Shown piece by piece: positions 1 to 64,000 of a stretch of DNA of 64,000 nucleotides. How positions within the stretch are numbered: the stretch's first letter is position 1; each line of letters begins with the position of its first letter. A model generated the notes under the pieces. It was not told the origin of the DNA, did not search any database, and saw only the letters and a list, made by a program, of their open reading frames with translations. Source of the stretch: Sulfurifustis variabilis (GTDB lineage: Bacteria; Pseudomonadota; Gammaproteobacteria; Acidiferrobacterales; Sulfurifustaceae). The position numbers were made by a program, and so were the translations under genes. The DNA lies in contig NZ_AP014936.1 in NCBI RefSeq assembly GCF_002355415.1, positions 248,001 through 312,000 on the forward strand, written 5' to 3'.

Positions 1-1
1 C

Positions 2-3000
2 GAACGCCGCCGCGTCGAGGAGGCGCTGCGCGAGAGCGAGCGCCGGCTGACGACGCTGATGGACAACCTGCCCGGGGCCGTCTACCGGTGCCGCAACGAC
101 GACGACTGGACGGTCGAGTTCATCAGCGAAGGCTGCCTTGCGCTGACCGGCTTCCGGCCGGCCGAGTTCGTCGAGAACCGTCGCACGTACGCCTCGGTGA
201 TCCACCCCGAGGACCGGGACGGCGTCTGGGAACAGGTCCAGGCGGCGCTCGAGGCGCGCAGTCCCTATCAGCTGGTGTATCGCCTCGTCACCGCGAGCGG
301 CGAGACGAAGTGGGTGTGGGAGCAGGGGCAGGGCGTGTTCGCCCCGGACGGATCGCTGCTGTCGCTGGAAGGTTTCATCGGCGACATCACCGAGCGCAGG
401 CTGGCCGAGGAGCGGCTGCGCGCGAGCGAGGAGCGCTTTCGCAGTCTCACCGAGCTCTCGTCGGACTGGTACTGGGAGCAGGACGACGAGCTGCGTTTCA
501 CGATGATCACCCGGAACCGGGAGACCGGAGAACGCTTCCCGATCGAAGAGAGCCTCGGAAAGCGCCGGTGGGAGCTACCCTACATCGACGTGAGCGACGC
601 CGAATGGGACCGGCACAAGCAGGCGCTGGCCGCGCGGCGGCCGTTCCGCGATCTGGTGCTCAAGCGCCGCGACGCGAGCGGCGAGGTCCGCTACAGCAGC
701 CTGAGCGGCGTTCCGCTCTTCGACGCCGCCGGCCGCTTCCTCGGCTACCGCGGGACGGGACGCGACATCACGGAGCGCGTGGTCGCCGAGCAGGCGTTGC
801 GCGAGAGCGAGCAGCGGCTCCGTACGGTCCTGCGCAGCCTGCCGGTCATCCTCTGGGCCACGGACGCGAACGGCGTGTTCACGCTGTCCGAGGGCCAGGG
901 ATTGGTGGAGCTCGGGTACGCGCCCGGCGAAGTCGTGGGACAGTCGCTCTTCGAGCTTTACGCGGAGCACCCGGACGTGGCGGATGCCGCGCGCCGCACC
1001 CTGGCGGGAGAGACGGTGGTGGCCCCGGCGCGCGTCGCGGGGCGCGTGTACGAGGCCAACTACGTTCCGGTCAGGGGCCCGGAAGGCGCGATCACGGGCA
1101 TGATCGGCGTCGCGTACGACGTGACCGCCCGCCAGCAGGCCGACGACGCGCTGCGCGAGAACGAGCGCCTCCTGCGGCTCGTGCTCGAGACGCTGCCGGT
1201 CGGCGTGTGGATCATGGACGCCACGGGGCGCATCGTGCACGGGAATCCCGCCGGACACGCGATCTGGGCGGGAGCGCGCTACGTCGGCATCGAGGAGTTC
1301 GGCGAGTACAAGGGCTGGTGGCACGATACGGGCAAGCCGATCGCGCCGCACGAGTGGGCGGCGACGCGCGCCATCCAGCGGGGCGAGACCTCCCTCAACG
1401 AGATCATCGACATCGAGTGCTTCGACGGCACCCGCAAGACCATTCTCAACTCCAGCGTCCCGCTGCACGATCCGGGCGGCGCCGTGCGCGGCGCGATCAT
1501 CGTCAACGAGGACATCACGGAGCGCATGCAGTCCGATGCGGAGATGCACAAGTTGACGAGCGCGCTCCAGCAGACCGCGGACGCCGTCATCATCACCAAC
1601 CGCGACGGCGTGATCGAGTACACCAACAGCGCGTTCGAGCGGACCACCGGGTACGCGCGCCAGGAGGCGATCGGACGCAAGCCGAGCCTGGTCAAGTCGG
1701 GCATGCACGATGCGGATTTCTACGCCCGCATGTGGCGCTCGATCCTCGCCGGGCAGGTGTACCGGGACGTGTTCGTGAACCGGCGCAAGAACGGCGAGAT
1801 CTACTACGAGGAGAAGACGATCACCCCCCTCAAGGACGCGCACGGCGAGATCACGCACTTCATCTCGACGGGCAAGGACATCACCGACCGCATGGAGGCC
1901 CAGGAGCGGCTGCACTACCTGGCGCACCACGACGCGCTCACCGGGCTCCCGAACCGGGTGCTGTTCCTCGACCGGTTGCACCAGGCGCTGCTGCGCGCGC
2001 GGCGTCACGAACAGCTGGTCGGCGTCATGTTCCTCGACCTCGACCGTTTCAAGTACATCAACGACACGCTGGGCCATCACGTCGGCGACGCCTTTTTGCA
2101 GTCGATGGCGACGCGCCTGCAGGCGTGCATCCGGCAAGGCGATACCGTCGCGCGCCTCGGTGGCGACGAGTTCGCGGTGCTGCTCGAGGAGATCGCGCAC
2201 GCCGAGGACGTCTCGGCGGTCGCGGGCAAGATCCTCGCCGCGTTCGCGCAGTCGTTCGACGTGCGCGGCCACGAGCTCTTCATCACCGCCAGCATCGGGA
2301 TCAGCCTGTACCCGGGCGACGGCACCGACGCACCGACGCTCCTCAAGAACGCCGACGCCGCCATGTACCGGGCGAAGGACCTCGGCAAGAACAACTACCA
2401 GTACTACTCCGCCGACCTCGGCGCGCTCGCCTTCGAGCGCCTGACGCTGGAGACGAGCCTGCGGCGCGCGCTCGAGCGCGAGGAGTTCGTGCTGCACTAC
2501 CAGCCGCAGGTCGAGCTCGCCACCGGACGGATCGTCGGCGTGGAAGCGCTCGTGCGCTGGAAGCACCCCGATTTCGGCATGCTCTCGCCGGCGCAGTTCA
2601 TCCCGGTGGCGGAGGAGACCGGCGCGATCGTCGCGCTGGGCGAGTGGGTCGCGCGGGCGGCGATGAAACAGGTCAGGGAGTGGCGCGATGCGGGCATGGG
2701 ACCGCTTCGCGTCGCCGTGAACGTCTCGGGCCGGCAGTTCAGCGAGCCGGGCTTCATCGACACCGTCAAGCGGCTGCTCGCGGAGACCGGGCTCGATCCC
2801 TCGGCGCTCGAGCTCGAGATCACCGAGAGCGCGATCATGAAGAACGCCGAGGTCACGATCGAGCGCCTGCGCGCGCTGCACGCGATGGGCGTGCGCTTCG
2901 CGATCGACGACTTCGGGACGGGCTACTCCTCGCTCGCCTACCTGCGGCGCTTTCCGATCCACGCCCTCAAGATCGACAAGACGTTCACGCGCGACCTGAC

Positions 3001-3220
3001 CGAGGACAGCAGCGACGCCGAGATCGTGAAGACGATCATCGGCATGGCGCGCGGCCTCAACCTCGTCGTGGTCGCGGAAGGCGTGGAGACGCGCGAACAG
3101 CTCGTCTTCCTGCGCGCGCACGCCTGCCACGCCGTGCAGGGGTATCTCTACAGCCGTCCCGTGCCGCCCGAGCGGATGGCCGAGCTGCTGCGCCAGCCGG
3201 ATGCGCTAAAACAATTTTGA
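2..3220 (+). CDS. Multi-PAS GGDEF-EAL cyclic di-GMP signalling protein (5' partial)
   Basis: The frame is open from base 2, so the N-terminus lies outside the window; the Met at 59 is probably internal, since the codons before it encode the same charged helical linker (VEEALRESERRL) that separates the later PAS domains. Counting from 59, about five PAS/PAC modules fill residues 1-615, followed by GGDEF (LGGDEF near residue 700, intact) and EAL (GVEALVRW near 827, EITES, DDFGTGYSSL all intact). Both catalytic motifs are whole, so it could make or break c-di-GMP; which dominates cannot be read from sequence. No membrane segment is visible in this part. The stop codon lies inside the repeat at 3212-3302. 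Confidence 0.93.
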   Translation, partial: ERRRVEEALRESERRLTTLMDNLPGAVYRCRNDDDWTVEFISEGCLALTGFRPAEFVENRRTYASVIHPEDRDGVWEQVQAALEARSPYQLVYRLVTASGETKWVWEQGQGVFAPDGSLLSLEGFIGDITERRLAEERLRASEERFRSLTELSSDWYWEQDDELRFTMITRNRETGERFPIEESLGKRRWELPYIDVSDAEWDRHKQALAARRPFRDLVLKRRDASGEVRYSSLSGVPLFDAAGRFLGYRGTGRDITERVVAEQALRESEQRLRTVLRSLPVILWATDANGVFTLSEGQGLVELGYAPGEVVGQSLFELYAEHPDVADAARRTLAGETVVAPARVAGRVYEANYVPVRGPEGAITGMIGVAYDVTARQQADDALRENERLLRLVLETLPVGVWIMDATGRIVHGNPAGHAIWAGARYVGIEEFGEYKGWWHDTGKPIAPHEWAATRAIQRGETSLNEIIDIECFDGTRKTILNSSVPLHDPGGAVRGAIIVNEDITERMQSDAEMHKLTSALQQTADAVIITNRDGVIEYTNSAFERTTGYARQEAIGRKPSLVKSGMHDADFYARMWRSILAGQVYRDVFVNRRKNGEIYYEEKTITPLKDAHGEITHFISTGKDITDRMEAQERLHYLAHHDALTGLPNRVLFLDRLHQALLRARRHEQLVGVMFLDLDRFKYINDTLGHHVGDAFLQSMATRLQACIRQGDTVARLGGDEFAVLLEEIAHAEDVSAVAGKILAAFAQSFDVRGHELFITASIGISLYPGDGTDAPTLLKNADAAMYRAKDLGKNNYQYYSADLGALAFERLTLETSLRRALEREEFVLHYQPQVELATGRIVGVEALVRWKHPDFGMLSPAQFIPVAEETGAIVALGEWVARAAMKQVREWRDAGMGPLRVAVNVSGRQFSEPGFIDTVKRLLAETGLDPSALELEITESAIMKNAEVTIERLRALHAMGVRFAIDDFGTGYSSLAYLRRFPIHALKIDKTFTRDLTEDSSDAEIVKTIIGMARGLNLVVVAEGVETREQLVFLRAHACHAVQGYLYSRPVPPERMAELLRQPDALKQF

Positions 3221-3302
3221 ATTCTCAATGTTGAATGTTGAATCAAGGAGCGCGCTCCGCGCGCACATCAATTAAGCATTAAGCATTCAACATTCAAAAT
3301 TG
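3212..3302. repeat. 91-bp palindromic intergenic element, copy 1
   Basis: The ends are a perfect 11-bp inverted repeat (CAATTTTGAAT / ATTCAAAATTG). The arms are AT-rich with repeated TGTTGAAT / ATTCAACA words and the centre is GC-rich (GCGCGCTCCGCGCGC). It lies between two convergent genes and contains both of their stop codons (TGA at 3218-3220 on plus and 3296-3294 on minus), so insertion may have reset both C-termini. It could fold as a bidirectional terminator. Related copies are at 19304, 45073, 51836 and 62102. Confidence 0.75.
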
Positions 3303-4328
3303 CGCTTTCCTGAGGGCGTGGTTCAGGAAGAGCGCGGCGGTGAGCACCAGCAGCGCGCCGCCCTGGTGCGCGGCGCCGAGCGACACCGGCACGATCGTCA
3401 GCAGGGTCGCGATCCCGAGTCCGAACTGGAGCAGCACCGCTGCGAGCAGCAGGTGCGCCGCCGTACGCGCGCGTGCCGCGGGCGCCGCGCGGGCGACCGC
3501 GATCCACAGCGCGACCGTCGCGAGCACGACGGCGTACGCGAGCCACCGGTGGTTGAACTGGACGGTGGCGACGTTCTCGAACCAGTTGAGCCACCAGGGG
3601 TGCAGCGCATACAGGCCTTCCGGCACGAGGCGCCCGTTCATGAGCGGCCAGGTGTTGAACAGGAAGCCCGCGCGCGTGCCGGCGACGAAGCCGCCGGCGA
3701 GTATCGTCACGAACACGAGCCCCGTCACCGCCCAGGCGAATCGCCGCACGCCCGGCGGCGTGGGTCGACCCTCGGGGTACATCAGCCCGAGCGCCACCCA
3801 GAACATGTAGCCGTAGATGACGACGGCCAGGCCGAGGTGCGCGGTGAGGCGGTAGGCGCTCACGTGCGGATCGTCGACCAGTCCGCTCGCGACCATGTAC
3901 CAGCCGAGGGCGCCTTGCAGCCCGCCCAGGACGAACAGCGTGACGAGCTTCGGCGCGAGCTCGCGTCCGATCCGCTTGCGCACCAGGAAGTACAGAAAGG
4001 GAACCAGGAACACGAAGCCGATCGCGCGGCCGAGCAGGCGATGCGCGAACTCGACCCAGTAGATCTGCTTGAAGGCCGCGAGGCTCATTCCGTAGTTCAC
4101 CTTGAGGTACTCGGGCGTCTGCCTGTACTTCTCGAACTCCGCCTCCCACTGGTGCTCGGTGAGCGGCGGGATCGCGCCCATGACCGGATTCCACTCGACG
4201 ATCGAGAGGCCCGAGCGGGTGAGGCGCGTGACGCCGCCGAGGACGACCATGGCGAAGATGAGCGCGCAGCACACGAGGAGCCAGACGGCGACGGGGCCGG
4301 GGCGGGCGGGTTGGGCGAGTCGAGCCAT
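3294..4328 (-). CDS. ctaA: Heme A synthase, COX15/CtaA family
   Basis: Converts heme O to heme A in the cytoplasmic membrane for heme-copper enzymes. At 344 aa with about eight TM helices it is full length. The four heme-binding histidines expected for the family are visible: EFAHRLLGR, TAHLGLA, FNHRWLAYA and AAHQGGAL, the first with its ExxxH glutamate. The long loop after TM1 (WNPVMGAIPPLTEHQW) is typical of the proteobacterial/mitochondrial type. Three bases separate it from the next CtaA-like gene upstream (4332-5246); the two form one minus-strand unit with PCuAC and SCO. Last codons run into the palindromic element. Confidence 0.92.
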   Translation of the reverse strand: MARLAQPARPGPVAVWLLVCCALIFAMVVLGGVTRLTRSGLSIVEWNPVMGAIPPLTEHQWEAEFEKYRQTPEYLKVNYGMSLAAFKQIYWVEFAHRLLGRAIGFVFLVPFLYFLVRKRIGRELAPKLVTLFVLGGLQGALGWYMVASGLVDDPHVSAYRLTAHLGLAVVIYGYMFWVALGLMYPEGRPTPPGVRRFAWAVTGLVFVTILAGGFVAGTRAGFLFNTWPLMNGRLVPEGLYALHPWWLNWFENVATVQFNHRWLAYAVVLATVALWIAVARAAPAARARTAAHLLLAAVLLQFGLGIATLLTIVPVSLGAAHQGGALLVLTAALFLNHALRKAQF

Positions 4329-4331
4329 GAG

Positions 4332-5246
4332 TCAGTCCCGAGCGTATACGTGATAGAGCCGCACGGCGCCGAGCAGCAGAACCGCCGCGACCGCGTTGTG
4401 CCCGACCGCGATCCACAGCGGGTAGCCGAGCAGGCTGCCCGCGAAGCCGAGCGCCGTCTGCACGAGCAGGAGCGCGAGGACCGCGAGGCCGGCGGCGCGC
4501 GCCGCCGGCGTCCGGAGCGCGCGCAGCGCCAGCGCGCCTATATAAAGGAAAGCGAGGAGCGCGCCAAGCCGATGCGCCCGCTGCACCACCGCCGACACCC
4601 CGTCGACCGCGACGCGCCCCTCGGCGACGGCGAGGCGGCGGGTGGGATCGAAGGCGTCGGCGATCCGGACGGCGGACGCGTCGGCCGGGCACAGGAGCCC
4701 CGGGCAGGCGGGCTCCGAATAGTGCGCGGAGGCCCAGGCGCCGAGCGCGATTTGCGCGAACACGATCCCGACGCCGACGCCGGCGGCGACCCGGCGTCCG
4801 GTCCAGCGCGCGGGCGGCGGCGCATCGGGATGCAGCCACAGACCGCCGTAGACGCCGAGCAGGGCCATGCCGGCCGTGACGTTGAGCAGCGTCACCCACG
4901 GTTCGAGGGGGGACGGCGTGTGCACGCCGACCCAGGCGAGCAGCGCCGTGAGGGCGACGAGCGCGGTGCCGGCGATGCGGCGCCGGCGTCGCCGGAGCGC
5001 GAAGAAGAAATAGCCGAGCGCGACGAGCCCCAGGACGCTCGCGGTCGTCCGCCGGAGCGCCGCCACCGGGCCGCCGGCGCGCTGCTCGACCGCGGCGATC
5101 CGGGCGTAGCAGTCGGGCCAGTCGGCGCAGCCGAGGTCTGCCGCCTCGAAACGGAGGTAGGCGCTGAGCGCGAGCACCACCAGCGTGAGCAGGCCGGCGA
5201 ACGCCAGCACGCTCCGCTCGACCGCCCGATGGCGCGGCGCCTTCAA
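4332..5246 (-). CDS. CtaA/COX15-like membrane protein with only the C-terminal His pair
   Basis: A 304-aa, eight-TM protein of the COX15/CtaA superfamily, and the second such gene in a row. The C-terminal half keeps both heme histidines (QRAHRLGALL and VGHNAVAAV). In the N-terminal half the matching positions read RRTTASVLGL and TLLNVTAGM, so the His residues seen in the neighbouring CtaA appear replaced by Thr and Asn. A CxxxxxxC pair (CADWPDC, and CPGLLC later) is present as in many bacterial CtaA. It overlaps the PCuAC start by 4 bp. It may be an accessory to heme A or copper assembly, or an inactive partner; the function is inferred only from context. Confidence 0.75.
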   Translation of the reverse strand: MKAPRHRAVERSVLAFAGLLTLVVLALSAYLRFEAADLGCADWPDCYARIAAVEQRAGGPVAALRRTTASVLGLVALGYFFFALRRRRRRIAGTALVALTALLAWVGVHTPSPLEPWVTLLNVTAGMALLGVYGGLWLHPDAPPPARWTGRRVAAGVGVGIVFAQIALGAWASAHYSEPACPGLLCPADASAVRIADAFDPTRRLAVAEGRVAVDGVSAVVQRAHRLGALLAFLYIGALALRALRTPAARAAGLAVLALLLVQTALGFAGSLLGYPLWIAVGHNAVAAVLLLGAVRLYHVYARD

Positions 5247-5692
5247 TGCGCGTGGTCGGCGGGCCGGCCCTTGTACGCCGTGGCGACGACCGGGATGCGT
5301 CGACCGTCTTCCAGGTGCAGGGTGAGATGCAGCACGTCGCCCGGGCCGTAGGCGCGGGCCGGGCGGTAGAGCATGAGGTGCAGGCCGCCGGGTGCGAGCG
5401 TCACCTTGCCGCGTGCGGGCACCTCCAGGGCGTCGACCGGCCGCATGGACGCGACGTCCTTCTTCATCACGGTCTCGTGCATCTCGGCGCGGCCGAAGTC
5501 GTCCGACGCGACGCGGACGATCTTCGCCGGCGTCGTCGACTCGTTCTCGATCGTCATGTAGGCGGCGGTCGGCGCGCCCGGCGGCGCCGTGCGCACCCAG
5601 GCATCCTTGACGACGAGCGTCTGGGCATCAGCCGTGCTCCCGAAAGCGATATGGAAAACGGCGACCAGAGCGAGCGCAAGCCTGTTGTGCAT
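5243..5692 (-). CDS. Periplasmic copper chaperone, PCuAC (DUF461) family
   Basis: 149 aa with a cleavable signal peptide (ends near STADAQ). The family delivers Cu(I) to the CuA or CuB centre of heme-copper oxidases together with SCO. The copper-binding pattern H-x(n)-M ... H-x-M is visible as MHETVMKKDVASM and HLMLYRP. A His pair at the C-terminus (DHAH) may add a metal ligand. It lies directly between the SCO gene (2 bp away) and the CtaA-like gene (4-bp overlap), so the four minus-strand genes form a cofactor-assembly operon divergent from the subunit genes it presumably serves. Confidence 0.9.
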   Translation of the reverse strand: MHNRLALALVAVFHIAFGSTADAQTLVVKDAWVRTAPPGAPTAAYMTIENESTTPAKIVRVASDDFGRAEMHETVMKKDVASMRPVDALEVPARGKVTLAPGGLHLMLYRPARAYGPGDVLHLTLHLEDGRRIPVVATAYKGRPADHAH

Positions 5693-5693
5693 T

Positions 5694-6311
5694 TCAAGCT
5701 CCCTTCAAACGGGCGAAACCGGCGGCCATTTTCGCGACGTCCTGCGGCGCGGTGAAGACGGCGCGCAGGCGCGCGTCGGGGCCGACGAGGAAGATCGCGG
5801 AGCTGTGCTCGACCTCATAGAGGCCGTCGCGCTCCGGGCCGCGCGCGTAGTGAACGCCCAGCGGGCCGGTCAGGCGCGCGATCTCGGCGTGCGGACCGGT
5901 GGCGCCCACGAACGCCGGGCTGAAGTGCCTCACGTAGGCGCCGAGGTGCGCCGGCGTGTCGCGCTCGGGATCGACCGACACGAGCACGTACTGCACGGGC
6001 GCGTCGGGCCCGAGCTTCCGTTGCAGCTGCTGAAAGAGCGTCATCGCCGCCGGGCACACGTCCGGACAATGCGTGTAGCCGAAGAACACGAAGCTCCACC
6101 GTCCCGCGAAACGCGAGCGATCGAAGAGCTGCCCGGCGTGATCGGTGAGCATGAACTCGGGCAGCGGAAGCGGCGGCTCGTAGGCGTGGTAATCGCGGCT
6201 CGCGGGCGCACGCGCGCCGAGCCACTGGTTGACGCCGACCCCGGCACCGATGGCCGCGACGGTGAGGAGCAGCCAGATGAACGGAAGGAATCGCTTGGAC
6301 ACGCTCGCCAT
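5694..6311 (-). CDS. SCO1/SenC copper-delivery protein
   Basis: A thioredoxin-fold copper chaperone/thiol reductase for CuA assembly. One N-terminal TM anchor (FIWLLLTVAAIGAGVGV) is followed by a periplasmic domain with the metal motif THCPDVCP and the third ligand His in EHSSAIFL. I chose the ATG at 6311 (205 aa): the alternative at 6335 starts within 3 bases of the FNR-type box at 6338-6351 and has no ribosome site, whereas 6311 is preceded by GGGAAAACGAGA. It is the first gene of the minus-strand assembly operon and is divergent from the heme-copper reductase operon. Confidence 0.9.
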   Translation of the reverse strand: MASVSKRFLPFIWLLLTVAAIGAGVGVNQWLGARAPASRDYHAYEPPLPLPEFMLTDHAGQLFDRSRFAGRWSFVFFGYTHCPDVCPAAMTLFQQLQRKLGPDAPVQYVLVSVDPERDTPAHLGAYVRHFSPAFVGATGPHAEIARLTGPLGVHYARGPERDGLYEVEHSSAIFLVGPDARLRAVFTAPQDVAKMAAGFARLKGA

Positions 6312-6337
6312 TCTCGTTTTCCCGCTATTTTCCACAC

Positions 6338-6351
6338 TTGATGTAAGTCAA
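6338..6351. promoter_or_regulatory. FNR/Dnr-type binding site in the divergent intergenic region
   Basis: TTGAT-GTAA-GTCAA, one mismatch from the FNR/ANR/DNR consensus TTGAT-N4-ATCAA. It lies between the minus-strand assembly operon (start 6311) and the plus-strand reductase operon (start 6443), 27 bp and 91 bp away. It could activate either or both when oxygen is low or NO is present. Confidence 0.7.
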
Positions 6352-6442
6352 GTATTTTCCTCAACCTTTTCTCTTAAATCGCGCCACTGGGCTGCGGCAT
6401 TCCACCGCATGCCCGCCGATTCATCGATCGAGGGCCCAGACC

Positions 6443-6655
6443 ATGGCGCAGAAGAAACCGGAGCTCGAAACCGGCACCACGACCGCATCCGCCACCGGCG
6501 CGTCCGCGCCGGCGCCGATGGAGGACGACGTGCCGGTGATGCAGAAGATCCTGGACAACCCGTTCCTGCTGCTCTTCCTCGGCGTCGTGATGCCGACGGT
6601 CTTCTACATCATTTGGGGCGTGATGGAAATCGTCACGATCCCGATCGCCAAGTGA
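6443..6655 (+). CDS. Small single-TM protein of the heme-copper reductase operon
   Basis: 70 aa: a polar Thr/Ala/Pro-rich N-terminal half, then one TM helix (LLLFLGVVMPTVFYIIWGVM) near the C-terminus. It precedes subunit II by 22 bp. Small single-helix subunits are common in B-type heme-copper oxidases (for example subunit IIa), so a structural role is plausible, but I recognise no named family. The start ATG is the only reasonable one, although its ribosome site is weak (GAGGGCCCAGACC). Confidence 0.65.
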   Translation: MAQKKPELETGTTTASATGASAPAPMEDDVPVMQKILDNPFLLLFLGVVMPTVFYIIWGVMEIVTIPIAK

Positions 6656-6677
6656 TCAGCGGACACGGGAGACGACC

Positions 6678-7229
6678 ATGAGTGCCATCCTGCCGCCCAG
6701 CCAGCGCCTCTGGTGGAAACAGCCGCTCGACAAGGTCGAGGGGACATGGATCGCCCTGGCGCTGCTCTGGTGCCTGATTCTCTTCTTCATGATGCCGTTC
6801 TGGCACGTGTACGGAAAGCAGAACCTCTCGAACGAGGCGTATCGCACCTCGCCCGAGGCCTTCCAGAAGAAGGCCCAGGAGCTGGTGGACCAGTACACGG
6901 TGCGCACCGAAACCGACGCCAACATCCCGGTCGTCCGCCCGCCCGCCGGAAGCGACATCTACATCCTCGGGCGCCTGTGGCAGTGGTGGCCGATCTACGA
7001 GCTCGAGAAGGGGCAGACCTACCGCGTGCACACGTCCTCGCTCGACTGGCAGCACGGCTTCTCGCTGCAGCCGCTCAACATCAACTTCCAGGTGCTGCCC
7101 GGCTACGAGATGGTCGTGACGATGACGCCCGACACGAGCGGCACCTTCACGATCGTGTGCAACGAGTACTGCGGGGTCGGCCACCACACCATGGTGGGCC
7201 GCATCTACGTCGTCGACAAGAAGGAGTAA
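6678..7229 (+). CDS. Heme-copper reductase subunit II with CuA centre
   Basis: 183 aa: one TM helix near the N-terminus (residues 21-45) and a periplasmic cupredoxin domain. The CuA site is complete: His126 (DWQHGF), Cys161, Cys165, His169 and Met172 in CNEYCGVGHHTM. So it should take electrons from a soluble cytochrome c or copper protein. The single-helix, short form is like ba3-type subunit II and the proposed NorS of ammonia oxidisers. Six bases separate it from subunit I. Confidence 0.9.
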   Translation: MSAILPPSQRLWWKQPLDKVEGTWIALALLWCLILFFMMPFWHVYGKQNLSNEAYRTSPEAFQKKAQELVDQYTVRTETDANIPVVRPPAGSDIYILGRLWQWWPIYELEKGQTYRVHTSSLDWQHGFSLQPLNINFQVLPGYEMVVTMTPDTSGTFTIVCNEYCGVGHHTMVGRIYVVDKKE

Positions 7230-7235
7230 CGGGCC

Positions 7236-8933
7236 ATGGCCACCACCACGACCGACTACCGCATCTGCCCGGACACCGGCCTGCAGTTCCACCGGTCGGC
7301 AGAGAACCTCATGAAGGCGAACGCGGTCGCGGGCGTCGTGTTCCTGCTGATCGGCGGGATCCTGGCGCTCCTCGTCACGCTCACGCGCTGGCCCGCCGTG
7401 CACCTGCTGCCGGCCGACACCTTCTACCAGGCGCTGACCGCGCACGGGCTCGACATGCTCGTGTTCTGGATCATCTTCTTCGAGATCGCGGTGCTGTACT
7501 TCGCCTCGTCGACGCTGCTGCGTTCGCGGCTCGCGACGCCGAAGATCGCCTGGCTCGGTTTCGCGCTCATGATCATCGGCGCGGTCACGACCAACATCGC
7601 GATCTGGCGCGGCCGCTCGAGCGTGATGATGACCTCGTACGTGCCGATGCCGGCGGAGCCGACGCTCTACCTCGGCCTGATCCTGTTCGCGGTCGGCGCG
7701 CTCATCGGATGCTTCGTGTTCCTCGGCACGCTGGTCGTCGCGCGCGCCGAGCGCACGTACCAGGGCTCGATCCCGCTCGTCACCTTCGGGGCGCTCACCG
7801 CGTGCATCATCGCGATCTTCACGATCGCCTCGGGCGCGATCATCCTGATCCCGACGTTCCTGTGGTCGGCGGGCTACATCTCGCACATCGACCCGCTCAT
7901 GTACCGCGTCATCTGGTGGGGCTTCGGGCACTCCTCGCAGCAGATCAACGTCGCCGCGCACGTGTCGGTGTGGTACCTGGTGGCGGCGCTCGTGTTCGGC
8001 GCGAAGCCGATGTCCGAGAAGGTCTCGCGCGGCGCCTTCCTGCTCTACATCCTGTTCCTCCAGCTCGCCTCGGCACACCACATCCTGGTCGACCCGGGGG
8101 TGAGCTCCGAGTGGAAGATCTTCAACACCTCGTACGCGATGTACCTGGCGGTGCTCGCCTCCATGGTCCACGGCCTCACGGTGCCGGGGGCGATCGAGGT
8201 GGCGCAGCGCGAGAAGGGCTTCAACAAGGGTCTCTTCGAGTGGATCCGCAAGGCGCCGTGGGGCAACCCGGTGTTCTCGGGGATGTTCATCTCGCTCATC
8301 GGCTTCGGCTTCCTCGGGGGCATCTCGGGCGTGGTGATGGGCACCGAGCAGATCAACATCATCATCCACAACACGATCTACGTCCCCGGGCACTTCCACG
8401 CGACCGTGGTCATCGGCACCACGCTCGCGTTCATGGCGGTCACGTACTTCCTCATCCCGGCGCTGTTCCGGCGCGAGCTGATCTGGAAAGGGCTGGCGAA
8501 GTGGCAGCCGTACCTGTTCGGGCTCGGCATGTCGGCGTTCGCGCTCTTCATGATGGGCGCGGGGACGCTCGGGGTGCAGCGCCGCCACTGGGACATGGGC
8601 TTCACCGGCGCCATGCTCGGGTACGAGTATCCCGGGAGCGCCTACCTGATGATGGGGATCATGGGGATCGCGGGCGTCGCGGCGGTGATCGGCGGCGGGC
8701 TCTACATCCTCATCACCGTCGGCTCGATCCTGTTCGGCAAGAAGCTGCCGGGCGCGCAGTTCCACGACCTGCCGACGCCGGTGCCGCAGGCCGCGGCCGC
8801 GCTGCAGGGTCACGGGCACGCGGGCTTCGCGGCGCCGGGCACCTTCGCCCTGGCGCTCGTGTTCCTCGTCAGCTTCGTCGTTTATTACTTTATCAACTGG
8901 AAGTACCTGGCGTCCGTCTGGCCGCTGGGCTAG
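7236..8933 (+). CDS. Heme-copper reductase subunit I, NO-reductase-like (lacks the cross-linked Tyr)
   Basis: 565 aa, 12 or more TM helices. All six metal histidines are present: His70 (TAHGLDML, low-spin heme), His232, His281-His282 (SAHHILVD, CuB), His386 and His388 (PGHFHATV). But where oxygen reductases have HPEVY with the active-site Tyr at +4, this protein reads HSSQQ, giving Gln236. Loss of this Tyr is known from NO-reducing families of the superfamily (cNOR, and the proposed sNOR/eNOR groups). Together with the FNR/Dnr-type box and the cox2-cox1-CyoE-SCO order, I infer an NO reductase taking electrons through CuA. A divergent oxygen reductase remains possible. Confidence 0.85.
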   Translation: MATTTTDYRICPDTGLQFHRSAENLMKANAVAGVVFLLIGGILALLVTLTRWPAVHLLPADTFYQALTAHGLDMLVFWIIFFEIAVLYFASSTLLRSRLATPKIAWLGFALMIIGAVTTNIAIWRGRSSVMMTSYVPMPAEPTLYLGLILFAVGALIGCFVFLGTLVVARAERTYQGSIPLVTFGALTACIIAIFTIASGAIILIPTFLWSAGYISHIDPLMYRVIWWGFGHSSQQINVAAHVSVWYLVAALVFGAKPMSEKVSRGAFLLYILFLQLASAHHILVDPGVSSEWKIFNTSYAMYLAVLASMVHGLTVPGAIEVAQREKGFNKGLFEWIRKAPWGNPVFSGMFISLIGFGFLGGISGVVMGTEQINIIIHNTIYVPGHFHATVVIGTTLAFMAVTYFLIPALFRRELIWKGLAKWQPYLFGLGMSAFALFMMGAGTLGVQRRHWDMGFTGAMLGYEYPGSAYLMMGIMGIAGVAAVIGGGLYILITVGSILFGKKLPGAQFHDLPTPVPQAAAALQGHGHAGFAAPGTFALALVFLVSFVVYYFINWKYLASVWPLG

Positions 8934-8941
8934 TTGGTAAA

Positions 8942-8983
8942 CGGCGGGGGCGTCTGGGCCATTCGCCCCCGCCGGTTTTTTTT
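8942..8983 (+). terminator. Rho-independent terminator after subunit I
   Basis: Stem CGGCGGGGGCG / CGCCCCCGCCG with a short loop, followed by eight T. It lies between subunit I and cyoE, so subunit genes are likely made in excess over the assembly genes by partial read-through. Confidence 0.85.
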
Positions 8984-9001
8984 CACGGCCCCCGAGGAAC
9001 C

Positions 9002-9910
9002 ATGCGCACGATCGCACTCCTCATCGTCCCCCGCCCCCTGCAGGCCCTCGCCGCGGTCCGCCGGGTGCTCGCGATCCTCAAGCTGCGCATCGGAATCACG
9101 ATCGTCTTCACCGCGCTCGCGGGCTACGCCATCACCCCGGGCCGCCCGCTGTCGGGCGTCGAGACGCTGGTGCTGGCGCTCGCGACGCTGCTCGCCGCGT
9201 CGGCGGCCGGCGCCTTCAATCACTGGTACGAGCGCGACATCGACACGCGCATGGGGCGCACGCGCGGCCGGCCCTTCGCGACCGGCGAGTTCGAGACCCA
9301 CGCCGGCTGGCTCGCGTTCTTCGCGCTCCTGCTCGCGGCCGGCGTCATGCTCGGCGCGCTGCTGCACCCCAGGGTCGGGCTTTTTCTTTTCCTCGGCGCC
9401 GTCACGTACGGCGGGCTCTACACGGTCTGCCTCAAGCGCAAGACTTCGCTCAACATCGTCATCGGCGGTCTCGCGGGCAGCTTCGCGGTGCTCGCCGGCG
9501 CCGCGGCGGCCGATCCGCTGATCGGTCCGCGCGCGTGGGTGCTCGCGCTCGTGCTCCTTCTCTGGACGCCGTCGCACTTCTGGAGCCTGGCCTCCGCCTT
9601 GCGCGAGCAGTACGCGCAGGCGGGCGTGCCCATGCTGCCCGCGGTCGTCGGCCCGCGCGCGGCGGCCTGGGTGGTGTTCGGCAACACGGTCCTGCTCGCC
9701 GCCGCCTCGCTGTGGCTCGCGCGTTTCGGGTTTACGTGGATCTATCTCGCCGGGGCGCTCGCCGGCGGCGCGCTGCTCCTCGCGCGCAACGTCCGGATGC
9801 TCCGCGATCACTCGGCCCGCGCCGCGATGAAGGGCTTCCACGCCTCGCTCGTGCAGCTCACGCTCGTGTTGATCGCGGCCATGGCCGACGTCTACCTGGG
9901 AGGAGCCTGA
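9002..9910 (+). CDS. cyoE: Protoheme IX farnesyltransferase (heme O synthase)
   Basis: 302 aa UbiA-superfamily prenyltransferase with about nine TM helices that adds the farnesyl group to heme B, feeding CtaA. The prenyl-diphosphate/Mg motif is NHWYERDIDTRMGRTRGRP and the CyoE hallmark TPSHFWSLA is present. The start ATG follows GAGGAACC. A terminator separates it from subunit I, and its stop overlaps the start of the next SCO gene (TGATG). Presence of CyoE and CtaA suggests the first reductase carries heme O or A rather than only heme B. Confidence 0.93.
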   Translation: MRTIALLIVPRPLQALAAVRRVLAILKLRIGITIVFTALAGYAITPGRPLSGVETLVLALATLLAASAAGAFNHWYERDIDTRMGRTRGRPFATGEFETHAGWLAFFALLLAAGVMLGALLHPRVGLFLFLGAVTYGGLYTVCLKRKTSLNIVIGGLAGSFAVLAGAAAADPLIGPRAWVLALVLLLWTPSHFWSLASALREQYAQAGVPMLPAVVGPRAAAWVVFGNTVLLAAASLWLARFGFTWIYLAGALAGGALLLARNVRMLRDHSARAAMKGFHASLVQLTLVLIAAMADVYLGGA

Positions 9911-10794
9911 TGGCGCGGCTCACTTCGGGCGGCCTGCTGCTCGCGTTCTTCCTGCTGCCCGGCCTCGCTTCGGCGCAGGATTCGCACGGCGCCCACGCCC
10001 CTGCGGCGACCGGCCAGGCGGACCACGGCGCGAGCCATGCGGCCGCTCACGCGCCGGTCGTGGACTTCGACGAGGCCTCCGCGCTCGAGATCAGCCAGGG
10101 CGCGATCGGGCGGGCGCTGGAGAGCTATCAGCTGCGCGACGGCGAAGGCCGACCCGTGGTCCTCGAGCAGTACCGCGGCAAGCCGCTCGTCGTGAGCCTC
10201 ATCTACACCAGCTGCGCCCACGTGTGCCCGACGACCACGCGCCACCTGGCCGGTGTCGTCCGGAAGGCGCGCGCCGCGCTCGGCGAGGAGAGTTTTCACG
10301 TCGTGACGATCGGCTTCGACACGCCGAACGACACCCCCGAAGCGATGCGCGCCTTCGCGCGCCAGCAGGGCGCGCAGACGGCCGGCTGGGACTTCCTGAG
10401 CGCCGACGCCGCGACGATCGACCGCCTGTCCGGGAATCTCGGGTTCCTCTACCGCGCGTCGCCGCGCGGCTTCGATCACCTGGTGCAGGCGACGCTCGTC
10501 GACACCGAGGGCAGGATCCGCGCGCAGGTCTACGGCATGACCTTCGATACGCCGCAGATGGTCGAGCCGCTGAAGCGCATGGTGCTCGGGGAGGCGCCCG
10601 CGCCGACGGCGCTGCACGGCGCCTGGAACAAGGTGCGGCTCTTCTGCACCACGTACGATCCGGCGAGCGACTCCTATCGGTTCGACTACTCGCTCTTCGT
10701 CGGCATCGTGATCGGGATGCTGATCCTGGGGTCGGGGATCGCGTTTCTCGTGCGGGAGTTCATGCGGAACCGACGCACCCCCGCCACTCGCTGA
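9910..10794 (+). CDS. SCO1/SenC family protein with C-terminal membrane anchor
   Basis: 294 aa. A signal peptide (ends near GLASAQ) is followed by a His/Ala-rich linker (residues 22-50), which may bind metal, then the SCO thioredoxin fold with TSCAHVCP and the His ligand in FDHLVQA. A TM helix sits at about residues 260-280, so unlike the first SCO (5694-6311) it is anchored at the C-terminus. Starts by a 1-bp overlap with cyoE. The order subunits-CyoE-SenC resembles norSY-senC clusters described in ammonia oxidisers; it likely loads CuA or CuB of this reductase. Confidence 0.88.
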   Translation: MARLTSGGLLLAFFLLPGLASAQDSHGAHAPAATGQADHGASHAAAHAPVVDFDEASALEISQGAIGRALESYQLRDGEGRPVVLEQYRGKPLVVSLIYTSCAHVCPTTTRHLAGVVRKARAALGEESFHVVTIGFDTPNDTPEAMRAFARQQGAQTAGWDFLSADAATIDRLSGNLGFLYRASPRGFDHLVQATLVDTEGRIRAQVYGMTFDTPQMVEPLKRMVLGEAPAPTALHGAWNKVRLFCTTYDPASDSYRFDYSLFVGIVIGMLILGSGIAFLVREFMRNRRTPATR

Positions 10795-10810
10795 CCAGCA
10801 CTCCTTTTTT

Positions 10811-11640
10811 CTCTCCCTCTCCCGCATGCGGGAGAGGGTAGGGGTGAGGGCTAAGCCTTAACTCCTCGACCGCCCTCTGGGCGGGTCAGTCGAGGTAAGA
10901 AATCATACTTGTGGGTGGCTGACCCACGGCAGGTGACGTTGCGAAGTCCTTCCCTGGACTTCGCCCTTCGGGCCGCGCTGGAAAACCGCGCGTCCAAATT
11001 CGTTCCAGACGAATTTGTCTTTGCTTGCCCAAGAGAAAGTCACCAAAGAGAAGGGCACCCCGGATCGCTCGCCGCTCGAAAACCGCGAGCGGTGCCCTGC
11101 GGTTTCCGTGCTACGCAGTCCCTGCTTCGCTTGAAACCAGGGCCGGCCTTCCGTGGCCGGCCCGCTCGCCCGTCCCGGGACGCTCGCCAACTCGCCGGGC
11201 GCTGAAAAGCGCGCCTCGGGCTCGAACATCTCTCGCGTGACTCTCCCGGGACAGGCTCCGGTGCTCGGCGACCTCAACGGGGTCTTTAACTGCCACCCAC
11301 CTCCTCCGGACGGGGAGAGGTTGTTGTAGTTGGGTCCCCGTCTGGCGCGCCCGCACCGAGCGCTCCGAGCGCCGCGAGCCCGTCAGGGCGACCGGCAGGG
11401 ATGCCGGTCGGTCGTCCAGCCGGCGCAGGATGCGCCGTCTGGCGACCTCCCAGCGCGAGGCAGCGAGGGGCGGGGGCTTTCGCGCCATCCGGGGCGGCCT
11501 TTCTTTGGCTACTTTCTTTGGCCGCGCAAAGAAAGTAGCCCGTCGTGCGGGGGCGGAACCCCGCGGATTACATGTCGCGAAGCGACTCGAGTCCTTTAAG
11601 ACCCTCACCCCATCCCTCTCCCGCAAGCGGGAGAGGGAGT
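10811..11640. repeat. Gene-free island of nested inverted repeats
   Basis: The interval 10795-11757 carries no convincing gene. Outer inverted arms of about 39 bp lie at 10811-10850 and 11602-11640 (each containing its own CTCTCCCGC/GCGGGAGAG palindrome). Inner arms of about 50 bp lie at 11021-11071 and 11481-11530 (AAAGAAAGTAGCC-type sequence followed by CCCCGGAT), related at most positions but inverted. A perfect 14-bp stem is at 11507-11540 (GGCTACTTTCTTTG / CAAAGAAAGTAGCC). Short open frames here have arginine-rich, compositionally random products. The CTTTCTTTGG-type sequence is a dispersed non-coding repeat I know from other proteobacteria. Confidence 0.7.
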
Positions 11641-11684
11641 GACGGCCCCATCCATACCTCCCCGGTCAACAATTCCCGAGCGAT

Positions 11685-11698
11685 TTGATCTGGATCAT
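11685..11698. promoter_or_regulatory. FNR/Dnr-type binding site upstream of the second reductase operon
   Basis: TTGAT-CTGG-ATCAT, one mismatch (last base) from TTGAT-N4-ATCAA. It lies 60 bp before the GTG start at 11758, a spacing that allows class II-like activation at about -41.5 of a short leader. Confidence 0.72.
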
Positions 11699-11757
11699 GG
11701 AGACGGTACAGGGGGCGGGATTACCGTGCGGGCACGCTTCAACCACGAGGTGATTGC

Positions 11758-13329
11758 GTGTCCATCCGGCAGGCGGCGCGGCGGCCGCTGCTCCTGGTCG
11801 AAGGGCTGTTCAGCCGGGTCTTCGGGGCCGAGGCGAACCCGTTCCATTACCTCGGGGCGCTCACGATCTTTTTCTTCTGGATCGTCCTCGTCACCGGCAT
11901 CTACCTCTTCGTCTTCTTCAAGACCAGCGTCTACGGCGCCTACGAGTCGGTCGAGTACCTGACGCACACCCAGTGGTACCTGGGCGGCGTGATGCGCAGC
12001 CTCCACCGCTACGCCTCGGACGCGGCGGTCGTCACCATGATGCTGCATCTCGTCCGCGAGTTCCTCGGCGACCGCTATCGCGGCTTTCGCTGGTACTCGT
12101 GGTTCACGGGCATGCCGCTCATCTGGTTCGTGTTCCTGCTCGGCATCACCGGGTACTGGCTGGTCTGGGACGAGCTCGCGCAGTACGTCGCGATCGCCTC
12201 GAGCGAGCTGCTCGATGCGCTGCCCATCTTCACCGACCCGATGGCGCGCAACTTCCTGAGCGAGGCGAACGTGAGCGACCGGTTCTTCACGCTCATGGGC
12301 TTCCTGCATTTGCTCGGGCTGCCGGTGATCATCGTGTTCGCGATCTGGTTCCACGTGCTGCGCATCTCGCGGCCGAAGGTGAACCCGCCGCGCGAGCTCG
12401 CGATCGGCACCTTCGCCGCGCTGCTCGCGCTGTCGTTCGCGAAGCCCGCGGTGAGCCACGCGCCGGCGAACCTGGCGACCGTGCCGAATCCCGTCCAGCT
12501 CGACTGGTTTTACCTGAACGTCTATCCGCTCCTCGATGTCTGGCCGCCGATGGCGGTGTGGGGCCTGCTGTGGGGCCTGAGCCTGCTGCTCGCGATCGCG
12601 CCCTGGCTGCCGCCGCTGCGAAAGAAGCCGGTGGCGGTCGTCGATCCGGCGAACTGCAACGGGTGCGGCCGCTGCTTCGCCGACTGCCCGTACTCGGCGA
12701 TCACGCTGACCGCGCACCCGACGCGCGCCGGCATGCAGCTCGCCGTCGTCGATGCCGACCTCTGTGCGAGCTGCGGCATCTGCGCGGGCGCGTGCCCGTC
12801 GTCCACGCCGTTTCGAAGCACCGTGGAGCTCGTGAGCGGCATCGACATGCCGCAGCTTACCGTGCAGGCGGTGCGCGCGCGCACGAAGGAGATGCTGGCC
12901 GGGCTCACGGGCGAGGGGCGCGTGATGGTGTTCGGCTGCGACCACGCGGCCGACGTCCGCAACCTGCGCGGCGAGGGCGTCGCCGCGGTGAGCCTCGAGT
13001 GCATCGGCCAGCTCCCGCCGTCGTTCATCGACTACGTGCTGCGCGACGGGCGCTGCGACGGCGTGCTCGTGACCGGCTGCCATCCGCAGAGCTGCCATTA
13101 CCGCTTCGGTAGCGTGTGGACCGAGCAGCGGCTGCGCCACCAGCGCGAGCCGCATCTGCGCACGCGGGCCGCGAAGGAGCGGCTGCATGTCGTCTGGGCG
13201 GGACCGGGCGAAGAGGCGCGGCTGGCGAAAGTGCTCGCGCGCTATCGCGCGGCGCTGCGGATGATCCCGTCGCCGGGGACCCGCCCGGCCCCGGTCGAGA
13301 ACCAGGACCGGAAGGCGCGCCATGGGTAA
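11758..13329 (+). CDS. Cytochrome b6-like / di-[4Fe-4S] ferredoxin / MvhD fusion protein
   Basis: 523 aa, GTG start after GAGGTGATTGC. Residues 1-300 are a cytochrome b of the bc/b6 type: four heme His in two pairs, His83/His97 and His184/His199, spacing 14 and 15 as in b6. Around 295-355 are two CxxCxxCxxxCP clusters (CNGCGRCFADCP, CASCGICAGACP), so two [4Fe-4S] centres. From about 375 the MvhD/FlpD domain follows (FGCDHAAD, LECIGQLPPSFI, TGCHPQSCHY). The parts suggest electron transfer between the membrane quinone pool and Fe-S/thiol partners; direction is unknown. It overlaps the next gene by 8 bp and heads the operon with the second heme-copper protein. Confidence 0.88.
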   Translation: MSIRQAARRPLLLVEGLFSRVFGAEANPFHYLGALTIFFFWIVLVTGIYLFVFFKTSVYGAYESVEYLTHTQWYLGGVMRSLHRYASDAAVVTMMLHLVREFLGDRYRGFRWYSWFTGMPLIWFVFLLGITGYWLVWDELAQYVAIASSELLDALPIFTDPMARNFLSEANVSDRFFTLMGFLHLLGLPVIIVFAIWFHVLRISRPKVNPPRELAIGTFAALLALSFAKPAVSHAPANLATVPNPVQLDWFYLNVYPLLDVWPPMAVWGLLWGLSLLLAIAPWLPPLRKKPVAVVDPANCNGCGRCFADCPYSAITLTAHPTRAGMQLAVVDADLCASCGICAGACPSSTPFRSTVELVSGIDMPQLTVQAVRARTKEMLAGLTGEGRVMVFGCDHAADVRNLRGEGVAAVSLECIGQLPPSFIDYVLRDGRCDGVLVTGCHPQSCHYRFGSVWTEQRLRHQREPHLRTRAAKERLHVVWAGPGEEARLAKVLARYRAALRMIPSPGTRPAPVENQDRKARHG

Positions 13330-13834
13330 GGCGACGCCCCCGCTTTCGCGGTTCGCCGGCCAGGCGGCGGCCTACGTGCTCTTCGCCGCCTTCATCGGCG
13401 TGTTCAGCGACACGCCGGCCTACCATCCCATCGGCCCGGACGAGGCGGCCATCAAGCTTTCCTTCAGCCACGCGGGCGAGCGGGCGCAGCCGTGCCGCAC
13501 GCGCAGCCCGGAGGAGGTCGCGCAACTTCCGCCGAACATGCGGCTCGCGCTCGACTGCCCGCGCGAGCGCTCGCCGGTGCGGGTCGAACTCCGCCTGGAC
13601 GATCGCCTGGTCTACGAGGATGCGCTCCGGCCGGCGGGTCTGAAGCGCGACATGGCTTCGACGGTGTATCGCCGCTTCACCGTGCCCGCCGGGGAGCACG
13701 CGCTCGCGCTGCGCCTGTCGGATCGGCCGGACGGCGAGTTCAACTACGCCCGCGAGGCGCGCGTCACGCTCCGGCCCGCGCAACTCCTCGTCATCGACTT
13801 CAAACCGGAGTCCGGAGGCTTCGTGCTGCAATGA
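13322..13834 (+). CDS. Uncharacterised membrane-anchored protein of the second reductase operon
   Basis: 170 aa. One N-terminal hydrophobic helix (residues 12-30) precedes a soluble, probably periplasmic, mostly beta-strand-rich domain with two cysteines (near 58 and 79). I recognise no family. It overlaps the upstream fusion gene by 8 bp and the heme-copper gene by 4 bp, so translation of the three is likely coupled. It could be a small accessory subunit taking the place of a NorC-like or subunit-II partner, but it has no heme or copper motif. Confidence 0.7.
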   Translation: MGKATPPLSRFAGQAAAYVLFAAFIGVFSDTPAYHPIGPDEAAIKLSFSHAGERAQPCRTRSPEEVAQLPPNMRLALDCPRERSPVRVELRLDDRLVYEDALRPAGLKRDMASTVYRRFTVPAGEHALALRLSDRPDGEFNYAREARVTLRPAQLLVIDFKPESGGFVLQ

Positions 13835-15246
13835 ACGCGACTCCCGCCAGGATCACCGCCCGGTCCTTCCCGACGGCGAGCGAGCGCGAGGCGGCCACGT
13901 ACGCGCTCCCCGTGCCCACCGATGCGCGGCGCGCGCTCACGGTCGGGTGGCTGTGGCTCGCGGTGCTGTCGCTCCTCGGGAGCGGACTCTTCTCGATCCT
14001 GCTCGTGCTGTCGCGCACGCCGTACGTGCAGAACGTCTTTCCCTGGACCGATTTCTTCCACACCGCGCTCGTGGTGCACGTCGACCTCTCGGTGCTCGTG
14101 TGGTTCCTCGCCTTCGGCGGCGTGCTCTGGAGCCTGAACTCCACGGCGGGCGGGCTCGTCGTCGGGCGCGTGGCGCTCTACACCGCGTTCGCCGGCGCCT
14201 GGATCGTGGCGATCAGCCCGTTTACCGGCCCGGGCCATGCGCTCATGAGCAACTACGTCCCGGTCCTGCAGAACACGGCGTTCTTCACGGGCCTGCTGGT
14301 CTTCGGCGGCGGCGTGCTGCTGCTGGTGCTGCGCGGCATGACGGCGATTCCGCCGGTCGGCGTCGCTCTAGACGGCGCGGCCGCGCTGCGCTTCGGGCTG
14401 AACACCGCCGCGGTCGCCACGGCGATGGCGGCGCTCGCCTTCGCGTGGACCTGGGCGACGATGCCGTCCTTCCTCGAAGGCCAGGCGTACTACGAGCTGC
14501 TCTTCTGGGGCGGCGGGCACGTCCTGCAGTTCAGCTACACGCTCCTCATGCTGGTCGCGTGGCTCTGGCTCGGGAGCGCCTCGGGCGCGCCGGCGCTCGT
14601 CACGCCGCGGCTCGCGCTCTTCTTTTTCGCGCTCGGCCTTGTCACCGTGTTCGTGACACCGCTCTTCTACTACGGCCACGCGGTGACCTCGGCCGAGCAC
14701 ATCAAGCTCTTCACGTGGCAGATGCGCTACGGCGGCGGGCTCGCCACGGCGCCGCTCGGCCTCGCCGTGCTGATCGGGCTGCTGCGCGCGCCGCGCGTCG
14801 ATGCGTCCGCCCGGCCGCTGCGCGCCGCGCTCGCCGCCTCCGTGCTGCTCTTCGGCGTCGGCGGGGTGATCGGCTTCCTCATCAGCGGCTCGAACGTCAC
14901 CATCCCGGCGCACTACCACGGCGCGATCGTCGGCATCACGCTCGCCTTCATGGGGCTCGCGTACCACCTGATCCCGCGCCTCGGCGGGCGCCCGGTCGAC
15001 GCGAAATGGGCGACCGTGCAGCCGTGGCTGTACGGCATCGGCCAGCTCCTGCACGTGATCGGCCTCGTGTGGTCGGGCGGCTACGGCGTGCAGCGCAAGG
15101 TCGCGGCCGCCGAGCAGGGCCTCGACGCGCTCGGCAAGATCGCCGGCATGGGCCTCATGGGGCTCGGCGGGTTGATCGCGATCGCGGGCGGCGTGCTGTT
15201 CCTCGTGCTCGTGCTGAAGAGCCTGCCGCGGCGTCCGGATCGATGA
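13831..15246 (+). CDS. Divergent heme-copper superfamily catalytic subunit (NorB/CcoN-like) with Glu at the metal-B site
   Basis: 471 aa, about 12 TM helices, the size of NorB. Ligands seen: His83 (VHVDLSVLVW, low-spin heme), His230 (GGHVLQFSY), His290, and His361/His363 (PAHYHGAI). The CuB His-His pair reads Glu289-His290 (SAEHIKLF) when aligned with SAHHILVD of the first reductase, and the Tyr position (+4 from His230) is Phe234. Without the Tyr, oxygen reduction is unlikely; a Glu metal ligand recalls NO reductases. I infer an NO reductase of a non-classical type (possibly the group proposed as gNOR). No CuA or heme c subunit is adjacent; the electron donor may be the fusion protein at 11758. 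Confidence 0.82.
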   Translation: MNATPARITARSFPTASEREAATYALPVPTDARRALTVGWLWLAVLSLLGSGLFSILLVLSRTPYVQNVFPWTDFFHTALVVHVDLSVLVWFLAFGGVLWSLNSTAGGLVVGRVALYTAFAGAWIVAISPFTGPGHALMSNYVPVLQNTAFFTGLLVFGGGVLLLVLRGMTAIPPVGVALDGAAALRFGLNTAAVATAMAALAFAWTWATMPSFLEGQAYYELLFWGGGHVLQFSYTLLMLVAWLWLGSASGAPALVTPRLALFFFALGLVTVFVTPLFYYGHAVTSAEHIKLFTWQMRYGGGLATAPLGLAVLIGLLRAPRVDASARPLRAALAASVLLFGVGGVIGFLISGSNVTIPAHYHGAIVGITLAFMGLAYHLIPRLGGRPVDAKWATVQPWLYGIGQLLHVIGLVWSGGYGVQRKVAAAEQGLDALGKIAGMGLMGLGGLIAIAGGVLFLVLVLKSLPRRPDR

Positions 15247-15292
15247 GGCCGCACGCGGTGCCTGCGACGAAACCCAAGGAGAAGAGAACCAC

Positions 15293-15736
15293 ATGGAATC
15301 GATCTCGCGTTTTCTGACCGACGACCATCATCGCTGCGACGACCTCTATGCCCGGTCCGAGACCGCGGCGGCGGAATCGGACTGGGACGCGGCCGGCGAT
15401 GCCTTTGCGCGATTCCGCGCCGCCCTGCTGCGTCACTTCCGGATGGAGGAGGAGACGCTCTTCCCCGCGTTCGAGGCGGCGAGCGGACAGGCGTTCGGGC
15501 CGACGGCGGTGATGCGCCTCGAGCACGAGCAGATGCGCAACCTGCTGAACGGCATGGCGCGGGCGCTCGTCGATCGCGACCGGCAGGCCTACCTCGGCAT
15601 CGCCGAGACGCTGCTGGTGCTGATGCAGCAGCACAACTTCAAGGAGGAGCGCGTGCTGTATCCGATGAGCGACGGCGTCCTGGGCGGCGACACCGAGGCG
15701 CTGCTCGAGCGCATGCAGGGCGTCGAGACGGTATGA
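15293..15736 (+). CDS. Hemerythrin-like HHE-domain protein
   Basis: 147 aa four-helix protein with the di-iron ligand pattern DDHHRCDD (residues 10-17), HFRMEEE, EHEQM and HNFKEERVLYP. Such proteins bind O2 or NO and often sit next to NO reductase and DUF2249 genes. It starts 46 bp after the heme-copper subunit and overlaps the DUF2249 gene by 4 bp. Role in this operon: NO sensing, buffering or repair of Fe-S clusters; which is not decidable here. Confidence 0.88.
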   Translation: MESISRFLTDDHHRCDDLYARSETAAAESDWDAAGDAFARFRAALLRHFRMEEETLFPAFEAASGQAFGPTAVMRLEHEQMRNLLNGMARALVDRDRQAYLGIAETLLVLMQQHNFKEERVLYPMSDGVLGGDTEALLERMQGVETV

Positions 15737-15996
15737 CGGTCCGCGAGCGTGTCATCGACGTGAGCGCGCTTCCGCCCCCGGAGCCGCTCGAGCGGGCGCT
15801 CGCGGCGCTGCCGGCGCTCTCGCGGGGCGAGTACCTCCGCATGCTCCACTGGCGCGAACCGTTCCCGCTCTACGCGATCCTGCCGGACCTCGGCTTCGCG
15901 TACGCGGTCCGGGCCGGGAGGCGGGCGCCCTACGAGATACTCATCTGGCGTCGCGGTGACGCCGAGGCCGAGGCCGCCGCGTCCCCCCGGGCATGA
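15733..15996 (+). CDS. DUF2249 family protein
   Basis: 87 aa soluble protein. It has the pattern of the family (HWREPFPLYAIL, then a beta hairpin ending YEILIWRR). DUF2249 proteins occur with hemerythrins, NO reductases and nitrite reductases; the molecular role is unknown. ATGA overlaps on both sides show that it is translated with its neighbours. Confidence 0.8.
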   Translation: MTVRERVIDVSALPPPEPLERALAALPALSRGEYLRMLHWREPFPLYAILPDLGFAYAVRAGRRAPYEILIWRRGDAEAEAAASPRA

Positions 15997-17294
15997 GCTT
16001 CGGCGGTCTCGCGCTCGAGCGGGCGCCGCCGCTGTCGGTGCCCGGGCGGTTCTTCGTGTCGGCGCCGGTCTACGGCCTCGCCGCCGCGCTGTCGGTGCTC
16101 TACCTCGGCCCCTCCGCGCTCGAGAGCCGATGGCTGCCCGCGACCGCCGGCGTGGTGCACCTCGTCACGCTCGGCGTGCTGACCATGAGCATGTGCGGCG
16201 CCTGGATGCAGCTGCTTCCGGTGCTCGTCGGGGCGCCCGTCGCCCGGCCGCGGGGCGTGAGCCTCGCGGTGCACGCGCTGCTCGCGCTAGGCGCGGCGGC
16301 GCTCCCCGCAGGTCTCGTCCTCGGGTGGCGATTCGCCCTCCAGCTCGGAGGCATCGCCCTGGCCGCCGCGCTGATCGTGTTCCTCGGCGCCGCGGCGCAC
16401 GCGCTGGCGCGCGCCGGCGCGCGCCACGCCACCGCGACCGGCATGCGCCTCGCGCTGGCCGCGCTCGCCGCGACCCTCGTGCTGGCGCTGCTCGTGCTCT
16501 TCCCGCGCGCCTTCCCGGGCGCCGGCGTCTTCGCGCCGCCGGTCGCGCTGCACGTGGTCTGGGCGACCGTGGGGTGGGTCGGGCTGCTCGTGATCAGCGT
16601 GGCCCTGCAGGTGGTGCCCATGTTCCAGATGACGCCGGAGTACCCGCGGGTCCTCGCCCGCTATCTGGTCCCGGCGCTCTTCGTGCTCCTCGTGCTCTAC
16701 AGCGTCGGACACGCCCTTCCCGGCACGGGCCTGCGGGAGGCGAGCTCGGCGCTGCTCGCGCTGGGGCTCGCGGTTTTCGCGGCGGTCACGCTCCGGCTGC
16801 AGGGACGGCGTCGCCGGCGCGTGCCCGACGTCGGCGTGGGCTACTGGCGCCTCGGCATGCTCAGCCTGCTCGCGTGCGCCGCGCTCTGGCACGCGGGGCT
16901 GCTGCTGCCGCGCCTCGCCGCCGATGCGCGTTTTCCGGTGCTCATCGGCGTCCTGTACCTCGCGGGCTTCTCGGTCGCGGTCGTCATCGGCATGCTCTAC
17001 CGGATCGTGCCGTTTCTGGTGTGGCTGCACCTGCACCAGCTTCGCATCCGGCTCGGACCGGGCCGGGGCGTCGACGTCGCGAACCTCCCGAACGTGAAGC
17101 AGGTGATCCCGGAGGCCCGCATGCGCCTGCAGTGGCGCGTCTTCGCCGCGGGCTACGCGCTGCTCCTTGCCGGGACACTCGTCCCCGGAGCCCCGGTCCG
17201 CGCCGGCGCGGCGATGCTCGCCGCCGCCTTCGTGCTGCTCGCGCGCGACCTGATCGCCGCGCTCCGCCTCTACCGGCGTCTCGCCTCCGCTTGA
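15993..17294 (+). CDS. 12-TM membrane protein of denitrification-type clusters (NnrS-like)
   Basis: 433 aa with about 12 TM helices. His residues lie in helices (HLVTLGVLTMSMCGAWMQLLP near residue 50; LHVVWATVGWVGLL near 190; WHAGLLLP), which recalls heme-copper-like and NnrS-like membrane proteins found beside NO reductases, though the full metal ligand set is absent. It overlaps the DUF2249 gene by 4 bp. A second protein of similar build is encoded at 37472-38596. Probably helps assembly or NO tolerance; that is inference. Confidence 0.72.
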   Translation: MSFGGLALERAPPLSVPGRFFVSAPVYGLAAALSVLYLGPSALESRWLPATAGVVHLVTLGVLTMSMCGAWMQLLPVLVGAPVARPRGVSLAVHALLALGAAALPAGLVLGWRFALQLGGIALAAALIVFLGAAAHALARAGARHATATGMRLALAALAATLVLALLVLFPRAFPGAGVFAPPVALHVVWATVGWVGLLVISVALQVVPMFQMTPEYPRVLARYLVPALFVLLVLYSVGHALPGTGLREASSALLALGLAVFAAVTLRLQGRRRRRVPDVGVGYWRLGMLSLLACAALWHAGLLLPRLAADARFPVLIGVLYLAGFSVAVVIGMLYRIVPFLVWLHLHQLRIRLGPGRGVDVANLPNVKQVIPEARMRLQWRVFAAGYALLLAGTLVPGAPVRAGAAMLAAAFVLLARDLIAALRLYRRLASA

Positions 17295-17304
17295 TCTGCG
17301 TCAT
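17291..17304. promoter_or_regulatory. Weak FNR/Dnr-type site before the DUF3365 gene
   Basis: TTGAT-CTGC-GTCAT, two mismatches from consensus, 57 bp before the ATG at 17361 and overlapping the stop of the previous gene. The spacing equals that at 11685 relative to its gene, which supports it. Confidence 0.5.
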
Positions 17305-17360
17305 TTCCGGGGCGTCCGGGCTTCCGTAGAGTCGGCTGCCGTTTCCTGTGCAGGAGGGAG

Positions 17361-17924
17361 ATGTCGATGAAGCGCTGGGTTCTGATCGGGCTCCTCGCCG
17401 CCGCCGTGCCCGGTTTTGCCGCGGACGACGCGAGCCGGGTCGCGGCGAGCCGCGCCGCCGCGAAGGAGTTCATGGAGACGCTCAAGGGCGAGCTGCAGGC
17501 GGCCATGAAGACGGGCGGTCCGACGAACGCGATCGAGGTGTGCCACACGAAGGCGCCGGCGATCGCGCGGGAGATATCGAGGGCGAAGGGCTTCGACATC
17601 GGGCGCACCAGCCTCAAGACCCGCAACCCGGACAACGCGCCCGACGCGTGGGAGCGCAAGGTGCTCGAGGACTTCGAGGCGCGCAAGCGCGCCGGCGCAG
17701 ACCCGGCGACGCTCGAGCACCACGAGACCGTGACGGCGAACGGCAAGGCGACGTTTCGCTATATGAAAGCGATACCGACCGCGGAGCTGTGCCTCAACTG
17801 CCACGGCCGGAAGCTCGATCCCAAGGTGAGCGCGACCCTGAAGCGCCTCTATCCCGAGGATCAGGCAACCGGATTCAACGTCGGCGATCTCCGCGGAGCG
17901 TTCACCGTCGCCCAACCGTTATAA
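17361..17924 (+). CDS. Periplasmic DUF3365 (Tll0287-like) mono-heme c protein
   Basis: 187 aa. A signal peptide (ends PGFAAD) precedes a DUF3365 domain. A single c-type heme site CLNCHG lies at about residues 144-149, with conserved Cys-His earlier (EVCHTKAP). Family members are sensory heme proteins or small redox carriers. It is separated by 66 bp from the NO operon and has its own possible FNR-type site, and a further site follows it before dsrA, so it may be co-regulated with both. Confidence 0.82.
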   Translation: MSMKRWVLIGLLAAAVPGFAADDASRVAASRAAAKEFMETLKGELQAAMKTGGPTNAIEVCHTKAPAIAREISRAKGFDIGRTSLKTRNPDNAPDAWERKVLEDFEARKRAGADPATLEHHETVTANGKATFRYMKAIPTAELCLNCHGRKLDPKVSATLKRLYPEDQATGFNVGDLRGAFTVAQPL

Positions 17925-17988
17925 GCCTCTATCCCGAACGGGAGAGAGCAAAGTTATCTCTTCTGCGCGCCGTGGAAACGGCGCCCAC

Positions 17989-18002
17989 TTGACCTAGGTC
18001 AA
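17989..18002. promoter_or_regulatory. Perfectly symmetric FNR-like palindrome upstream of dsrA
   Basis: TTGAC-CTAG-GTCAA, inside an 18-bp perfect palindrome (17987-18004). It lies 70 bp before the dsrA start. The half-sites TTGAC differ by one base from the FNR consensus TTGAT, a form reported for some NO-responsive regulators of this family. Confidence 0.65.
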
Positions 18003-18071
18003 GTCCGGCGGGCGACGGCTTGTCTTAGCTTGGCGCCCTCTTTCCGTTCCACCGACCCGGGAGCCGCCTAC

Positions 18072-19298
18072 ATGACCAAGAAGATGCACGACACACCGAT
18101 GCTGGACCAGCTCGAGAGCGGTCCTTGGCCGAGCTTCGTCACCGGACTGAAGCGTTTGGCAAAGGACAAGGACATGATGGTCGACCTGCTCGGGCAACTG
18201 GAGTACTCGTACAAGACCCGGCTGGGCTACTGGAAGGGCGGAACGGCCAGCGTCATCGGCTACGGCGGGGGCGTGATCCCGCGCTTCTCCGAGGTCGCCG
18301 ACCGGTTCCCGGAGTCGAAGGAGTTCCACACGCTCCGGATCATGCCGCCCCCGGGCATGCACTACAACACGGACATCCTCCGGAAGTTCTGCGATATCTG
18401 GGAAAAACACGGCTCCGGCCTCATCGCGCTGCACGGCCAGAGCGGCGACATCATGTTCCAGGGCTGCACCACCGAGAAGGTGCAGGAAGCCTTCGACGAG
18501 ATCAACGAGCTCGGTTTCGACATGGGCGGCGCCGGCCCCTCGGTCCGCACCTCGATGTCGTGCGTCGGGCACGCCCGCTGCGAGCACTCCTGCTACGACG
18601 AGGGCCGCGCGCACCGCTCGGTGCTCAACAACTTCACCGACGACCTGCACCGCCCGGCGCTGCCGTACAAGTTCAAGTTCAAGTACTCCGGCTGCGCCAA
18701 CGACTGCATGAACTCGATCCAGCGCTCCGACATGGCGATCATCGGCACGTGGCGCGACGACATCCAGGTGAAGCAGGACGAGGTCAAGAAGTTCGTCAAG
18801 GCCAAGGGCCGCAAGTACGTCATCGACAACGTGGTGACCCGCTGCCCGACCCAGTGCCTGAGCCTCAACGACGACGACACGCTGGCGATCGACAACCGCA
18901 ACTGCGTGAAGTGCATGCACTGCATCAACGTCATGACCAAGGCCCTGTCCCCCGGCAAGGACCGCGGCGCGACGATCCTGGTGGGCGGCAAGCGTACGCT
19001 CAAGATCGGCGACCTGATGGGCACCGTCATCGTTCCGTTCATGAAGCTCGAGTCGGACGAGGACTTCGAGAAGCTCGTCGAGCTCGGGCGGAACATCATC
19101 GACTTCTGGGCGGAGAACGGGCTCGAGCACGAGCGCTGCGGCGAGATGATCGAGCGCATCGGCCTCGCGAACTTCCTCGAAGGCATCGGGCTCGACATCG
19201 ATCCGGCGATGCTCGCCAACCCGCGGACCAACCCCTTCATCCGCATGGACGACTGGGACGACGAGGCGGCGAAGTGGAAGGCCCGCAAGACAGGCTGA
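18072..19298 (+). CDS. dsrA: Dissimilatory sulfite reductase alpha subunit
   Basis: 408 aa. In sulfur oxidisers DsrAB works in reverse, oxidising persulfide sulfur to sulfite in the cytoplasm. The siroheme/[4Fe-4S] Cys set is CX5C (Cys164, Cys170) and CX3C (Cys208, Cys212); a ferredoxin domain follows with CPTQC and CVKCMHC. Overall sequence recalls DsrA of purple and Thio-type oxidisers, not sulfate reducers; this is by memory, not alignment. I chose ATG 18072 after GGGAG rather than an upstream TTG at 18030. A palindromic repeat of 92 bp follows before dsrB. Confidence 0.95.
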   Translation: MTKKMHDTPMLDQLESGPWPSFVTGLKRLAKDKDMMVDLLGQLEYSYKTRLGYWKGGTASVIGYGGGVIPRFSEVADRFPESKEFHTLRIMPPPGMHYNTDILRKFCDIWEKHGSGLIALHGQSGDIMFQGCTTEKVQEAFDEINELGFDMGGAGPSVRTSMSCVGHARCEHSCYDEGRAHRSVLNNFTDDLHRPALPYKFKFKYSGCANDCMNSIQRSDMAIIGTWRDDIQVKQDEVKKFVKAKGRKYVIDNVVTRCPTQCLSLNDDDTLAIDNRNCVKCMHCINVMTKALSPGKDRGATILVGGKRTLKIGDLMGTVIVPFMKLESDEDFEKLVELGRNIIDFWAENGLEHERCGEMIERIGLANFLEGIGLDIDPAMLANPRTNPFIRMDDWDDEAAKWKARKTG

Positions 19299-19303
19299 AG
19301 CAG

Positions 19304-19395
19304 CAATGCTGAATGTTGAAATTTTGAATGTTGAATTAATGATGCGCGCGAAGCGCGCACCGCAATTCAGCATTAAACATTAAGCATCAAGAATT
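19304..19395. repeat. 92-bp palindromic intergenic element, copy 2, between dsrA and dsrB
   Basis: Same plan as copy 1: AT-rich arms made of TGTTGAAT/ATTCAGCATTAA words around a core GCGCGCGAAGCGCGC (19345 area). It fills almost the whole gap between dsrA (stop 19298) and dsrB (start 19411). As RNA it would form a long stem that may act as a partial terminator or as a stabiliser and so change the DsrA:DsrB ratio. Confidence 0.75.
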
Positions 19396-19410
19396 GATCT
19401 GGAGATTCCG

Positions 19411-20481
19411 ATGACGCAACCGCGTATGCCGATCGAGTCCGGGGTGCCGGACCACTTTCAGTACATGCATCCCGTGATGCGAAAGAATTACGGGCAGTGG
19501 GACTGGCACGAGCGTCCCCGTCCGGGCGTGCTGCACCACGTCGCCAAGTCGGGCGACTCCGTGTGGACCGTGCGTGCCGGCACGCAGCGCCAGATGGACG
19601 TCTACACCATCCGCAAGCTGTGCGACATCGCCGACCAGTACGCCGAGGGCCACGTCCGCTTCACGATCCGTTCGAACATCGAGTTCATGGTCAGCGACGA
19701 GAAGAAGGTCGCACCGCTCATCGAAGCGCTCGAGAAGAACGGCTTCCCGATCGGCGGCACCGGCAACTCGGTGTCGATGATCTCCCACACGCAGGGCTGG
19801 CTGCACTGCGACATTCCGGCGAGCGACGCGTCGGGCGCCGTGAAGTCGCTGATGGACGAGCTGCATCACGAGTTCACGCACGAAGAGATGCCGAACCGCG
19901 TCCGGATCACGACGTCCTGCTGCCAGATCAACTGCGGCGGCCAGGGCGACATCGCCATCAACATCCAGCACACCAAGCCGCCGAAGATCAACCACGATCT
20001 CGTGGCGAACGTGTGCGAGCGGCCCAGCGTCGTCGCGCGCTGCCCGGTGGCGGCGATCCGTCCGGCGATGGTGAACGGCAAGCCCTCCCTCGAGGTGGAC
20101 GAGAAGAAGTGCATCTGCTGCGGCGCGTGCTTCCCGCCGTGTCCGCCCATGCAAATCAACGACCCCGAGCACTCGAAGTTCGCCATCTGGGTCGGCGGCA
20201 AGAACTCGAACGCGCGCTCCAAGCCCACGTTCCACAAGCTCGTGGCGGCCGGCATCCCGAACAACCCGCCGCGCTGGCCGGAAGTCGGCGCCGTGGTGAA
20301 GAAGATCCTGCGCGTCTACAAGGAAGACGCGAGGGACTGGGAGCGCATCGGCGAGTGGGTCGAGCGTATCGGCTGGCCGCGCTTCTTCGAGCTCACCGAG
20401 CTGCCGTTCACGAAGTACCACGTCGACAGCTGGCGCGGCGCCCGGCACAGCCTGAACGCCTCGGCGCACATCCGCTTCTGA
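19411..20481 (+). CDS. dsrB: Dissimilatory sulfite reductase beta subunit
   Basis: 356 aa partner of DsrA; the catalytic siroheme is held at the A/B interface. Cys pattern SCCQINCGG (Cys170, Cys171, Cys175) and CPVAAIRP (Cys211), followed by a ferredoxin domain CICCGACFPPCPPM. Start ATG follows GGAGATTCCG. A strong terminator follows 27 bp after the stop, so none of the usual dsrEFHCMKLJOPN genes is co-transcribed here. Confidence 0.95.
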   Translation: MTQPRMPIESGVPDHFQYMHPVMRKNYGQWDWHERPRPGVLHHVAKSGDSVWTVRAGTQRQMDVYTIRKLCDIADQYAEGHVRFTIRSNIEFMVSDEKKVAPLIEALEKNGFPIGGTGNSVSMISHTQGWLHCDIPASDASGAVKSLMDELHHEFTHEEMPNRVRITTSCCQINCGGQGDIAINIQHTKPPKINHDLVANVCERPSVVARCPVAAIRPAMVNGKPSLEVDEKKCICCGACFPPCPPMQINDPEHSKFAIWVGGKNSNARSKPTFHKLVAAGIPNNPPRWPEVGAVVKKILRVYKEDARDWERIGEWVERIGWPRFFELTELPFTKYHVDSWRGARHSLNASAHIRF

Positions 20482-20507
20482 TTTTTCTCCGGTAGTAAGG
20501 GCCAATT

Positions 20508-20536
20508 GCCCCCGGCTGGTCCGGGGGCTTTTTTTT
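20508..20536 (+). terminator. Rho-independent terminator after dsrB
   Basis: Stem GCCCCCGG / CCGGGGGC with a 5-base loop, then eight T. It closes the dsrAB unit. Confidence 0.9.
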
Positions 20537-20551
20537 GGCCGGGTCCGCCGA

Positions 20552-20737
20552 TCAAGCGCCCGCGAGCAGCCGGCGGATGATCTGGAACGAGGCGAGCGCG
20601 AGCACCAGGATGATCCCGAAGAAGATCAGATCGCGGTGCTTGAAGCGCGCTCCGCGCGAACGCTCGACGCGGTCGAGCGCCCAGTGGGTGAAGAAGTAGA
20701 GTCCGGCCCCCACCAGCGTGAAGTAGACGATTTCCAT
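20552..20737 (-). CDS. Small two-TM hypothetical protein
   Basis: 61 aa with two predicted TM helices (residues 3-18 and 37-56) separated by a basic loop (DRVERSRGARFKHRD). No family recognised. It is divergent from the gene at 20873, and the FNR-type site at 20773-20786 lies 36 bp upstream of its start. It is convergent with dsrB, sharing the terminator region. Confidence 0.65.
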   Translation of the reverse strand: MEIVYFTLVGAGLYFFTHWALDRVERSRGARFKHRDLIFFGIILVLALASFQIIRRLLAGA

Positions 20738-20772
20738 CCCGAGAGCGTACCGCGCGGGCGCGCCGCGGCCAC

Positions 20773-20786
20773 TTGATCGCGGTCAA
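20773..20786. promoter_or_regulatory. FNR/Dnr-type binding site in a divergent promoter region
   Basis: TTGAT-CGCG-GTCAA, one mismatch from TTGAT-N4-ATCAA. It lies between the divergent small genes 20737(-) and 20873(+), 36 and 87 bp from their starts. Confidence 0.7.
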
Positions 20787-20872
20787 TCCGTGGCCGCTTC
20801 CCCCCTGGGTCCGTCGGTGATTGCTTCGGCTTTCCGCCGCGGCCGTGTCAACATCGCGCCGGGAGGTGGATC

Positions 20873-21277
20873 ATGGAATACCCCAAGTGCGCCTTCGCCG
20901 CGCCGCTCGTCGCCGCCACGTTCGGCTGCGCGCGCGCCGAGGCCGTCACCCGCCGCGGCGGCCCGGATGTCGCCTGCCGCGCCGCGGAGAGCGGCCGGCG
21001 CTGCGCGGAGCTCTTCGAGCGCCTGAAAGCGGCATCGCTGCCCGCCTTCGGCGTGGAGGACGACCCGGAACGCATGCCGCACAGCGTGCTCGTCAAGATC
21101 CAGCATGGCGGACTGCTCGGCCTGCAGCGCCTGGTGGACGGAACGCCCGCCGACACCGTGAGCGACGTGGACGCCCTCGTCGGGCGGGCCGTCGCGCGCT
21201 ACACGGGCCTCGAGGCGGTGCCGTGCGCGGACCTCGTCGCCGACATCACCGGCTACCGGCTACGGCGCCGCCGCTGA
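20873..21277 (+). CDS. Conserved cysteine-containing hypothetical protein
   Basis: 134 aa, soluble. Cysteines at residues 6, 19, 35 and 44 in the first third (CAFAAPLV, FGCARAEAV, VACRAA, RRCAEL) could hold an iron-sulfur cluster or a metal; one more lies near 116. The conserved-looking stretch FGVEDDPERMPHSVLVKIQHGG follows (in pieces). I recall similar proteins in purple and other sulfur bacteria, but no function. It follows GGGAGGTGGATC and an FNR-type site, next to dsrAB. The 3' end overlaps the convergent gene by 18 bp. Confidence 0.7.
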   Translation: MEYPKCAFAAPLVAATFGCARAEAVTRRGGPDVACRAAESGRRCAELFERLKAASLPAFGVEDDPERMPHSVLVKIQHGGLLGLQRLVDGTPADTVSDVDALVGRAVARYTGLEAVPCADLVADITGYRLRRRR

Positions 21278-21631
21278 GTCACGCCGGGCGGCGGCGTCCT
21301 CCGCGGCCTTGCGCGCGAGCAGGCGCTCGTGCTTGCGCGTCAGGGCGACGAACCGCGGCGTGGGTCCGGCGTCCTCGTAGATCGGGTCGTTGTACTCGTC
21401 CTCGGCGACGATCCGCTCCCCCTGCACGTAAGGCAGGGCCGCCTCGAGCTCGTCCAGCGCCGCGGCCAGCAGATCCGTGATGAGATCGGCGGGCTCGCGC
21501 CCGGGATACATTTCGGCGAGCGCGTTCAGCCGGGCCGCGTCGCGTATCGGCAGGCGCACGGCGTACGCCTCGGCCGCGCGCGGCGCGCGGCCGTGCTGTT
21601 CCCACTCCTTGATCAGGTCTTTGATGCGCAT
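21260..21631 (-). CDS. Conserved protein resembling 'type 1 pili tip component' of pseudomonads
   Basis: 123 aa, soluble, charged. It reads like the short gammaproteobacterial family starting M-x-I-x-[DE]-L-[IL]-K-E-W with EYAVRLP, NALAEMYPGR and LPYVQGERIVAEDE. That database name is historical and has little support; no pilus gene is near. Start 21631 (after GGGGGA) is preferred over 21646. Convergent overlap of 18 bp with the 20873 gene. Confidence 0.72.
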   Translation of the reverse strand: MRIKDLIKEWEQHGRAPRAAEAYAVRLPIRDAARLNALAEMYPGREPADLITDLLAAALDELEAALPYVQGERIVAEDEYNDPIYEDAGPTPRFVALTRKHERLLARKAAEDAAARRDSAAAP

Positions 21632-21727
21632 CGGCGGGTCCCCCAATCGTTAGATGCGCTTTCGCCCGCGGGATTCAGGACGCCGGGGCTTGCCCGCGCC
21701 GCTCCGGGCCGATAAGTTCCAAAGGCT

Positions 21728-22693
21728 ATGCCGGCCGAGGTGACACTGCTTCCGAGCGGTCATCGGTTCTCCGTGCAGGAGCACGACACGCTGCTCGAGG
21801 CCGCGCTGCGCGCCGGCCTCGCCCCCGACTACGGCTGCTCGAGCGGCAACTGCGGGTTGTGCAAGGCGCGCGTGATCTCCGGCATCGCCGAGCGCGTGCG
21901 CCCGCACGACTACGTGATGAGCGAGTCCGAGAAATCCGCCGGCTACATCCTCATGTGCGCGTGCGCCGCCCGCACCGACCTCGTGCTCGAGGCGGGCGAG
22001 GCGCGCGATCCCCGCGACATTCCGTTGCAGCACATCGCGGCCCGCGTGCGACGGGTGGAGCCGCTCTCCGAACGCGTCTCCCTGCTGCACGTGCAGACGC
22101 CGCGCACGCACCGGCTGCGGTTTCTCGCCGGGCAGTCGGTCCGGGTCACGCTCGGCGCGGCGCCGCCGCGCGAGCTTCCGATCGCGAGCTGCCCGTGCGA
22201 CGACCGCAACCTGCAGTTCCACGTCGCCCGCGACGACTCGGATCCGTTCGCCCGCCACGTGCACGGGGAGCTCCGGAGCGGCGAGCTGGTGGCGATCGAA
22301 GGGCCGCGCGGCGACTTCACGCTTTCCGACGATCTGCCGTCCGAGATCGTGTTTCTCGCGTGGGGCACTGGCTTCGCGCCGGTGAAGAGCCTCGTCGAGC
22401 ACGTCATGGCCCTCGACGAGGGGCACACGATGCGCCTCTACTGGATCGCGCAGGAGGGCGGCCACTACCTCGACAATCTCTGCCGCTCCTGGGCGGACGC
22501 GCTGGAGCGCTTCCGCTATGTCCCGATTTCCGGGCCTGAGGCGCACGCGCTCGACGGCGTGCTGGCCGCCGAGGGATCGCTCGCGGACAAGGCGGTCTAC
22601 GCCGCGGGTCCGGCCACCGCGATCGCGTCGGCCCGCGAGCGTTTGGCGCGGGCCGGCCTGCCGTCGGCGCATTGGCGCGCGGCGGTGACGTGA
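21728..22693 (+). CDS. [2Fe-2S] ferredoxin / FAD-NAD(P)H reductase fusion
   Basis: 321 aa. Residues 1-90 are a plant-type ferredoxin with CSSGNCGLC and LMCACA as cluster ligands. Residues 100-200 are the FAD-binding barrel and 205-320 the NAD(P)-binding domain (AWGTGFAPVKSLVEH, YAAGP). Same layout as CDP-6-deoxyglucose Delta-3,4-glucoseen reductase and oxygenase reductases; the substrate partner is not nearby. Single gene; a 100-bp gap precedes the next gene. Confidence 0.88.
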   Translation: MPAEVTLLPSGHRFSVQEHDTLLEAALRAGLAPDYGCSSGNCGLCKARVISGIAERVRPHDYVMSESEKSAGYILMCACAARTDLVLEAGEARDPRDIPLQHIAARVRRVEPLSERVSLLHVQTPRTHRLRFLAGQSVRVTLGAAPPRELPIASCPCDDRNLQFHVARDDSDPFARHVHGELRSGELVAIEGPRGDFTLSDDLPSEIVFLAWGTGFAPVKSLVEHVMALDEGHTMRLYWIAQEGGHYLDNLCRSWADALERFRYVPISGPEAHALDGVLAAEGSLADKAVYAAGPATAIASARERLARAGLPSAHWRAAVT

Positions 22694-22794
22694 TGCCGTA
22701 GCCGCGCGGTCTGCGGGTGCTTCCTCGCGGGCCCCGCGGTCCGGCCGGCCGGCGCTGTGGTAGATTAGCCCGACTACACGGAGGTGCCCTTACC

Positions 22795-25125
22795 GTGCCG
22801 CGCACGGACCGCCCAGGCGCGCTGCTCGCCGCGCTTCGTTCGAAGCTGCCGCTGCCCCTTCAGGACGTGCGGCTGCGCATGCGCGCGGTATACGTCGTCA
22901 TTCTCGCGCTCGGCGTGCTGTTCTCCGTGCTGGTCCTCGCCTACAGCGACCAGGTCCTGAACGCCTCGCGCCGCCTCGTTCGAACGGACCTGCCGGCGCT
23001 CAGCCAGATCGCCGCGCTCAAGCTCGAGGTGGTGCGCCAGGAGGCGGCGCTCTACGACTACTACGCGACCGGGGACCGGGAGCGCTTCCGCCGCGAGTAC
23101 GGCGCGCGCGAGCAGACCATCCTCGCGCAGCTGCGGCTGCTCGCGCAGACGCCGGTCGGGCAGGCGCGCGCGGCGGGCCTGCGGGCGAGCTATGCGCGGC
23201 TCGACGCGCTCACCGACGAGCTCGACGGCATCCTGGCGCAGACGCCGGTCGACTGGTCGTCCGCGCACAAGGGCCTGCTGCGCGTCGGCGGACTGGTCCG
23301 CGACTTCAACGCGGAGCTCGACGTGCTCGCCGACCTGGTGCAGGCGCAGGTCATGGAGAGCGCCGACCTCACGGAGTCGACGGTGCTTCGGATGGGCCGC
23401 CTCGCGATCCTGTTCAGCATGGGCGTGTTCCTCATCGCGGTGCTCGTCGGCTACTACATCAAGGCCTACTTCCAGGAGAGCGTCGAGCGGCGGCGGCTCG
23501 CCGTGTTCGCGGAGCGCAACCCGAACCCGGTCATGCGGCTGTCGCTCGCCGGCGAGATCGTCTACGCGAACCCGGCGGCGCACGAGCTCGCGCGCCGCAT
23601 GGGCGCCGAGACGCCGCGCGTCCTGCTGCCGGCCGACCTGCCCGCCCGGCTGCGCGACCTGAAGGACTCGCCGCAGCGCTACGAGGTCTGGCGCTACGAG
23701 CGGGAGGGCCGCACGATCGAGTGCGGCGTGCACTTCCTCCCCGATCTCGCCAGCTTCCACGCCTACGTCGCGGACGTGACCGAGCGGCGCCTCGCCGAGG
23801 AGAAGCTCGCGTATCACGCCTACCACCACCCGCTCACCGGATTGCCGAACCGCCGGATGTTCCAGGAGGTGGTGGAGCAGACGCTCGTCGCGCCCGAGCG
23901 GGGCGGCCTGCGCGCGGGGGTCTTCCTGCTCGGGCTCGACCGGTTCAAGGTCGTCATCGACACGCTCGGCCACGACGTCGGCGACCAGCTCCTCAAGGCG
24001 GTGGCCACCCGCTGGAAGGGCGTGCTCGGACGCGAGGCCGGGCGCGGCGCCACGCTCTACCACTTCGGCGGCGATCTCTTCGCGGTGCTCGCCCCCGGGC
24101 TGACCGGCGAGCAGGGGCCGGTCATGACCGCCGAAAAGCTGCTCGGTGCGCTCGCGCGGCCGCTCTACGTCGCCGGCCGCGAGTTCTTCGTGAGCGTTTC
24201 CGTCGGGGTGGCGGTCTTTCCCGTGGACGGCGACGACGCGATCACGCTGCTGCGCAAGGCGGACGCCGCGATGCACCGCGTGAAGCGACACGGCGGCCGC
24301 GGCTTCCAGCTCTACAAGCCCGAGATGAATGCGCTGGCGGAGCAGTGGATGGCGCTCGAGGGCTATCTGCGGCATGCGATCGACTACGGCGAGCTTCGCC
24401 TGCACTACCAGCCGCAGATCGATCTGCGCACGGGCCGCGTGACCGGGCTCGAGGCGCTGCTGCGCTGGGCGCACCCGCAGCGCGGTCTGCTCGCGCCGGG
24501 CGAGTTCATCGCCCTCGCGGAGGAGAGCGGCATGATCGCGCAGATCGGCGAATGGGCGCTGCGAGAGGCGTGCACCGACGCCCGGCGATGGCGCGAGCGC
24601 GGGCTCCTCAACGCGCCGGTCGCGGTGAACGTCTCCGGACGGCAGTTCCGCGCCGATCTCCCTGCGCTCGTCTCCTCGGTCCTGCAGGACACGCGGCTCG
24701 CGCCCGAGGCGCTCGAGATCGAGATCACGGAGAGCATCGCGATGCAGGACGTCGAGGGGACGGTCGCCATGCTCGACCGGCTCAAGGCCATGGGCGTGCG
24801 CATCGCGATCGACGACTTCGGCACCGGCTTTTCGTCGCTCGCCTACCTCAAGCGCTTCCCGCTCGACAAGCTCAAGCTGGACCAGTCCTTCATGCGCCAC
24901 CTGACGACCGACGAGACCGACGCCGCGATCGCCCGCACGGTCGCGACCCTCGGTCACGCGCTGCGCCTGCGGGTGCTGGCCGAAGGCGTGGAGACGTCGG
25001 AGCAGCGGACGCGCCTCCTCAGCCTCGAGTACGACGAGGCGCAGGGCGCGCTCTACGGCCTGCCGATGGCCGCGGACGAAATCGAGGCGTGGCTCGGCCG
25101 CGGCAAGCGCCTCGCGCTCCCGTAG
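22795..25125 (+). CDS. Membrane sensor with PAS, degenerate GGDEF and EAL
   Basis: 776 aa. GTG start after GGAGGTG at 22780-22786; upstream in-frame codons lack a site. Two TM helices (about 27-50 and 205-227) flank a helical periplasmic sensor; PAS around 240-325 is followed by GGDEF whose signature is FGGDLF rather than GGDEF, so cyclase activity is doubtful. EAL is intact (GLEALLRW, EITESIAM, DDFGTGFSSL). It probably degrades c-di-GMP, with the GGDEF domain perhaps binding GTP. Confidence 0.92.
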   Translation: MPRTDRPGALLAALRSKLPLPLQDVRLRMRAVYVVILALGVLFSVLVLAYSDQVLNASRRLVRTDLPALSQIAALKLEVVRQEAALYDYYATGDRERFRREYGAREQTILAQLRLLAQTPVGQARAAGLRASYARLDALTDELDGILAQTPVDWSSAHKGLLRVGGLVRDFNAELDVLADLVQAQVMESADLTESTVLRMGRLAILFSMGVFLIAVLVGYYIKAYFQESVERRRLAVFAERNPNPVMRLSLAGEIVYANPAAHELARRMGAETPRVLLPADLPARLRDLKDSPQRYEVWRYEREGRTIECGVHFLPDLASFHAYVADVTERRLAEEKLAYHAYHHPLTGLPNRRMFQEVVEQTLVAPERGGLRAGVFLLGLDRFKVVIDTLGHDVGDQLLKAVATRWKGVLGREAGRGATLYHFGGDLFAVLAPGLTGEQGPVMTAEKLLGALARPLYVAGREFFVSVSVGVAVFPVDGDDAITLLRKADAAMHRVKRHGGRGFQLYKPEMNALAEQWMALEGYLRHAIDYGELRLHYQPQIDLRTGRVTGLEALLRWAHPQRGLLAPGEFIALAEESGMIAQIGEWALREACTDARRWRERGLLNAPVAVNVSGRQFRADLPALVSSVLQDTRLAPEALEIEITESIAMQDVEGTVAMLDRLKAMGVRIAIDDFGTGFSSLAYLKRFPLDKLKLDQSFMRHLTTDETDAAIARTVATLGHALRLRVLAEGVETSEQRTRLLSLEYDEAQGALYGLPMAADEIEAWLGRGKRLALP

Positions 25126-25180
25126 GAACGCCGTCTTCCTGCCGTGCGGGGTGTCCGGGCCGCGTGTCCGCCTCGACGGG

Positions 25181-25414
25181 TCAGAGCCCGAAGGCCGACG
25201 CGTGCACGCCGCGCGCGCGTAGTCGCTTCACCAGCTCCTCGCTGGAGACGCCCTCGGGGTCATAGGTCACGAGCAGGATGTGCCGGTCCTCCGGCGACAG
25301 GCACGCGCTGATCACGCTCGGCTCCCGCCGCACGGTTTCTTCGAGCCCCGTCAGCTGGTCGTCCGGGAGCGCGCTGTCGAGATGAATGGCAATGTCGGTG
25401 ACGCGGTTGTCCAT
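25181..25414 (-). CDS. Small HMA-like ferredoxin-fold protein
   Basis: 77 aa after GGAGGCATC. The pattern beta-alpha-beta (IAIHLDSAL, LEETVRREPSVISACLS, HILLVTYDP, SEELVKRLRARGVHA) resembles heavy-metal-associated-type folds, but the CxxC metal motif is absent; a lone Cys is at about residue 39. So metal transport is not supported. Function unknown. Convergent with the GGDEF/EAL gene. Confidence 0.72.
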   Translation of the reverse strand: MDNRVTDIAIHLDSALPDDQLTGLEETVRREPSVISACLSPEDRHILLVTYDPEGVSSEELVKRLRARGVHASAFGL

Positions 25415-25509
25415 GATGCCTCCATGCCGTCCGGCCCCTCTCCCGGTTTGGACGAAGCGAAGGACCGGGGTTCCCGGGACCGGCGAGGCCCGTGTTAACC
25501 TCGCGCGCG

Positions 25510-26199
25510 ATGGGTGCATCGAAGAAGGCGCGTGCCGCGATGGCCGCGAGCGCGACGCGCCGGCGACCGACGCCGGCGCAGCTGCGCGCGGCGCGCGACA
25601 AGCGGGTACCCGACGTCATCGCTCCGGACCTGAAGGTGCTCTTCGTCGGCATCAATCCGGGCCTCTACACCGCCGCCGTCGGACACCACTTCGCCCGGCC
25701 GGGCAACCGTTTCTGGCCCGCGCTCCATGCCGCGGGCTTCACCGACCGGCTGCTCTCGCCCTTCGACGAGCGCGAGCTGCTCGGCCGGGGCTACGGGATC
25801 ACCAACGTGGTGAACCGCGCGACCGTCGCCGCGAGCGAGCTGTCCAGGGAGGAGCTGATCGCCGGGGCGGCCGGGCTGGAGGAGAAGGTGCGGCGCTATC
25901 GCCCGCGGATCGTCGCCATCCTCGGGCTCACGACGTACCGCGCGGCCTTCGTGCGGCCCGAGGCCCGGCTCGGTCCCCAGCCGGTGGATCTCGCCGGCGC
26001 GCGACTCTGGGTCCTGCCGAACCCGAGCGGGCTCAACGCGCACTTCAAGCCCGCCGATTTCGCCCGCGTGTTCCGCCGCCTTCGCCTGACGGCCGACCGC
26101 AAGCCGTCGCGGCGGGCCTCGCCGCCGGGGACGGCAAAAGAGGGACGCCGCGCGCGGCGTCCCTCTGCGAGGTCCGGGCCTCGCTCTACTTCTTCTTGA
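25510..26199 (+). CDS. mug: G/U mismatch-specific uracil-DNA glycosylase (Mug/TDG)
   Basis: 229 aa. Family motifs are the catalytic-loop GINPGLYTA (Asn activates water) and NPSGLNAHF (minor-groove wedge), as in E. coli Mug (168 aa). Extra residues lie at both ends; the last 40 or so are basic and low complexity because the frame runs through the terminator of the opposite gene (26141-26170) and overlaps that gene by 14 bp. The core ends around residue 190. Start ATG 25510 chosen over 25492. Confidence 0.88.
   Translation: MGASKKARAAMAASATRRRPTPAQLRAARDKRVPDVIAPDLKVLFVGINPGLYTAAVGHHFARPGNRFWPALHAAGFTDRLLSPFDERELLGRGYGITNVVNRATVAASELSREELIAGAAGLEEKVRRYRPRIVAILGLTTYRAAFVRPEARLGPQPVDLAGARLWVLPNPSGLNAHFKPADFARVFRRLRLTADRKPSRRASPPGTAKEGRRARRPSARSGPRSTSS
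26141..26170 (-). terminator. Rho-independent terminator of the DsrE-like gene, inside the mug 3' end
   Basis: Perfect inverted repeat AGAGGGACGCCGC / GCGGCGTCCCTCT with T-run on the minus strand. It lies 16 bp past the stop of the DsrE-like gene and within the last codons of mug. Confidence 0.75.
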
Positions 26200-26716
26200 G
26201 CCGCGGCTGCTCGAGGTAGCGCACGTCCTTGACCGGCAGCGGAAGCGGGTTGATGTAGCGATAGCCCTGGGACTGGAGATGCGCGACCTCCGGGAAACCG
26301 GCGGGCACCACCGTGATGAATCCGTGCATGTCCCTGGCCTCGTAGCCGGCGGCGCGCATGGCGTTGTTGCACATCCGGAACTCCACGCCCGCCTCGGCCA
26401 GCTCGGCCATCTTCTGCACGATGCCCTGGTACTTCTCGTAGTTCTCTTTGGCGAACACACGCAGCTCCGGGCCGTGGGTCACGACCACCATCTTGCCCTT
26501 CAGCTCGCGCTCGGTGTTCTTCACGAAGTTGTAGAGGATGTTGAGTTGCTGCGGGTCCGCGTAGTTGACGTCGAACACCGCGTTGGTCGTCGGGTACTCG
26601 TGCATGTCGACCTTGGCCGTCCCGTACGGCGCGAAGTCGTCCTTGGCCGCGAGCGATACGAGCGGTACGGCGCAGAGCGCCGCGATCGACAGGGTGGTGC
26701 GAAGCGGGTGACGCAT
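26186..26716 (-). CDS. Secreted DsrE/DsrF-like protein
   Basis: 176 aa with a signal peptide (ends SLAAKD). The mature part has the DsrE fold pattern: LNILYNFVKNTERE, MVVVTHGPELRVF, and the single Cys at FRMCNNAMRA, which is the position that carries persulfide in DsrE. Periplasmic DsrE-like proteins occur widely in sulfur oxidisers; function is not settled. A 320-bp gene-poor gap lies upstream. Confidence 0.82.
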   Translation of the reverse strand: MRHPLRTTLSIAALCAVPLVSLAAKDDFAPYGTAKVDMHEYPTTNAVFDVNYADPQQLNILYNFVKNTERELKGKMVVVTHGPELRVFAKENYEKYQGIVQKMAELAEAGVEFRMCNNAMRAAGYEARDMHGFITVVPAGFPEVAHLQSQGYRYINPLPLPVKDVRYLEQPRLKKK

Positions 26717-27037
26717 GTTGCCTGTTCCTCGTCGGTTCGTGGATGGGCCCCCGGAAGGGAAGGCCCGGCCGTTTGCCGCCGACCGGAGTCAGCATGAGCC
26801 GAAAACAGGTCGGCGGGCGCTTCATTATACGGGCGCGTTTCCCCGGGCCCGCCGCGTCCCCGCCGGTCGCAAAAAAAGAGGAACCGCGAGGGGTTCCTCG
26901 AACAGGGAGGGGGTAGTCGCGGCAATCGGGGACGGCCCGTTGCGCCGCGGGTAGTATGCTTGCGCCGTCCGGGCGCGTATGTCGCCCGGACGACATCGTC
27001 TTGAACGGGCGCGGGCGGGGCCGCACGGGAGCGGGAC
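26717..27037. other. Gene-poor intergenic region with an orphan minus-strand terminator
   Basis: Divergent promoters for the DsrE-like gene (minus) and the aldolase-like gene (plus) must lie here. No protein frame is convincing. The only clear structure is the terminator at 26871-26899, which points towards the DsrE-like gene and has no gene before it. Confidence 0.5.
26871..26899 (-). terminator. Orphan Rho-independent terminator
   Basis: Stem GAGGAACC / GGTTCCTC with a 6-base loop and seven T on the minus strand. No gene ends just upstream on that strand; it may end a short leader or a small RNA starting near 26960-27030. Confidence 0.65.
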
Positions 27038-27706
27038 ATGAGCGAACGCGAAGGCGTCACCAAATTCGACCTCGAGTACCGGCCGTCGGCCGCGCTTTCC
27101 CGCGCGACGATCGCCGAGCTGGACGGCTGGCGAACGATCCTGCACCGGCTCGGGCTGATCGGGCTGGATCCGGCGCGTTACGGCGGCGTCGGTTACGGCA
27201 ACGTCAGCATGCGCCTGCCTCCTTTCGAGGCCCCCCGGGGCGCGCGCCGCTTCGCGATCTCCGGCACGCAGACCGGCGGACGGGCGGTGCTCGAGCCCGG
27301 ACACTACGCCGTCGTCACCGCCTACGCGCCCGCCGGGAACCGCGTGGTGGCCGAAGGGCCGATCGCTCCCTCTTCCGAATCGCTTACGCACGCCATGCTC
27401 TACGATCTCGATCCGCGCCTGCGCTTCGTCTTTCACGCGCACGCGCCGGAGATCTGGCGCTCGGCGGCGCGGCTGGGGCTGCCGATCAGCGATCCCGCCG
27501 CGCCGTACGGGACACCGGCGATGGCCGAAGCCGTGCGCGCGCTTCACGCGCGCGGCGCGCTCCCCGTCCCCGGTCTCTTCGCGATGGGCGGTCACGAGGA
27601 CGGTGTCGTCGCCATCGCCGAACGCGCGGAGGAGGCCGGCCTGGTGCTGATTCGCGCGCTCGCACGGGCGCTCACCGGTGAGGCGAGGGCCGGCGAAGTC
27701 GTGTAA
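27038..27706 (+). CDS. Class II aldolase/adducin-family protein
   Basis: 222 aa. The family zinc site H-x-H is seen as FHAHAPEIW near residue 136, with a third His in the ALPVPGLFAMGGHEDG segment and an early GYGNVSMR loop typical of the fold. Relatives cleave or dehydrate sugar phosphates (fuculose-P aldolase, MtnB). The substrate is not clear and no sugar pathway genes adjoin. Start ATG after ACGGGAGCGGGAC. Confidence 0.82.
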   Translation: MSEREGVTKFDLEYRPSAALSRATIAELDGWRTILHRLGLIGLDPARYGGVGYGNVSMRLPPFEAPRGARRFAISGTQTGGRAVLEPGHYAVVTAYAPAGNRVVAEGPIAPSSESLTHAMLYDLDPRLRFVFHAHAPEIWRSAARLGLPISDPAAPYGTPAMAEAVRALHARGALPVPGLFAMGGHEDGVVAIAERAEEAGLVLIRALARALTGEARAGEVV

Positions 27707-27795
27707 GCTTTCGGCAGCCACCCACCGCCCCAGACCCGATGAACAAACGGCGGGCCCGCACCTCCCCGCGCCCTGTCCGCACGCGCCGCTGAGCG

Positions 27796-29991
<2,196 letters not shown>

Positions 29992-30110
29992 TGAACGTGA
30001 AGTCGTTAGTCGTGAGGTCGTGAGATGGACGTAACGACCGCGAGATCGTCAGTCGGGAGGTCGTGAGATGGACGCAACGGCCGTGAGATCGTTAGTCGCG
30101 AGAACGTGAG

Positions 30111-30995
30111 ATGGAAAAGGATTCTTCCACCTCCCGCCCTCACGACCTCGCGCCCTCACGTGCTCTCCTGACCGTGGAACACTTGACCATGCGCTTCGGC
30201 GGCCTTACCGCCATCGACGACCTGTCGTTCGTCGCGAGGCGGCGCGAGATCACCGCGCTCATCGGGCCGAACGGCGCGGGCAAGACGACGGTGTTCAACT
30301 GCCTCACGGGCTTTTACCGCCCGAGCGTCGGGCGCCTCACGCTGGCGACCGAGGACGGGCCGCTCTACCTCGAGCGTCTCGAGGACTACCGGATCGCGCG
30401 CGCCGGCGTGGCGCGCACGTTCCAGAATATCCGCCTGTTTCCGGCGATGTCGGTGCTCGAGAACCTGATCGTCGCGCAGCACAACCGGCTCATGCGCGCA
30501 TCGCTCTACACCGTCGGCGGGCTGCTCGGGCTCGCGGGCTACCGCCGGGCGGAGCGCGAGGCGATCGAGCACGCGCGCGGCTGGCTCGATCGCGTGGGCC
30601 TCGCCGCGCGCGCGGACGACGATGCCGGCAGCCTGCCGTACGGCGACCAGCGCCGACTCGAGATCGCCCGCGCGATGTGCACCCGGCCGCGGCTCCTCTG
30701 CCTCGACGAGCCGGCCGCGGGCCTCAATCCGCACGAGTCGGCCGAGCTCGCCGGCCTGCTCCGCGACATCCGCGACCGGGAGGGCATCGGCATCCTGCTC
30801 ATCGAGCACGACATGAGCGTCGTGATGGGCATCTCCGACCACGTGATCGTGCTCGACTACGGGCGCAAGATCGCCGACGGCGCCGCCGCGGCCGTGCGCG
30901 AGGATCCCGCGGTCATCAAGGCGTACCTCGGCGAAGCGGAGGACGAGGCGCTTCCGCCCGAAGTGGCGAGCGATCTCGGCGGGAAACGGGGATGA
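30111..30995 (+). CDS. livG: Branched-chain amino-acid-type ABC ATPase LivG
   Basis: 294 aa. Walker A GPNGAGKTT, LivG-type signature LPYGDQRRLEIA, Walker B LLCLDEPAAGL, and the H-loop IEHDMSVV. The family usually starts right before the strand LLTVEHLTMRFGG; here about 20 residues precede it and are encoded by repeat sequence, so the true start may be GTG 30174. The stop overlaps livF by 4 bp. Confidence 0.9.
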   Translation: MEKDSSTSRPHDLAPSRALLTVEHLTMRFGGLTAIDDLSFVARRREITALIGPNGAGKTTVFNCLTGFYRPSVGRLTLATEDGPLYLERLEDYRIARAGVARTFQNIRLFPAMSVLENLIVAQHNRLMRASLYTVGGLLGLAGYRRAEREAIEHARGWLDRVGLAARADDDAGSLPYGDQRRLEIARAMCTRPRLLCLDEPAAGLNPHESAELAGLLRDIRDREGIGILLIEHDMSVVMGISDHVIVLDYGRKIADGAAAAVREDPAVIKAYLGEAEDEALPPEVASDLGGKRG

Positions 30996-31726
30996 GCGCG
31001 CTGCTGCTGCTTCAGGGCGTGCACGCCCACTACGGCCGGATCGAGGCCCTGAAGGGCATCGACGTCGTGGTGCACCGCGGCGAGATCGTGACGCTCATCG
31101 GCGCGAACGGCGCCGGCAAGTCGACGCTGCTCATGACCGTCTGCGGCAAACCGCCGGCGTCGCGCGGCCGCGTGATGTTCGACGGCGAGGACATCACGCA
31201 CGTCCCCACGTACGAGATCGTGCGGCGCGGCATCGCGCAGTCGCCGGAAGGCCGTCGCATCTTTCCGCGCATGTCGGTGCTCGAGAACCTGCAGATGGGC
31301 GCCACGACCGCCGACCCGGGTCGCTTCGCCGAGGATCTGGAGCGCGTGTACGGGCTCTTCCCGGTGCTGAAGGAACGCCACGCCCAGCGCGGCGGCACGC
31401 TCTCGGGCGGGGAGCAGCAGATGCTCGCCATTGCGCGCGCGCTCATGGCGCGGCCGCGGCTGCTGCTGCTCGACGAGCCGTCGCTCGGGCTCGCCCCGCT
31501 CGTCATTCGCCAGATCTTCCGCGTCGTGCGCGAGATCAACGCGCAGGGCACGACCGTGCTCCTCGTCGAGCAGGACGCCTTCCATGGGCTGAAGCTCGCC
31601 CATCGCGCCTACGTCCTCGCCGCGGGGCGGATCGTGCTTTCGGGCACGGGCGGGGAGCTGCTCGCCAACCCCGAGGTGCGCGCGGCGTACCTCGAGGGAG
31701 GCCGGCGGGAGGTCGAGCCACGCTGA
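30992..31726 (+). CDS. livF: Branched-chain amino-acid-type ABC ATPase LivF
   Basis: 244 aa. Walker A GANGAGKST, signature LSGGEQQML, Walker B LLLLDEPSLGLAP, H-loop position is Gln-Asp (VEQDAFH) as in other LivF. Overlaps livG by 4 bp and the next gene by 1 bp. Confidence 0.92.
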   Translation: MSALLLLQGVHAHYGRIEALKGIDVVVHRGEIVTLIGANGAGKSTLLMTVCGKPPASRGRVMFDGEDITHVPTYEIVRRGIAQSPEGRRIFPRMSVLENLQMGATTADPGRFAEDLERVYGLFPVLKERHAQRGGTLSGGEQQMLAIARALMARPRLLLLDEPSLGLAPLVIRQIFRVVREINAQGTTVLLVEQDAFHGLKLAHRAYVLAAGRIVLSGTGGELLANPEVRAAYLEGGRREVEPR

Positions 31727-32091
31727 TGGAGGAGTGGCTCGGCATCGCGGTTCCGGCCTACGCCGGCCTGCTCGCGCTCTTCGGGCTTCCCGCCTTCCTG
31801 ACCGGGCAGGCGGCGGCGCGGCAGTGGCGCGGCCCCGCGCAGGCCCTCGGCTACGCGGCGCTGCTCGCGCTCGCCGCCCGCTTCCTGATCTACGCGCTGT
31901 TCGAGGGCCGGCTCGTCAGCGCGACCGGCTTCGCCACCGACCTCGCGTTTCTCGCCGCCGTCGCGCTCGTCGCCCATCGCGTCACGCACGTCCGGTGCGT
32001 GCTCGCGCAGTATCCCTGGCTCTACGAGCGGGCCGGACCGTTCGGCTATCGGGCGCGGGGCGCTATTGGCGGGGGACCGGACCCTACCTAA
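31726..32091 (+). CDS. Small membrane protein of the liv operon (DUF6867-like)
   Basis: 121 aa with three TM helices (about 8-28, 42-60, 68-84) and a short hydrophilic tail with PWLYERAGPFGYRARG. Small proteins of this build are found between livF and livK in proteobacteria; role unknown. It starts by overlapping the livF stop and is followed 40 bp later by livK. Confidence 0.75.
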   Translation: MEEWLGIAVPAYAGLLALFGLPAFLTGQAAARQWRGPAQALGYAALLALAARFLIYALFEGRLVSATGFATDLAFLAAVALVAHRVTHVRCVLAQYPWLYERAGPFGYRARGAIGGGPDPT

Positions 32092-32131
32092 TATAGGTCG
32101 CCGACCCGGACTTCCCAGGAGACACCGAACA

Positions 32132-33229
32132 ATGACAACGCTCGCTCGACTCTTCGCCGCGGCCCTCGCCGCTCTCGCGACGGCCGCCGCCGCCGACATC
32201 CGCATCGCGGTCGTCGGTCCCATGACCGGTCAGTACGCCGCCTTCGGCGAGCAGATGCGACGCGGGGCCGAGATGGCCGTGGCCGACATCAACGCGAAGG
32301 GCGGCGTACTCGGGCAGAAGCTCGTGCTCGAGGTCGGCGACGACGCGTGCGATCCCAAGCAGGCGGTGGCGGTCGCGAACCAGATGGCGAACAAGGGTGT
32401 CGTGTTCGTCGACGGGCACTTCTGCTCGGGCTCCTCGATCCCCGCCTCGAACGTCTACGCCGAGGAGGGAATGCTGCAGATCTCGCCCGGCTCCACGAAC
32501 CCCCAGCTCACCGAGCGGGGCCTGAAGACCGTGTTCCGCACCTGCGGGCGCGACGACCAGCAGGGTGCGGTTGCGGGCGAGCACATCGCGAAGCAGTACA
32601 AGGGCAAGCGGATCGCGATCCTGCACGACAAGACCGCCTATGGGCGCGGCCTCGCCGACGAGACCCGGAAGACGCTGAACAAGCTCGGTATCAGGGAAAC
32701 GCTGTTCGAAGCCTACACGGCCGGCGAGCGCGACTACTCGGCGCTCGTGAGCAAGCTCAAGAGCGCGAACATCGATCTGATCTACGTCGGCGGCTACCAC
32801 ACCGAGGCCGGCCTCATCGTGCGGCAGGCGCGCGCGCAGGGCCTGAAGGCCCCCCTCATGTCGGGCGATGCGCTCATGACCGACGAGTACTGGGCGATCA
32901 CCGGGCCGGCGGGCGAAGGCACGCTCATGACGTTCAGCCCCGATCCGGCGCGCAACCCGATCGCCAGGCCCGTCGTCGAGAAGTTCCTCAAGGAGGGCTA
33001 CAAGCCCGAGGGCTACACGCTCTACTCCTACGGCGCGATCCAGGCCTGGGTGCAGGCGGCCGAAAAGGCGAAGAGCCCGAAGGCCGATGCCGTCGCGAAG
33101 GCCCTGAAGAGCGGCAAGTTCGACACCGTGCTCGGACCCATCGGCTTCGACGCCAAGGGCGACGTCACCGCGCCCGGCTACGTGGTCTACGTCTGGCAGA
33201 AGGGCAAGTACGACTACGTGAGGAACTGA
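32132..33229 (+). CDS. livK: Branched-chain amino-acid-type substrate-binding protein LivK
   Basis: 365 aa type I periplasmic binding protein. Signal peptide ends at TAAAADIRI; family opening IAVVGPMTGQYAAFGEQMRRG, and CSGSSIPASNVY plus SPGSTNPQLTE as the ligand-loop Ser/Thr residues. Start ATG after CAGGAGACACC. It completes the transporter. Confidence 0.92.
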   Translation: MTTLARLFAAALAALATAAAADIRIAVVGPMTGQYAAFGEQMRRGAEMAVADINAKGGVLGQKLVLEVGDDACDPKQAVAVANQMANKGVVFVDGHFCSGSSIPASNVYAEEGMLQISPGSTNPQLTERGLKTVFRTCGRDDQQGAVAGEHIAKQYKGKRIAILHDKTAYGRGLADETRKTLNKLGIRETLFEAYTAGERDYSALVSKLKSANIDLIYVGGYHTEAGLIVRQARAQGLKAPLMSGDALMTDEYWAITGPAGEGTLMTFSPDPARNPIARPVVEKFLKEGYKPEGYTLYSYGAIQAWVQAAEKAKSPKADAVAKALKSGKFDTVLGPIGFDAKGDVTAPGYVVYVWQKGKYDYVRN

Positions 33230-33231
33230 GG

Positions 33232-33885
33232 GTGCGCGTCGTTTCGCTCAACGTCGGCCGGCCGCGCGCCGTGCCGCACGAGGGACGCGAGGTGCTCACC
33301 GGGATCTACAAGGACCCGGTGAGCGGCCGCCGCGCGGTCCGCCGCCTCAACATCGACGGCGACGGCCAAGCCGACCTCCGGGTGCACGGCGGCGCGGACA
33401 AGGCGGTGTACCTCTACCCGCTCGAGCACTACGCCTACTGGGCGGCCGAGCTCGGCGTCGGCCTCTTCCCCCACGGCCAGTTCGGCGAAAACCTGACTAC
33501 CGAAGGGCTGCTCGAGGAGGCGGTGTGCATCGGCGACGTGTTCCGCGTCGGCACGACGCTGCTCGAGGTCAGTCAGCCGCGCTCGCCGTGCTACAAGCTC
33601 GGCATCCGCATGGGCGACGCCGGATTCCCGGCGCGCTTCACCGCCAGCAGGCGCATCGGCTTTTACCTTCGGGTGCTCCAGGAAGGCGAGCTCGCCGCGG
33701 GTAACGCCATCGAGCGCGTGTCGCGGGGCGAGGGCGAGCTGACCGTCGCCGACGTCTTCGCACTGCGCCACGTCGCGTCGGGGGACCCGGAACGGTGGCG
33801 CCGCGCCCTGGCCGTGCCGGCGCTCGCCGACAGCTGGCGCCGGCACTTCGAGCAGCGCCTCGCGGTATCGAACCGGGGCGGCTAG
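33232..33885 (+). CDS. MOSC-domain protein, YiiM-like
   Basis: 217 aa, GTG start 2 bp after the livK stop. MOSC plus 3-alpha layout with QADLRVHGGADKAVYLYP, FGENLTTEG and the Mo/S-binding Cys in SQPRSPCYKLG. E. coli YiiM reduces N-hydroxylated bases using molybdenum cofactor. Not related in function to liv; co-transcription is likely by position. Confidence 0.88.
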   Translation: MRVVSLNVGRPRAVPHEGREVLTGIYKDPVSGRRAVRRLNIDGDGQADLRVHGGADKAVYLYPLEHYAYWAAELGVGLFPHGQFGENLTTEGLLEEAVCIGDVFRVGTTLLEVSQPRSPCYKLGIRMGDAGFPARFTASRRIGFYLRVLQEGELAAGNAIERVSRGEGELTVADVFALRHVASGDPERWRRALAVPALADSWRRHFEQRLAVSNRGG

Positions 33886-34016
33886 TCGGGAGTCTTTTCT
33901 TCCTCTTGCCGTGCCCGCCGACTCTCTGCCCCGTCCCGTTGACGCCACGCGGGGAGGTCAAGACAATACGCCGGCTTCAAGCCATCGCGCTGAAAACAAG
34001 AAAGGGAGGGGGGTAT

Positions 34017-34559
34017 ATGCACAAGTCGTTACGCCGGTTCGTTCCGCTCGTCTGTCTGCTGTTCCTGCCGACAACCGCCCAATCGGCTTTTGTCTGGCAC
34101 TTCACCAATTCGGGTCTCAGCTACTCGCCCACGGACACGATCTTTCTCGAGGCGCAGATAACGAACACCGGTTCCGAGGCGATCGTCATCGATCTCAACA
34201 TCGGCTCATTCGGACAGGGCCTGACGTACGGTTCGTTTCCGAATGACGCTTTCCCGGGCCCCGGGGACTACGAGTTGTTCTTTACCGCGTACGACGAGCT
34301 GGTCGACGCCACCCTGCTTCCGGGCGAGAGCACCGACTTCCTGTTCGGCTTCTTCACGCCGGTCACGTCCGTGGCGCCCGGCGTCTACGAGACGCTGGGC
34401 GCGGATCTGCAGATCAACGGATGGAGCGAAGCCGAGGCGAACGGGGGTCGTTTCGTCGCCACGGTCGTACCCGTACCCCCCGCGTTCTGGCTCTTCGCCT
34501 CGGGCATCGTGGGTCTGGTATCGCTCTCGCGCGGCGGCCGGTCTGGCGCGCAGAGCTGA
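34017..34559 (+). CDS. Secreted protein with PEP-CTERM-type C-terminus
   Basis: 180 aa, ATG after AAAGGGAGGGGGG. Signal peptide (ends TTAQSAF); middle domain of beta-strand character; C-terminus VPVPPAFWLFASGIVGLV followed by Ser-Arg-rich residues, the VP-x-P/TM/basic pattern of exosortase substrates. No exosortase gene is in the window. The middle domain is unrecognised. Function is probably in the envelope or exopolysaccharide. Confidence 0.78.
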   Translation: MHKSLRRFVPLVCLLFLPTTAQSAFVWHFTNSGLSYSPTDTIFLEAQITNTGSEAIVIDLNIGSFGQGLTYGSFPNDAFPGPGDYELFFTAYDELVDATLLPGESTDFLFGFFTPVTSVAPGVYETLGADLQINGWSEAEANGGRFVATVVPVPPAFWLFASGIVGLVSLSRGGRSGAQS

Positions 34560-34562
34560 GCG

Positions 34563-35126
34563 TCATCCTCCGAGCATCGCCCGTTTCAGACCGGAGTCCG
34601 CGGGTTTCTCGCCGAGCCAGATCCTGAGCAGGGCCTGCTGGAAATCCGCGCCCGGAATCGTGCCCAGCGCCTGATCGTTCACGGCGACGCGCGTCGTGCC
34701 GTCGGCGAGCAGGTCGAGGCGGATCGTGTCTCCCTTGCGGACCGCCGGGAAGAGGACGTTGAACTGCGCGATGCGTTCGTCGAGCCGGTCGAGCGCGTCG
34801 CCGGCGGTGTTCGCCCTGAAGCCGTCGTTCCATGCCTCGACGAGTTTTTCGGCCGAGACTTCCTTGTAGAGAAAGTGCAGGCGGACGCTTTTCGGCGGCG
34901 CCTGCTCGATGGCCACCGCCGCGTTCCCGGCCCGTTGCTTCAGGTACAGGGCGCCCACGTACACCTTGACGAAGAATCGCGTTCGCACGCCGGCGCCGTT
35001 CAGCGCCAGCTTCTCTCCCTGCACCTCGACGGCGTCGGGCACCTGAACCCCTGCGGCTTCCCTGGCCTCGGCGATCGGCGGCAGGAGCACGAGCAACGCG
35101 ACCAGCGAAAGAAAAAGACGCTTCAT
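34563..35126 (-). CDS. Chalcone-isomerase-like secreted protein
   Basis: 187 aa with signal peptide (ends IAEAREA). Matches the bacterial chalcone_isomerase-like family: VQGEKLALNGAGVRTRFFVKVYVGALYL, SVRLHFLYKEVSAEKLVEAWNDGF and LDLLADGTTRVAVND. These proteins have no known isomerase activity. Convergent with the PEP-CTERM gene, 3 bp apart. ATG 35126 chosen; longer frames upstream are arginine-rich noise. Confidence 0.85.
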   Translation of the reverse strand: MKRLFLSLVALLVLLPPIAEAREAAGVQVPDAVEVQGEKLALNGAGVRTRFFVKVYVGALYLKQRAGNAAVAIEQAPPKSVRLHFLYKEVSAEKLVEAWNDGFRANTAGDALDRLDERIAQFNVLFPAVRKGDTIRLDLLADGTTRVAVNDQALGTIPGADFQQALLRIWLGEKPADSGLKRAMLGG

Positions 35127-35184
35127 GGCATGGACCTCTCTTTCTTGTGATTCTCGAACAAGCTCGGCACCCAGCGGCGCTCTT

Positions 35185-35874
35185 CTATCCCGGCAGCGGC
35201 GAGACACCGAAGAGCCACCGGTGCAGGTAGAGGACCACCAGAAACGCCGCGAGGCCGATCGCGACCGGGAACGCGAAGTCGCGGACCGCGAACGAAGCGC
35301 GGCCGGCGAAAGCCGCGGCGAGCGGCACATTCGACGTCGCGCGCCCGAGGCGCGCGAAGCCGTCCGGGTATCGCCGCGCGAGCTTCGCGTCGAGCACGAA
35401 GGTCCCGGGCAGGGCGAGGAGCAGGATGCCGCCGAAGAGGATCAGCGAGGCGGCGTCGCCATTGGCCGGAATGTGGGCGATCGCCCAGAGCGTCGTCGCC
35501 CAGAGGAAGGGGTGGCGCGTGACGGCGAAGAAACCGGGCGGGCGGTCCTTCGCGCGCGCGAGGGCGCCGACCGAGGTCGGGTTGTCCGGTCGAAGGGCTC
35601 CGGCGAGCAGGACGAAGGCGATCGGCATTAACAGGAGCGGAACATAGCGCGCCCAGCCGGGCGCCGCCCAGAGCGGCGCGTGCGGCGCGCGGACGTAGCT
35701 CAGGACCAGCCAGGCGAAGGCCGCAAGCATGACGATCGAGTACGCGCCGAGGAAGCGGGGTTCGCCGAGCCGCGCGACCAGCCGTTTGCGCACCGGTTCG
35801 GCGGAGAGCAGGAAGTGCCCGCCCGTGAACACGAGCGCCGCGAGTAACAGCTCGGTCAGGCTTCGGGTGAACAT
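35185..35874 (-). CDS. nnrU: NnrU family membrane protein
   Basis: 229 aa, seven TM helices. The family signature is seen: FTGGHFLLSAEPVRKRL at the N-terminus and TRHPFLWATTLWAIAHIPANG near residue 120. NnrU is linked to nitrite/NO respiration in Rhodobacter and relatives; its reaction is unknown (MAPEG/isoprenylcysteine methyltransferase-like fold). It fits the NO-reductase content of this window. I prefer ATG 35874 over GTG 35898. Confidence 0.85.
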   Translation of the reverse strand: MFTRSLTELLLAALVFTGGHFLLSAEPVRKRLVARLGEPRFLGAYSIVMLAAFAWLVLSYVRAPHAPLWAAPGWARYVPLLLMPIAFVLLAGALRPDNPTSVGALARAKDRPPGFFAVTRHPFLWATTLWAIAHIPANGDAASLILFGGILLLALPGTFVLDAKLARRYPDGFARLGRATSNVPLAAAFAGRASFAVRDFAFPVAIGLAAFLVVLYLHRWLFGVSPLPG

Positions 35875-36042
35875 CGGCGTCGCCGCCCATCCTACCACCG
35901 GCTCGACAAAGGGCGCAGGGCGTTCGCTGGCTTGGAGAATCCTCTAAGGTGTGTCGCCGGCAACGCCACATGCCCGGTGCTCTCCAATGAGTGTCGTTTC
36001 CGGTTGGGGAGCACGTCGGGTATTGGGGGGCGACGGAGCGCG

Positions 36043-36435
36043 GTGGCATTCCACTTCCAGTTCGATCTCGAATCCGGCATGGTGACCGTAATCGCCCGCG
36101 GCAGCACGGATTTCGCCGGCAACCAGCGGGCGATCGTCGCGCTCATGGAACATCCGGAGTTCCAGGCGGTGTCGTGCGTACTCTGCGACTTCCGCCAGTT
36201 CGAATACGTCCCGACGGCCGAGGATTGCCTCACCTTCGGCCGCCTGCTGGCCTCGACCGACTCTTACCGCGGGCGCCGTCTCGCCTACGTCGTCGCGTCG
36301 GCGGCGCATCTGCACGCAGCGCGGACGGTGGCCATCGTCGGCAACGCCTGGGGAATGGAGATCGAGGTTTTTCAGTCTCCGGAGGCGGCGCGCCGGTGGT
36401 TGCTGGCCGGGCGCGCGCCCTGGGCGTCGAACTGA
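36043..36435 (+). CDS. STAS/SpoIIAA-like protein
   Basis: 130 aa, GTG start after GGAGCGCG. The pattern is that of SpoIIAA-like proteins: FQFDLESGMVTVIARGSTDF, CVLCDFRQFEYVPTAEDC, RRLAYVVASAAHLHAARTVAIV, ending in a short EVFQSPEAARRWL helix. These may be regulatory or lipid-binding. Upstream in-frame codons from 35932 lack a ribosome site. Confidence 0.75.
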   Translation: MAFHFQFDLESGMVTVIARGSTDFAGNQRAIVALMEHPEFQAVSCVLCDFRQFEYVPTAEDCLTFGRLLASTDSYRGRRLAYVVASAAHLHAARTVAIVGNAWGMEIEVFQSPEAARRWLLAGRAPWASN

Positions 36436-36528
36436 ACGCAGAGTCCCGGACGCGTCTACCGCGATGTGCCGCCGCCGACGACTCGGCGGTATCCTTGGCG
36501 TCCCTTCCCACGGACCCGCGGAGGTGTC

Positions 36529-37005
36529 ATGAGACCGTATCTTCGCCCCCTGCTCACTCTCGGCTTCGTTTTCGGCATGGCGCCCGCCGGCGCCGCCGAC
36601 GGCCCGCGGCTCACCACCGAGGTCGTTCAGCGCGTGATCGCGGCGGCGGTCGCGCGCGCAGGCGCCATCAAGGTGCCGATGGGCATCAGCGTGGTGGACG
36701 CGGGCGGGAACCTGGTCGGGTTCGTCAAGATGGAAGGCGCGTTCGTGCACACCCATCACACGTCTTTCGCGAAGGCCTACACGGCTGCATCCGTACGCCG
36801 TCCGACCCACGAGACGGGAATCCCCGCCCCCATCCTCAGCGAGCTGGGCGCGGTGACGCAGGGGCGCCTCACCGGCCTTCCCGGCGGATATCCCCTGGTG
36901 CTCGACGGCCGGGTGATCGGCGGCATCGGCGTCGGCGGCGGCAACGCCGAGCAGGACATGGACGTGGCCAGGGCGGGGGCTGCCGCCTCGGCGCCGCCCC
37001 GCTAG
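36529..37005 (+). CDS. Secreted GlcG/HbpS-family heme-binding-like protein
   Basis: 158 aa, ATG after GGAGGTGTC. Signal peptide ends APAGAADG. GlcG domain: KVPMGISVVDAGGNLVGFVKMEGA, TSFAKAYTAA and GVGGGNAEQDMDVARAG. Relatives bind heme or cobalamin or are of unknown function. Upstream of the DsrC-like gene but separated by an FNR-type site. Confidence 0.83.
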   Translation: MRPYLRPLLTLGFVFGMAPAGAADGPRLTTEVVQRVIAAAVARAGAIKVPMGISVVDAGGNLVGFVKMEGAFVHTHHTSFAKAYTAASVRRPTHETGIPAPILSELGAVTQGRLTGLPGGYPLVLDGRVIGGIGVGGGNAEQDMDVARAGAAASAPPR

Positions 37006-37056
37006 GGGCGTTCCGCCGCGGAACGGTCGGCAGCCACCGCTCAAGCCACTACTTTA

Positions 37057-37070
37057 TTGACCGGTATCAA
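37057..37070. promoter_or_regulatory. FNR/Dnr-type binding site upstream of a DsrC-like gene
   Basis: TTGAC-CGGT-ATCAA, one mismatch from TTGAT-N4-ATCAA. It lies 62 bp before the ATG at 37132, matching the spacing at 11685 and 17291. Confidence 0.68.
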
Positions 37071-37131
37071 CGTTCCGCTTTCGCGGGACGCCTAGGCTTG
37101 CGCTCGAAATTCCCATGTCAGGAGGTTGTCC

Positions 37132-37452
37132 ATGGGCACTCAGCGCCTGCCGGAGTTCGACGAAGACGGTCTGCTCAAGTACCCCGGTCAGTGGAGCCAG
37201 TCGGTCGCCCGGGCCATTGCGCAGACCGACGGCATCGGCGAGCTCACCGAGGAGCATTGGGGCGTGATCAACCGGATGCGAACGGAGTACATGCTGTTCG
37301 GCACGGTGCTGTCCGTGCGCCGGTTGTCGCTCGGCGAGGAGCGGGAGAAGCGCCACGTGCACGAGCTCTTTCAGTCGTATCTCGAGGCCTGGCGCCTGTC
37401 GGGTCTGCCGAACCCCGGCGGACCGGCGCGCCGCTATCTGGAGCGCGCCTAG
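37132..37452 (+). CDS. Cysteine-less DsrC/TusE-family protein, paralog 1
   Basis: 106 aa, ATG after AGGAGGTTGTCC. The DsrC/TusE frame is clear: FDEDGLLKYPGQWSQSVARAIAQ, LTEEHWGVINRMRTEY, HELFQSYLEAWRLSGLPNPGG. The C-terminal Cys residues that carry sulfur in DsrC (two) and TusE (one) are absent; there is no Cys at all. Such members were called RspA, proposed regulators. The FNR-type site in front and the convergent 12-TM gene suggest a low-oxygen role. Confidence 0.85.
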   Translation: MGTQRLPEFDEDGLLKYPGQWSQSVARAIAQTDGIGELTEEHWGVINRMRTEYMLFGTVLSVRRLSLGEEREKRHVHELFQSYLEAWRLSGLPNPGGPARRYLERA

Positions 37453-37471
37453 GGGCCGGCCGACAGCGCCG

Positions 37472-38596
37472 TCAGCCGGGCCGTCGAAGCGCGGCGAGCG
37501 CCTGGACGAGGAAGACCGCGAGCGTCGCGGCCGCGAGCCAGGCGGCCCACCGCAGATCGGCCAGCCAGAGCACTCCCGCCCCGACGAAAACCGCGCCGCG
37601 CAGCGCGGCGCCGCGGGCGAGCACGGCGCGCCCGCGCGCCTGCTCGGCCAGCGGTGCACCCGGGCGCGACCACAGCGGCAGGAGATGCGTGACCGCGCCG
37701 GTCACGAGCGGGAACAGGAAGGCGAGAAAGAAAAAACCGAGCGCGCCCTGTGCCGGCACGATCGCGAGCGCGTGCAGCCCGCCCGCGACCAGCAGCAGCG
37801 CGAATCCGAGGAGCGCCAGACTCAGTGAGGCGGCGGCGCTGTTCGCCGCGAACGCCCGTGCGCGGCGTCGAAGCGTCGCCGCGCCGAGACCGACGACCGG
37901 CACGAGCCACAGCACGAGCCCGACGAGGCCGAGCGGCGCCCACCACGCGGCGCCGACCGACGCGAGCAGCGTACCCCCGAGCGCGTACTTGAGGTCGCGC
38001 GCGAGCCGCACGGAGGCGTGCTCGTCGCGATACTCGCCGGCCGTCGGCAGCAGCACCTGCAGCGTCCCGATGGCGGTCAGACCGACGAAGCCGAGCAGAT
38101 TGAGGTGCAGGTGCAGGCGGCGCGCGGGAAGCCACGCCGAGGGCCAGGCCCAGGTCGCGAGCACGGCGAGGAGCGCCAGCGCCAGGCAGCCGAGCGCGGC
38201 GAGATACCACGCGAGTCCGGGATGCGCGCCGCCGATCGCGCGCCGGGACTCGCCGTGCATCCAGAACGCCAGCGTCGCGACCACAGCGAGCGCGAGCGCC
38301 GCGGCGAGGTGGACGAGCCGCAGCCAGTGGACGAGCCCGGCGACCACGAGCAGCCCGGCGACGAGGGCTGCCAGCGGAAGCAGCCGTATCGCGCCGCGTG
38401 CGGGGCGTGCGCGCGTGAGCACCGGCGTGAACCAGGTCATGGCGCCGAGGATCAGCGGCAGGAGAGCGACGGCGAGGACGAGATGCGCGCCGGCGGCGGT
38501 GAGGCCGCGGTTGCCGAGATAGAGCGCGGCGGCCGCGAACGCGAGGAGCGCGAGGACGGCGAGGAAGAGGAGCAGGCGGTTCGCGGGCGGCGGCAC
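37472..38596 (-). CDS. 12-TM membrane protein, NnrS/heme-copper-like
   Basis: 374 aa with about 12 TM helices. His residues in helix starts (AGAHLVLAVALLPLILGAMTWF; LHLHLNLLGFVGLTAIGTLQVLLPTAG; THLLPLWSRPG) are similar in style to the protein at 15993-17294 and to membrane proteins of denitrification clusters. GTG at 38596 follows AAGGTCAT and is preferred to the TTG at 38629. Convergent with the DsrC-like gene. Confidence 0.72.
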   Translation of the reverse strand: MPPPANRLLLFLAVLALLAFAAAALYLGNRGLTAAGAHLVLAVALLPLILGAMTWFTPVLTRARPARGAIRLLPLAALVAGLLVVAGLVHWLRLVHLAAALALAVVATLAFWMHGESRRAIGGAHPGLAWYLAALGCLALALLAVLATWAWPSAWLPARRLHLHLNLLGFVGLTAIGTLQVLLPTAGEYRDEHASVRLARDLKYALGGTLLASVGAAWWAPLGLVGLVLWLVPVVGLGAATLRRRARAFAANSAAASLSLALLGFALLLVAGGLHALAIVPAQGALGFFFLAFLFPLVTGAVTHLLPLWSRPGAPLAEQARGRAVLARGAALRGAVFVGAGVLWLADLRWAAWLAAATLAVFLVQALAALRRPG

Positions 38597-38721
38597 GGCG
38601 CATGACCTTATCGCGCGCGCCGGGCGCAAACAACGACCCGTTTGACCCTCCGCATTGACCCCCCGTGCACTTCGTAGTTAAGTACCCCGGCATCGTTGCC
38701 CGCGGCAGGACCGGAGCGCCC

Positions 38722-40074
38722 ATGTCCCAGACCAAGATCGTGCTCGAGGAGTCGGAAATTCCGACGCACTGGTACAACGTCGTCGCCGACATGCCGAACA
38801 GGCCGGCGCCGCCGCTCGGACCCGACGGCAAACCGATCCCGCCGCAGGCGCTCGGCGCGATCTTCCCCGAGGCCCTCATCCTGCAGGAGGTGAGCGGCGA
38901 GCGCTGGATCCCGATCCCCGAGCCGGTGCGCGAAGCCTACCGCTTGTGGCGCCCGAGCCCGCTCTACCGCGCGCGGCGGCTCGAGCAGGCGCTCGGGACG
39001 CCGGCGAAGATCTATTACAAGTACGAAGGCGTGAGCGCGGCGGGCTCGCACAAGCCGAACACCGCGGTGGCGCAGGCCTACTACAACAAGGAGGCCGGCA
39101 TCACGCGCCTGTCGACCGAGACCGGCGCCGGCCAGTGGGGGTCCTCGCTCGCGCTCGCGGGCCAGCTCTTCGGCCTCGCGGTGCGCGTCTACATGGTCAA
39201 GGTGAGCTACGAGCAGAAACCGTTTCGCCGCTCGATGATGCAGACCTGGGGCGCGGAAGTCTACGCGAGCCCGACCGACCGGACCGAATCCGGCCGCAAG
39301 ATCCTCGCCGCGGATCCCGCGTCGCCGGGATCGCTCGGCATCGCGATCTCCGAGGCCGTGGAAGAAGCGGCCTCGCGCAAGGACACGAACTACAGCCTCG
39401 GCAGCGTACTCAACCACGTGCTGCTCCACCAGACGATCATCGGGCAGGAAGCGAAGAAGCAGCTCGAGAAGGTCGGCGACTACCCGGACGTCGTCATCGC
39501 CTCGTGCGGCGGCGGCTCGAACTTCGGCGGCATCGCGTTTCCGTTCTTCGCCGACAAGGCCGCGGGCAGGCGCGTGCGCCTCGTTGCGGTCGAGCCGACC
39601 TCGTGCCCGACGCTGACCAAAGGGAAGTACGCCTACGACTTCGGGGACACCGTCGGCCTCACGCCGCTCATGCTGATGTACACCCTCGGTCATGATTTCA
39701 TGCCGCCCGGCATCCACGCGGGCGGGTTGCGCTACCACGGCGATTCGCCGCTCGTCTCGCAGCTGTACCACGAGAAGTTGATCGAGGCCGTCGCCGTCCC
39801 GCAGCTCGCGACCTTCGAGGCGGGGGTCGCGTTTGCGCGCGCCGAGGGCATCATCCCGGCGCCCGAGTCGAACCACGCCGTGCGCGTCGCGATCGACGAG
39901 GCGCTCGCGGCGAAGAGGACCGGCGAGCCGAAGACGATCCTCTTCAACCTCTCCGGCCACGGCCACTTCGACATGGCCGCGTACGACCGCTACTTCGCCG
40001 GCGAGCTCGAGGATTACGAATATCCGAAGGAGGCCATCGAACGCTCGATGCAGCGTCTGCCGAAGGTGGGCTGA
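38722..40074 (+). CDS. trpB: Tryptophan synthase beta chain-like protein, TrpB2 type
   Basis: 450 aa. The longer TrpB2 form with N-terminal [21 protein letters not shown]-Lys is in GSHKPNTAV, the substrate loop is ETGAGQWG, and the phosphate loop CGGGSNFGG. TrpB2 makes tryptophan from indole and serine, often without TrpA; no trpA is near. ATG 38722 (GGAG at 8 bp) preferred over 38665. Confidence 0.92.
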
Positions 40075-40148
40075 GCGTCGGATGCTTTCCACGGCGGCCG
40101 CGTGGGCTTGGCGGACAACCTTCGCGGTGCGCCGGGCTCAAAGGACGC

Positions 40149-40475
40149 ATGGAGCCCCGTGCACCGGAAAGATTTCCGCGCGTCGACGCCGACGGGCACC
40201 TGCACAACCCGGGCGAGTGGAACGCCGCCGTGGCGGACGAGCTGGCGCGGCGGCGCGGCATCGCGCTCACACCCGCACACTGGGTGGTCCTCGATGCCCT
40301 GCGCGAGTACTACTTTCATTTCGGCTCGGTGCCGAGCGTGGATTCCATCTGCCGGTTCTTTGGAGACAGGCGCGAGCACGTGCGAGGGCTTTTTGGCACC
40401 TGTCTGGACGCCTGGCTCATTGCCGGCCTGCCGAATCCGGGTGACGTGGAGCGCGCCCGCCTGCGGCTGATGTGA
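40149..40475 (+). CDS. DsrC/TusE-family protein lacking the C-terminal Cys, paralog 2
   Basis: 108 aa, ATG after AAAGGACGC. Family frame: VDADGHLHNPGEWNAAVADELARRRG, LTPAHWVVLDALREYYF, ICRFFGD, DAWLIAGLPNPGD. Where DsrC/TusE end in GLPKPTGC, this reads GLPNPGDVERARLRLM with no Cys. Two Cys occur elsewhere (SICRFF, GTCLDA) but not at the sulfur-carrying sites. It is about 3 kb from paralog 1 and shares with it the rare ending LPNPG. Confidence 0.83.
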   Translation: MEPRAPERFPRVDADGHLHNPGEWNAAVADELARRRGIALTPAHWVVLDALREYYFHFGSVPSVDSICRFFGDRREHVRGLFGTCLDAWLIAGLPNPGDVERARLRLM

Positions 40476-40540
40476 GATCGAACGACCGAAGGCAGCGGAT
40501 GGGCGAACGAACGTGAGGCGCGGCAAGAACCGGTGCGCGC

Positions 40541-40568
40541 TTGACAGCGTCGCGCACCGAACAATACT
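40541..40568 (+). promoter_or_regulatory. Candidate sigma-70 promoter of the old yellow enzyme gene
   Basis: -35 TTGACA (40541-40546), 16-bp spacer, -10 AATACT (40563-40568, 4 of 6). It lies 34 bp before the GTG at 40602. Confidence 0.45.
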
Positions 40569-40601
40569 TGCCTGACCCCTTCAACAGCCCGGAGCTTCTT
40601 G

Positions 40602-41669
40602 GTGTCTCGGCTCTTCACGCCCCTGCGACTGCGCGGGCTCGCGTTCAGGAACCGCGTCTTCGTCTCGCCGATGTGCCAGTACTCGGCGGCCGAGGGCGTG
40701 CCGAACCACTGGCACCTCGTGCACCTCGGCAGCCGCGCGGTGGGCGGCGCCGCGCTCGTCCTCGCCGAAGCGAGCGCGGTCTCGGCCCGCGGACGCATCT
40801 CGCCTCGCGACACCGGCATCTGGTCGCCGGAGCAGGTGGAGGCGTTCCGGCCCATCGCGCGCTTCATCAAGCAGCAGGGCGCCGTGTCCGGAATCCAGCT
40901 GGCGCACGCCGGGCGCAAGGCGTCGACGCGGGAGCCCTGGAAGGGCGGGACGCCCATTCCGCCGGGCGAAGGCGGCTGGCAGCCGCTCGCGCCGAGCGCG
41001 ATCCCGTTCACCGAGGCGCATACCGTCCCGCATGCGCTGACCCGCGACGAGATCGACGGCATCGTCGAGCAGTTCATCCTCGCGGCCCGCAACGCACGCG
41101 CCGCCGGCTTCGAGGTGGTCGAGCTGCACATGGCCCACGGCTACCTGCTGCACGAGTTCCTCTCGCCGCTCTCCAACCATCGGGCCGACGAGTACGGCGG
41201 AAGCCTCGAAGGCCGCGCCGAGCTGCCGCTGCGGGTCGCGCGCGCGGTGCGCGAGCTCTGGCCGGACGACCTTCCGGTCTTCGCGCGGATCTCGGCAACC
41301 GACTGGGCGGAGGGGGGGTGGGATCTACCGCAATCCGTCCAGTTCGCGAAGTGGCTGCGCGAGGCGGGCATCGATCTCATCGACTGCTCGAGCGGCGGAC
41401 TCGTCCCGGGCGCGCGCGTGCCCGCCACCCCCGGTTACCAGGTGCCGTTCGCCGCGGCGATCCGGGCGCAGGTCGGCATCCCGACCGGCGCGGTCGGCCT
41501 GGTCACGGATCCCATGCAGGCGGAGCAGATCATCGCGAACGGACAGGCGGACGCCGTGCTCCTCGCGCGCGAGCTCCTGCGCGACCCCTACTGGCCGCTG
41601 CACGCCGCACGCAAGCTGGGCGCCGACGTCGCGTGGCCGGACCAGTACCTGCGGGCGAAGCCGGATTGA
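40602..41669 (+). CDS. Old yellow enzyme, YqjM-like NADPH dehydrogenase
   Basis: 355 aa FMN TIM-barrel ene-reductase, class III. Seen are SPMCQYSAAEG (Cys near the flavin), the substrate pair in QLAHAGRK, HMAHGYLLHEFLSPLSN and RAELPLRVARAV. Reduces activated C=C bonds with NADPH, often thiol-stress linked. GTG 40602 (GGAG 7 bp before) preferred to TTG 40599. Confidence 0.9.
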   Translation: MSRLFTPLRLRGLAFRNRVFVSPMCQYSAAEGVPNHWHLVHLGSRAVGGAALVLAEASAVSARGRISPRDTGIWSPEQVEAFRPIARFIKQQGAVSGIQLAHAGRKASTREPWKGGTPIPPGEGGWQPLAPSAIPFTEAHTVPHALTRDEIDGIVEQFILAARNARAAGFEVVELHMAHGYLLHEFLSPLSNHRADEYGGSLEGRAELPLRVARAVRELWPDDLPVFARISATDWAEGGWDLPQSVQFAKWLREAGIDLIDCSSGGLVPGARVPATPGYQVPFAAAIRAQVGIPTGAVGLVTDPMQAEQIIANGQADAVLLARELLRDPYWPLHAARKLGADVAWPDQYLRAKPD

Positions 41670-41703
41670 GGAACCGGATCACGTCCGGCGTCCCTGCGGG
41701 TCC

Positions 41704-42513
41704 TCATCTTTTTTCGTACGCGAGCGGGACGGCCGCTTCCGGCGAGAGGACGCGGAAGGTGAAGCTTTCCTGAAGATACAGGCGAACCGCCGTCGCCGTG
41801 TGGTCGAGATAGCCGATGGAGAAGTCCTGGCCGACGGTGAGCTCGAAGTCGCCGCCGCGCAGGCTGAGCACCGCGGCGCCGTCGACCGCAGGGGCCCACA
41901 CGATCGGGCCGTCGAGCAGCCGGCGCACGTGCTCGATCACGGGGAAGCCGCCGATCAGGGTCTTGTTGAGGCCGGTGAAGCAGCGCGGGCCGAGCGCGAT
42001 CGCGTAGGGTCCGTCGACGCCCGCGCTGCGCAGCTTGTGGGTCGCCTCGGCCACGATGCCGAGGTAGGCGGTGTAGTCCTCCGTGATGGCGCAGCTGCTC
42101 GTCGCGCCGGCTTCGATGATCCCCCGGATGCCGGCGTCGGCGTAGCCGTGGAAGACGGCGCGGTCCTCGGCGTGCGCCGCGGCGCGCGCCGCCTGCCGGA
42201 CCGGATCGAGGTTCGGATCCTTCGCGCCGCGCCCGACCGCCTCGAGCTCCTCGCGCGAGAGCTCGAACGGCACGCGCAGCTCGACCAGCGCCTGGGTATT
42301 GCGCACGCGCGCTTCCACGCCCTTCTCCGGCGCCGCCTCGAGCCGCTCGGCCCGTCCGAGCGTGATGGCCGACGCGTCCCAGCCGAGCGGACCCGCGAAG
42401 TCGACGAGCTTGCGCGCCGCGAGGGTGACCTTGAGCGCACGCCGGGCCTCGGATTCGATCTGCTCCCAGGCCTCGCTGGAGACCGGTGCGAGCTCGCGCA
42501 GAAGGTCGTTCAT
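41704..42513 (-). CDS. Encapsulin shell protein
   Basis: 269 aa, HK97-fold family 1 encapsulin: MNDLLRELAPVSSEAWEQIESEARR, YADAGIRGIIEAG, GRGAKDP and the YLQESFTFRVLSPEAAVPL end. It builds a protein nanocage that loads proteins bearing a C-terminal targeting peptide. It overlaps the cargo gene upstream by 4 bp, so shell and cargo are translated together. Confidence 0.93.
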   Translation of the reverse strand: MNDLLRELAPVSSEAWEQIESEARRALKVTLAARKLVDFAGPLGWDASAITLGRAERLEAAPEKGVEARVRNTQALVELRVPFELSREELEAVGRGAKDPNLDPVRQAARAAAHAEDRAVFHGYADAGIRGIIEAGATSSCAITEDYTAYLGIVAEATHKLRSAGVDGPYAIALGPRCFTGLNKTLIGGFPVIEHVRRLLDGPIVWAPAVDGAAVLSLRGGDFELTVGQDFSIGYLDHTATAVRLYLQESFTFRVLSPEAAVPLAYEKR

Positions 42514-42893
42514 CGCCGCACCTCCCCGCGCAGGCTGCCGATGCCGAGCGAGCCGTCACGCGGCGCCTCGTCGCCCTGCTCGGCCTCGTCGAGCTCTTCT
42601 TCCTTCTCGAGCACCGACTTGTCGATGAAGAGGTAGTTGCGCAGATGGGCGTCGAGCTGCGGGTCGCGCCGGCGCAGCCACTCGAGCACCATCGCCGCGT
42701 GTTCCTTCTCCTCGTCGCGGTTGTGCGCGAGGATCGCCGCGAGCTCTTCGTCTTTCGTCGCATCGACGCGCTGGTCGTACCAGTCGACCGCCTCGAGCTC
42801 TTCCATGATCGACACGATCGCCCGGTGGCGGTCGACGGTTTCCGGTTTGAGCGACTCGAGGTGCTCGTGATATCCCGCGCTCGATTCGGCCAT
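42510..42893 (-). CDS. Encapsulated ferritin-like cargo protein (EncFtn)
   Basis: 127 aa two-helix ferroxidase. The iron ligands are in SIMEELEAVDWYDQR and HNRDEEKEHAAM. The C-terminus GSLGIGSLRG is the encapsulin targeting peptide. Together with the shell it stores iron inside the cage. ATG 42893 after GGAGGGAACCCC; residues of the longer frame before it are not conserved-looking. Confidence 0.92.
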   Translation of the reverse strand: MAESSAGYHEHLESLKPETVDRHRAIVSIMEELEAVDWYDQRVDATKDEELAAILAHNRDEEKEHAAMVLEWLRRRDPQLDAHLRNYLFIDKSVLEKEEELDEAEQGDEAPRDGSLGIGSLRGEVRR

Positions 42894-43082
42894 GGGGTTC
42901 CCTCCGTGGTTTGCCTTCAGGTTGCGGTGATCGGCGATTATCGCCTGCCTTGCGCCGAGCATAACCGCAGCGTGCGCATGCGTCGGCCGCGCACACGTCA
43001 GGGTTAAACGCTGCGAATCGTCGCGCGGGCGGCGACGAAGGATGACCCGTGCCGCGACAGGGTGCGGACGCCGTCGACAGGG

Positions 43083-43122
43083 AAAAAAGGGAGGGGGTCC
43101 CGGCCGCGACGCGACCGGGACC
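43083..43122 (-). terminator. Rho-independent terminator after the 82-aa secreted protein gene
   Basis: Stem GGTCCCGG / CCGGGACC with loop, minus-strand T-run after a CCCTCCC spacer (A6 at 43083-43088). The rest of 42894-43128 has no gene. Confidence 0.6.
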
Positions 43123-43128
43123 GTGAAG

Positions 43129-43377
43129 TCACTGGATATCGAGGATCTTCATGGCGCGGGCAAGCGTGTCGACCGACTCCTGATGCTTGCCCTGCTTGTG
43201 GTACTCCTCGCCCTGCGCGCGCAGGCGCCGGACTTCGGCGAGCTGATCCCCGCTCACCGTCGGGCCTTTGGCCAGAGCGGCGTCGATCTTTTTCATGTCC
43301 ATCGGGCAGTGGAACGCGAGGGCCGTGCCCGTCGAGAGCGCGAGCCCGAGGGCGAGGGCGTATGCCAGCGGTTTCAT
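43129..43377 (-). CDS. Small secreted protein with HCPMDMKKID motif
   Basis: 82 aa, ATG after AGGAGGCAATCG. Signal peptide ends STGTALA, so the mature protein starts with FHCPMDMKKIDAAL; one Cys, one near-N-terminal His and Met residues might bind copper, but this is guesswork. The C-terminal half is a helical pair rich in Lys/Glu/Gln. I recall similar small proteins in other gammaproteobacteria, all unnamed. It is nested in the coordinates of a longer spurious frame. Confidence 0.75.
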   Translation of the reverse strand: MKPLAYALALGLALSTGTALAFHCPMDMKKIDAALAKGPTVSGDQLAEVRRLRAQGEEYHKQGKHQESVDTLARAMKILDIQ

Positions 43378-43442
43378 CGATTGCCTCCTGTCGGTTTGTG
43401 GCGGGGTAAGGGTCATACGCCGTAAACAGTCCGGCAACCCGA

Positions 43443-44393
43443 TTATTCCCGATGCCGTCCGGAAGCTTCCGCGCCGGGCGCCTCGCGACGCCGGGCTCCC
43501 GCCCGGTCGACGGCCGCGCGCACGAGGGCGGGGAGATGCGCCCCCCACTGGTGAACGGCGAGGCCGCCGAGCACGAGCGCCGTCCCCGACCAGACCGCGG
43601 CCGTCACGGGCTCGCCGTCCACCACGTGACCGAGCAGCAGCGCGAGGACGGGCGAGACGAGCGTCAGCAGCGCGACCGCGCCAGCAGGCGCGCGCTTGAG
43701 CAGGTAATAGAAGAGCGTGAAGCCGAGCGCGGAGGCCACCAGGCCCAGGTAGAGGATGGACCAGAGCGCCGGTACCGATACCTCCGCCGGTGCGCGGCCG
43801 TCGAACACGAGCCAGGTCGCGAGGAAGAGCGGCGCGGCGTACACGAGGGCCCCGGTCGTCACCGAAAGCGGCGCCAGGCCGCCTCCCGCGCGCTTCACCA
43901 GCACGAGGCTCAGCGCGTTGATGGCGATCCCGAAAAGCAGCACGGCGATCCCCTCCGCCGCGCGCGGACCGAGCAGCGAGCCTTCGTGAAAGATCAGGAC
44001 GAGACCGAGAAGCCCGAGCATCTGCCCACCCGCTTTCGTCGGCGTGAGGCCGCGTTCGTCGAGCAGCCAGCGCGCGAACAGCGCGGTCACGAACGGCGTG
44101 AGCCCGAAGAGCACCGCGATCAGTCCCGAGGGGACGTACTGCGAAGCCCAGTAGACGCACAGCATCGCGCCGTACACCGCGATCGAGGCGGCCGCGTAAG
44201 TGCGCCGCGCCGCGCGGTCGAAGGGCAGCCGGATCCTCAGCCCGCGCGCGAGCGCCAGGCAGAACACGGCCGCCAGGCCCATGCGCGCGACCGCGCCGAG
44301 CAGGAAACCGGCTCCTTCGGCGCTCCACTTGACGGCGAGCGGCGTCGTGGACCAGATCAGCGCGACCGCGAGATAGGCGGCAGGGGCGGACAT
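43443..44393 (-). CDS. EamA/RhaT-family drug-metabolite transporter
   Basis: 316 aa, ten TM helices in two EamA repeats: LIWSTTPLAVKWSAEG and VYWASQYVPSGLIAVLFGLTPF; later SALGFTLFYYLLKRAPAG and LVSPVLALLLGHVVDGEP. Exports small metabolites; substrate unknown. Start ATG 44393 after AAGGGAGTAATGCG. A terminator hairpin lies 18 bp upstream, pointing at regulation by attenuation. Confidence 0.88.
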   Translation of the reverse strand: MSAPAAYLAVALIWSTTPLAVKWSAEGAGFLLGAVARMGLAAVFCLALARGLRIRLPFDRAARRTYAAASIAVYGAMLCVYWASQYVPSGLIAVLFGLTPFVTALFARWLLDERGLTPTKAGGQMLGLLGLVLIFHEGSLLGPRAAEGIAVLLFGIAINALSLVLVKRAGGGLAPLSVTTGALVYAAPLFLATWLVFDGRAPAEVSVPALWSILYLGLVASALGFTLFYYLLKRAPAGAVALLTLVSPVLALLLGHVVDGEPVTAAVWSGTALVLGGLAVHQWGAHLPALVRAAVDRAGARRREAPGAEASGRHRE

Positions 44394-44410
44394 CGCATTA
44401 CTCCCTTGAA

Positions 44411-44440
44411 ACGAAAAAGGCCACAGAACGGTGTCCTGTG
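44411..44440 (-). terminator. Attenuator-like terminator in the EamA leader
   Basis: Stem AGGCCACAG / CTGTGGCCT with T-run on the minus strand, directly before the EamA gene. A 29-codon open frame (44566-44477 on minus, starting MHEAAHRVPR) with stop 35 bp before the hairpin could be a leader peptide. No riboswitch class recognised. Confidence 0.55.
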
Positions 44441-44657
44441 GCCTCGTGGTGTCGAAAATCGGGAACGGTACGGGTCAGACGACTCCAGGCACACAGGCGC
44501 GCGCCATCCGCCGGACGGCGGAACCTCCCCGGGGGCGCGGTACTCGGTGTGCGGCTTCGTGCATGCACCGAGTGTAGCCGCCCGACGCCGACGGCTTCAA
44601 GCCGGTTGCAGCGACCTGCACGCTGCCGGTAACCTGCCGGCATTGGGAGCAGGATCG

Positions 44658-45077
44658 ATGGCAACACGACAGGGGCCGCGCAAACCGCCGGGCGGCTCGA
44701 TCAATTCCGAGAAGCTCGACCGGATCGTCGCGCGGGCGCGCAAGGAGGCGGACGCGCGCATGCTCGGCTACCGCGAGCAGTCGCTGCGCCTGCACCCGCA
44801 CGTGTGCGCTCGCTGCGGGCGCGAGTTCACGCGCGAGAACCTCCACGAGCTGACGGTGCACCACAAGGACCATAACCACGACCACAACCCGCCCGACGGC
44901 AGCAACTGGGAAAACCTCTGTCTGTACTGCCACGACTGGGAACACCAGAAATACTCGCACCTGGTGCGCGGCGCGGGCGCGGCCTTCGGCCTCACGGCCC
45001 GGGCGAAGGCGAAGCCGGCCACCCACAGCCCGTTCGCCGGCCTCAAGGACCTGCTCGACAAGAAGGAAGAAAGTTGA
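44658..45077 (+). CDS. YajD-family HNH nuclease
   Basis: 139 aa, ATG after GGGAGCAGGATCG. Zinc/HNH motif: CARCGREF, LTVHHKDHNHDHNPPDGSNWENLCLYCHDWEH. YajD is a conserved enterobacterial/gammaproteobacterial protein of unknown biological role. Its stop codon lies in the palindromic element that follows. Confidence 0.9.
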   Translation: MATRQGPRKPPGGSINSEKLDRIVARARKEADARMLGYREQSLRLHPHVCARCGREFTRENLHELTVHHKDHNHDHNPPDGSNWENLCLYCHDWEHQKYSHLVRGAGAAFGLTARAKAKPATHSPFAGLKDLLDKKEES

Positions 45078-45152
45078 AGGTTTGATGCGTCCATGTTGGA
45101 TTACCGGGGCGCGCGACGCCCACGACGATTCGGCATTCAGGATTCAACATCC
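45073..45152. repeat. ~80-bp palindromic intergenic element, copy 3 (diverged)
   Basis: Arms GTTGAAGGTTTGATGCG.. and ..GGCATTCAGGATTCAACATCC around a core GGGGCGCGCGACGCCC. Same word use (GTTGAA/TTCAAC) as copies 1 and 2 but many mismatches. It contains the YajD stop codon. Confidence 0.55.
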
Positions 45153-45173
45153 ACCAGCGTCCTGCCCTTTTCC

Positions 45174-45953
45174 ATGAACCCGACCGAAGACATCGAGATC
45201 GAGTCCAAGCTCGTCGTGATCTCCGACAGGACCGAGGAGATCCTCGAGGGAATTGCGGCCACCGGGGAGCTGGCCGGCCTCACGCTCGTCCCGATGACGG
45301 AGCAGAGCATCCGCGACATCTATTTCGACACCCGGTCGCACGCCCTCCGTGCCGCGGACCTGGCGCTGCGGCTGCGCCGGGTGAACTGGACCTCGGTACT
45401 GGGGCTGAAGGGGAAGTCGCGGCGCGTCGCGGGCGCCATCGAACGGCTGGAAGTGGAACGTCCGTGGTCGGCCGACGGCCTCGCGGAGATCGCCGGCCTC
45501 CTGCGCCGCTACGGGGCGCCGGTCGCGGAGGGCGCGACGCCGCCCGCGGTGCACGAGCCGGAGCCGGCGCTCGAATCGCTGGGGTTGCTGCCGATCCAGG
45601 AGCGGCTGACGCAACGGGCGCGGCGTCAGATCGTCGACCGCGAGCGGGCGGTCGTCGGCGAGCTGGCGATCGACCGTTCCGTCTTCGTTTTCGAGGGGTC
45701 CCGCGTTCGCCACTTCGAGATCGAGATCGAGGCGGCCGGCCGGGAAAGGTTCGGCGGCATGGCGGCGCTGAGCGCGGCGCTGCTGGCCGCCTGGCCGGGC
45801 GAGCTCCGCCCGTGGGAGCACAGCAAGGTCGCGACGGGTCGTGCGATCGAGCACTTGATGGCCACGCGCCCGCCTGCGCTCCTGATGGGCTCGAGCGGCG
45901 GGTTCAACGAAGCGGCCTACGAGGCGATGGACCGGTGGTTGCGCGCCCCGTGA
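45174..45953 (+). CDS. CYTH-domain (triphosphate tunnel) protein
   Basis: 259 aa. N-terminal EIESKLVV is the EXEXK motif of the CYTH family; ALRLRRVN, GLKGKSRR and FEIEIEA are further tunnel-lining residues. Likely a tripolyphosphatase or thiamine-triphosphatase. About 60 residues of extra helix follow the tunnel domain. Upstream codons from 45093 belong to the repeat. Confidence 0.83.
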   Translation: MNPTEDIEIESKLVVISDRTEEILEGIAATGELAGLTLVPMTEQSIRDIYFDTRSHALRAADLALRLRRVNWTSVLGLKGKSRRVAGAIERLEVERPWSADGLAEIAGLLRRYGAPVAEGATPPAVHEPEPALESLGLLPIQERLTQRARRQIVDRERAVVGELAIDRSVFVFEGSRVRHFEIEIEAAGRERFGGMAALSAALLAAWPGELRPWEHSKVATGRAIEHLMATRPPALLMGSSGGFNEAAYEAMDRWLRAP

Positions 45954-45982
45954 ACCGGCCCGCCCCCGGCTGATCTTCCGGC

Positions 45983-46513
45983 ATGAAGAAGCACATCGTC
46001 ATCTGCGCCCTCGGCACGGACCGCCCCGGCATACTGCGCGACCTCGTGAAGTCGATCGCGGATCTCGGGTGCTCCGTCGCCGACTCGCGCGTGACCGTGC
46101 TCGGCAACGAGTTCGTGCTGACCCTGCTCGCCACCGGCACCTGGAACGCCGTCGCCAAGCTCGAGAGCCAGGTGCCGACGATCGGCAAGCGCCTCGAGCT
46201 CGACATCACCGCGCGGCGCACCGAGGCGCGCACGCCGCGCCAGGACATGCTGCCCTACGTCGTCGACGTCGCGGCGCTGGACCAGCCCGGCATCCTCTTC
46301 GATATCGCCGACTTCTTCGCCTCCCGCGACATCAACATCGACGAGCTCAGCACCTGGACCTACGCCGCGAACAACACCGGCGCGCCCATGATCTCGATCA
46401 GCATGAACGTCAGCATCCCCGCCGACCTGCACATCGGCCGGCTGCGCGACGACTTCACGGACTTCTGCGACAGCCTGAACCTCGACGCGACCCTCGAACC
46501 CGCGCGCCGCTAG
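45983..46513 (+). CDS. ACT-domain protein, GcvR-like
   Basis: 176 aa, two ACT domains: HIVICALGTDRPGILRDLVKSIADLGCSV (residues 4-75) and VVDVAALDQPGILFDIADFF (93-165). Resembles GcvR, the glycine-cleavage repressor partner. No gcv gene is near, so role not proved. Confidence 0.83.
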   Translation: MKKHIVICALGTDRPGILRDLVKSIADLGCSVADSRVTVLGNEFVLTLLATGTWNAVAKLESQVPTIGKRLELDITARRTEARTPRQDMLPYVVDVAALDQPGILFDIADFFASRDINIDELSTWTYAANNTGAPMISISMNVSIPADLHIGRLRDDFTDFCDSLNLDATLEPARR

Positions 46514-46560
46514 CGTCCGATCCGACGACGCGCACGTCGCGTTCCCGCGTTTTGCCGATC

Positions 46561-48936
46561 TCAACCTCCGACCGGCTCAAACACGGCGCGCGCGTGCCCG
46601 TGACCGGCGAGCCAGCGCCGCAGCTCGCCGCCGGGAAGCGGCGCGCACAGCAGGGTGCCCTGAACGAGGTCGCAATCGGCCTGCTCCAGGAGCTCCAGCA
46701 CTTCGACGCTCTCGACCCCTTCCGCCACCACCTGCAGCCCCAGGTTGTGCGCGAGGTTGATCGTCGAGCGAACGAGAATCGCGTCGTTGTCGTCGTGCGC
46801 CATGTCGCGCACGAACGAGGCGTCTATCTTGAGCGAGGACACGGGCAGGCGCTTCAGGTAGGCCAGCGAGGAATACCCCGTGCCGAAATCGTCGATCGCG
46901 ATGCGAACCCCGAGCGCATGCAGCCGCATCAGCGTTTCCCGCGCGCGCCCCGGATCCGTGATGAGCGCGCTTTCGGTGATCTCCACCTCGATGTTCGCGG
47001 CCGGCACGCGATAACGCTCCAGCACCTCGGCGATGTCGTCGGGCAGCGCGCTGTCGAGCAGGTTGCGCGCCGAGATGTTGAAGGCGACGTCGAGCCCGAG
47101 TCCCTCCGCCCGCCACGCCCGACATTGCGCCGCCGCATGCTCGGCGACCCAGTGCGTCAGGGGGCGCACGAGCGTGCTCCGCTCGACCTTGGGGCAGAAG
47201 TCGGCGGGCATGATGAGCCCGTCGACGGGATGGTGCCACCGGACCAGGGCCTCGACGCCGATCGTGCGCCGGTCGCGCAGGCGAAGCTTCGGCTGGAAGT
47301 GCAGCACGAGCTGGTCCCGGGTCATGGCCGTGGCGAAATCGCTCAGGATCGCGAGCTGGCGCGGGCTGTAGACGTCCTGGTCCGGGTCGTATACCGCGTG
47401 TCCCTCGTGGCTCTTCTTCGCGACGTACATCGCGACATCCGCCCGCCGCAGCAGGGTGGTCGGATCGCGCCCGTGGTCCGGGCTGAGGGCGATGCCGACG
47501 CTGGCGTCGATCTGTACCGTGAGCTCCGCGAGCCCGAAGGGCCGTTGGATCTCGGCGAGCACGCGGCCGGCCCAATCGACCGCCTGCGCCCGATCGGCGA
47601 CCGGGCAGACGAGCAGGGCGAACTCGTCGCCGCCGAGGCGCGCGAGCAGGTGATCCGGGCTCAGCAACGCCTGCAACCGCGGTCCGATCTGGCGCAGCAG
47701 CTGGTCTCCCGCCTGGTGCCCCAGGGTGTCGTTGATCTCCTTGAACCCGTCGAGGTCGATCAGGAGCAGCGCGAGCCGGCGACCCGGCTGTTCGCGCATC
47801 AGCTCTTCCAGGCGGGCGTGGAGCGCGTCGCGGTTGACGAGCTGTGTCAGCGAATCGTGCGTCGCCTGGTATTCGAGCGCGGTGGTATGGCGGCGGCGCT
47901 CGGCGGCGTGCCATCCGCGCACGAGCATCACGCGGTACGCGGTGACGCTCACCACCGCGCCCACCACCAGCAGCACCCAGGGGAGGTGCCGGTCGATCGG
48001 GTCCTGGAACGACGGCAGGGAGGCGAAGGCGAGCGTCCATGTCCGCCCGGCCAGCTGGATCTGCGTGGTTTCGCGGTAACGCGGGGGACTGTCGGCGAGC
48101 AGCCGCCGTCCCGCCTCGTCGCCCAGCAGCAGGCGCGACTCCTCGACGACCGGCCCGTCGTACAGGCGGAAATCGATGTCGATGGTGGGAAGCCCCTCGC
48201 GCCACTCGATCGCGCGGTGCAGGTCTCCGGGCAGGACGGTGGCGAAGACGAAGCCGAGCAGGGCGGCCCGGCGCTCCTCCACCGTGCGCAGCGGTCGCCC
48301 CGATTCGTAGAGCGGGAGGAACAGCATGAAGCCGGGCGCGGTCCCGCCGTCGTCCGCGAAGGCGATGCGCTCCGTCGCGGCCGGCTGGCCGGTGTCGCGC
48401 GCGCGGTCCATCGCCTCGGCGCAGGGTACCTGGTCGCGGGGATCGTTCCCGAGCGACGGGAGGCCCGCCGCGAACGGCTCGATGAAGATCACGGCGAAGC
48501 GCTCGCGCCCGTCCGCCCGGGCCGGCGCGGCCGGCGCGTCGCATGGCCCGGGCGTGCGCACCGCGCCGGGCGCCCAGCGGCCGCGCCGTTCTTCGCGCAC
48601 GGCGAAGCCCATGCTTCGGATGCCGCGATAGCGCTGCCCCAGGCCGATCGCGTCGGCGTAGCGCTGGAACTCGGCGCGGCTGATCGCCGCGCTCGCATAG
48701 AAGAGACCGCGCGCCGCGTAGAGCGCGTCGAACGTGCTCTCCACGCGCTCGACGATCGCGGCCGTGGTGCGATCGACCGCCTCCCTGAAATAGCGCCGCT
48801 CGCCCTCGGCCACGCCGGCGACAGCGAGCCAGGCGACGGCGAGCGAGAGCAGCAGGCCGGCACCGAGAACGAAAAGGGGCAGGCGGTCCAGGGACAGCAG
48901 CAGGCGGAACAGGGCCGGACGTCGCGGACGCGGCAC
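46561..48936 (-). CDS. CHASE-GGDEF-EAL membrane c-di-GMP protein
   Basis: 791 aa. TM helix 22-44, extracytoplasmic CHASE domain (about 75-290, with QRYRGIRSMGFAV and FIEPFAAG), second TM about 320-340, GGDEF with intact RLGGDEF, EAL with intact GVEALVRW, EITESALI, DDFGTGYSSL. Both activities possible. Convergent with the GcvR-like gene. Confidence 0.92.
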   Translation of the reverse strand: MPRPRRPALFRLLLSLDRLPLFVLGAGLLLSLAVAWLAVAGVAEGERRYFREAVDRTTAAIVERVESTFDALYAARGLFYASAAISRAEFQRYADAIGLGQRYRGIRSMGFAVREERRGRWAPGAVRTPGPCDAPAAPARADGRERFAVIFIEPFAAGLPSLGNDPRDQVPCAEAMDRARDTGQPAATERIAFADDGGTAPGFMLFLPLYESGRPLRTVEERRAALLGFVFATVLPGDLHRAIEWREGLPTIDIDFRLYDGPVVEESRLLLGDEAGRRLLADSPPRYRETTQIQLAGRTWTLAFASLPSFQDPIDRHLPWVLLVVGAVVSVTAYRVMLVRGWHAAERRRHTTALEYQATHDSLTQLVNRDALHARLEELMREQPGRRLALLLIDLDGFKEINDTLGHQAGDQLLRQIGPRLQALLSPDHLLARLGGDEFALLVCPVADRAQAVDWAGRVLAEIQRPFGLAELTVQIDASVGIALSPDHGRDPTTLLRRADVAMYVAKKSHEGHAVYDPDQDVYSPRQLAILSDFATAMTRDQLVLHFQPKLRLRDRRTIGVEALVRWHHPVDGLIMPADFCPKVERSTLVRPLTHWVAEHAAAQCRAWRAEGLGLDVAFNISARNLLDSALPDDIAEVLERYRVPAANIEVEITESALITDPGRARETLMRLHALGVRIAIDDFGTGYSSLAYLKRLPVSSLKIDASFVRDMAHDDNDAILVRSTINLAHNLGLQVVAEGVESVEVLELLEQADCDLVQGTLLCAPLPGGELRRWLAGHGHARAVFEPVGG

Positions 48937-49032
48937 TGGAGAATCTCTGTCGGGAACGGCGCCTACTCTAACGCCGCGCGGAAGCGAAGTGGAGCGCCAC
49001 GGCGTAGCCCCGCGCGCGGCAGGGCCACGCGG

Positions 49033-49983
49033 TCAGGATGCCTCTTCGTGCCGCCGTTTTTCGCAGAGCTCGTGAATCAACGGCGTGCAGATGACCTCGA
49101 GCGCCATCTGCATCTTCCCGCCCGGCACCACCATGGTGTTGGGGCGCGACATGAACGAGCCGTGCAGGCGCTTCAGCAGGTTGGGGAAGTGGAACTTCTG
49201 CGGCTCGCGGAAGCGGATGACGACGACGCTTTCGTCCGCCGAGGGGACGTCGCGCGCGATGAAGGGGTTCGAGGTGTCGACGACCGGCACCCGCTGGAAG
49301 TTGATGTCGCTGATGGTGAACTGCGGCACGATGAAATGGATGTAGTCGCGCAGGCGGCGCAGGATGGTGTCGGTGACCGCTTCGGGCGTATGCCCCTTGA
49401 TGCGCGTGTCGCGGTGGATCTTCTGTATCCACTCGAGGTTGACGACCGGGGCGACGCCGATCAGCAGGTCCACGTACTGCGCCACGTCCACGCCGCCGTC
49501 GCCGTCCCGCCGCCGCCGCTCGATGACCCAGGGGTTGTGCGACGGGCTCATCTGCCGCCGGGTCCACGTGCGCGCCACGACGCCGCCGTGCAACCCTTCG
49601 TAGAAGAGGAGATCGGTGCCGGTGGGGAGCGGCTCCCACGGCGTGAAGGTCCCCGGCGCCCGCCCGAAGCGGTCGCCGGTGTCCTCGGTGACGTAATGCC
49701 GGATCTTTCCCGTGCCGTGCTCGGCGTACTCGCGGAACAACGCCTCGAGCTCGCTGAGCAGGTTCGCCTCCGGGCCGAAGTGGCTCACCATGCGCCCTTC
49801 CTTGAATGTGCGCGCGATGAAGGCGTTCATCTCGTCGCGCCCGTAGCGCAGGAAGGCGTCGCCCTCGACGAACGCGGCGCTCAGCCCTTCCCGGCGGAAG
49901 ATGTCCTGGAACGCCTGGCGTACGGTCGTCGTCCCCGCGCCCGAGGAGCCGCTGACCGCGACGATGGGGTACTTGACCGACAT
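49033..49983 (-). CDS. prk: Phosphoribulokinase
   Basis: 316 aa. ATP-dependent phosphorylation of ribulose 5-phosphate to RuBP for carbon fixation. P-loop GSSGAGTTT, substrate residues in EGDAFLRYGR, SHFGPEANLL and FYEGLHGG; the C-terminal HFPNLLKRLHGSFMSRPNTMVVPGG is proteobacterial Prk. No RuBisCO or other Calvin genes adjoin. Confidence 0.94.
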   Translation of the reverse strand: MSVKYPIVAVSGSSGAGTTTVRQAFQDIFRREGLSAAFVEGDAFLRYGRDEMNAFIARTFKEGRMVSHFGPEANLLSELEALFREYAEHGTGKIRHYVTEDTGDRFGRAPGTFTPWEPLPTGTDLLFYEGLHGGVVARTWTRRQMSPSHNPWVIERRRRDGDGGVDVAQYVDLLIGVAPVVNLEWIQKIHRDTRIKGHTPEAVTDTILRRLRDYIHFIVPQFTISDINFQRVPVVDTSNPFIARDVPSADESVVVIRFREPQKFHFPNLLKRLHGSFMSRPNTMVVPGGKMQMALEVICTPLIHELCEKRRHEEAS

Positions 49984-50257
49984 GCGAGAGCCCTGCGGGC
50001 AAAGGGACCGCTATCTTTTGGTATCGGCGCCCGCCCGGTCAACCGTTGCGGCCGGGACGCCTTAAGTGATTGAAAGGCCGTGCCTGCACGGCGCGGCCCG
50101 ACCTCCCGGAGACCGATGCGAACGATCCCGGGCGCCGGCCTCGCAGACCCGGCATGCCGCGCCTCTTCCGGCGATCGGGCTGCGCGCGACCGGGCCCCTC
50201 GCCCGGACGCGGCGGAGCTCCATGCCCCGACAGCCGCGCGCTCTTCGTACAACCGGA

Positions 50258-50767
50258 TCAGGACGCGAGCGCGAGCTCCGCGCCGTCGAAGCGCACCCTG
50301 AACTTCAGGCGGCCCTGCGGGTCGCTGCGGTTCGTCTCGTACACGCCGATCTCGCCGCCCTTTCTCAGGACCATCATCTCGACCGGGGTGCGGACCCGAG
50401 GACCGCTGCCCCCTTCGGGAATCCAGCCCTTCGCGACCGTCAGCGTCTCGCGCGGCGGGTTGTACCAGGTGCGGCAGCCGGGCGCCGCGCGCGCCTCGAG
50501 CTTGACCAGCGCCTGATCGTCGTCCCGGCCGGTCGGTGGCACGAGCCGATACGAGGCGCGACGACGGTCGTCGTCGTTGGGGACGAGCGCGAGCGAGCAG
50601 CTCGTCACCGCGCCGTTCGTCGAACTGCTCGCCAGAGCGTCCTCGATCTGCACCCGGCGAAAATCGGGCTCGTTGCGCGGGTCGCCGACCGGCACGTGCG
50701 GGTAGGGCTCGTCGACGAAGTCGATTCCGGGCGTCATCCCGTTTTCGGTCACCGTATAGCACTTCAT
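50258..50767 (-). CDS. Conserved hypothetical protein
   Basis: 169 aa, ATG after GGAGGAGACGACC. No signal or TM. Contains FVDEPYPHVPVGDPRNEPDFRRV and a C-terminal beta pattern (MVLRKGGEIGVYETNRSD, LKFRVRFDGAELALAS). I know no family. The 274-bp gap between it and prk (49984-50257) holds nothing I can name. Confidence 0.72.
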   Translation of the reverse strand: MKCYTVTENGMTPGIDFVDEPYPHVPVGDPRNEPDFRRVQIEDALASSSTNGAVTSCSLALVPNDDDRRRASYRLVPPTGRDDDQALVKLEARAAPGCRTWYNPPRETLTVAKGWIPEGGSGPRVRTPVEMMVLRKGGEIGVYETNRSDPQGRLKFRVRFDGAELALAS

Positions 50768-50949
50768 GGTCGTCTCCTCCTTCCAGCTTCTTCTTCTCCT
50801 GCGCCGCCGCGGCGATGCGGGCGGATGCAAAAAAATCTATATGGCAAACCGGCCCGTGAAAACGCCGATGACCAAAGGGGTATTGCCGTCGGGCCCCCGA
50901 GGGGCGCGTGGTAGTATCGGCGTTCCGCCCGATCCCGAGAGCCGCCCAC

Positions 50950-51828
50950 ATGGAAAAAGAATTCGAAGAAGAACTGAAAAGCCTGTCGCCGGTGGTGCCC
51001 TTCACGCGCCGCCACTTCGTGATGACGATGCTCGCCTCCGGTTTCGCGCTCGCGGTGAAACCGATCGCGGCGCAGACGGCCATCACGACGGACACGGCGG
51101 GGCTGACCGCCGGCGAGGTGAAGATCCCCGTCGCGGACGGGGCCATCCCCGCGTACCGCGCGATGCCCGCAAAGGGCACGCGTTTTCCGACCGTCGTGGT
51201 GGTGCAGGAAATCTTCGGCGTGCACGAGCACATCAAGGACGTCTGCCGCCGGCTCGCCAAGCAGGGTTACCTCGCGGTCGCCCCGGAGCTCTACGCGCGC
51301 CAGGGCGACGTATCGAAGATGCCCGACGTCAAGGAGATCCTGGCCAAAGTGGTATCGAAGGTGCCGGACAAGCAGGTGTTGTCGGACATCGACGCGACCT
51401 TCGCCTGGGCGACGAAGAGCGACAAGGGCGACGCCGGACGGCAGGGTATTACCGGCTTCTGCTGGGGCGGCCGCATCGTCTGGCTCTACGCCGCGCACAA
51501 CCCGAAGCTCAAGGCCGGCGTCGCCTGGTACGGACGGCTGACCTCCGAGGCGAACGAGCGCACGCCGCGCCATCCGCTGGACTTGGCCGGCGAGCTCGAG
51601 GCACCCGTGCTCGGCCTCTACGGCGGCGCCGATGCGGGCATCCCGCTCGATACCGTCGAGCGCATGCGCGCGGCGATCAAGGCGGCGGGCGGAAAATCGG
51701 AGATCGTAGTTTACGCGGATGCCCCGCATGCGTTCCTCGCCGATTACCGGCCGAGCTACCGCAAGGAGCCCGCCGAGGACGGGTGGCGGCGCATGCTCGC
51801 CTGGTTCAAGCAGCACGGTGTGGCGTAG
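50950..51828 (+). CDS. Dienelactone hydrolase family protein with export signal
   Basis: 292 aa alpha/beta hydrolase. Residues 20-45 ([21 protein letters not shown]) form a Tat-like signal with twin Arg. Catalytic triad: Cys in GFCWGG, Asp in the GGADAGIP loop, His in DAPHAF. Cleaves dienelactones or other cyclic esters; natural substrate unknown. Start ATG 50950. Confidence 0.88.
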
Positions 51829-51835
51829 GAACGGA

Positions 51836-51922
51836 TATCGAATGCTCGATGCCGAGTGTCGATCGACGAGCGCGCGGCGCGCATTTTCGATTAACCATTT
51901 AAATACCCAACGCTCGAAATCG
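51836..51922. repeat. ~87-bp palindromic intergenic element, copy 4 (variant arms)
   Basis: Arms ATCGAATGCTCGATGCCGAG and TACCCAACGCTCGAAATCG around the core GCGCGCGGCGCGC. Same length and layout as copies 1 and 2, but arm words use CGAATG/CTCGAA. Confidence 0.5.
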
Positions 51923-52032
51923 CCCGGAACTGTGCCAAGGCGGTCAGGTCCATCGGCTTGAGGCGGTATGCCGCCGTTGGGGCGTGCCCGCCGGTCATCC
52001 CACCAGGTAGCGCTCAGGCGCAGGAGGCAGCC

Positions 52033-52197
52033 ATGTGCTACGAGTACTGGCGTTTCGGAAGGAAGGAAACGGACGAAGAGCGGGCCCGCCGGGAAGCGGA
52101 CGCGGCCATCGAGCGGGCACGGACCGAAAGGAAGCCGAAGCCTAAGGCGCCGGCCGAGGAACGCCCCGTTACCGCCGAAGAGCCGGCCACCGGCTGA
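52033..52197 (+). CDS. Short charged protein starting MCYEYW
   Basis: 54 aa, ATG after AGGAGGCAGCC. N-terminal MCYEYWRFGRKETDEERA is followed by Lys/Pro/Glu-rich low complexity. I recall similar short MCYEYW proteins in sulfur and other gammaproteobacteria; function unknown. A terminator follows. Confidence 0.65.
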   Translation: MCYEYWRFGRKETDEERARREADAAIERARTERKPKPKAPAEERPVTAEEPATG

Positions 52198-52212
52198 CCC
52201 CGATTCGTTTTT

Positions 52213-52238
52213 GACCCCGCTGCGGCGGGGTTTTGTTT
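52213..52238. terminator. Terminator between convergent genes
   Basis: Stem ACCCCGC / GCGGGGT with T-rich tail (TTTTGTTTT) for the plus gene at 52033; the short TTTTTG before it on the other strand gives weaker use by the CHRD gene. Confidence 0.65.
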
Positions 52239-52245
52239 TGGCGCC

Positions 52246-52734
52246 TCAGCGAAGCGGGCCGCGGATCTCGCCCGAGGGAACGAGGGTCGAATGGACGTTC
52301 ACGTAGGCGGCGCCGGCGCGTATGGCCCCGACGAGCTCATCGAGCTCTCCGCTCGCGATCCCCTGTGTCGACGGCCCGATGACGTCCCCGGCCTGGAATA
52401 CGCCGCGCACCGTGCCTCCCGGGTCAGGGCAGCCCGGGGTGCCGGGCGGCGGGTTGGCGAGGTTGGAGCAGAGAAAGACGGCGATGCCGCCGTTCACGCC
52501 GGGCTGGCCGAAATGAATGTGCGCCTGCTGCACGGCGCCCTCGAGACCGCGGTAGCTCAACTCGTAGCGCACGGTGCCGGCGGCGTCATCGATGTCCGCC
52601 GTGAAACTGCCCGTTCCCGCGGTCGAAACGGCCGGCACCTCGTCGAGGCCGGAGAGGACCGCCTGCCTCGTTTCGGCGTGGAGGGTCAACGGCAAGACCG
52701 CCGGCGCAGCGGCGATGAGACGCAGGAGGAGCAT
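52246..52734 (-). CDS. CHRD-domain secreted protein
   Basis: 162 aa with signal peptide (ends TLHAETR). CHRD domain: AVLSGLDEVPAVSTAGTGSF, AHIHFGQPGVNGGIAVFLC, AGAAYVNVHSTLVPSGEIRG. Two Cys (LCSNL, PGCPDPGG) may form a disulfide. CHRD domains occur in secreted bacterial proteins of unknown role. Confidence 0.88.
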   Translation of the reverse strand: MLLLRLIAAAPAVLPLTLHAETRQAVLSGLDEVPAVSTAGTGSFTADIDDAAGTVRYELSYRGLEGAVQQAHIHFGQPGVNGGIAVFLCSNLANPPPGTPGCPDPGGTVRGVFQAGDVIGPSTQGIASGELDELVGAIRAGAAYVNVHSTLVPSGEIRGPLR

Positions 52735-52833
52735 GGCAGTGCCTCCACGGTGTTTCGACAGATGCTAGTGAAGCGGCCGGTCGGGGCGCCATTGGTACCG
52801 GTCTTTAGGCGAACGCGAGCGCGGGCTTGAGGC

Positions 52834-53583
52834 ATGACACCGCACGTGGGTACCAGCGGATACAGCTACGCGGCCTGGAAGGGCCGTTTCTATCCGCCGC
52901 GCCTTCCTGCCGCCGACATGCTCGGCTACTACGCCGAGCGCTTCGACACGGTGGAGATCAACGCGAGCTTCTACCGCTTTCCCTCCGTCGAGATGCTGGA
53001 CGGTTGGGCGGCCCGGGTACCGGGCGATTTCGCCTTCGCCTTCAAGGCGCCTCGGCGGATCACGCACGACTACCGCCTCGGCAAGCCGGAGGACGCGCGC
53101 GCCTTCATGGAGCGGGTGGGGCGCCTGGGTCCCCGGTTCGCCGCCGCGCTGTTTCAGCTGCCCCCGTCCTTTCACCGCGACCTGCCGCGGCTCGAGGGCG
53201 TGCTGGCGGCGCTGCCCCGCGGGGCGCGCGCGGCCTTCGAGTTTCGCCACGTCTCGTGGCTCGACGAGGCCGTGTACGTCCTGCTCGAGGCCCACAACGC
53301 GGCGCTCTGCCTCGCCGACGTCGACGACGCGGAGACGCCGCCGTTGGCGGCGACCGCGGACTGGGGCTATCTGCGTCTGCGACGCGCGGATTACAGCGAG
53401 GCGGCGCTTGCGGACTGGGCGCGGCGCGTGCGCGGGCAGGGCTGGGCGCAGGCGTACGTCTACTTCAAGCACGAGGACGAGGCGCGCGGGCCCGAATACG
53501 CGCGCCGGTTCAAGGCGTTGATCGACGACCGGGGCGCTCCGGCGAAGCCCGCCGAGCCCGATCGGGCGGACGTGTCGAGGTAG
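52834..53583 (+). CDS. DUF72 (YecE-like) protein
   Basis: 249 aa TIM-barrel. Family marks GTSGYSYAAWKGRFYPP, YYAERFDTVEINASFYRFPS, FAFKAPRRITHDYRL and YVYFKHEDEARGPEYA. The molecular role is unknown. Start ATG 52834. Confidence 0.92.
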   Translation: MTPHVGTSGYSYAAWKGRFYPPRLPAADMLGYYAERFDTVEINASFYRFPSVEMLDGWAARVPGDFAFAFKAPRRITHDYRLGKPEDARAFMERVGRLGPRFAAALFQLPPSFHRDLPRLEGVLAALPRGARAAFEFRHVSWLDEAVYVLLEAHNAALCLADVDDAETPPLAATADWGYLRLRRADYSEAALADWARRVRGQGWAQAYVYFKHEDEARGPEYARRFKALIDDRGAPAKPAEPDRADVSR

Positions 53584-53611
53584 GCGGGACGCGGCGGCGC
53601 CGGGGCGCCGC

Positions 53612-54898
53612 TCAGGCGGGCACGATGCCGGTTTGACCGCTTTCGCGCGCCCGGGCGAGCGCGTCGTCCGCCCGGGCGACGAACGCCGCGACGTCCTCGC
53701 CGGCCGCGTAGAGCACGAGCACGCCGACGAAGGGAGGCAGCGGGAAGCTCCGGCCCTCGTGCGCGACGTGGGTCTCGGTCGCGCGCTTGTGCGCCTTCTC
53801 CAGGGCGCGCTGCGCGCCGTCCTTGCGCGTATCGGGGAACATCACGGCGTACAGGTCGCGGTCGTAGAGCGCTACGCGGTCGTAGGCCCGGAAGTTCGAC
53901 AGGATCTCCACCGCGTAGCAGCGCAGTACCGCCTCGGACGCCTCCGCGCCGTGCTCCTCGGCGACGCGCTCCAGCCCTTCGATGGCGATCAGACCGAGCG
54001 CGAGCGAAGAGCCGGAGCGCTTGATGCGCTTGATCTCCGTCTCCACCTCCCGCACGAAGGCCTCGCGCCGCGGCAGCGCGCCGGTCCGCCCGTTGGCGCG
54101 CGAAGCCCGCGGCGTTGGCAGCAGGCGCGGCCGTTTGGCCGCCTCGGTGCGCGTCTTCTCGAGATCGGTGCGCAGCTTGTCGCGCTCCGCCTCGAGCACG
54201 CTCAGGTGCTCGCTCGTCTTCAGAAGCTTGTCCTCCAGCGCGTCCCGCTGGCGCGCGAGCTCGTCCAGGCTCTTCATCCACGCCTGCTTGAGCTTGTGGT
54301 AGTCCTTCACGGTTCCGTAGATCGCCTGCCATGCGTCCTTCTCGGAACGCAGCAGTGCCTGGTACTTCTCGGTGCGTTCCGCGGTCGACTGCTCGGACTG
54401 CTCGGACGGCCGTTCGATCACGCCCTCGAGCGGGGCTTCGTTCGGGGCCTCGGCCGCCGGCGGGGTGGCCGCAGGCAGGCCGAGCGTCACCTCCTCGATG
54501 ATCGGGGCGTCCTCGAATCCGCCCGGCGGTTCCGGCAGCCGCTCGCTCGCGTACGCCGGAGAGGGGGACGGGTCGTCGAAGTCGGGCAGGTAGGGGCTGA
54601 TGTGCTGCTGGAGCAGTCGTGCGCGAATGCGCATGCCGGGGAGCGTGACGGGGTCGTTCGCGTAGGCCTCGAGCTGCCCGTGCAGCTCGCTCAGGCACTC
54701 TCCGGTGATGTTGCCGAGGCGGCGGTGCTTGCGCAGCACCCGGCTGATCAGGCCATAGAGCTCGCCGCCCTCGACCGTGCCGCGCAGGGACTCCAGGTGG
54801 CGCGTGATGGTCTCCACCACGCGCGCGTCGATCACAGCGGGACCCGCCACCGGCACCGCGGCCATTCTTTTTGTTTGTCGCTCCGGGGAGAAAAGCAC
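53612..54898 (-). CDS. Degenerate GGDEF protein with N-terminal coiled coil
   Basis: 428 aa. Residues 1-130 helical, 170-265 long coiled coil (ERTEKYQALLRSEKDAW, LLKTSEHLSVLEAERDK), then a GGDEF-like domain in which RxGGDEF is replaced by LYDRDLYAV, so no cyclase activity is expected. It may bind GTP, c-di-GMP or a partner. No membrane helix. Confidence 0.82.
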   Translation of the reverse strand: MLFSPERQTKRMAAVPVAGPAVIDARVVETITRHLESLRGTVEGGELYGLISRVLRKHRRLGNITGECLSELHGQLEAYANDPVTLPGMRIRARLLQQHISPYLPDFDDPSPSPAYASERLPEPPGGFEDAPIIEEVTLGLPAATPPAAEAPNEAPLEGVIERPSEQSEQSTAERTEKYQALLRSEKDAWQAIYGTVKDYHKLKQAWMKSLDELARQRDALEDKLLKTSEHLSVLEAERDKLRTDLEKTRTEAAKRPRLLPTPRASRANGRTGALPRREAFVREVETEIKRIKRSGSSLALGLIAIEGLERVAEEHGAEASEAVLRCYAVEILSNFRAYDRVALYDRDLYAVMFPDTRKDGAQRALEKAHKRATETHVAHEGRSFPLPPFVGVLVLYAAGEDVAAFVARADDALARARESGQTGIVPA

Positions 54899-54950
54899 GA
54901 CGAAATGTACCGGCGTTGCCGCAAAAGCACAATATGGAGTGGTGATCGGT

Positions 54951-55448
54951 TCACAGTATCACCGGTCTGTTGCTGATCTCGTTCGCGCCCGGGCCGCTGC
55001 GCGGGAAGTGGCGCGCGAGCAGCGCGCGGGCCGCCTCGATCCCCGCGAGCGCGCCGTCGTGGAACCGGCCCTCGCGGAAGGCCGCTTCCATCGCGCGGCA
55101 GATACGCTCCCACTCGCCGGGATCCACGCGCGCGTTCAGGCCGCGATCGGCGAGGATCTCCACGTCGTGGTCCGCGAGCAGCACGTAGATCAGGACACCG
55201 TCGTTCTTCTCGGTGTCCCAGACGCGCAGCTGCGAGTAGACCTCGAGCGCACGCGCGCGGGCCGACTGTCCGCGCATCAGCGAACCGAGCTCGAGTGCCG
55301 CCTCGACGGCGAAGCAGATCTGGCCCTCGTGCGTGGCCTCCGCCGCGCGAATCGCCTGCTCGATCGCCCGCATCGTCGCGGGCGAGAACGCCCGCCGCAC
55401 CCGCCAGGGCGGCACGAGGAGATGCCGTATCAGCCTGCGCACGTCCAT
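54951..55448 (-). CDS. TPM-domain protein, short form
   Basis: 165 aa. TPM (MOLO1/Psb32-like) fold: IEQAIRAAEATHEGQICFAVEAAL, DTEKNDGVLIYVLLADHDVEILADRGL, FREGRFHDGALAGIEAARALL. Starts overlapping the stop of the following longer TPM gene (55448). Probably works with it and LemA at the membrane. Confidence 0.87.
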   Translation of the reverse strand: MDVRRLIRHLLVPPWRVRRAFSPATMRAIEQAIRAAEATHEGQICFAVEAALELGSLMRGQSARARALEVYSQLRVWDTEKNDGVLIYVLLADHDVEILADRGLNARVDPGEWERICRAMEAAFREGRFHDGALAGIEAARALLARHFPRSGPGANEISNRPVIL

Positions 55449-56335
55449 CACCATCGACCGGATGCCCCGCCCCCGCCGAATCCGCCCCCGCCTCCGCCGC
55501 CGAAACCGCCTCCGCCCCCGCCGAATCCGCCCCCTCCGCCGTAGCCGCCGCTCGACCATCCGCCGTAGCCGCCGCGCCGGGTGCGCACGCCGCCGACGAG
55601 CGTGAAGACGAAGACGAACAGGCTGAAGAGGAGGGCGGCGATCAGCGAGCCGACGATGATCCACACGACGACGGCCGTGATGCCGCCGGCGGCGAGCGCG
55701 CCGACGAAGCGCCCCAGCACGGCGCGCAGGATCCCGCCCAGCACGAACACGGCCACGAAGGCGAAGGGCAACGCCTGCTCCCAGCGCGACCACGAGGTGT
55801 CGCGCGCCTCCGGCGGAGGGAGCGGCTCGCCGTCGATCAGCCGCACGATGCGGTTCACGCCCGCGGCGATGCCCCCGTAGTAATCGCCCTGCTTGAAGAA
55901 CGGCACGATGACTTCCTCGATCACGCGGTTCGCCACCGCGTCCGGTATCACTCCCTCGAGTCCGTACCCCACCTCGATGCGCAGCGCCCGGTCCTCGAGG
56001 GCGACGAGCAGCAGGACGCCGTCGTCGATCCCCGCCCGGCCGGGCTTCCACGCCTCCGCCACGCGGATGCCGTACTGCTCGATGGTTTCGGGCTCCGTCG
56101 TGGGCACGATGAGCACCGCGATCTGCGATCCCTTGCGCGCCTCGAAGGCGGCGAGCTCGCGCTCCAGGGTTTCGCGCTGCGCGCGCGTGAGGGTATTCGT
56201 CAGGTCGGTGACGCGCGCCTGGAACGGCGGCACCGCGACATCGGCGTGTCCCGCCGGCGCGAGAAGCGCGAGCAGGAGCGCCGCCGCGACGGCGCGCGCG
56301 AGGAGACGGACCGATGGCGCGCGCGGGGCGATCAA
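55448..56335 (-). CDS. TPM-domain membrane protein with Gly-rich tail (YgcG-like)
   Basis: 295 aa. Signal peptide (ends AGHADV), TPM domain 40-165 (LERELAAFEARKGSQIAVLIV, DDGVLLLVALEDRALRIEVGYGLEG), TM helices about 190-255, then a tail of Gly with Phe/Tyr. The tail is GC-rich repeated GGN codons. It pairs with LemA as in many proteobacteria; function likely in envelope maintenance. Confidence 0.9.
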   Translation of the reverse strand: MIAPRAPSVRLLARAVAAALLLALLAPAGHADVAVPPFQARVTDLTNTLTRAQRETLERELAAFEARKGSQIAVLIVPTTEPETIEQYGIRVAEAWKPGRAGIDDGVLLLVALEDRALRIEVGYGLEGVIPDAVANRVIEEVIVPFFKQGDYYGGIAAGVNRIVRLIDGEPLPPPEARDTSWSRWEQALPFAFVAVFVLGGILRAVLGRFVGALAAGGITAVVVWIIVGSLIAALLFSLFVFVFTLVGGVRTRRGGYGGWSSGGYGGGGGFGGGGGGFGGGGGGGFGGGGASGRW

Positions 56336-56345
56336 GCGCGGCGGA

Positions 56346-56978
56346 TCAGCGCGAGTATTCGCTCGGGACGTTGGGCGGCGGCGCCGGCTGCCCGGCGCCG
56401 AAATCGACCTTCGGCGGGCGCGCGATCTCGCGCTCGTTCTCCACCGTGAAATTCGGTTTGGTCTCGAAGCCGAACAGCATCGCCGTGAGATTGCTCGGGA
56501 AGGACCGCACGGTGACGTTGTACTCCTGCACCGATTTGATGTAGCGGTTGCGCGCCACGGCGATCCGGTTCTCGGTGCCTTCGAGCTGCGCCTGCAGGTC
56601 GCGGAACGCGGCGTCGGCCTTGAGCTGCGGGTAGTTCTCGACGACCGCGAGGAGCCGGGACAGCGCCGACGTCATCTCGCCCTGCGCCTGCTGGAACCGC
56701 CGGAACGCCTCCGGGTCGTTGATGAGCTCGGGCGTCGCCTGGATCTGGCTCACGCGCGCGCGTGCCTCGGTGACCTGGGTCAGCACCTCGCGCTCGTGCG
56801 CAGCGTACCCTTTGACCACGTTCACGAGGTTGGGCACGAGGTCGGCGCGGCGCTGGTACTGGTTCAGCACCTCGGACCAGGCCGCGTTGATCTGCTCGTC
56901 GTTGCGCTGAAGCGTGTTGTATCCGCAGCCGGACAGCGCGAGCAGCACGACGAGAGCGAGCGCGAAACGCAAACGCAT
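56346..56978 (-). CDS. lemA: LemA family lipoprotein
   Basis: 210 aa. Lipobox LSGCGYN, then QRNDEQINAAWSEVLNQYQRRADLVPNLV and SRLLAVVENYPQLKAD, the LemA helical bundle. First gene of the LemA-TPM-TPM unit (10-bp gap to the next). Confidence 0.93.
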   Translation of the reverse strand: MRLRFALALVVLLALSGCGYNTLQRNDEQINAAWSEVLNQYQRRADLVPNLVNVVKGYAAHEREVLTQVTEARARVSQIQATPELINDPEAFRRFQQAQGEMTSALSRLLAVVENYPQLKADAAFRDLQAQLEGTENRIAVARNRYIKSVQEYNVTVRSFPSNLTAMLFGFETKPNFTVENEREIARPPKVDFGAGQPAPPPNVPSEYSR

Positions 56979-57121
56979 GAGTGAGTCCTCCGCGGGATCG
57001 CGAAGCGCAGATTATAGAGTCGCCCGACCGCGGGGACCATGCGCCCGCCTCGCGGCCACTGCGCGCCGTTCTCGAGGCGGGAACGAGGGGGCGATGCGCC
57101 GAGCGGGCGCGTCGCGCTGCG

Positions 57122-57952
57122 TCAAGGCTGGGGCCCGGCGGCTCCGATGACGGCGAGGATGCGTTCCACGAGCGCCGGTTTGCCGAACACGCTGCTGTAG
57201 ATGCGCTGACCGCCCGGGAGCTCGAACTCGCGCACCGTGCGGTAGGCGCCGCCGGCCTCCTCGACCGCGATGCGCGCGGCGGCGAGGTCCCAGAGGCTGT
57301 CGTGGAAATCCACCATCGCGTCGGCCGCGCCCGTCGCGACCAGCGTGTGGCCGTAGCACGAACGGTAGATGCGGTGGTTGGGGAACGTCCGGGCCAGCGC
57401 GTCGAAGGTGGCGCCCTCGTCGCGGTAACGGATGAAGTTGCCGCGCGCCGACAGGATCACCCGGGCCCGGTCGTCCCCGACCTCGGGCGGCAGGTCGGCG
57501 AGGCGCGAGCGCTGGCAGCGGTAATAGGTGCCGTGGCCGTAGGCCGCGCTCGCGCGCAGGCCGAGCGCGGTGTGCTCGAGGATGCCCACGATCGGCTCGC
57601 CCTTGTAGTGCAGGGCGAGGATGGTCCCGAAGGTCGGCACGCGGTGCACGAAGTCCTCGGTGCCGTCGATCGGGTCGAGAATCCACTGGAGCGCGGAGTC
57701 GGGATGACGCGCCGGCAGCTCCTCGCCGATGATCCCGTGGCAGGCGAAGCGCTCCTCGATGGCCGCGCGCAGCCGCTCCTCCACCTGGATGTCCGTGCTG
57801 GTGACGAGCGTGCCGTCGGGCTTGTGCTTCACGCTGAAGCCGGCCGCGAGCGCGCCCTGGATGATCTCGCGCGCCTCGTCGGCGAGCGCGATGGCCGCTT
57901 CGTAGAGGTGCTCGATCTCGTCGGCCGCGAGCTCGGTGCGGGGGTCGATCAT
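57122..57952 (-). CDS. Inositol-monophosphatase-superfamily phosphatase
   Basis: 276 aa. Metal sites: GEELPAR, DPIDGTEDFVHRV and WDLAAARIAVEEAGG. Members include CysQ, SuhB and histidinol-phosphatase; the form WILDPIDGTEDFVHRVPTFG is nearest to histidinol-phosphatase-like proteins. In a sulfur organism a PAP phosphatase role is possible too. ATG 57952 chosen over 58015. Confidence 0.85.
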   Translation of the reverse strand: MIDPRTELAADEIEHLYEAAIALADEAREIIQGALAAGFSVKHKPDGTLVTSTDIQVEERLRAAIEERFACHGIIGEELPARHPDSALQWILDPIDGTEDFVHRVPTFGTILALHYKGEPIVGILEHTALGLRASAAYGHGTYYRCQRSRLADLPPEVGDDRARVILSARGNFIRYRDEGATFDALARTFPNHRIYRSCYGHTLVATGAADAMVDFHDSLWDLAAARIAVEEAGGAYRTVREFELPGGQRIYSSVFGKPALVERILAVIGAAGPQP

Positions 57953-58084
57953 CGCGCCATTGTACTGCGCGGCGCCCGCGGCAGGCAGGCGATCGTCCGC
58001 AACAATCGGATACAAAACCGCGAGCCGCCGAAATTCCGGTGAAACCTCCGGCCGCCAGATTGGCGCCCTCGGGACGGCCAGCCG

Positions 58085-58375
58085 ATGGACCTCTTGCTCA
58101 ACCTCGCCAATCTCCTCTACCTGGGTGCGTACTTCGTGCGCGATGTCCTGTGGCTCAGACTGCTCTCGCTCGTTGGCGCGGCTGTCTCGTGCCGTACTTC
58201 TACGCGCAGCCGCAGCCTTTCATGCAGGTGGTGTACTGGAACCTCGTGTTCGCGGGGCTCAATGTCTATCTGGATCGGGCGACTCGCGCTCGAGCGGGCG
58301 CCGTGGGCAAGGCGCCGGTTCGCCCGGCCGGGCGAGGCGGTCACGCCGGAAGGCGCGAGTGCCGGGCGGAGGTGA
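58085..58375 (+). pseudogene. Small membrane protein (Popeye-like) with two compensating frameshifts
   Basis: The frame from 58085 begins MDLLLNLANLLYLGAYFVRD and ends in the same frame (GRLALERAPW), but its middle (about 58180-58265) reads as Cys/Ser/Arg-rich noise. In the frame shifted by one, that same middle encodes CLVPYFYAQPQPFMQVVY followed by WNLVFAGLNVY, which continues the membrane protein sensibly. So a one-base loss near 58180 and a one-base gain near 58265 cancel. Intact relatives are about 95-100 aa. Either a decaying gene or assembly errors. Confidence 0.7.
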
Positions 58376-58399
58376 GCAGGGACCGGCCCGGGAAGCGGA

Positions 58400-58609
58400 T
58401 CACTTGCGGACCCACCGGTCACCGGTCTTTTCATAGACGCGCTTCACCGCCGCCCAGGCGATGCGGTGCGCGATCTCCTCGCGTCGCGCTTCGTCGGCGT
58501 GCTGCTGCCAGGCGTGGTTGAAGGCGGCGAGGTAGATTTCCTGCGCGTGTCCCGGCAGGTGCGCGCGCACGCGGGGCGGCAGATCGGCGATGTCGTCGTA
58601 GGGAGCCAT
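58400..58609 (-). CDS. ChaB-family protein
   Basis: 69 aa. Clear ChaB pattern: YDDIADLPPRVRAHLPGHAQ, IYLAAFNHAWQQ, EIAHRIAWAAVKRVYEK. ChaB is linked by name to cation transport control but has no proven role. Directly follows the sulfite-oxidase-like gene (26 bp) and is probably co-transcribed. Confidence 0.9.
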   Translation of the reverse strand: MAPYDDIADLPPRVRAHLPGHAQEIYLAAFNHAWQQHADEARREEIAHRIAWAAVKRVYEKTGDRWVRK

Positions 58610-58635
58610 GTCGGTCCGGTCGTGCCCGGCCTCCG

Positions 58636-59748
58636 CTATTCCACGAGCACCTCGACGCGCTGGGCCATGTTGTTGCCCATCCCCTGGCGGGTCCAGTATT
58701 GCGCGGTCGGCTGTACGTTTCCCTCGCTGTCCGTCGCGCGCACGCAGAGCGCATGCCGGCCGGGCGTCGCGTTCCATTCGCAGGTCCAGCCGCGCCAGGC
58801 GTGCGGCGAGAAGGGCTCGTCGAGCGCGCACGGCGACCAGGTGTCGCCGCCGTCGGTGCTGAGCTCCACGCGCGCCACGGCCGCGCGACCCGCCCATGCG
58901 CGCCCCGCGAGCGTGACCGCCCCCGCCGCGACCAGCCGCACGCGCGTGCGGAAGTCCGGGATGCCGGGCGGGATCATGAGGGCGCGAACGCGCATCAGGG
59001 TCACCGGGTCGCCGGGGTCGTCCGCGGACCGGGAGTAGCGGTACGTGCCCGTCATCTGGTAGCCGCGAAACGGCTCGACGACCGCGTCGATGCGGTCGAG
59101 CCACTTCACGCTCGTCATGCCGTACCAGCCCGGCACGAGCAGTCGCAGCGGGAAGCCGTGCTGCGGCTCGAGCGGGCGGCCGTTCATGGCGTAGGCGAGG
59201 AGCACCTCCTCGCGCCGGGCCTCGGCGACGCTCAGGCTGCGCTGATAGTGCTGCACCTCGTCGCCCTGCACGCCGCGATCGAGGCCGGTGAAGAGGATTT
59301 CCACCGCCTCGTTCCGCAACCCGGCCTCGTCCAGCAGCCCGCGCAGCGGGGTGCCCGTCCACTCCGCCGTGCTCACCGCCTCGACGAGCCACGGCTGGCT
59401 GACCGGCCTCGGTTCGAGCAGCGCGCGCCCGTTGCCCGCGCACTCCATGGTGACGGGCACGGTGACGACGGGGCGTTTTTTCAGTTCGTCGAGCGTCAGC
59501 GCGAGAGGCAGGCGCACCGCTCCGCCGATCCGCAGGCGCCACGACCGCACGTCGATGTGCGGGATATCGAAATGGACGAGCAGGTAATGCATCCCGCTCG
59601 GTGTGACCGGATACCGCAGCCCCTCGAGCGGCATGCCGCGGTTGCGATTGGCAAGCTGCACCTCCTCGCGATGGAACCGGTCGTCCGTCGTCAGGCCGTC
59701 CTCACCTCCCGGTCGCGGGAAACGTCCCGCCGATCGCCGTGCATCCAT
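58636..59748 (-). CDS. Sulfite-oxidase-family molybdopterin protein
   Basis: 370 aa. Mo-binding Cys in MECAGNGR, pterin contacts in LRLLVPGWYGMTSVKWLDRI and GTYRYSR; C-terminal dimerisation domain with VELSTDGGDTW. No heme domain and no Tat signal visible (MDARRSAGRFPRPGG), so cytosolic or exported in a complex. Might oxidise sulfite formed by Dsr, but relatives act on other substrates. Confidence 0.88.
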   Translation of the reverse strand: MDARRSAGRFPRPGGEDGLTTDDRFHREEVQLANRNRGMPLEGLRYPVTPSGMHYLLVHFDIPHIDVRSWRLRIGGAVRLPLALTLDELKKRPVVTVPVTMECAGNGRALLEPRPVSQPWLVEAVSTAEWTGTPLRGLLDEAGLRNEAVEILFTGLDRGVQGDEVQHYQRSLSVAEARREEVLLAYAMNGRPLEPQHGFPLRLLVPGWYGMTSVKWLDRIDAVVEPFRGYQMTGTYRYSRSADDPGDPVTLMRVRALMIPPGIPDFRTRVRLVAAGAVTLAGRAWAGRAAVARVELSTDGGDTWSPCALDEPFSPHAWRGWTCEWNATPGRHALCVRATDSEGNVQPTAQYWTRQGMGNNMAQRVEVLVE

Positions 59749-59848
59749 GGCACCACCTCCACTTGGTAAGCGGGCAGTGACCGGTGTCGCGTGGCGGGCT
59801 CGGCGGAGTCAGTGACGCGCGCTTGCGCGCACGTCGACCGGGCACTCG

Positions 59849-61063
59849 TCACGTTGCACGGTCGACGGTCACCGCCGGTCCCGTCACCCGCGCGGGTTTG
59901 TCCTGCGGGAGCAGCCACCCGGCGACCACGACGACGATCGCGAGCGACGCGAGCAGGACGAAGTACCAGTAGAACTCGCCGGTCGCCGCGTGGATGCCGG
60001 CCACGATGGGTACGCCGAGCGCGCTCACGCCGAGCGCCAGCACGAACTTGGCGCCGAACGCGGTGCCGCGCCACTTCGCGGGCGAGTAGTGCGAGAGCAG
60101 CGAGTTCTCGACCGGGATGGTGACCGTGCCGAGGAGGGCGGTCGCCATGAGTGCGAAGTAGAGGGGCAGGCCGCTCACGTAGGCGGCCAGCGCGAGCAGC
60201 GGGACCTGGAGCGCGTAGGTGAGGATGTAGACGTTGCGCATGGAGTGGCGGTCCGCCAGATGGCCGCCGAGGAGCTGCAGCCCCATCGCGAGGAAGTACA
60301 CGATCGAGACCATCACGCCCGCGCCCGCCGCCGTGCCGCCGGTCAGATCCGGCAGGCGCTCGGCGAGCACCTTCGGGAAGGCGGTCGACATCGACTGGTA
60401 CACGAGGCCCGTGCAGAGCATCGTCACCGACAGCACCACGAAGGCGCGCACCATCGCGCCGCGATGCGGCGGCGCCGTCTTGGGCTTCGCCTCCGGATGG
60501 CGGTCGTGCACGAGTCCGGAGCGGATGAAGAAGAGGAGCGCGAGACCCGTCGCGATCGAGACGACGCCCGGCACGATGAACGCCGCGCGCCAGTGGATCG
60601 CGTCGGTGAGCACGCCGGCGATGAGCGCGGCGCTCGCGAGGCCGAGGCTGCCGAACACCCCGTTGAAGCCGAGCGCCTTTCCCCGGTTCTCGGCGTTGCG
60701 CACGAGCCAGCTCATGCCCACCGGGTGGTAGATCGCGGCGAAGAGGCCGATGAGAGTGAGGCCGACGAGGAGCCCGGAAGCAGTGGACATGAAGCCGGTC
60801 AATACTGCCGCGGCGCCCATGCCGACGAAGAAGGTCACCATCATGCCCTGCGTGCTCCAGCGGTCGCCGAGCCAGCCGGCCGGCAGCGCCGCCGCGCCGA
60901 AGAGCAGGTTCCCCGGCAGCATGAGCATGAGCAGCTCGCCGTAGGACATGCGGAGCTCCGCCTCGAGCGCGATCACGACGGTCGGATAGAGCAGCATCAT
61001 GATGTGGGCGTAGCTGTGGCCCACGTTCGAGAAGCCCTGCGCGAGACGGGCGCTGCGTGTCAT
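59849..61063 (-). CDS. Major facilitator superfamily transporter
   Basis: 404 aa, 12 TM helices. Loop 2-3 motif GWLGDRWSTQG, and the second-half GGHLADRHSMRN. Nearest style is the Fsr/fosmidomycin-resistance-like group. Substrate unknown. Divergent from the AEC permease gene. Confidence 0.88.
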   Translation of the reverse strand: MTRSARLAQGFSNVGHSYAHIMMLLYPTVVIALEAELRMSYGELLMLMLPGNLLFGAAALPAGWLGDRWSTQGMMVTFFVGMGAAAVLTGFMSTASGLLVGLTLIGLFAAIYHPVGMSWLVRNAENRGKALGFNGVFGSLGLASAALIAGVLTDAIHWRAAFIVPGVVSIATGLALLFFIRSGLVHDRHPEAKPKTAPPHRGAMVRAFVVLSVTMLCTGLVYQSMSTAFPKVLAERLPDLTGGTAAGAGVMVSIVYFLAMGLQLLGGHLADRHSMRNVYILTYALQVPLLALAAYVSGLPLYFALMATALLGTVTIPVENSLLSHYSPAKWRGTAFGAKFVLALGVSALGVPIVAGIHAATGEFYWYFVLLASLAIVVVVAGWLLPQDKPARVTGPAVTVDRAT

Positions 61064-61221
61064 GGCGTCGATCTGCTTGTGCGGGGAAGCGGCGCCTCCC
61101 CATAATGCGGCGATTGTACCAGCATGCGTGAAGCGCCCATTCCCGCCCGTGTCCGAGAGGACCAGCCCCGTGCGTGTCCTGCTTTTCGCCTGTTGAAAAC
61201 GCGCCCGGCCACGCCCGCCGC

Positions 61222-62106
61222 ATGCTGCTGATACGCATCCTCGGAATCGTCTTCCCGGTCTTCGCGATCGTGGCCGCCGGTTACGTCTACGGGCGCCTCA
61301 AGCGCCCGGACCTCACGACCGTGAACCAGCTCAACATGGACGTGCTGCTGCCCGCCCTCCTGTTCAGCGTCCTGTCGTCCGAGAGCTTCGACGTCGCGGC
61401 CTACGGCGGGCTCGCGCTCGGCGCGACGCTCGTGATCCTGGGCTCCGGCCTGCTCGCGCTCCCCGTCGCGCGGCTCGCCGGCGTCCAGGCGAAGACGCTC
61501 GTGCCGCCGATGATGTTCAACAACTCCGGCAACATGGGGCTGCCGCTCGCGGTGTTCGCCTTCGGGCCGCAGGCGCTGCCGGCCGCGGTCATGCTGCTGA
61601 TCGTCGAGAACGGCCTGCACTTCACCCTCGGGACCTGGCTCATGGACCACCGCGCCCACTGGCTCGACGTGCTGAAGCAGCCGATCGTGGTCGCCACCAT
61701 CGCCGGCCTGCTGTTCAGCATCTCCGGTTTCGCCTTGCCGGAACCGGTCGAGATCACGATCGACATGATCGGGCAGGCGTCCATTCCGCTGCTGCTCTTC
61801 GCGCTCGGCACCCGCATGATCGACATCGATCTGCGCCAGTGGCGCCTCGGCCTCCTCGGGGCGGTGCTGTGTCCGGTCACGGGACTGCTCGTCGTGCTCG
61901 CCGTGCGCCCGTTCCTCGACCTGACGCCCCTGCAGGACAGCCTGCTCCTCCTCTTCGGCGCGCTGCCGCCCGCCGTGCTCAACTACCTCGTCGCGGAACG
62001 CTATCGCCAGGAGCCCGGAAAGGTCGCCTCGATCGTGCTGATCGGCAACCTCGCCGCCTTCGTCAGCATCCCGCTGGTTCTGCCGTTCGCCCTGCAAGGA
62101 CAGTGA
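61222..62106 (+). CDS. AEC-family permease
   Basis: 294 aa, about ten TM helices: VFPVFAIVAAGYVYGRLKRPD, FNNSGNMGLPLAVFAFG and PLLLFALGTRMI, the auxin-efflux-carrier family marks. Transports organic anions or amino acids; substrate unknown. ATG 61222 chosen over 61174. The stop lies in the repeat that follows. Confidence 0.9.
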   Translation: MLLIRILGIVFPVFAIVAAGYVYGRLKRPDLTTVNQLNMDVLLPALLFSVLSSESFDVAAYGGLALGATLVILGSGLLALPVARLAGVQAKTLVPPMMFNNSGNMGLPLAVFAFGPQALPAAVMLLIVENGLHFTLGTWLMDHRAHWLDVLKQPIVVATIAGLLFSISGFALPEPVEITIDMIGQASIPLLLFALGTRMIDIDLRQWRLGLLGAVLCPVTGLLVVLAVRPFLDLTPLQDSLLLLFGALPPAVLNYLVAERYRQEPGKVASIVLIGNLAAFVSIPLVLPFALQGQ

Positions 62107-62172
62107 TAAGCGCAACGGGATGAGTGATCAGTCGATGAGCGCGAAGCGCGCACCCGGACTCGTCACCGGTCA
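62102..62172. repeat. ~70-bp palindromic intergenic element, copy 5 (short)
   Basis: Core GCGCGAAGCGCGC as in copy 2; arms GTGATAAGCG..GATGAGTGATCAG and CTCGTCACCGGTCACTTGTC. Holds the stops of both convergent genes (62104-62106 plus, 62172-62170 minus), as copy 1 does. Confidence 0.5.
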
Positions 62173-63192
62173 CTTGTCGCCGGGTTTTTCCATGCCTCGC
62201 CACACGGCGACGCGGTTGCGGCCGGCGCCTTTGGCGGTGTAGAGCGCGCGGTCCGCGCGAGCGATCGCCTCCTCGACGCTCGGGCTTCCGTCGAGCGGTG
62301 CGAGCCCGCCGGAGACCGTGATGCCGACCGCCTGGTCGTCCACGTGGAGGCGCTCGCGCGCGATTTCGACGCGCAGTCGCTCGGCGATCGCTCCGCCCCG
62401 GGCGAGATCGGTGTCCGGCAGACAGACGAGGAACTCCTCGCCGCCGTAGCGGTATGCGCGATCGTACGTGCGCATGCGCCGAAGGATGCGATCGGCGGCC
62501 AGGACCAGCAGGCGGTCGCCGATCAGGTGACCGTGCCGGTCGTTCAACCCCTTGAAGTCGTCGATGTCGAAGAGCGCGATCGAGCAGGGGCGGCCCTCGC
62601 GCTTCGCGCGCTGCCGTTCGTCGTTGAGCTCCGCCATCATCATGGCGCGGTTGCGCAGGCCCGTCAGCGGATCGACGAGGCAGACCTCGACCCAGAGATC
62701 GCGCTCGAGCTGCTGCACGGACTGGTCGAAACGACGGATGCTCTCGTGGAAGAGCCGGTAGGCGGCGAGCGGCAGCACGCGGCCGCTGCGGCGCGCCTCC
62801 CACATCGACTGCGCCGCCTGGTGCACCGACCGATGCCGCGGGGCGATCGCGGCGAGCAGCGCGTTTCCCTTCAGCTCGCTGTGCGCGCACGCGTCCGCGT
62901 ACCAGCGGCCGAAGTCGCACTCGTGCTCGCCCGGCGGCGGCGCCGGATCGCCGTGCAGCAGGAGGTTGTGGGCCTCGAGCGCCCAGGAGCGGTGCGCGTC
63001 GGCGACGCGGCGCAGCGAGTCGATGAGCTCGATCGCTTGCGCGAGAAACTGGTGCGGCAGGACGCGCTCCTTCAAATGAGGAGTCCCTCGTTCGTCGTCG
63101 GCACGGGAAAGGCGCCCCGAGACGAGGCGCCGGAGCGTACGTCGGAGCCGATATCGTAAAGCCGAACCGGCATGCCTGGCACCGGCGTGCAT
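62170..63192 (-). CDS. Diguanylate cyclase with CZB zinc-sensing domain (DgcZ-like)
   Basis: 340 aa from the ATG at 63192; a GTG at 63246 and a TTG near 63075 are other options, and the conserved part starts near HQFLAQAIELIDSLRR. CZB zinc ligands: His in ADAHRSW, Cys in ECDFGRWY, His in RHRSVHQAA. GGDEF has the active form YRYGGEEF. Zinc-repressed c-di-GMP synthesis, as in E. coli DgcZ, is expected. Confidence 0.87.
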   Translation of the reverse strand: MHAGARHAGSALRYRLRRTLRRLVSGRLSRADDERGTPHLKERVLPHQFLAQAIELIDSLRRVADAHRSWALEAHNLLLHGDPAPPPGEHECDFGRWYADACAHSELKGNALLAAIAPRHRSVHQAAQSMWEARRSGRVLPLAAYRLFHESIRRFDQSVQQLERDLWVEVCLVDPLTGLRNRAMMMAELNDERQRAKREGRPCSIALFDIDDFKGLNDRHGHLIGDRLLVLAADRILRRMRTYDRAYRYGGEEFLVCLPDTDLARGGAIAERLRVEIARERLHVDDQAVGITVSGGLAPLDGSPSVEEAIARADRALYTAKGAGRNRVAVWRGMEKPGDK

Positions 63193-63290
63193 CGTCGTGG
63201 TTATTGACGCGCGCCGGAGAAGCGCATGGCGGTCGCAGGGCGACACACCTACAATGCCGGTGCATCTATCCGGGGAGGACGGTAGACGCC

Positions 63291-64000
63291 ATGCTGGGTG
63301 TGCTGCTCCAGATGTTCGCCTTGATCGGCGTCGGCCTGCTCTGGTCGTGGTGGCAGCCCGGGCGCCTGGAGACCGAGGCGTCGCGCAAAGTCCTCGTCGG
63401 CTCCGTTTATTATCTCTTCCTGCCCGCGCTCGTGCTGGTGGTGCTGTGGCGTGCCCCGCTCGGCGTCGACACCGTCAAGATCGTCCTCGCGGCGGCCGGC
63501 GGGGTGCTGGGCGCGCTCGCCGTGAGCTTCCTCGCGTGCCGCGTATGCCGCGCCGACCCGCGGACGGCGGGCGCCATGATCCTCGCCGCGTCCTGGCCGA
63601 ATGCCACCTACCTGGGCCTCCCGGTGCTCGAGAACACGCTGGGCGCATGGGCGCGCACGGTGGCGATCCAGTACGACCTCTTCGCCTGCACGCCGCTCCT
63701 CCTCTCCGTCGGCATCCTGATCGCGAGCGCCCACGGCGCCGGCGGGCGACGCGAGAATCCGCTGAAGGTCCTGTTCACCGTGCCTCCGTTCTGGGCCGCC
63801 CTGGCGGCGCTCGCGTTCAACCTCGGGGGCGTCCCGGTGCCGGAATGGATCGACGGCTTTCTGCGTCTCATGGGAGCGGCGGTCGTGCCGCTCATGCTCG
63901 TGTCCGTGGGGATGGCGCTCCGGCAGGGCTTCGGACAGCTCAGGCACCTGCCGCTCGTGATCCCGGTCGCGGTCATCCAGCTTTTCGTGATGCCGCTCAT
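63291..64000 (+). CDS. AEC-family permease, second (3' partial)
   Basis: Open from ATG 63291 to the window end (236 codons). Hydrophobic throughout, with VGSVYYLFLPALVLVVLW, AASWPNATYLGLPVLENTLG and GAAVVPLMLVSVGMAL as family marks. The first AEC gene lies 1.2 kb upstream; the two are only distantly alike. Divergent from the DgcZ-like gene. Confidence 0.87.
   Translation, partial: MLGVLLQMFALIGVGLLWSWWQPGRLETEASRKVLVGSVYYLFLPALVLVVLWRAPLGVDTVKIVLAAAGGVLGALAVSFLACRVCRADPRTAGAMILAASWPNATYLGLPVLENTLGAWARTVAIQYDLFACTPLLLSVGILIASAHGAGGRRENPLKVLFTVPPFWAALAALAFNLGGVPVPEWIDGFLRLMGAAVVPLMLVSVGMALRQGFGQLRHLPLVIPVAVIQLFVMPL

Follow-up and report, generated by a model that had tools for sequence, protein, structure and literature searches.

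Around its positions 11758 to 17294, the window (the whole stretch of 64,000 nucleotides of Sulfurifustis variabilis DNA that was analysed) encodes a divergent haem-copper protein, here called HCO2, next to a cytochrome b-ferredoxin-FlpD fusion. This raises the question which protein of the locus reduces NO, and what the fusion serves. An earlier note had proposed that HCO2 is a non-classical NO reductase fed through the fusion, bypassing cytochrome c. Its setting of the locus in NO metabolism agrees with an upstream eNOR, the FNR-type boxes, the hemerythrin and DUF2249 genes and the enrichment in genomes with cd1-family genes; its assignment of NO reduction to HCO2 and its cytochrome-c-free feed were not upheld. 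eNOR is a little-studied type of NO reductase, and predictions of N2O production depend in part on knowing the proteins that accompany it.

Gene layout and the predicted NO reductase

The genes of the operon were found where they had been described (Table 1), but the reading of the metal ligands proved wrong. Pfam recognized the cytochrome b, two 4Fe-4S and FlpD domains of the fusion as well as the hemerythrin and DUF2249 proteins, and placed the 471-aa HCO2 in the haem-copper family (COX1, 49.8 bits versus a cut-off of 34.8). The box announced ahead of the fusion operon is present with one mismatch; the window has four such FNR/Dnr-type boxes, where 0.18 are expected. The ORF coordinates agree with the overlapping operon that had been proposed, except that the overlap is interrupted by a gap from 15246 to 15293. 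Homologues of the hemerythrin and of the membrane protein at 15993-17294 also occur near eNOR in loci L176 and L179, and DUF2249 is also present at L009 and L176. The complete eNOR locus at 6443-8933, with its FNR-type box at 6338, had been overlooked in the earlier note.

Table 1. Features of the window discussed in the text
Feature	Position	Strand	Remarks
FNR/Dnr-type box, 5' of the eNOR genes	6338..6351	+	one mismatch
Small one-helix protein of the eNOR cluster, 70 aa	6443..6655	+	helix assigned by eye; homologues head many eNOR clusters
eNOR subunit II with CuA motif CNEYCGVGHHTM	6678..7229	+	Pfam COX2, 21.9 bits, slightly below the cut-off of 22
eNOR subunit I: H-S-S-Q-Q (Gln at the Tyr position), TM7 His-His, H-x-H	7236..8933	+	
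CtaB-type haem O synthase (UbiA family)	9008..9910, start approximate	+	Pfam UbiA
Sco-type copper chaperone	10003..10794, start approximate	+	Pfam SCO1-SenC
FNR/Dnr-type box TTGAT-N4-ATCAA, 5' of the fusion operon	11685..11698	+	one mismatch
Cytochrome b - 2x[4Fe-4S] - FlpD/MvhD fusion, 523 aa	11758..13329	+	Pfam
One-helix protein with beta-sandwich domain	13322..13834	+	predicted model, pLDDT 90.6; helix N-terminal
HCO2, 471 aa: fold of haem-copper oxidase subunit I, TM7 CuB His pair absent	13831..15246	+	
Hemerythrin (HHE) protein	15293..15736	+	Pfam
DUF2249 protein	15733..15996	+	Pfam
Hydrophobic, probably polytopic membrane protein	15993..17294	+	without Pfam or NCBIfam match
small2, 61-aa protein	20552..20737	-	relatives near eNOR clusters; FNR-type box 20773-20786 just upstream

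The mark of eNOR is a Gln that replaces the Tyr (PMC8756737). The 7236-8933 protein has Gln at the TM6 Tyr position, keeps the His-His pair and is preceded by a cupredoxin subunit II; together with the small TM protein these genes make up a complete eNOR cluster. HxxQQ was found in 64/64 eNOR subunit I sequences and the CuA motif in 61 of the 62 subunit II homologues. Two eNOR rows (L085 and L105) escaped the His-His pattern, yet the alignment shows their pair. The likely NO reductase of the locus is this predicted three-gene unit and not HCO2.

Paralogy of HCO2 and eNOR subunit I

Relationships were examined in a tree of 60 HCO2 rows (with the window's own entered twice and the unclear L110 among them), 34 eNOR rows, two oxygen reductases and two extra rows duplicating HCO2; L016 was excluded because of unknown residues in its sequence. 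The HCO2 rows formed a single clade adjoining eNOR, as the sister group to eNOR subunit I. In this tree, composed of HCO2, eNOR and oxygen reductase rows only, HCO2 did not group with the B-type oxygen reductases (two rows only), a result in favour of the earlier note. A profile built from HCO2 rows alone gave near-complete eNOR sequences about 128-194 bits, as compared with 63-72 bits for two motif-checked B-type O2 reductases and 41-54 bits for ba3-type chains of the PDB. These ba3-type (B-type) chains were the only PDB matches of the profile at E up to 1, and the single HCO2 sequence retrieved nothing from the PDB sequences at that threshold. Early HCO2 branches lie directly beside eNOR subunit I in their genomes. 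HCO2 and eNOR subunit I are paralogues, and HCO2 probably arose by tandem duplication.

HCO2 has lost the TM7 histidine pair

The predicted model of HCO2 (pLDDT 83.7) has the full-length 12-helix fold of haem-copper oxidase subunit I. Its top Foldseek match was Thermus ba3 (E 4e-10), and among the 50 matches listed the VIA Z scores were 28.6-30.7 across 400+ residues. Metal ligands were compared in an alignment of 56 HCO2 rows (at least 420 aa long, identical and short ones removed), 32 eNOR rows and five other oxidases of the own genome. The TM7 His-His pair is missing in 56/56 HCO2 rows, its column being occupied by F279-Y280 in HCO2. The residues named before, Phe234 and Glu289-His290, really occur in the protein. 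As a substitute for the CuB His-His pair, however, Glu289-His290 is off-register: the model places both residues at the beginning of the helix following TM7, position 289 is Glu in only 31/56 rows and position 290 is His in 38/56. They were rejected as metal ligands, and a search for an invariant acidic residue across the 56 HCO2 rows found none.

H230, Q233, H361 and H363 are invariant in the 56 rows and H83 is present in 55, so that four of the six histidines of the six-histidine signature are kept, namely the three haem ligands and one metal-B ligand (H230). R422-K423 is retained in 55-56 of the 56 rows, across a wide range. The TM6 Tyr position is occupied by Phe (47 rows), Tyr (8) or Gly (1), the eNOR-type Gln being absent. 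The marks of cNOR and qNOR, i.e. TM6 H-x-x-x-E and the metal-B His pair (HIWVE in the own cNOR-type L116), are likewise not found in HCO2. Without the TM7 His-His pair, HCO2 is expected to hold neither CuB nor FeB, which excludes normal reduction of NO or O2. We infer that it contains haem and does not reduce NO; its haem, with distal H230 and Q233, could still bind NO. Candidate functions are an accessory haem subunit, an assembly factor or an NO-binding protein.

Distribution of HCO2, eNOR and the fusion

In a survey of 276 class genomes 43 matched, among which 29 were counted with HCO2, 24 with eNOR and 19 with both. G111 (98.5 bits, an open frame without the TM6 motif) and eight genomes at 18-23 bits were counted as neither. 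The eNOR calls of G215, G283, G292 and G195 stem from partial matches; the G292 region (L083) shows an eNOR subunit I at 66%, and G195, of the same genus, was counted by analogy.

Of the 24 genomes with the fusion, 23 also have eNOR (Fisher p 3e-31 across the 276) and 20 have HCO2. The linkage of fusion and HCO2 that had been expected holds in so far as the two lie near each other in many genomes; HCO2 was rejected as the steadiest partner of the fusion, as eNOR is steadier, and the association with eNOR persists even where HCO2 is absent. HCO2 is missing from 5/24 eNOR genomes of the class and from 15/18 in the Chloroflexi-phylum sample. Since 10/29 HCO2 genomes have no eNOR by this search, HCO2 cannot be solely an eNOR part.

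HCO2 genomes are enriched for cd1-family genes (23/29), a label that denotes a PF02239 match at E 1e-30 and covers relatives of NirS too. Five HCO2 genomes have neither these genes nor eNOR. Of the 17 cd1-family genomes without c/qNOR (a match to the own cNOR-type protein at E 1e-40), 15 contain eNOR, which therefore may close an apparent denitrification gap.

The fusion and the one-helix protein as a probable unit

The four cytochrome b His, eight ferredoxin Cys and four FlpD Cys of the fusion are invariant in 36/36 rows, and its FlpD domain scores 56.1 bits in Pfam versus a cut-off of 22.3. The FlpD cysteines are absent in six Chloroflexi-phylum fusions, one of which (L162) was scanned and gave no FlpD match. 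This indicates that FlpD is not essential, and has no bearing on the choice between a copper and an electron role. HdrA2 was considered as an Hdr partner for FlpD and dismissed: the own genome has no match (NF040770, E 1e-20) save the fusion itself, and other genomes vary.

The one-helix protein is joined to the C-terminus of the fusion in 11 loci, counted with a profile cleaned of flanking cytochrome sequence. In Chloroflexi and certain other lineages one polypeptide comprises both proteins, which are therefore taken to act as one unit. CcoG/RdxA/FixG proteins combine a membrane part and two [4Fe-4S] clusters with one more helix and a beta-sandwich on the periplasmic side, and CcoG reduces Cu(II) for oxidase assembly. 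CcoG is not known to carry a cytochrome b. The beta-sandwich of the one-helix protein matched the C-terminal domain of CcoG weakly (hhalign probability 13%, P 0.002). A Foldseek structure search with the one-helix protein gave no match at E 0.001 or better, and FixH, tried as its homologue, gave no signal.

Copper context and alternative roles

In Chloroflexi-phylum eNOR loci a Cu-ATPase was found within the fetched stretch in 9/9 with the fusion and in 0/10 without it (p 1e-5); the nine are not independent events, since the contrast is drawn from related lineages, and two of them (L022 and L023) came via the HCO2 search. In L156 the Cu-ATPase does not adjoin the fusion. A DsbD_2-like protein accompanies these fusions as well. 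In other lineages the fusion mostly stands behind Sco. A Sco match lies at most 1.5 kb upstream on the same strand of 44/65 fusion or cytochrome-b-half ORFs. CtaA, CtaB or Sco matches occur within 3 kb of HCO2 in 11/17 loci, a hand-picked, non-random set from outside the usual cluster order. CcoG itself is present in 22/24 fusion genomes; therefore, a second copper reductase would need to be eNOR-specific. As a discriminating test the distribution of CcoG was discarded, because it occurs in 45/48 genomes.

Gene context leads us, with modest confidence, to prefer copper maturation by a CcoG-like module to an electron feed. In the joint reading, to which we give a probability of about 0.45, the eNOR cluster is accompanied by HCO2 as a copper-less, haem-only accessory paralogue and by the fusion unit as a CcoG/FixG-like copper reductant for eNOR, with which they may form a complex. 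As in CcoG/FixG, electrons from the cytosol would travel by way of the Fe-S clusters and the two b haems and, on the periplasmic side, reduce Cu(II) to Cu(I). Copper kept in this state would then be loaded into the CuA and CuB sites of eNOR, a task shared with Sco in Proteobacteria or the Cu-ATPase in Chloroflexi. HCO2 would assist the biogenesis or function of haem-copper enzymes, having been paired with eNOR ancestrally and later retained also beside ctaA/ctaB/Sco genes.

The same unit could instead be the electron input of eNOR: cytosolic Fe-S donors or quinol would reduce the cytochrome b and, through it, eNOR or its CuA, and HCO2 would provide a haem relay. This version retains the path of the earlier note and shifts the reductase role to eNOR. 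The steady linkage of fusion and eNOR, the complete redox chain (two b haems, two [4Fe-4S] clusters and the four FlpD cysteines throughout the 36 rows) and the two haem sites kept in HCO2 would suit it. Yet with CuA intact in nearly all subunit II sequences, cytochrome c is a usable donor, and the proposed bypass of it is not borne out; the gene context, with Cu-ATPase and DsbD_2-like protein beside the Chloroflexi-phylum fusions, fits copper maturation at least equally well, and the HCO2 relay would be missing from the eNOR genomes that lack HCO2. Electron input is considered rather unlikely. A sensor or sink that binds NO or O2 at the open distal face of the high-spin haem of HCO2 is less probable again. 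H230 and Q233 are invariant without the TM7 copper ligands, the operon behind the FNR-type box in the window also holds hemerythrin and DUF2249, and cd1-family genes lie about 8 kb or nearer in loci L079, L089, L093 and L099; against this stand the absence of a signalling domain and the five genomes that lack both cd1-family genes and eNOR.

That HCO2 itself reduces NO at a Glu-containing metal site, as had been supposed, seems very improbable: it belongs to the COX1 family, has the fold, retains H230 and Q233 and is enriched in cd1-family genomes, but two of its three metal-B ligands are lost in every row, no carboxylate is conserved, Glu289 is off-register and an intact eNOR is close by. Equally hard to credit is a decaying, pseudogene-like paralogue without function. 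The ligand loss, the further departures of L081 (H83 to Tyr) and L088 (Gly at 234) and in-frame stops in 2/29 HCO2 genomes would point that way, whereas 27/29 have none and H83, H230, Q233, H361, H363 and R422-K423 are kept in 55-56 of the 56 rows.

Returning to the accessory paralogue, we tentatively propose, as less likely than not, that HCO2 represents a new functional class of the superfamily. In this view the paralogue of eNOR subunit I, without copper and with two haems, would use its freed distal H230 in a haem-only role (as a bis-His electron relay to eNOR, in NO binding or in handing over haem during assembly), and it would be run with a membrane cytochrome b/Fe-S/FlpD reductase by which eNOR is matured or fed.

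Comparison with known systems

The fusion and one-helix unit resembles CcoG/RdxA/FixG in layout, and the Cu-ATPase and DsbD_2 neighbours in Chloroflexi-phylum loci add to the likeness; it differs in carrying cytochrome b and FlpD domains, and the sequence match is not significant. With the FlpD/MvhD subunits of Hdr complexes the fusion shares an FlpD domain above the Pfam cut-off, whereas the own genome has no HdrA2 match other than the fusion itself. As an Fe-S/cytochrome b module common to Proteobacteria and Chloroflexi, it offers a handle on the copper or electron supply of eNOR. In the open papers searched, which do not include the key paper on these enzymes (Murali 2024), no account was found that links HCO2 or the fusion module to eNOR.

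Relatives with altered metal ligands have been described before. Putative NO dismutases have a six-histidine signature but differ in their catalytic site (PMC3413370), and in the Nitrospinae bd-like oxidases Gln takes the place of one CuB His and Phe that of the high-spin haem His (PMC8026999). HCO2 resembles both in this respect. The NO dismutases are qNOR-like; HCO2, in the tree of HCO2, eNOR and oxygen reductase rows, groups with eNOR, as the sister group of its subunit I, and has Phe or Tyr (55/56) where eNOR has Gln. The TM7 His pair is present in eNOR and absent in HCO2, which is thus short of two of the three metal-B ligands with all haem ligands kept. If this holds true, HCO2 would stand out in a superfamily whose defining feature is the binuclear centre, as an unusual branch in which the second metal has been dropped and every haem ligand kept.

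Gene content of the operon and its surroundings

All six ORFs that the earlier note had assigned to an operon were found where it had placed them, and neighbours overlap as claimed except for one pair, separated by a gap from 15246 to 15293. The cytochrome b-2x[4Fe-4S]-FlpD protein (the fusion) has the domains proposed for it (cytochrome b, Pfam 68.6 bits; two 4Fe-4S motifs; FlpD, 56.1 bits), the 471-aa haem-copper protein (HCO2) belongs to the COX1 family (Pfam, 49.8 bits), and hemerythrin and DUF2249 both exceed their Pfam cut-offs. The FNR/Dnr-type box before the operon is real: the window contains 4 such boxes (one mismatch) versus 0.18 expected.

Overlooked in the earlier note was an eNOR unit upstream, preceded by another box. 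Its subunit I shows H-S-S-Q-Q in TM6 and His-His in TM7; replacement of the Tyr by Gln has been described as the mark of eNOR (PMC8756737). In the loci collected by then, HxxQQ was present in 64/64 eNOR-like subunit I sequences and the CuA motif in 61/62 subunit II sequences. ctaB and Sco sit between this unit and the fusion/HCO2 operon. By motif and neighbours, the seven COX1-family proteins of the source genome (3.96 Mb) are three A-type, one cbb3, one cNOR-type, eNOR and HCO2.

Features of the window with their coordinates
Feature	Position	Strand	Remarks
Two CtaA paralogues, PCuAC protein, another Sco	3294-6335	-	Divergent from eNOR unit
FNR/Dnr-type box	6338		Before eNOR unit
eNOR unit	6443-8933		Small protein, cupredoxin-type subunit II (complete CuA motif), 565-aa HCO subunit I
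FNR/Dnr-type box	11685		Before operon
Fusion	11758-13329
One-helix protein	13322-13834
HCO2	13831-15246
Tll0287-like protein	17361-17924		Directly after operon; one CxxCH haem motif by eye
dsrA (TIGR02064, 579 bits), then ORF dsrB-like by eye	18030-20481		Soon after NO operon; genome also has cd1-family genes
61-aa protein	20552-20737	-	Relatives near eNOR clusters in several genomes, adjoining HCO2 in locus L079
FNR/Dnr-type box	20773-20786		Of 61-aa protein
FNR-type box	37057-37070		Precedes 108-aa protein, DsrC/TusE-like by eye
Hydrophobic protein	37472-38629		Convergent with 108-aa protein

Metal and haem ligands of HCO2

Ligands were compared in an alignment of 56 HCO2 rows, 32 eNOR subunit I sequences and five other oxidases of the source genome. 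The proposal that Glu289-His290 replaces the CuB His-His pair did not hold: in HCO2 the residues aligned with the TM7 His-His of eNOR are F279-Y280, and position 289 is Glu in 31/56 rows and 290 His in 38/56. Structure prediction gave the full HCO subunit I fold (pLDDT 83.7; best Foldseek match Thermus ba3; VIA Z 28.6-30.7 among the matches listed), in which residues 289-290 begin the helix after TM7. A His-His pair at 279-280 occurs in none of the 56 rows (a single His at 279 in one), and no Asp or Glu is invariant across them. H230, Q233, H361 and H363 occur in every row and H83 in 55 of them. Because of this alignment and the predicted fold, HCO2 should contain two haems and no second metal.

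Ancestry of HCO2

With an HCO2-only profile, near-complete eNOR scored about 128-194 bits, two motif-checked B-type O2 reductases 63 and 72, ba3-type PDB chains 41-54 and one A-type oxidase of the source genome 18. In a tree with a small outgroup and long branches flagged by the tool, HCO2 formed a single clade (SH-aLRT 100) adjoining eNOR (89) and separate from the two B-type O2 reductases (100). Early HCO2 branches (loci L018, L022/L023, rows from L153 and L154) directly adjoin an eNOR subunit I gene, which is the pattern that tandem duplication would leave; HCO2 of L016, left out of the tree, also adjoins one.

Co-occurrence across genomes

Among 276 genomes of the class, eNOR was found in 24, HCO2 in 29 and the fusion in 24. 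The fusion occurred with eNOR in 23 genomes (Fisher p 3e-31) and with HCO2 in 20 (p 7e-20), and HCO2 with eNOR in 19 (p 7e-18). In this search five eNOR genomes lacked HCO2 and ten HCO2 genomes lacked eNOR, which may have been missed in one of these (G248) because the fusion sits near a contig end. A sample of 251 genomes from the Chloroflexi phylum, that of record L022, yielded eNOR in 18 and an HCO2-like gene in three, two of them weak (228 and 265 bits). Outside Chloroflexi the usual gene order is small-II-I-(ctaB)-Sco-fusion-one-helix-(HCO2).

Proteins of the cd1 family (PF02239, E 1e-30: NirS and relatives) were present in 56 genomes, 39 of which have a c/qNOR-type match (E 1e-40 to the cNOR-type protein of the source genome); eNOR was found in 15 of the 17 others. 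These counts support eNOR as the working NO reductase. Of the HCO2 genomes, 23/29 also have cd1-family proteins (p 3e-13, kinship of genomes ignored), none has NirK over the cut-off, and 11/29 have c/qNOR, without clear association (p 0.06). The ten lacking eNOR include five with cd1-family proteins and five with a c/qNOR-type match. Co-occurrence, kinship being ignored, links HCO2 with NO metabolism or, more broadly, with haem-copper enzymes.

Possible roles of HCO2 and the fusion

An accessory or assembly role fits HCO2 best. Catalysis of a known kind is argued against by the lost TM7 His pair, and decay of a paralogue by the haem ligands that are kept; binding of NO at the open face of a haem is a serious alternative. 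In 17 hand-picked loci outside the usual gene order, a CtaA, CtaB or Sco match lies within 3 kb of HCO2 in 11, taken as a raw count, and a cd1-family gene within about 8 kb in four (L079, L089, L093, L099).

For the fusion module, gene context and a CcoG/FixG-like layout lead us to rank copper maturation (probability about 0.45) above electron feed, which we consider a somewhat less likely alternative. A Sco match lies at most 1.5 kb upstream of 44/65 fusion or cytochrome-b-half ORFs, all phyla taken together. Six Chloroflexi-phylum loci (L158-L162, L165) have the order eNOR-I, DsbD_2-like protein, copper ATPase, fusion (the copper ATPase and DsbD_2 domains were Pfam-confirmed in L162 alone); in L022/L023 the ATPase directly precedes the fusion and in L156 it lies on the opposite side of eNOR. 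Within the stretches fetched, a copper ATPase accompanies all 9 Chloroflexi-phylum eNOR loci that have the fusion (an unselected sample supplied 7) and none of the 10 that lack it. CcoG/FixG functions in cbb3 oxidase assembly and has a similar succession of membrane part, two [4Fe-4S], helix and beta-sandwich; the fusion module resembles it in this layout and in its copper-gene context, although the beta-sandwich domains match only weakly in sequence (hhalign probability 13%).

Across the first 36 fusion rows there is no variation in four His of cytochrome b, eight Cys of the ferredoxin part and four Cys of FlpD; in the copies of L158-L162 and L165 the FlpD cysteines are absent and the cytochrome b histidines present. 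At 11 loci the one-helix protein forms the C-terminal end of the fusion polypeptide. HdrA is an unlikely partner for FlpD, as the search found none in the source genome.

Comparison with described proteins

A single protein combining cytochrome b6, DMSOR-beta-like and FlpD domains (RME88945.1) is listed in PMC8756737, the available text of which gave no tie to eNOR. PMC11388526 credits Murali 2024 with having characterised eNOR and put forward sNOR, gNOR and nNOR, and parts of the present picture of eNOR, HCO2 and the fusion may already be described there. In one Chloroflexi-phylum genome, eNOR and an HCO2-like gene have a further HCO subunit I nearby (L154, 1725-3344, minus strand); its H-T-L-V-N motif places Asn at the Tyr position, as listed for sNOR and CuANor (PMC8756737). 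Compared with the six histidines that are the superfamily signature (PMC3413370), HCO2 retains four, namely the three of the haems and one of the three of metal B.
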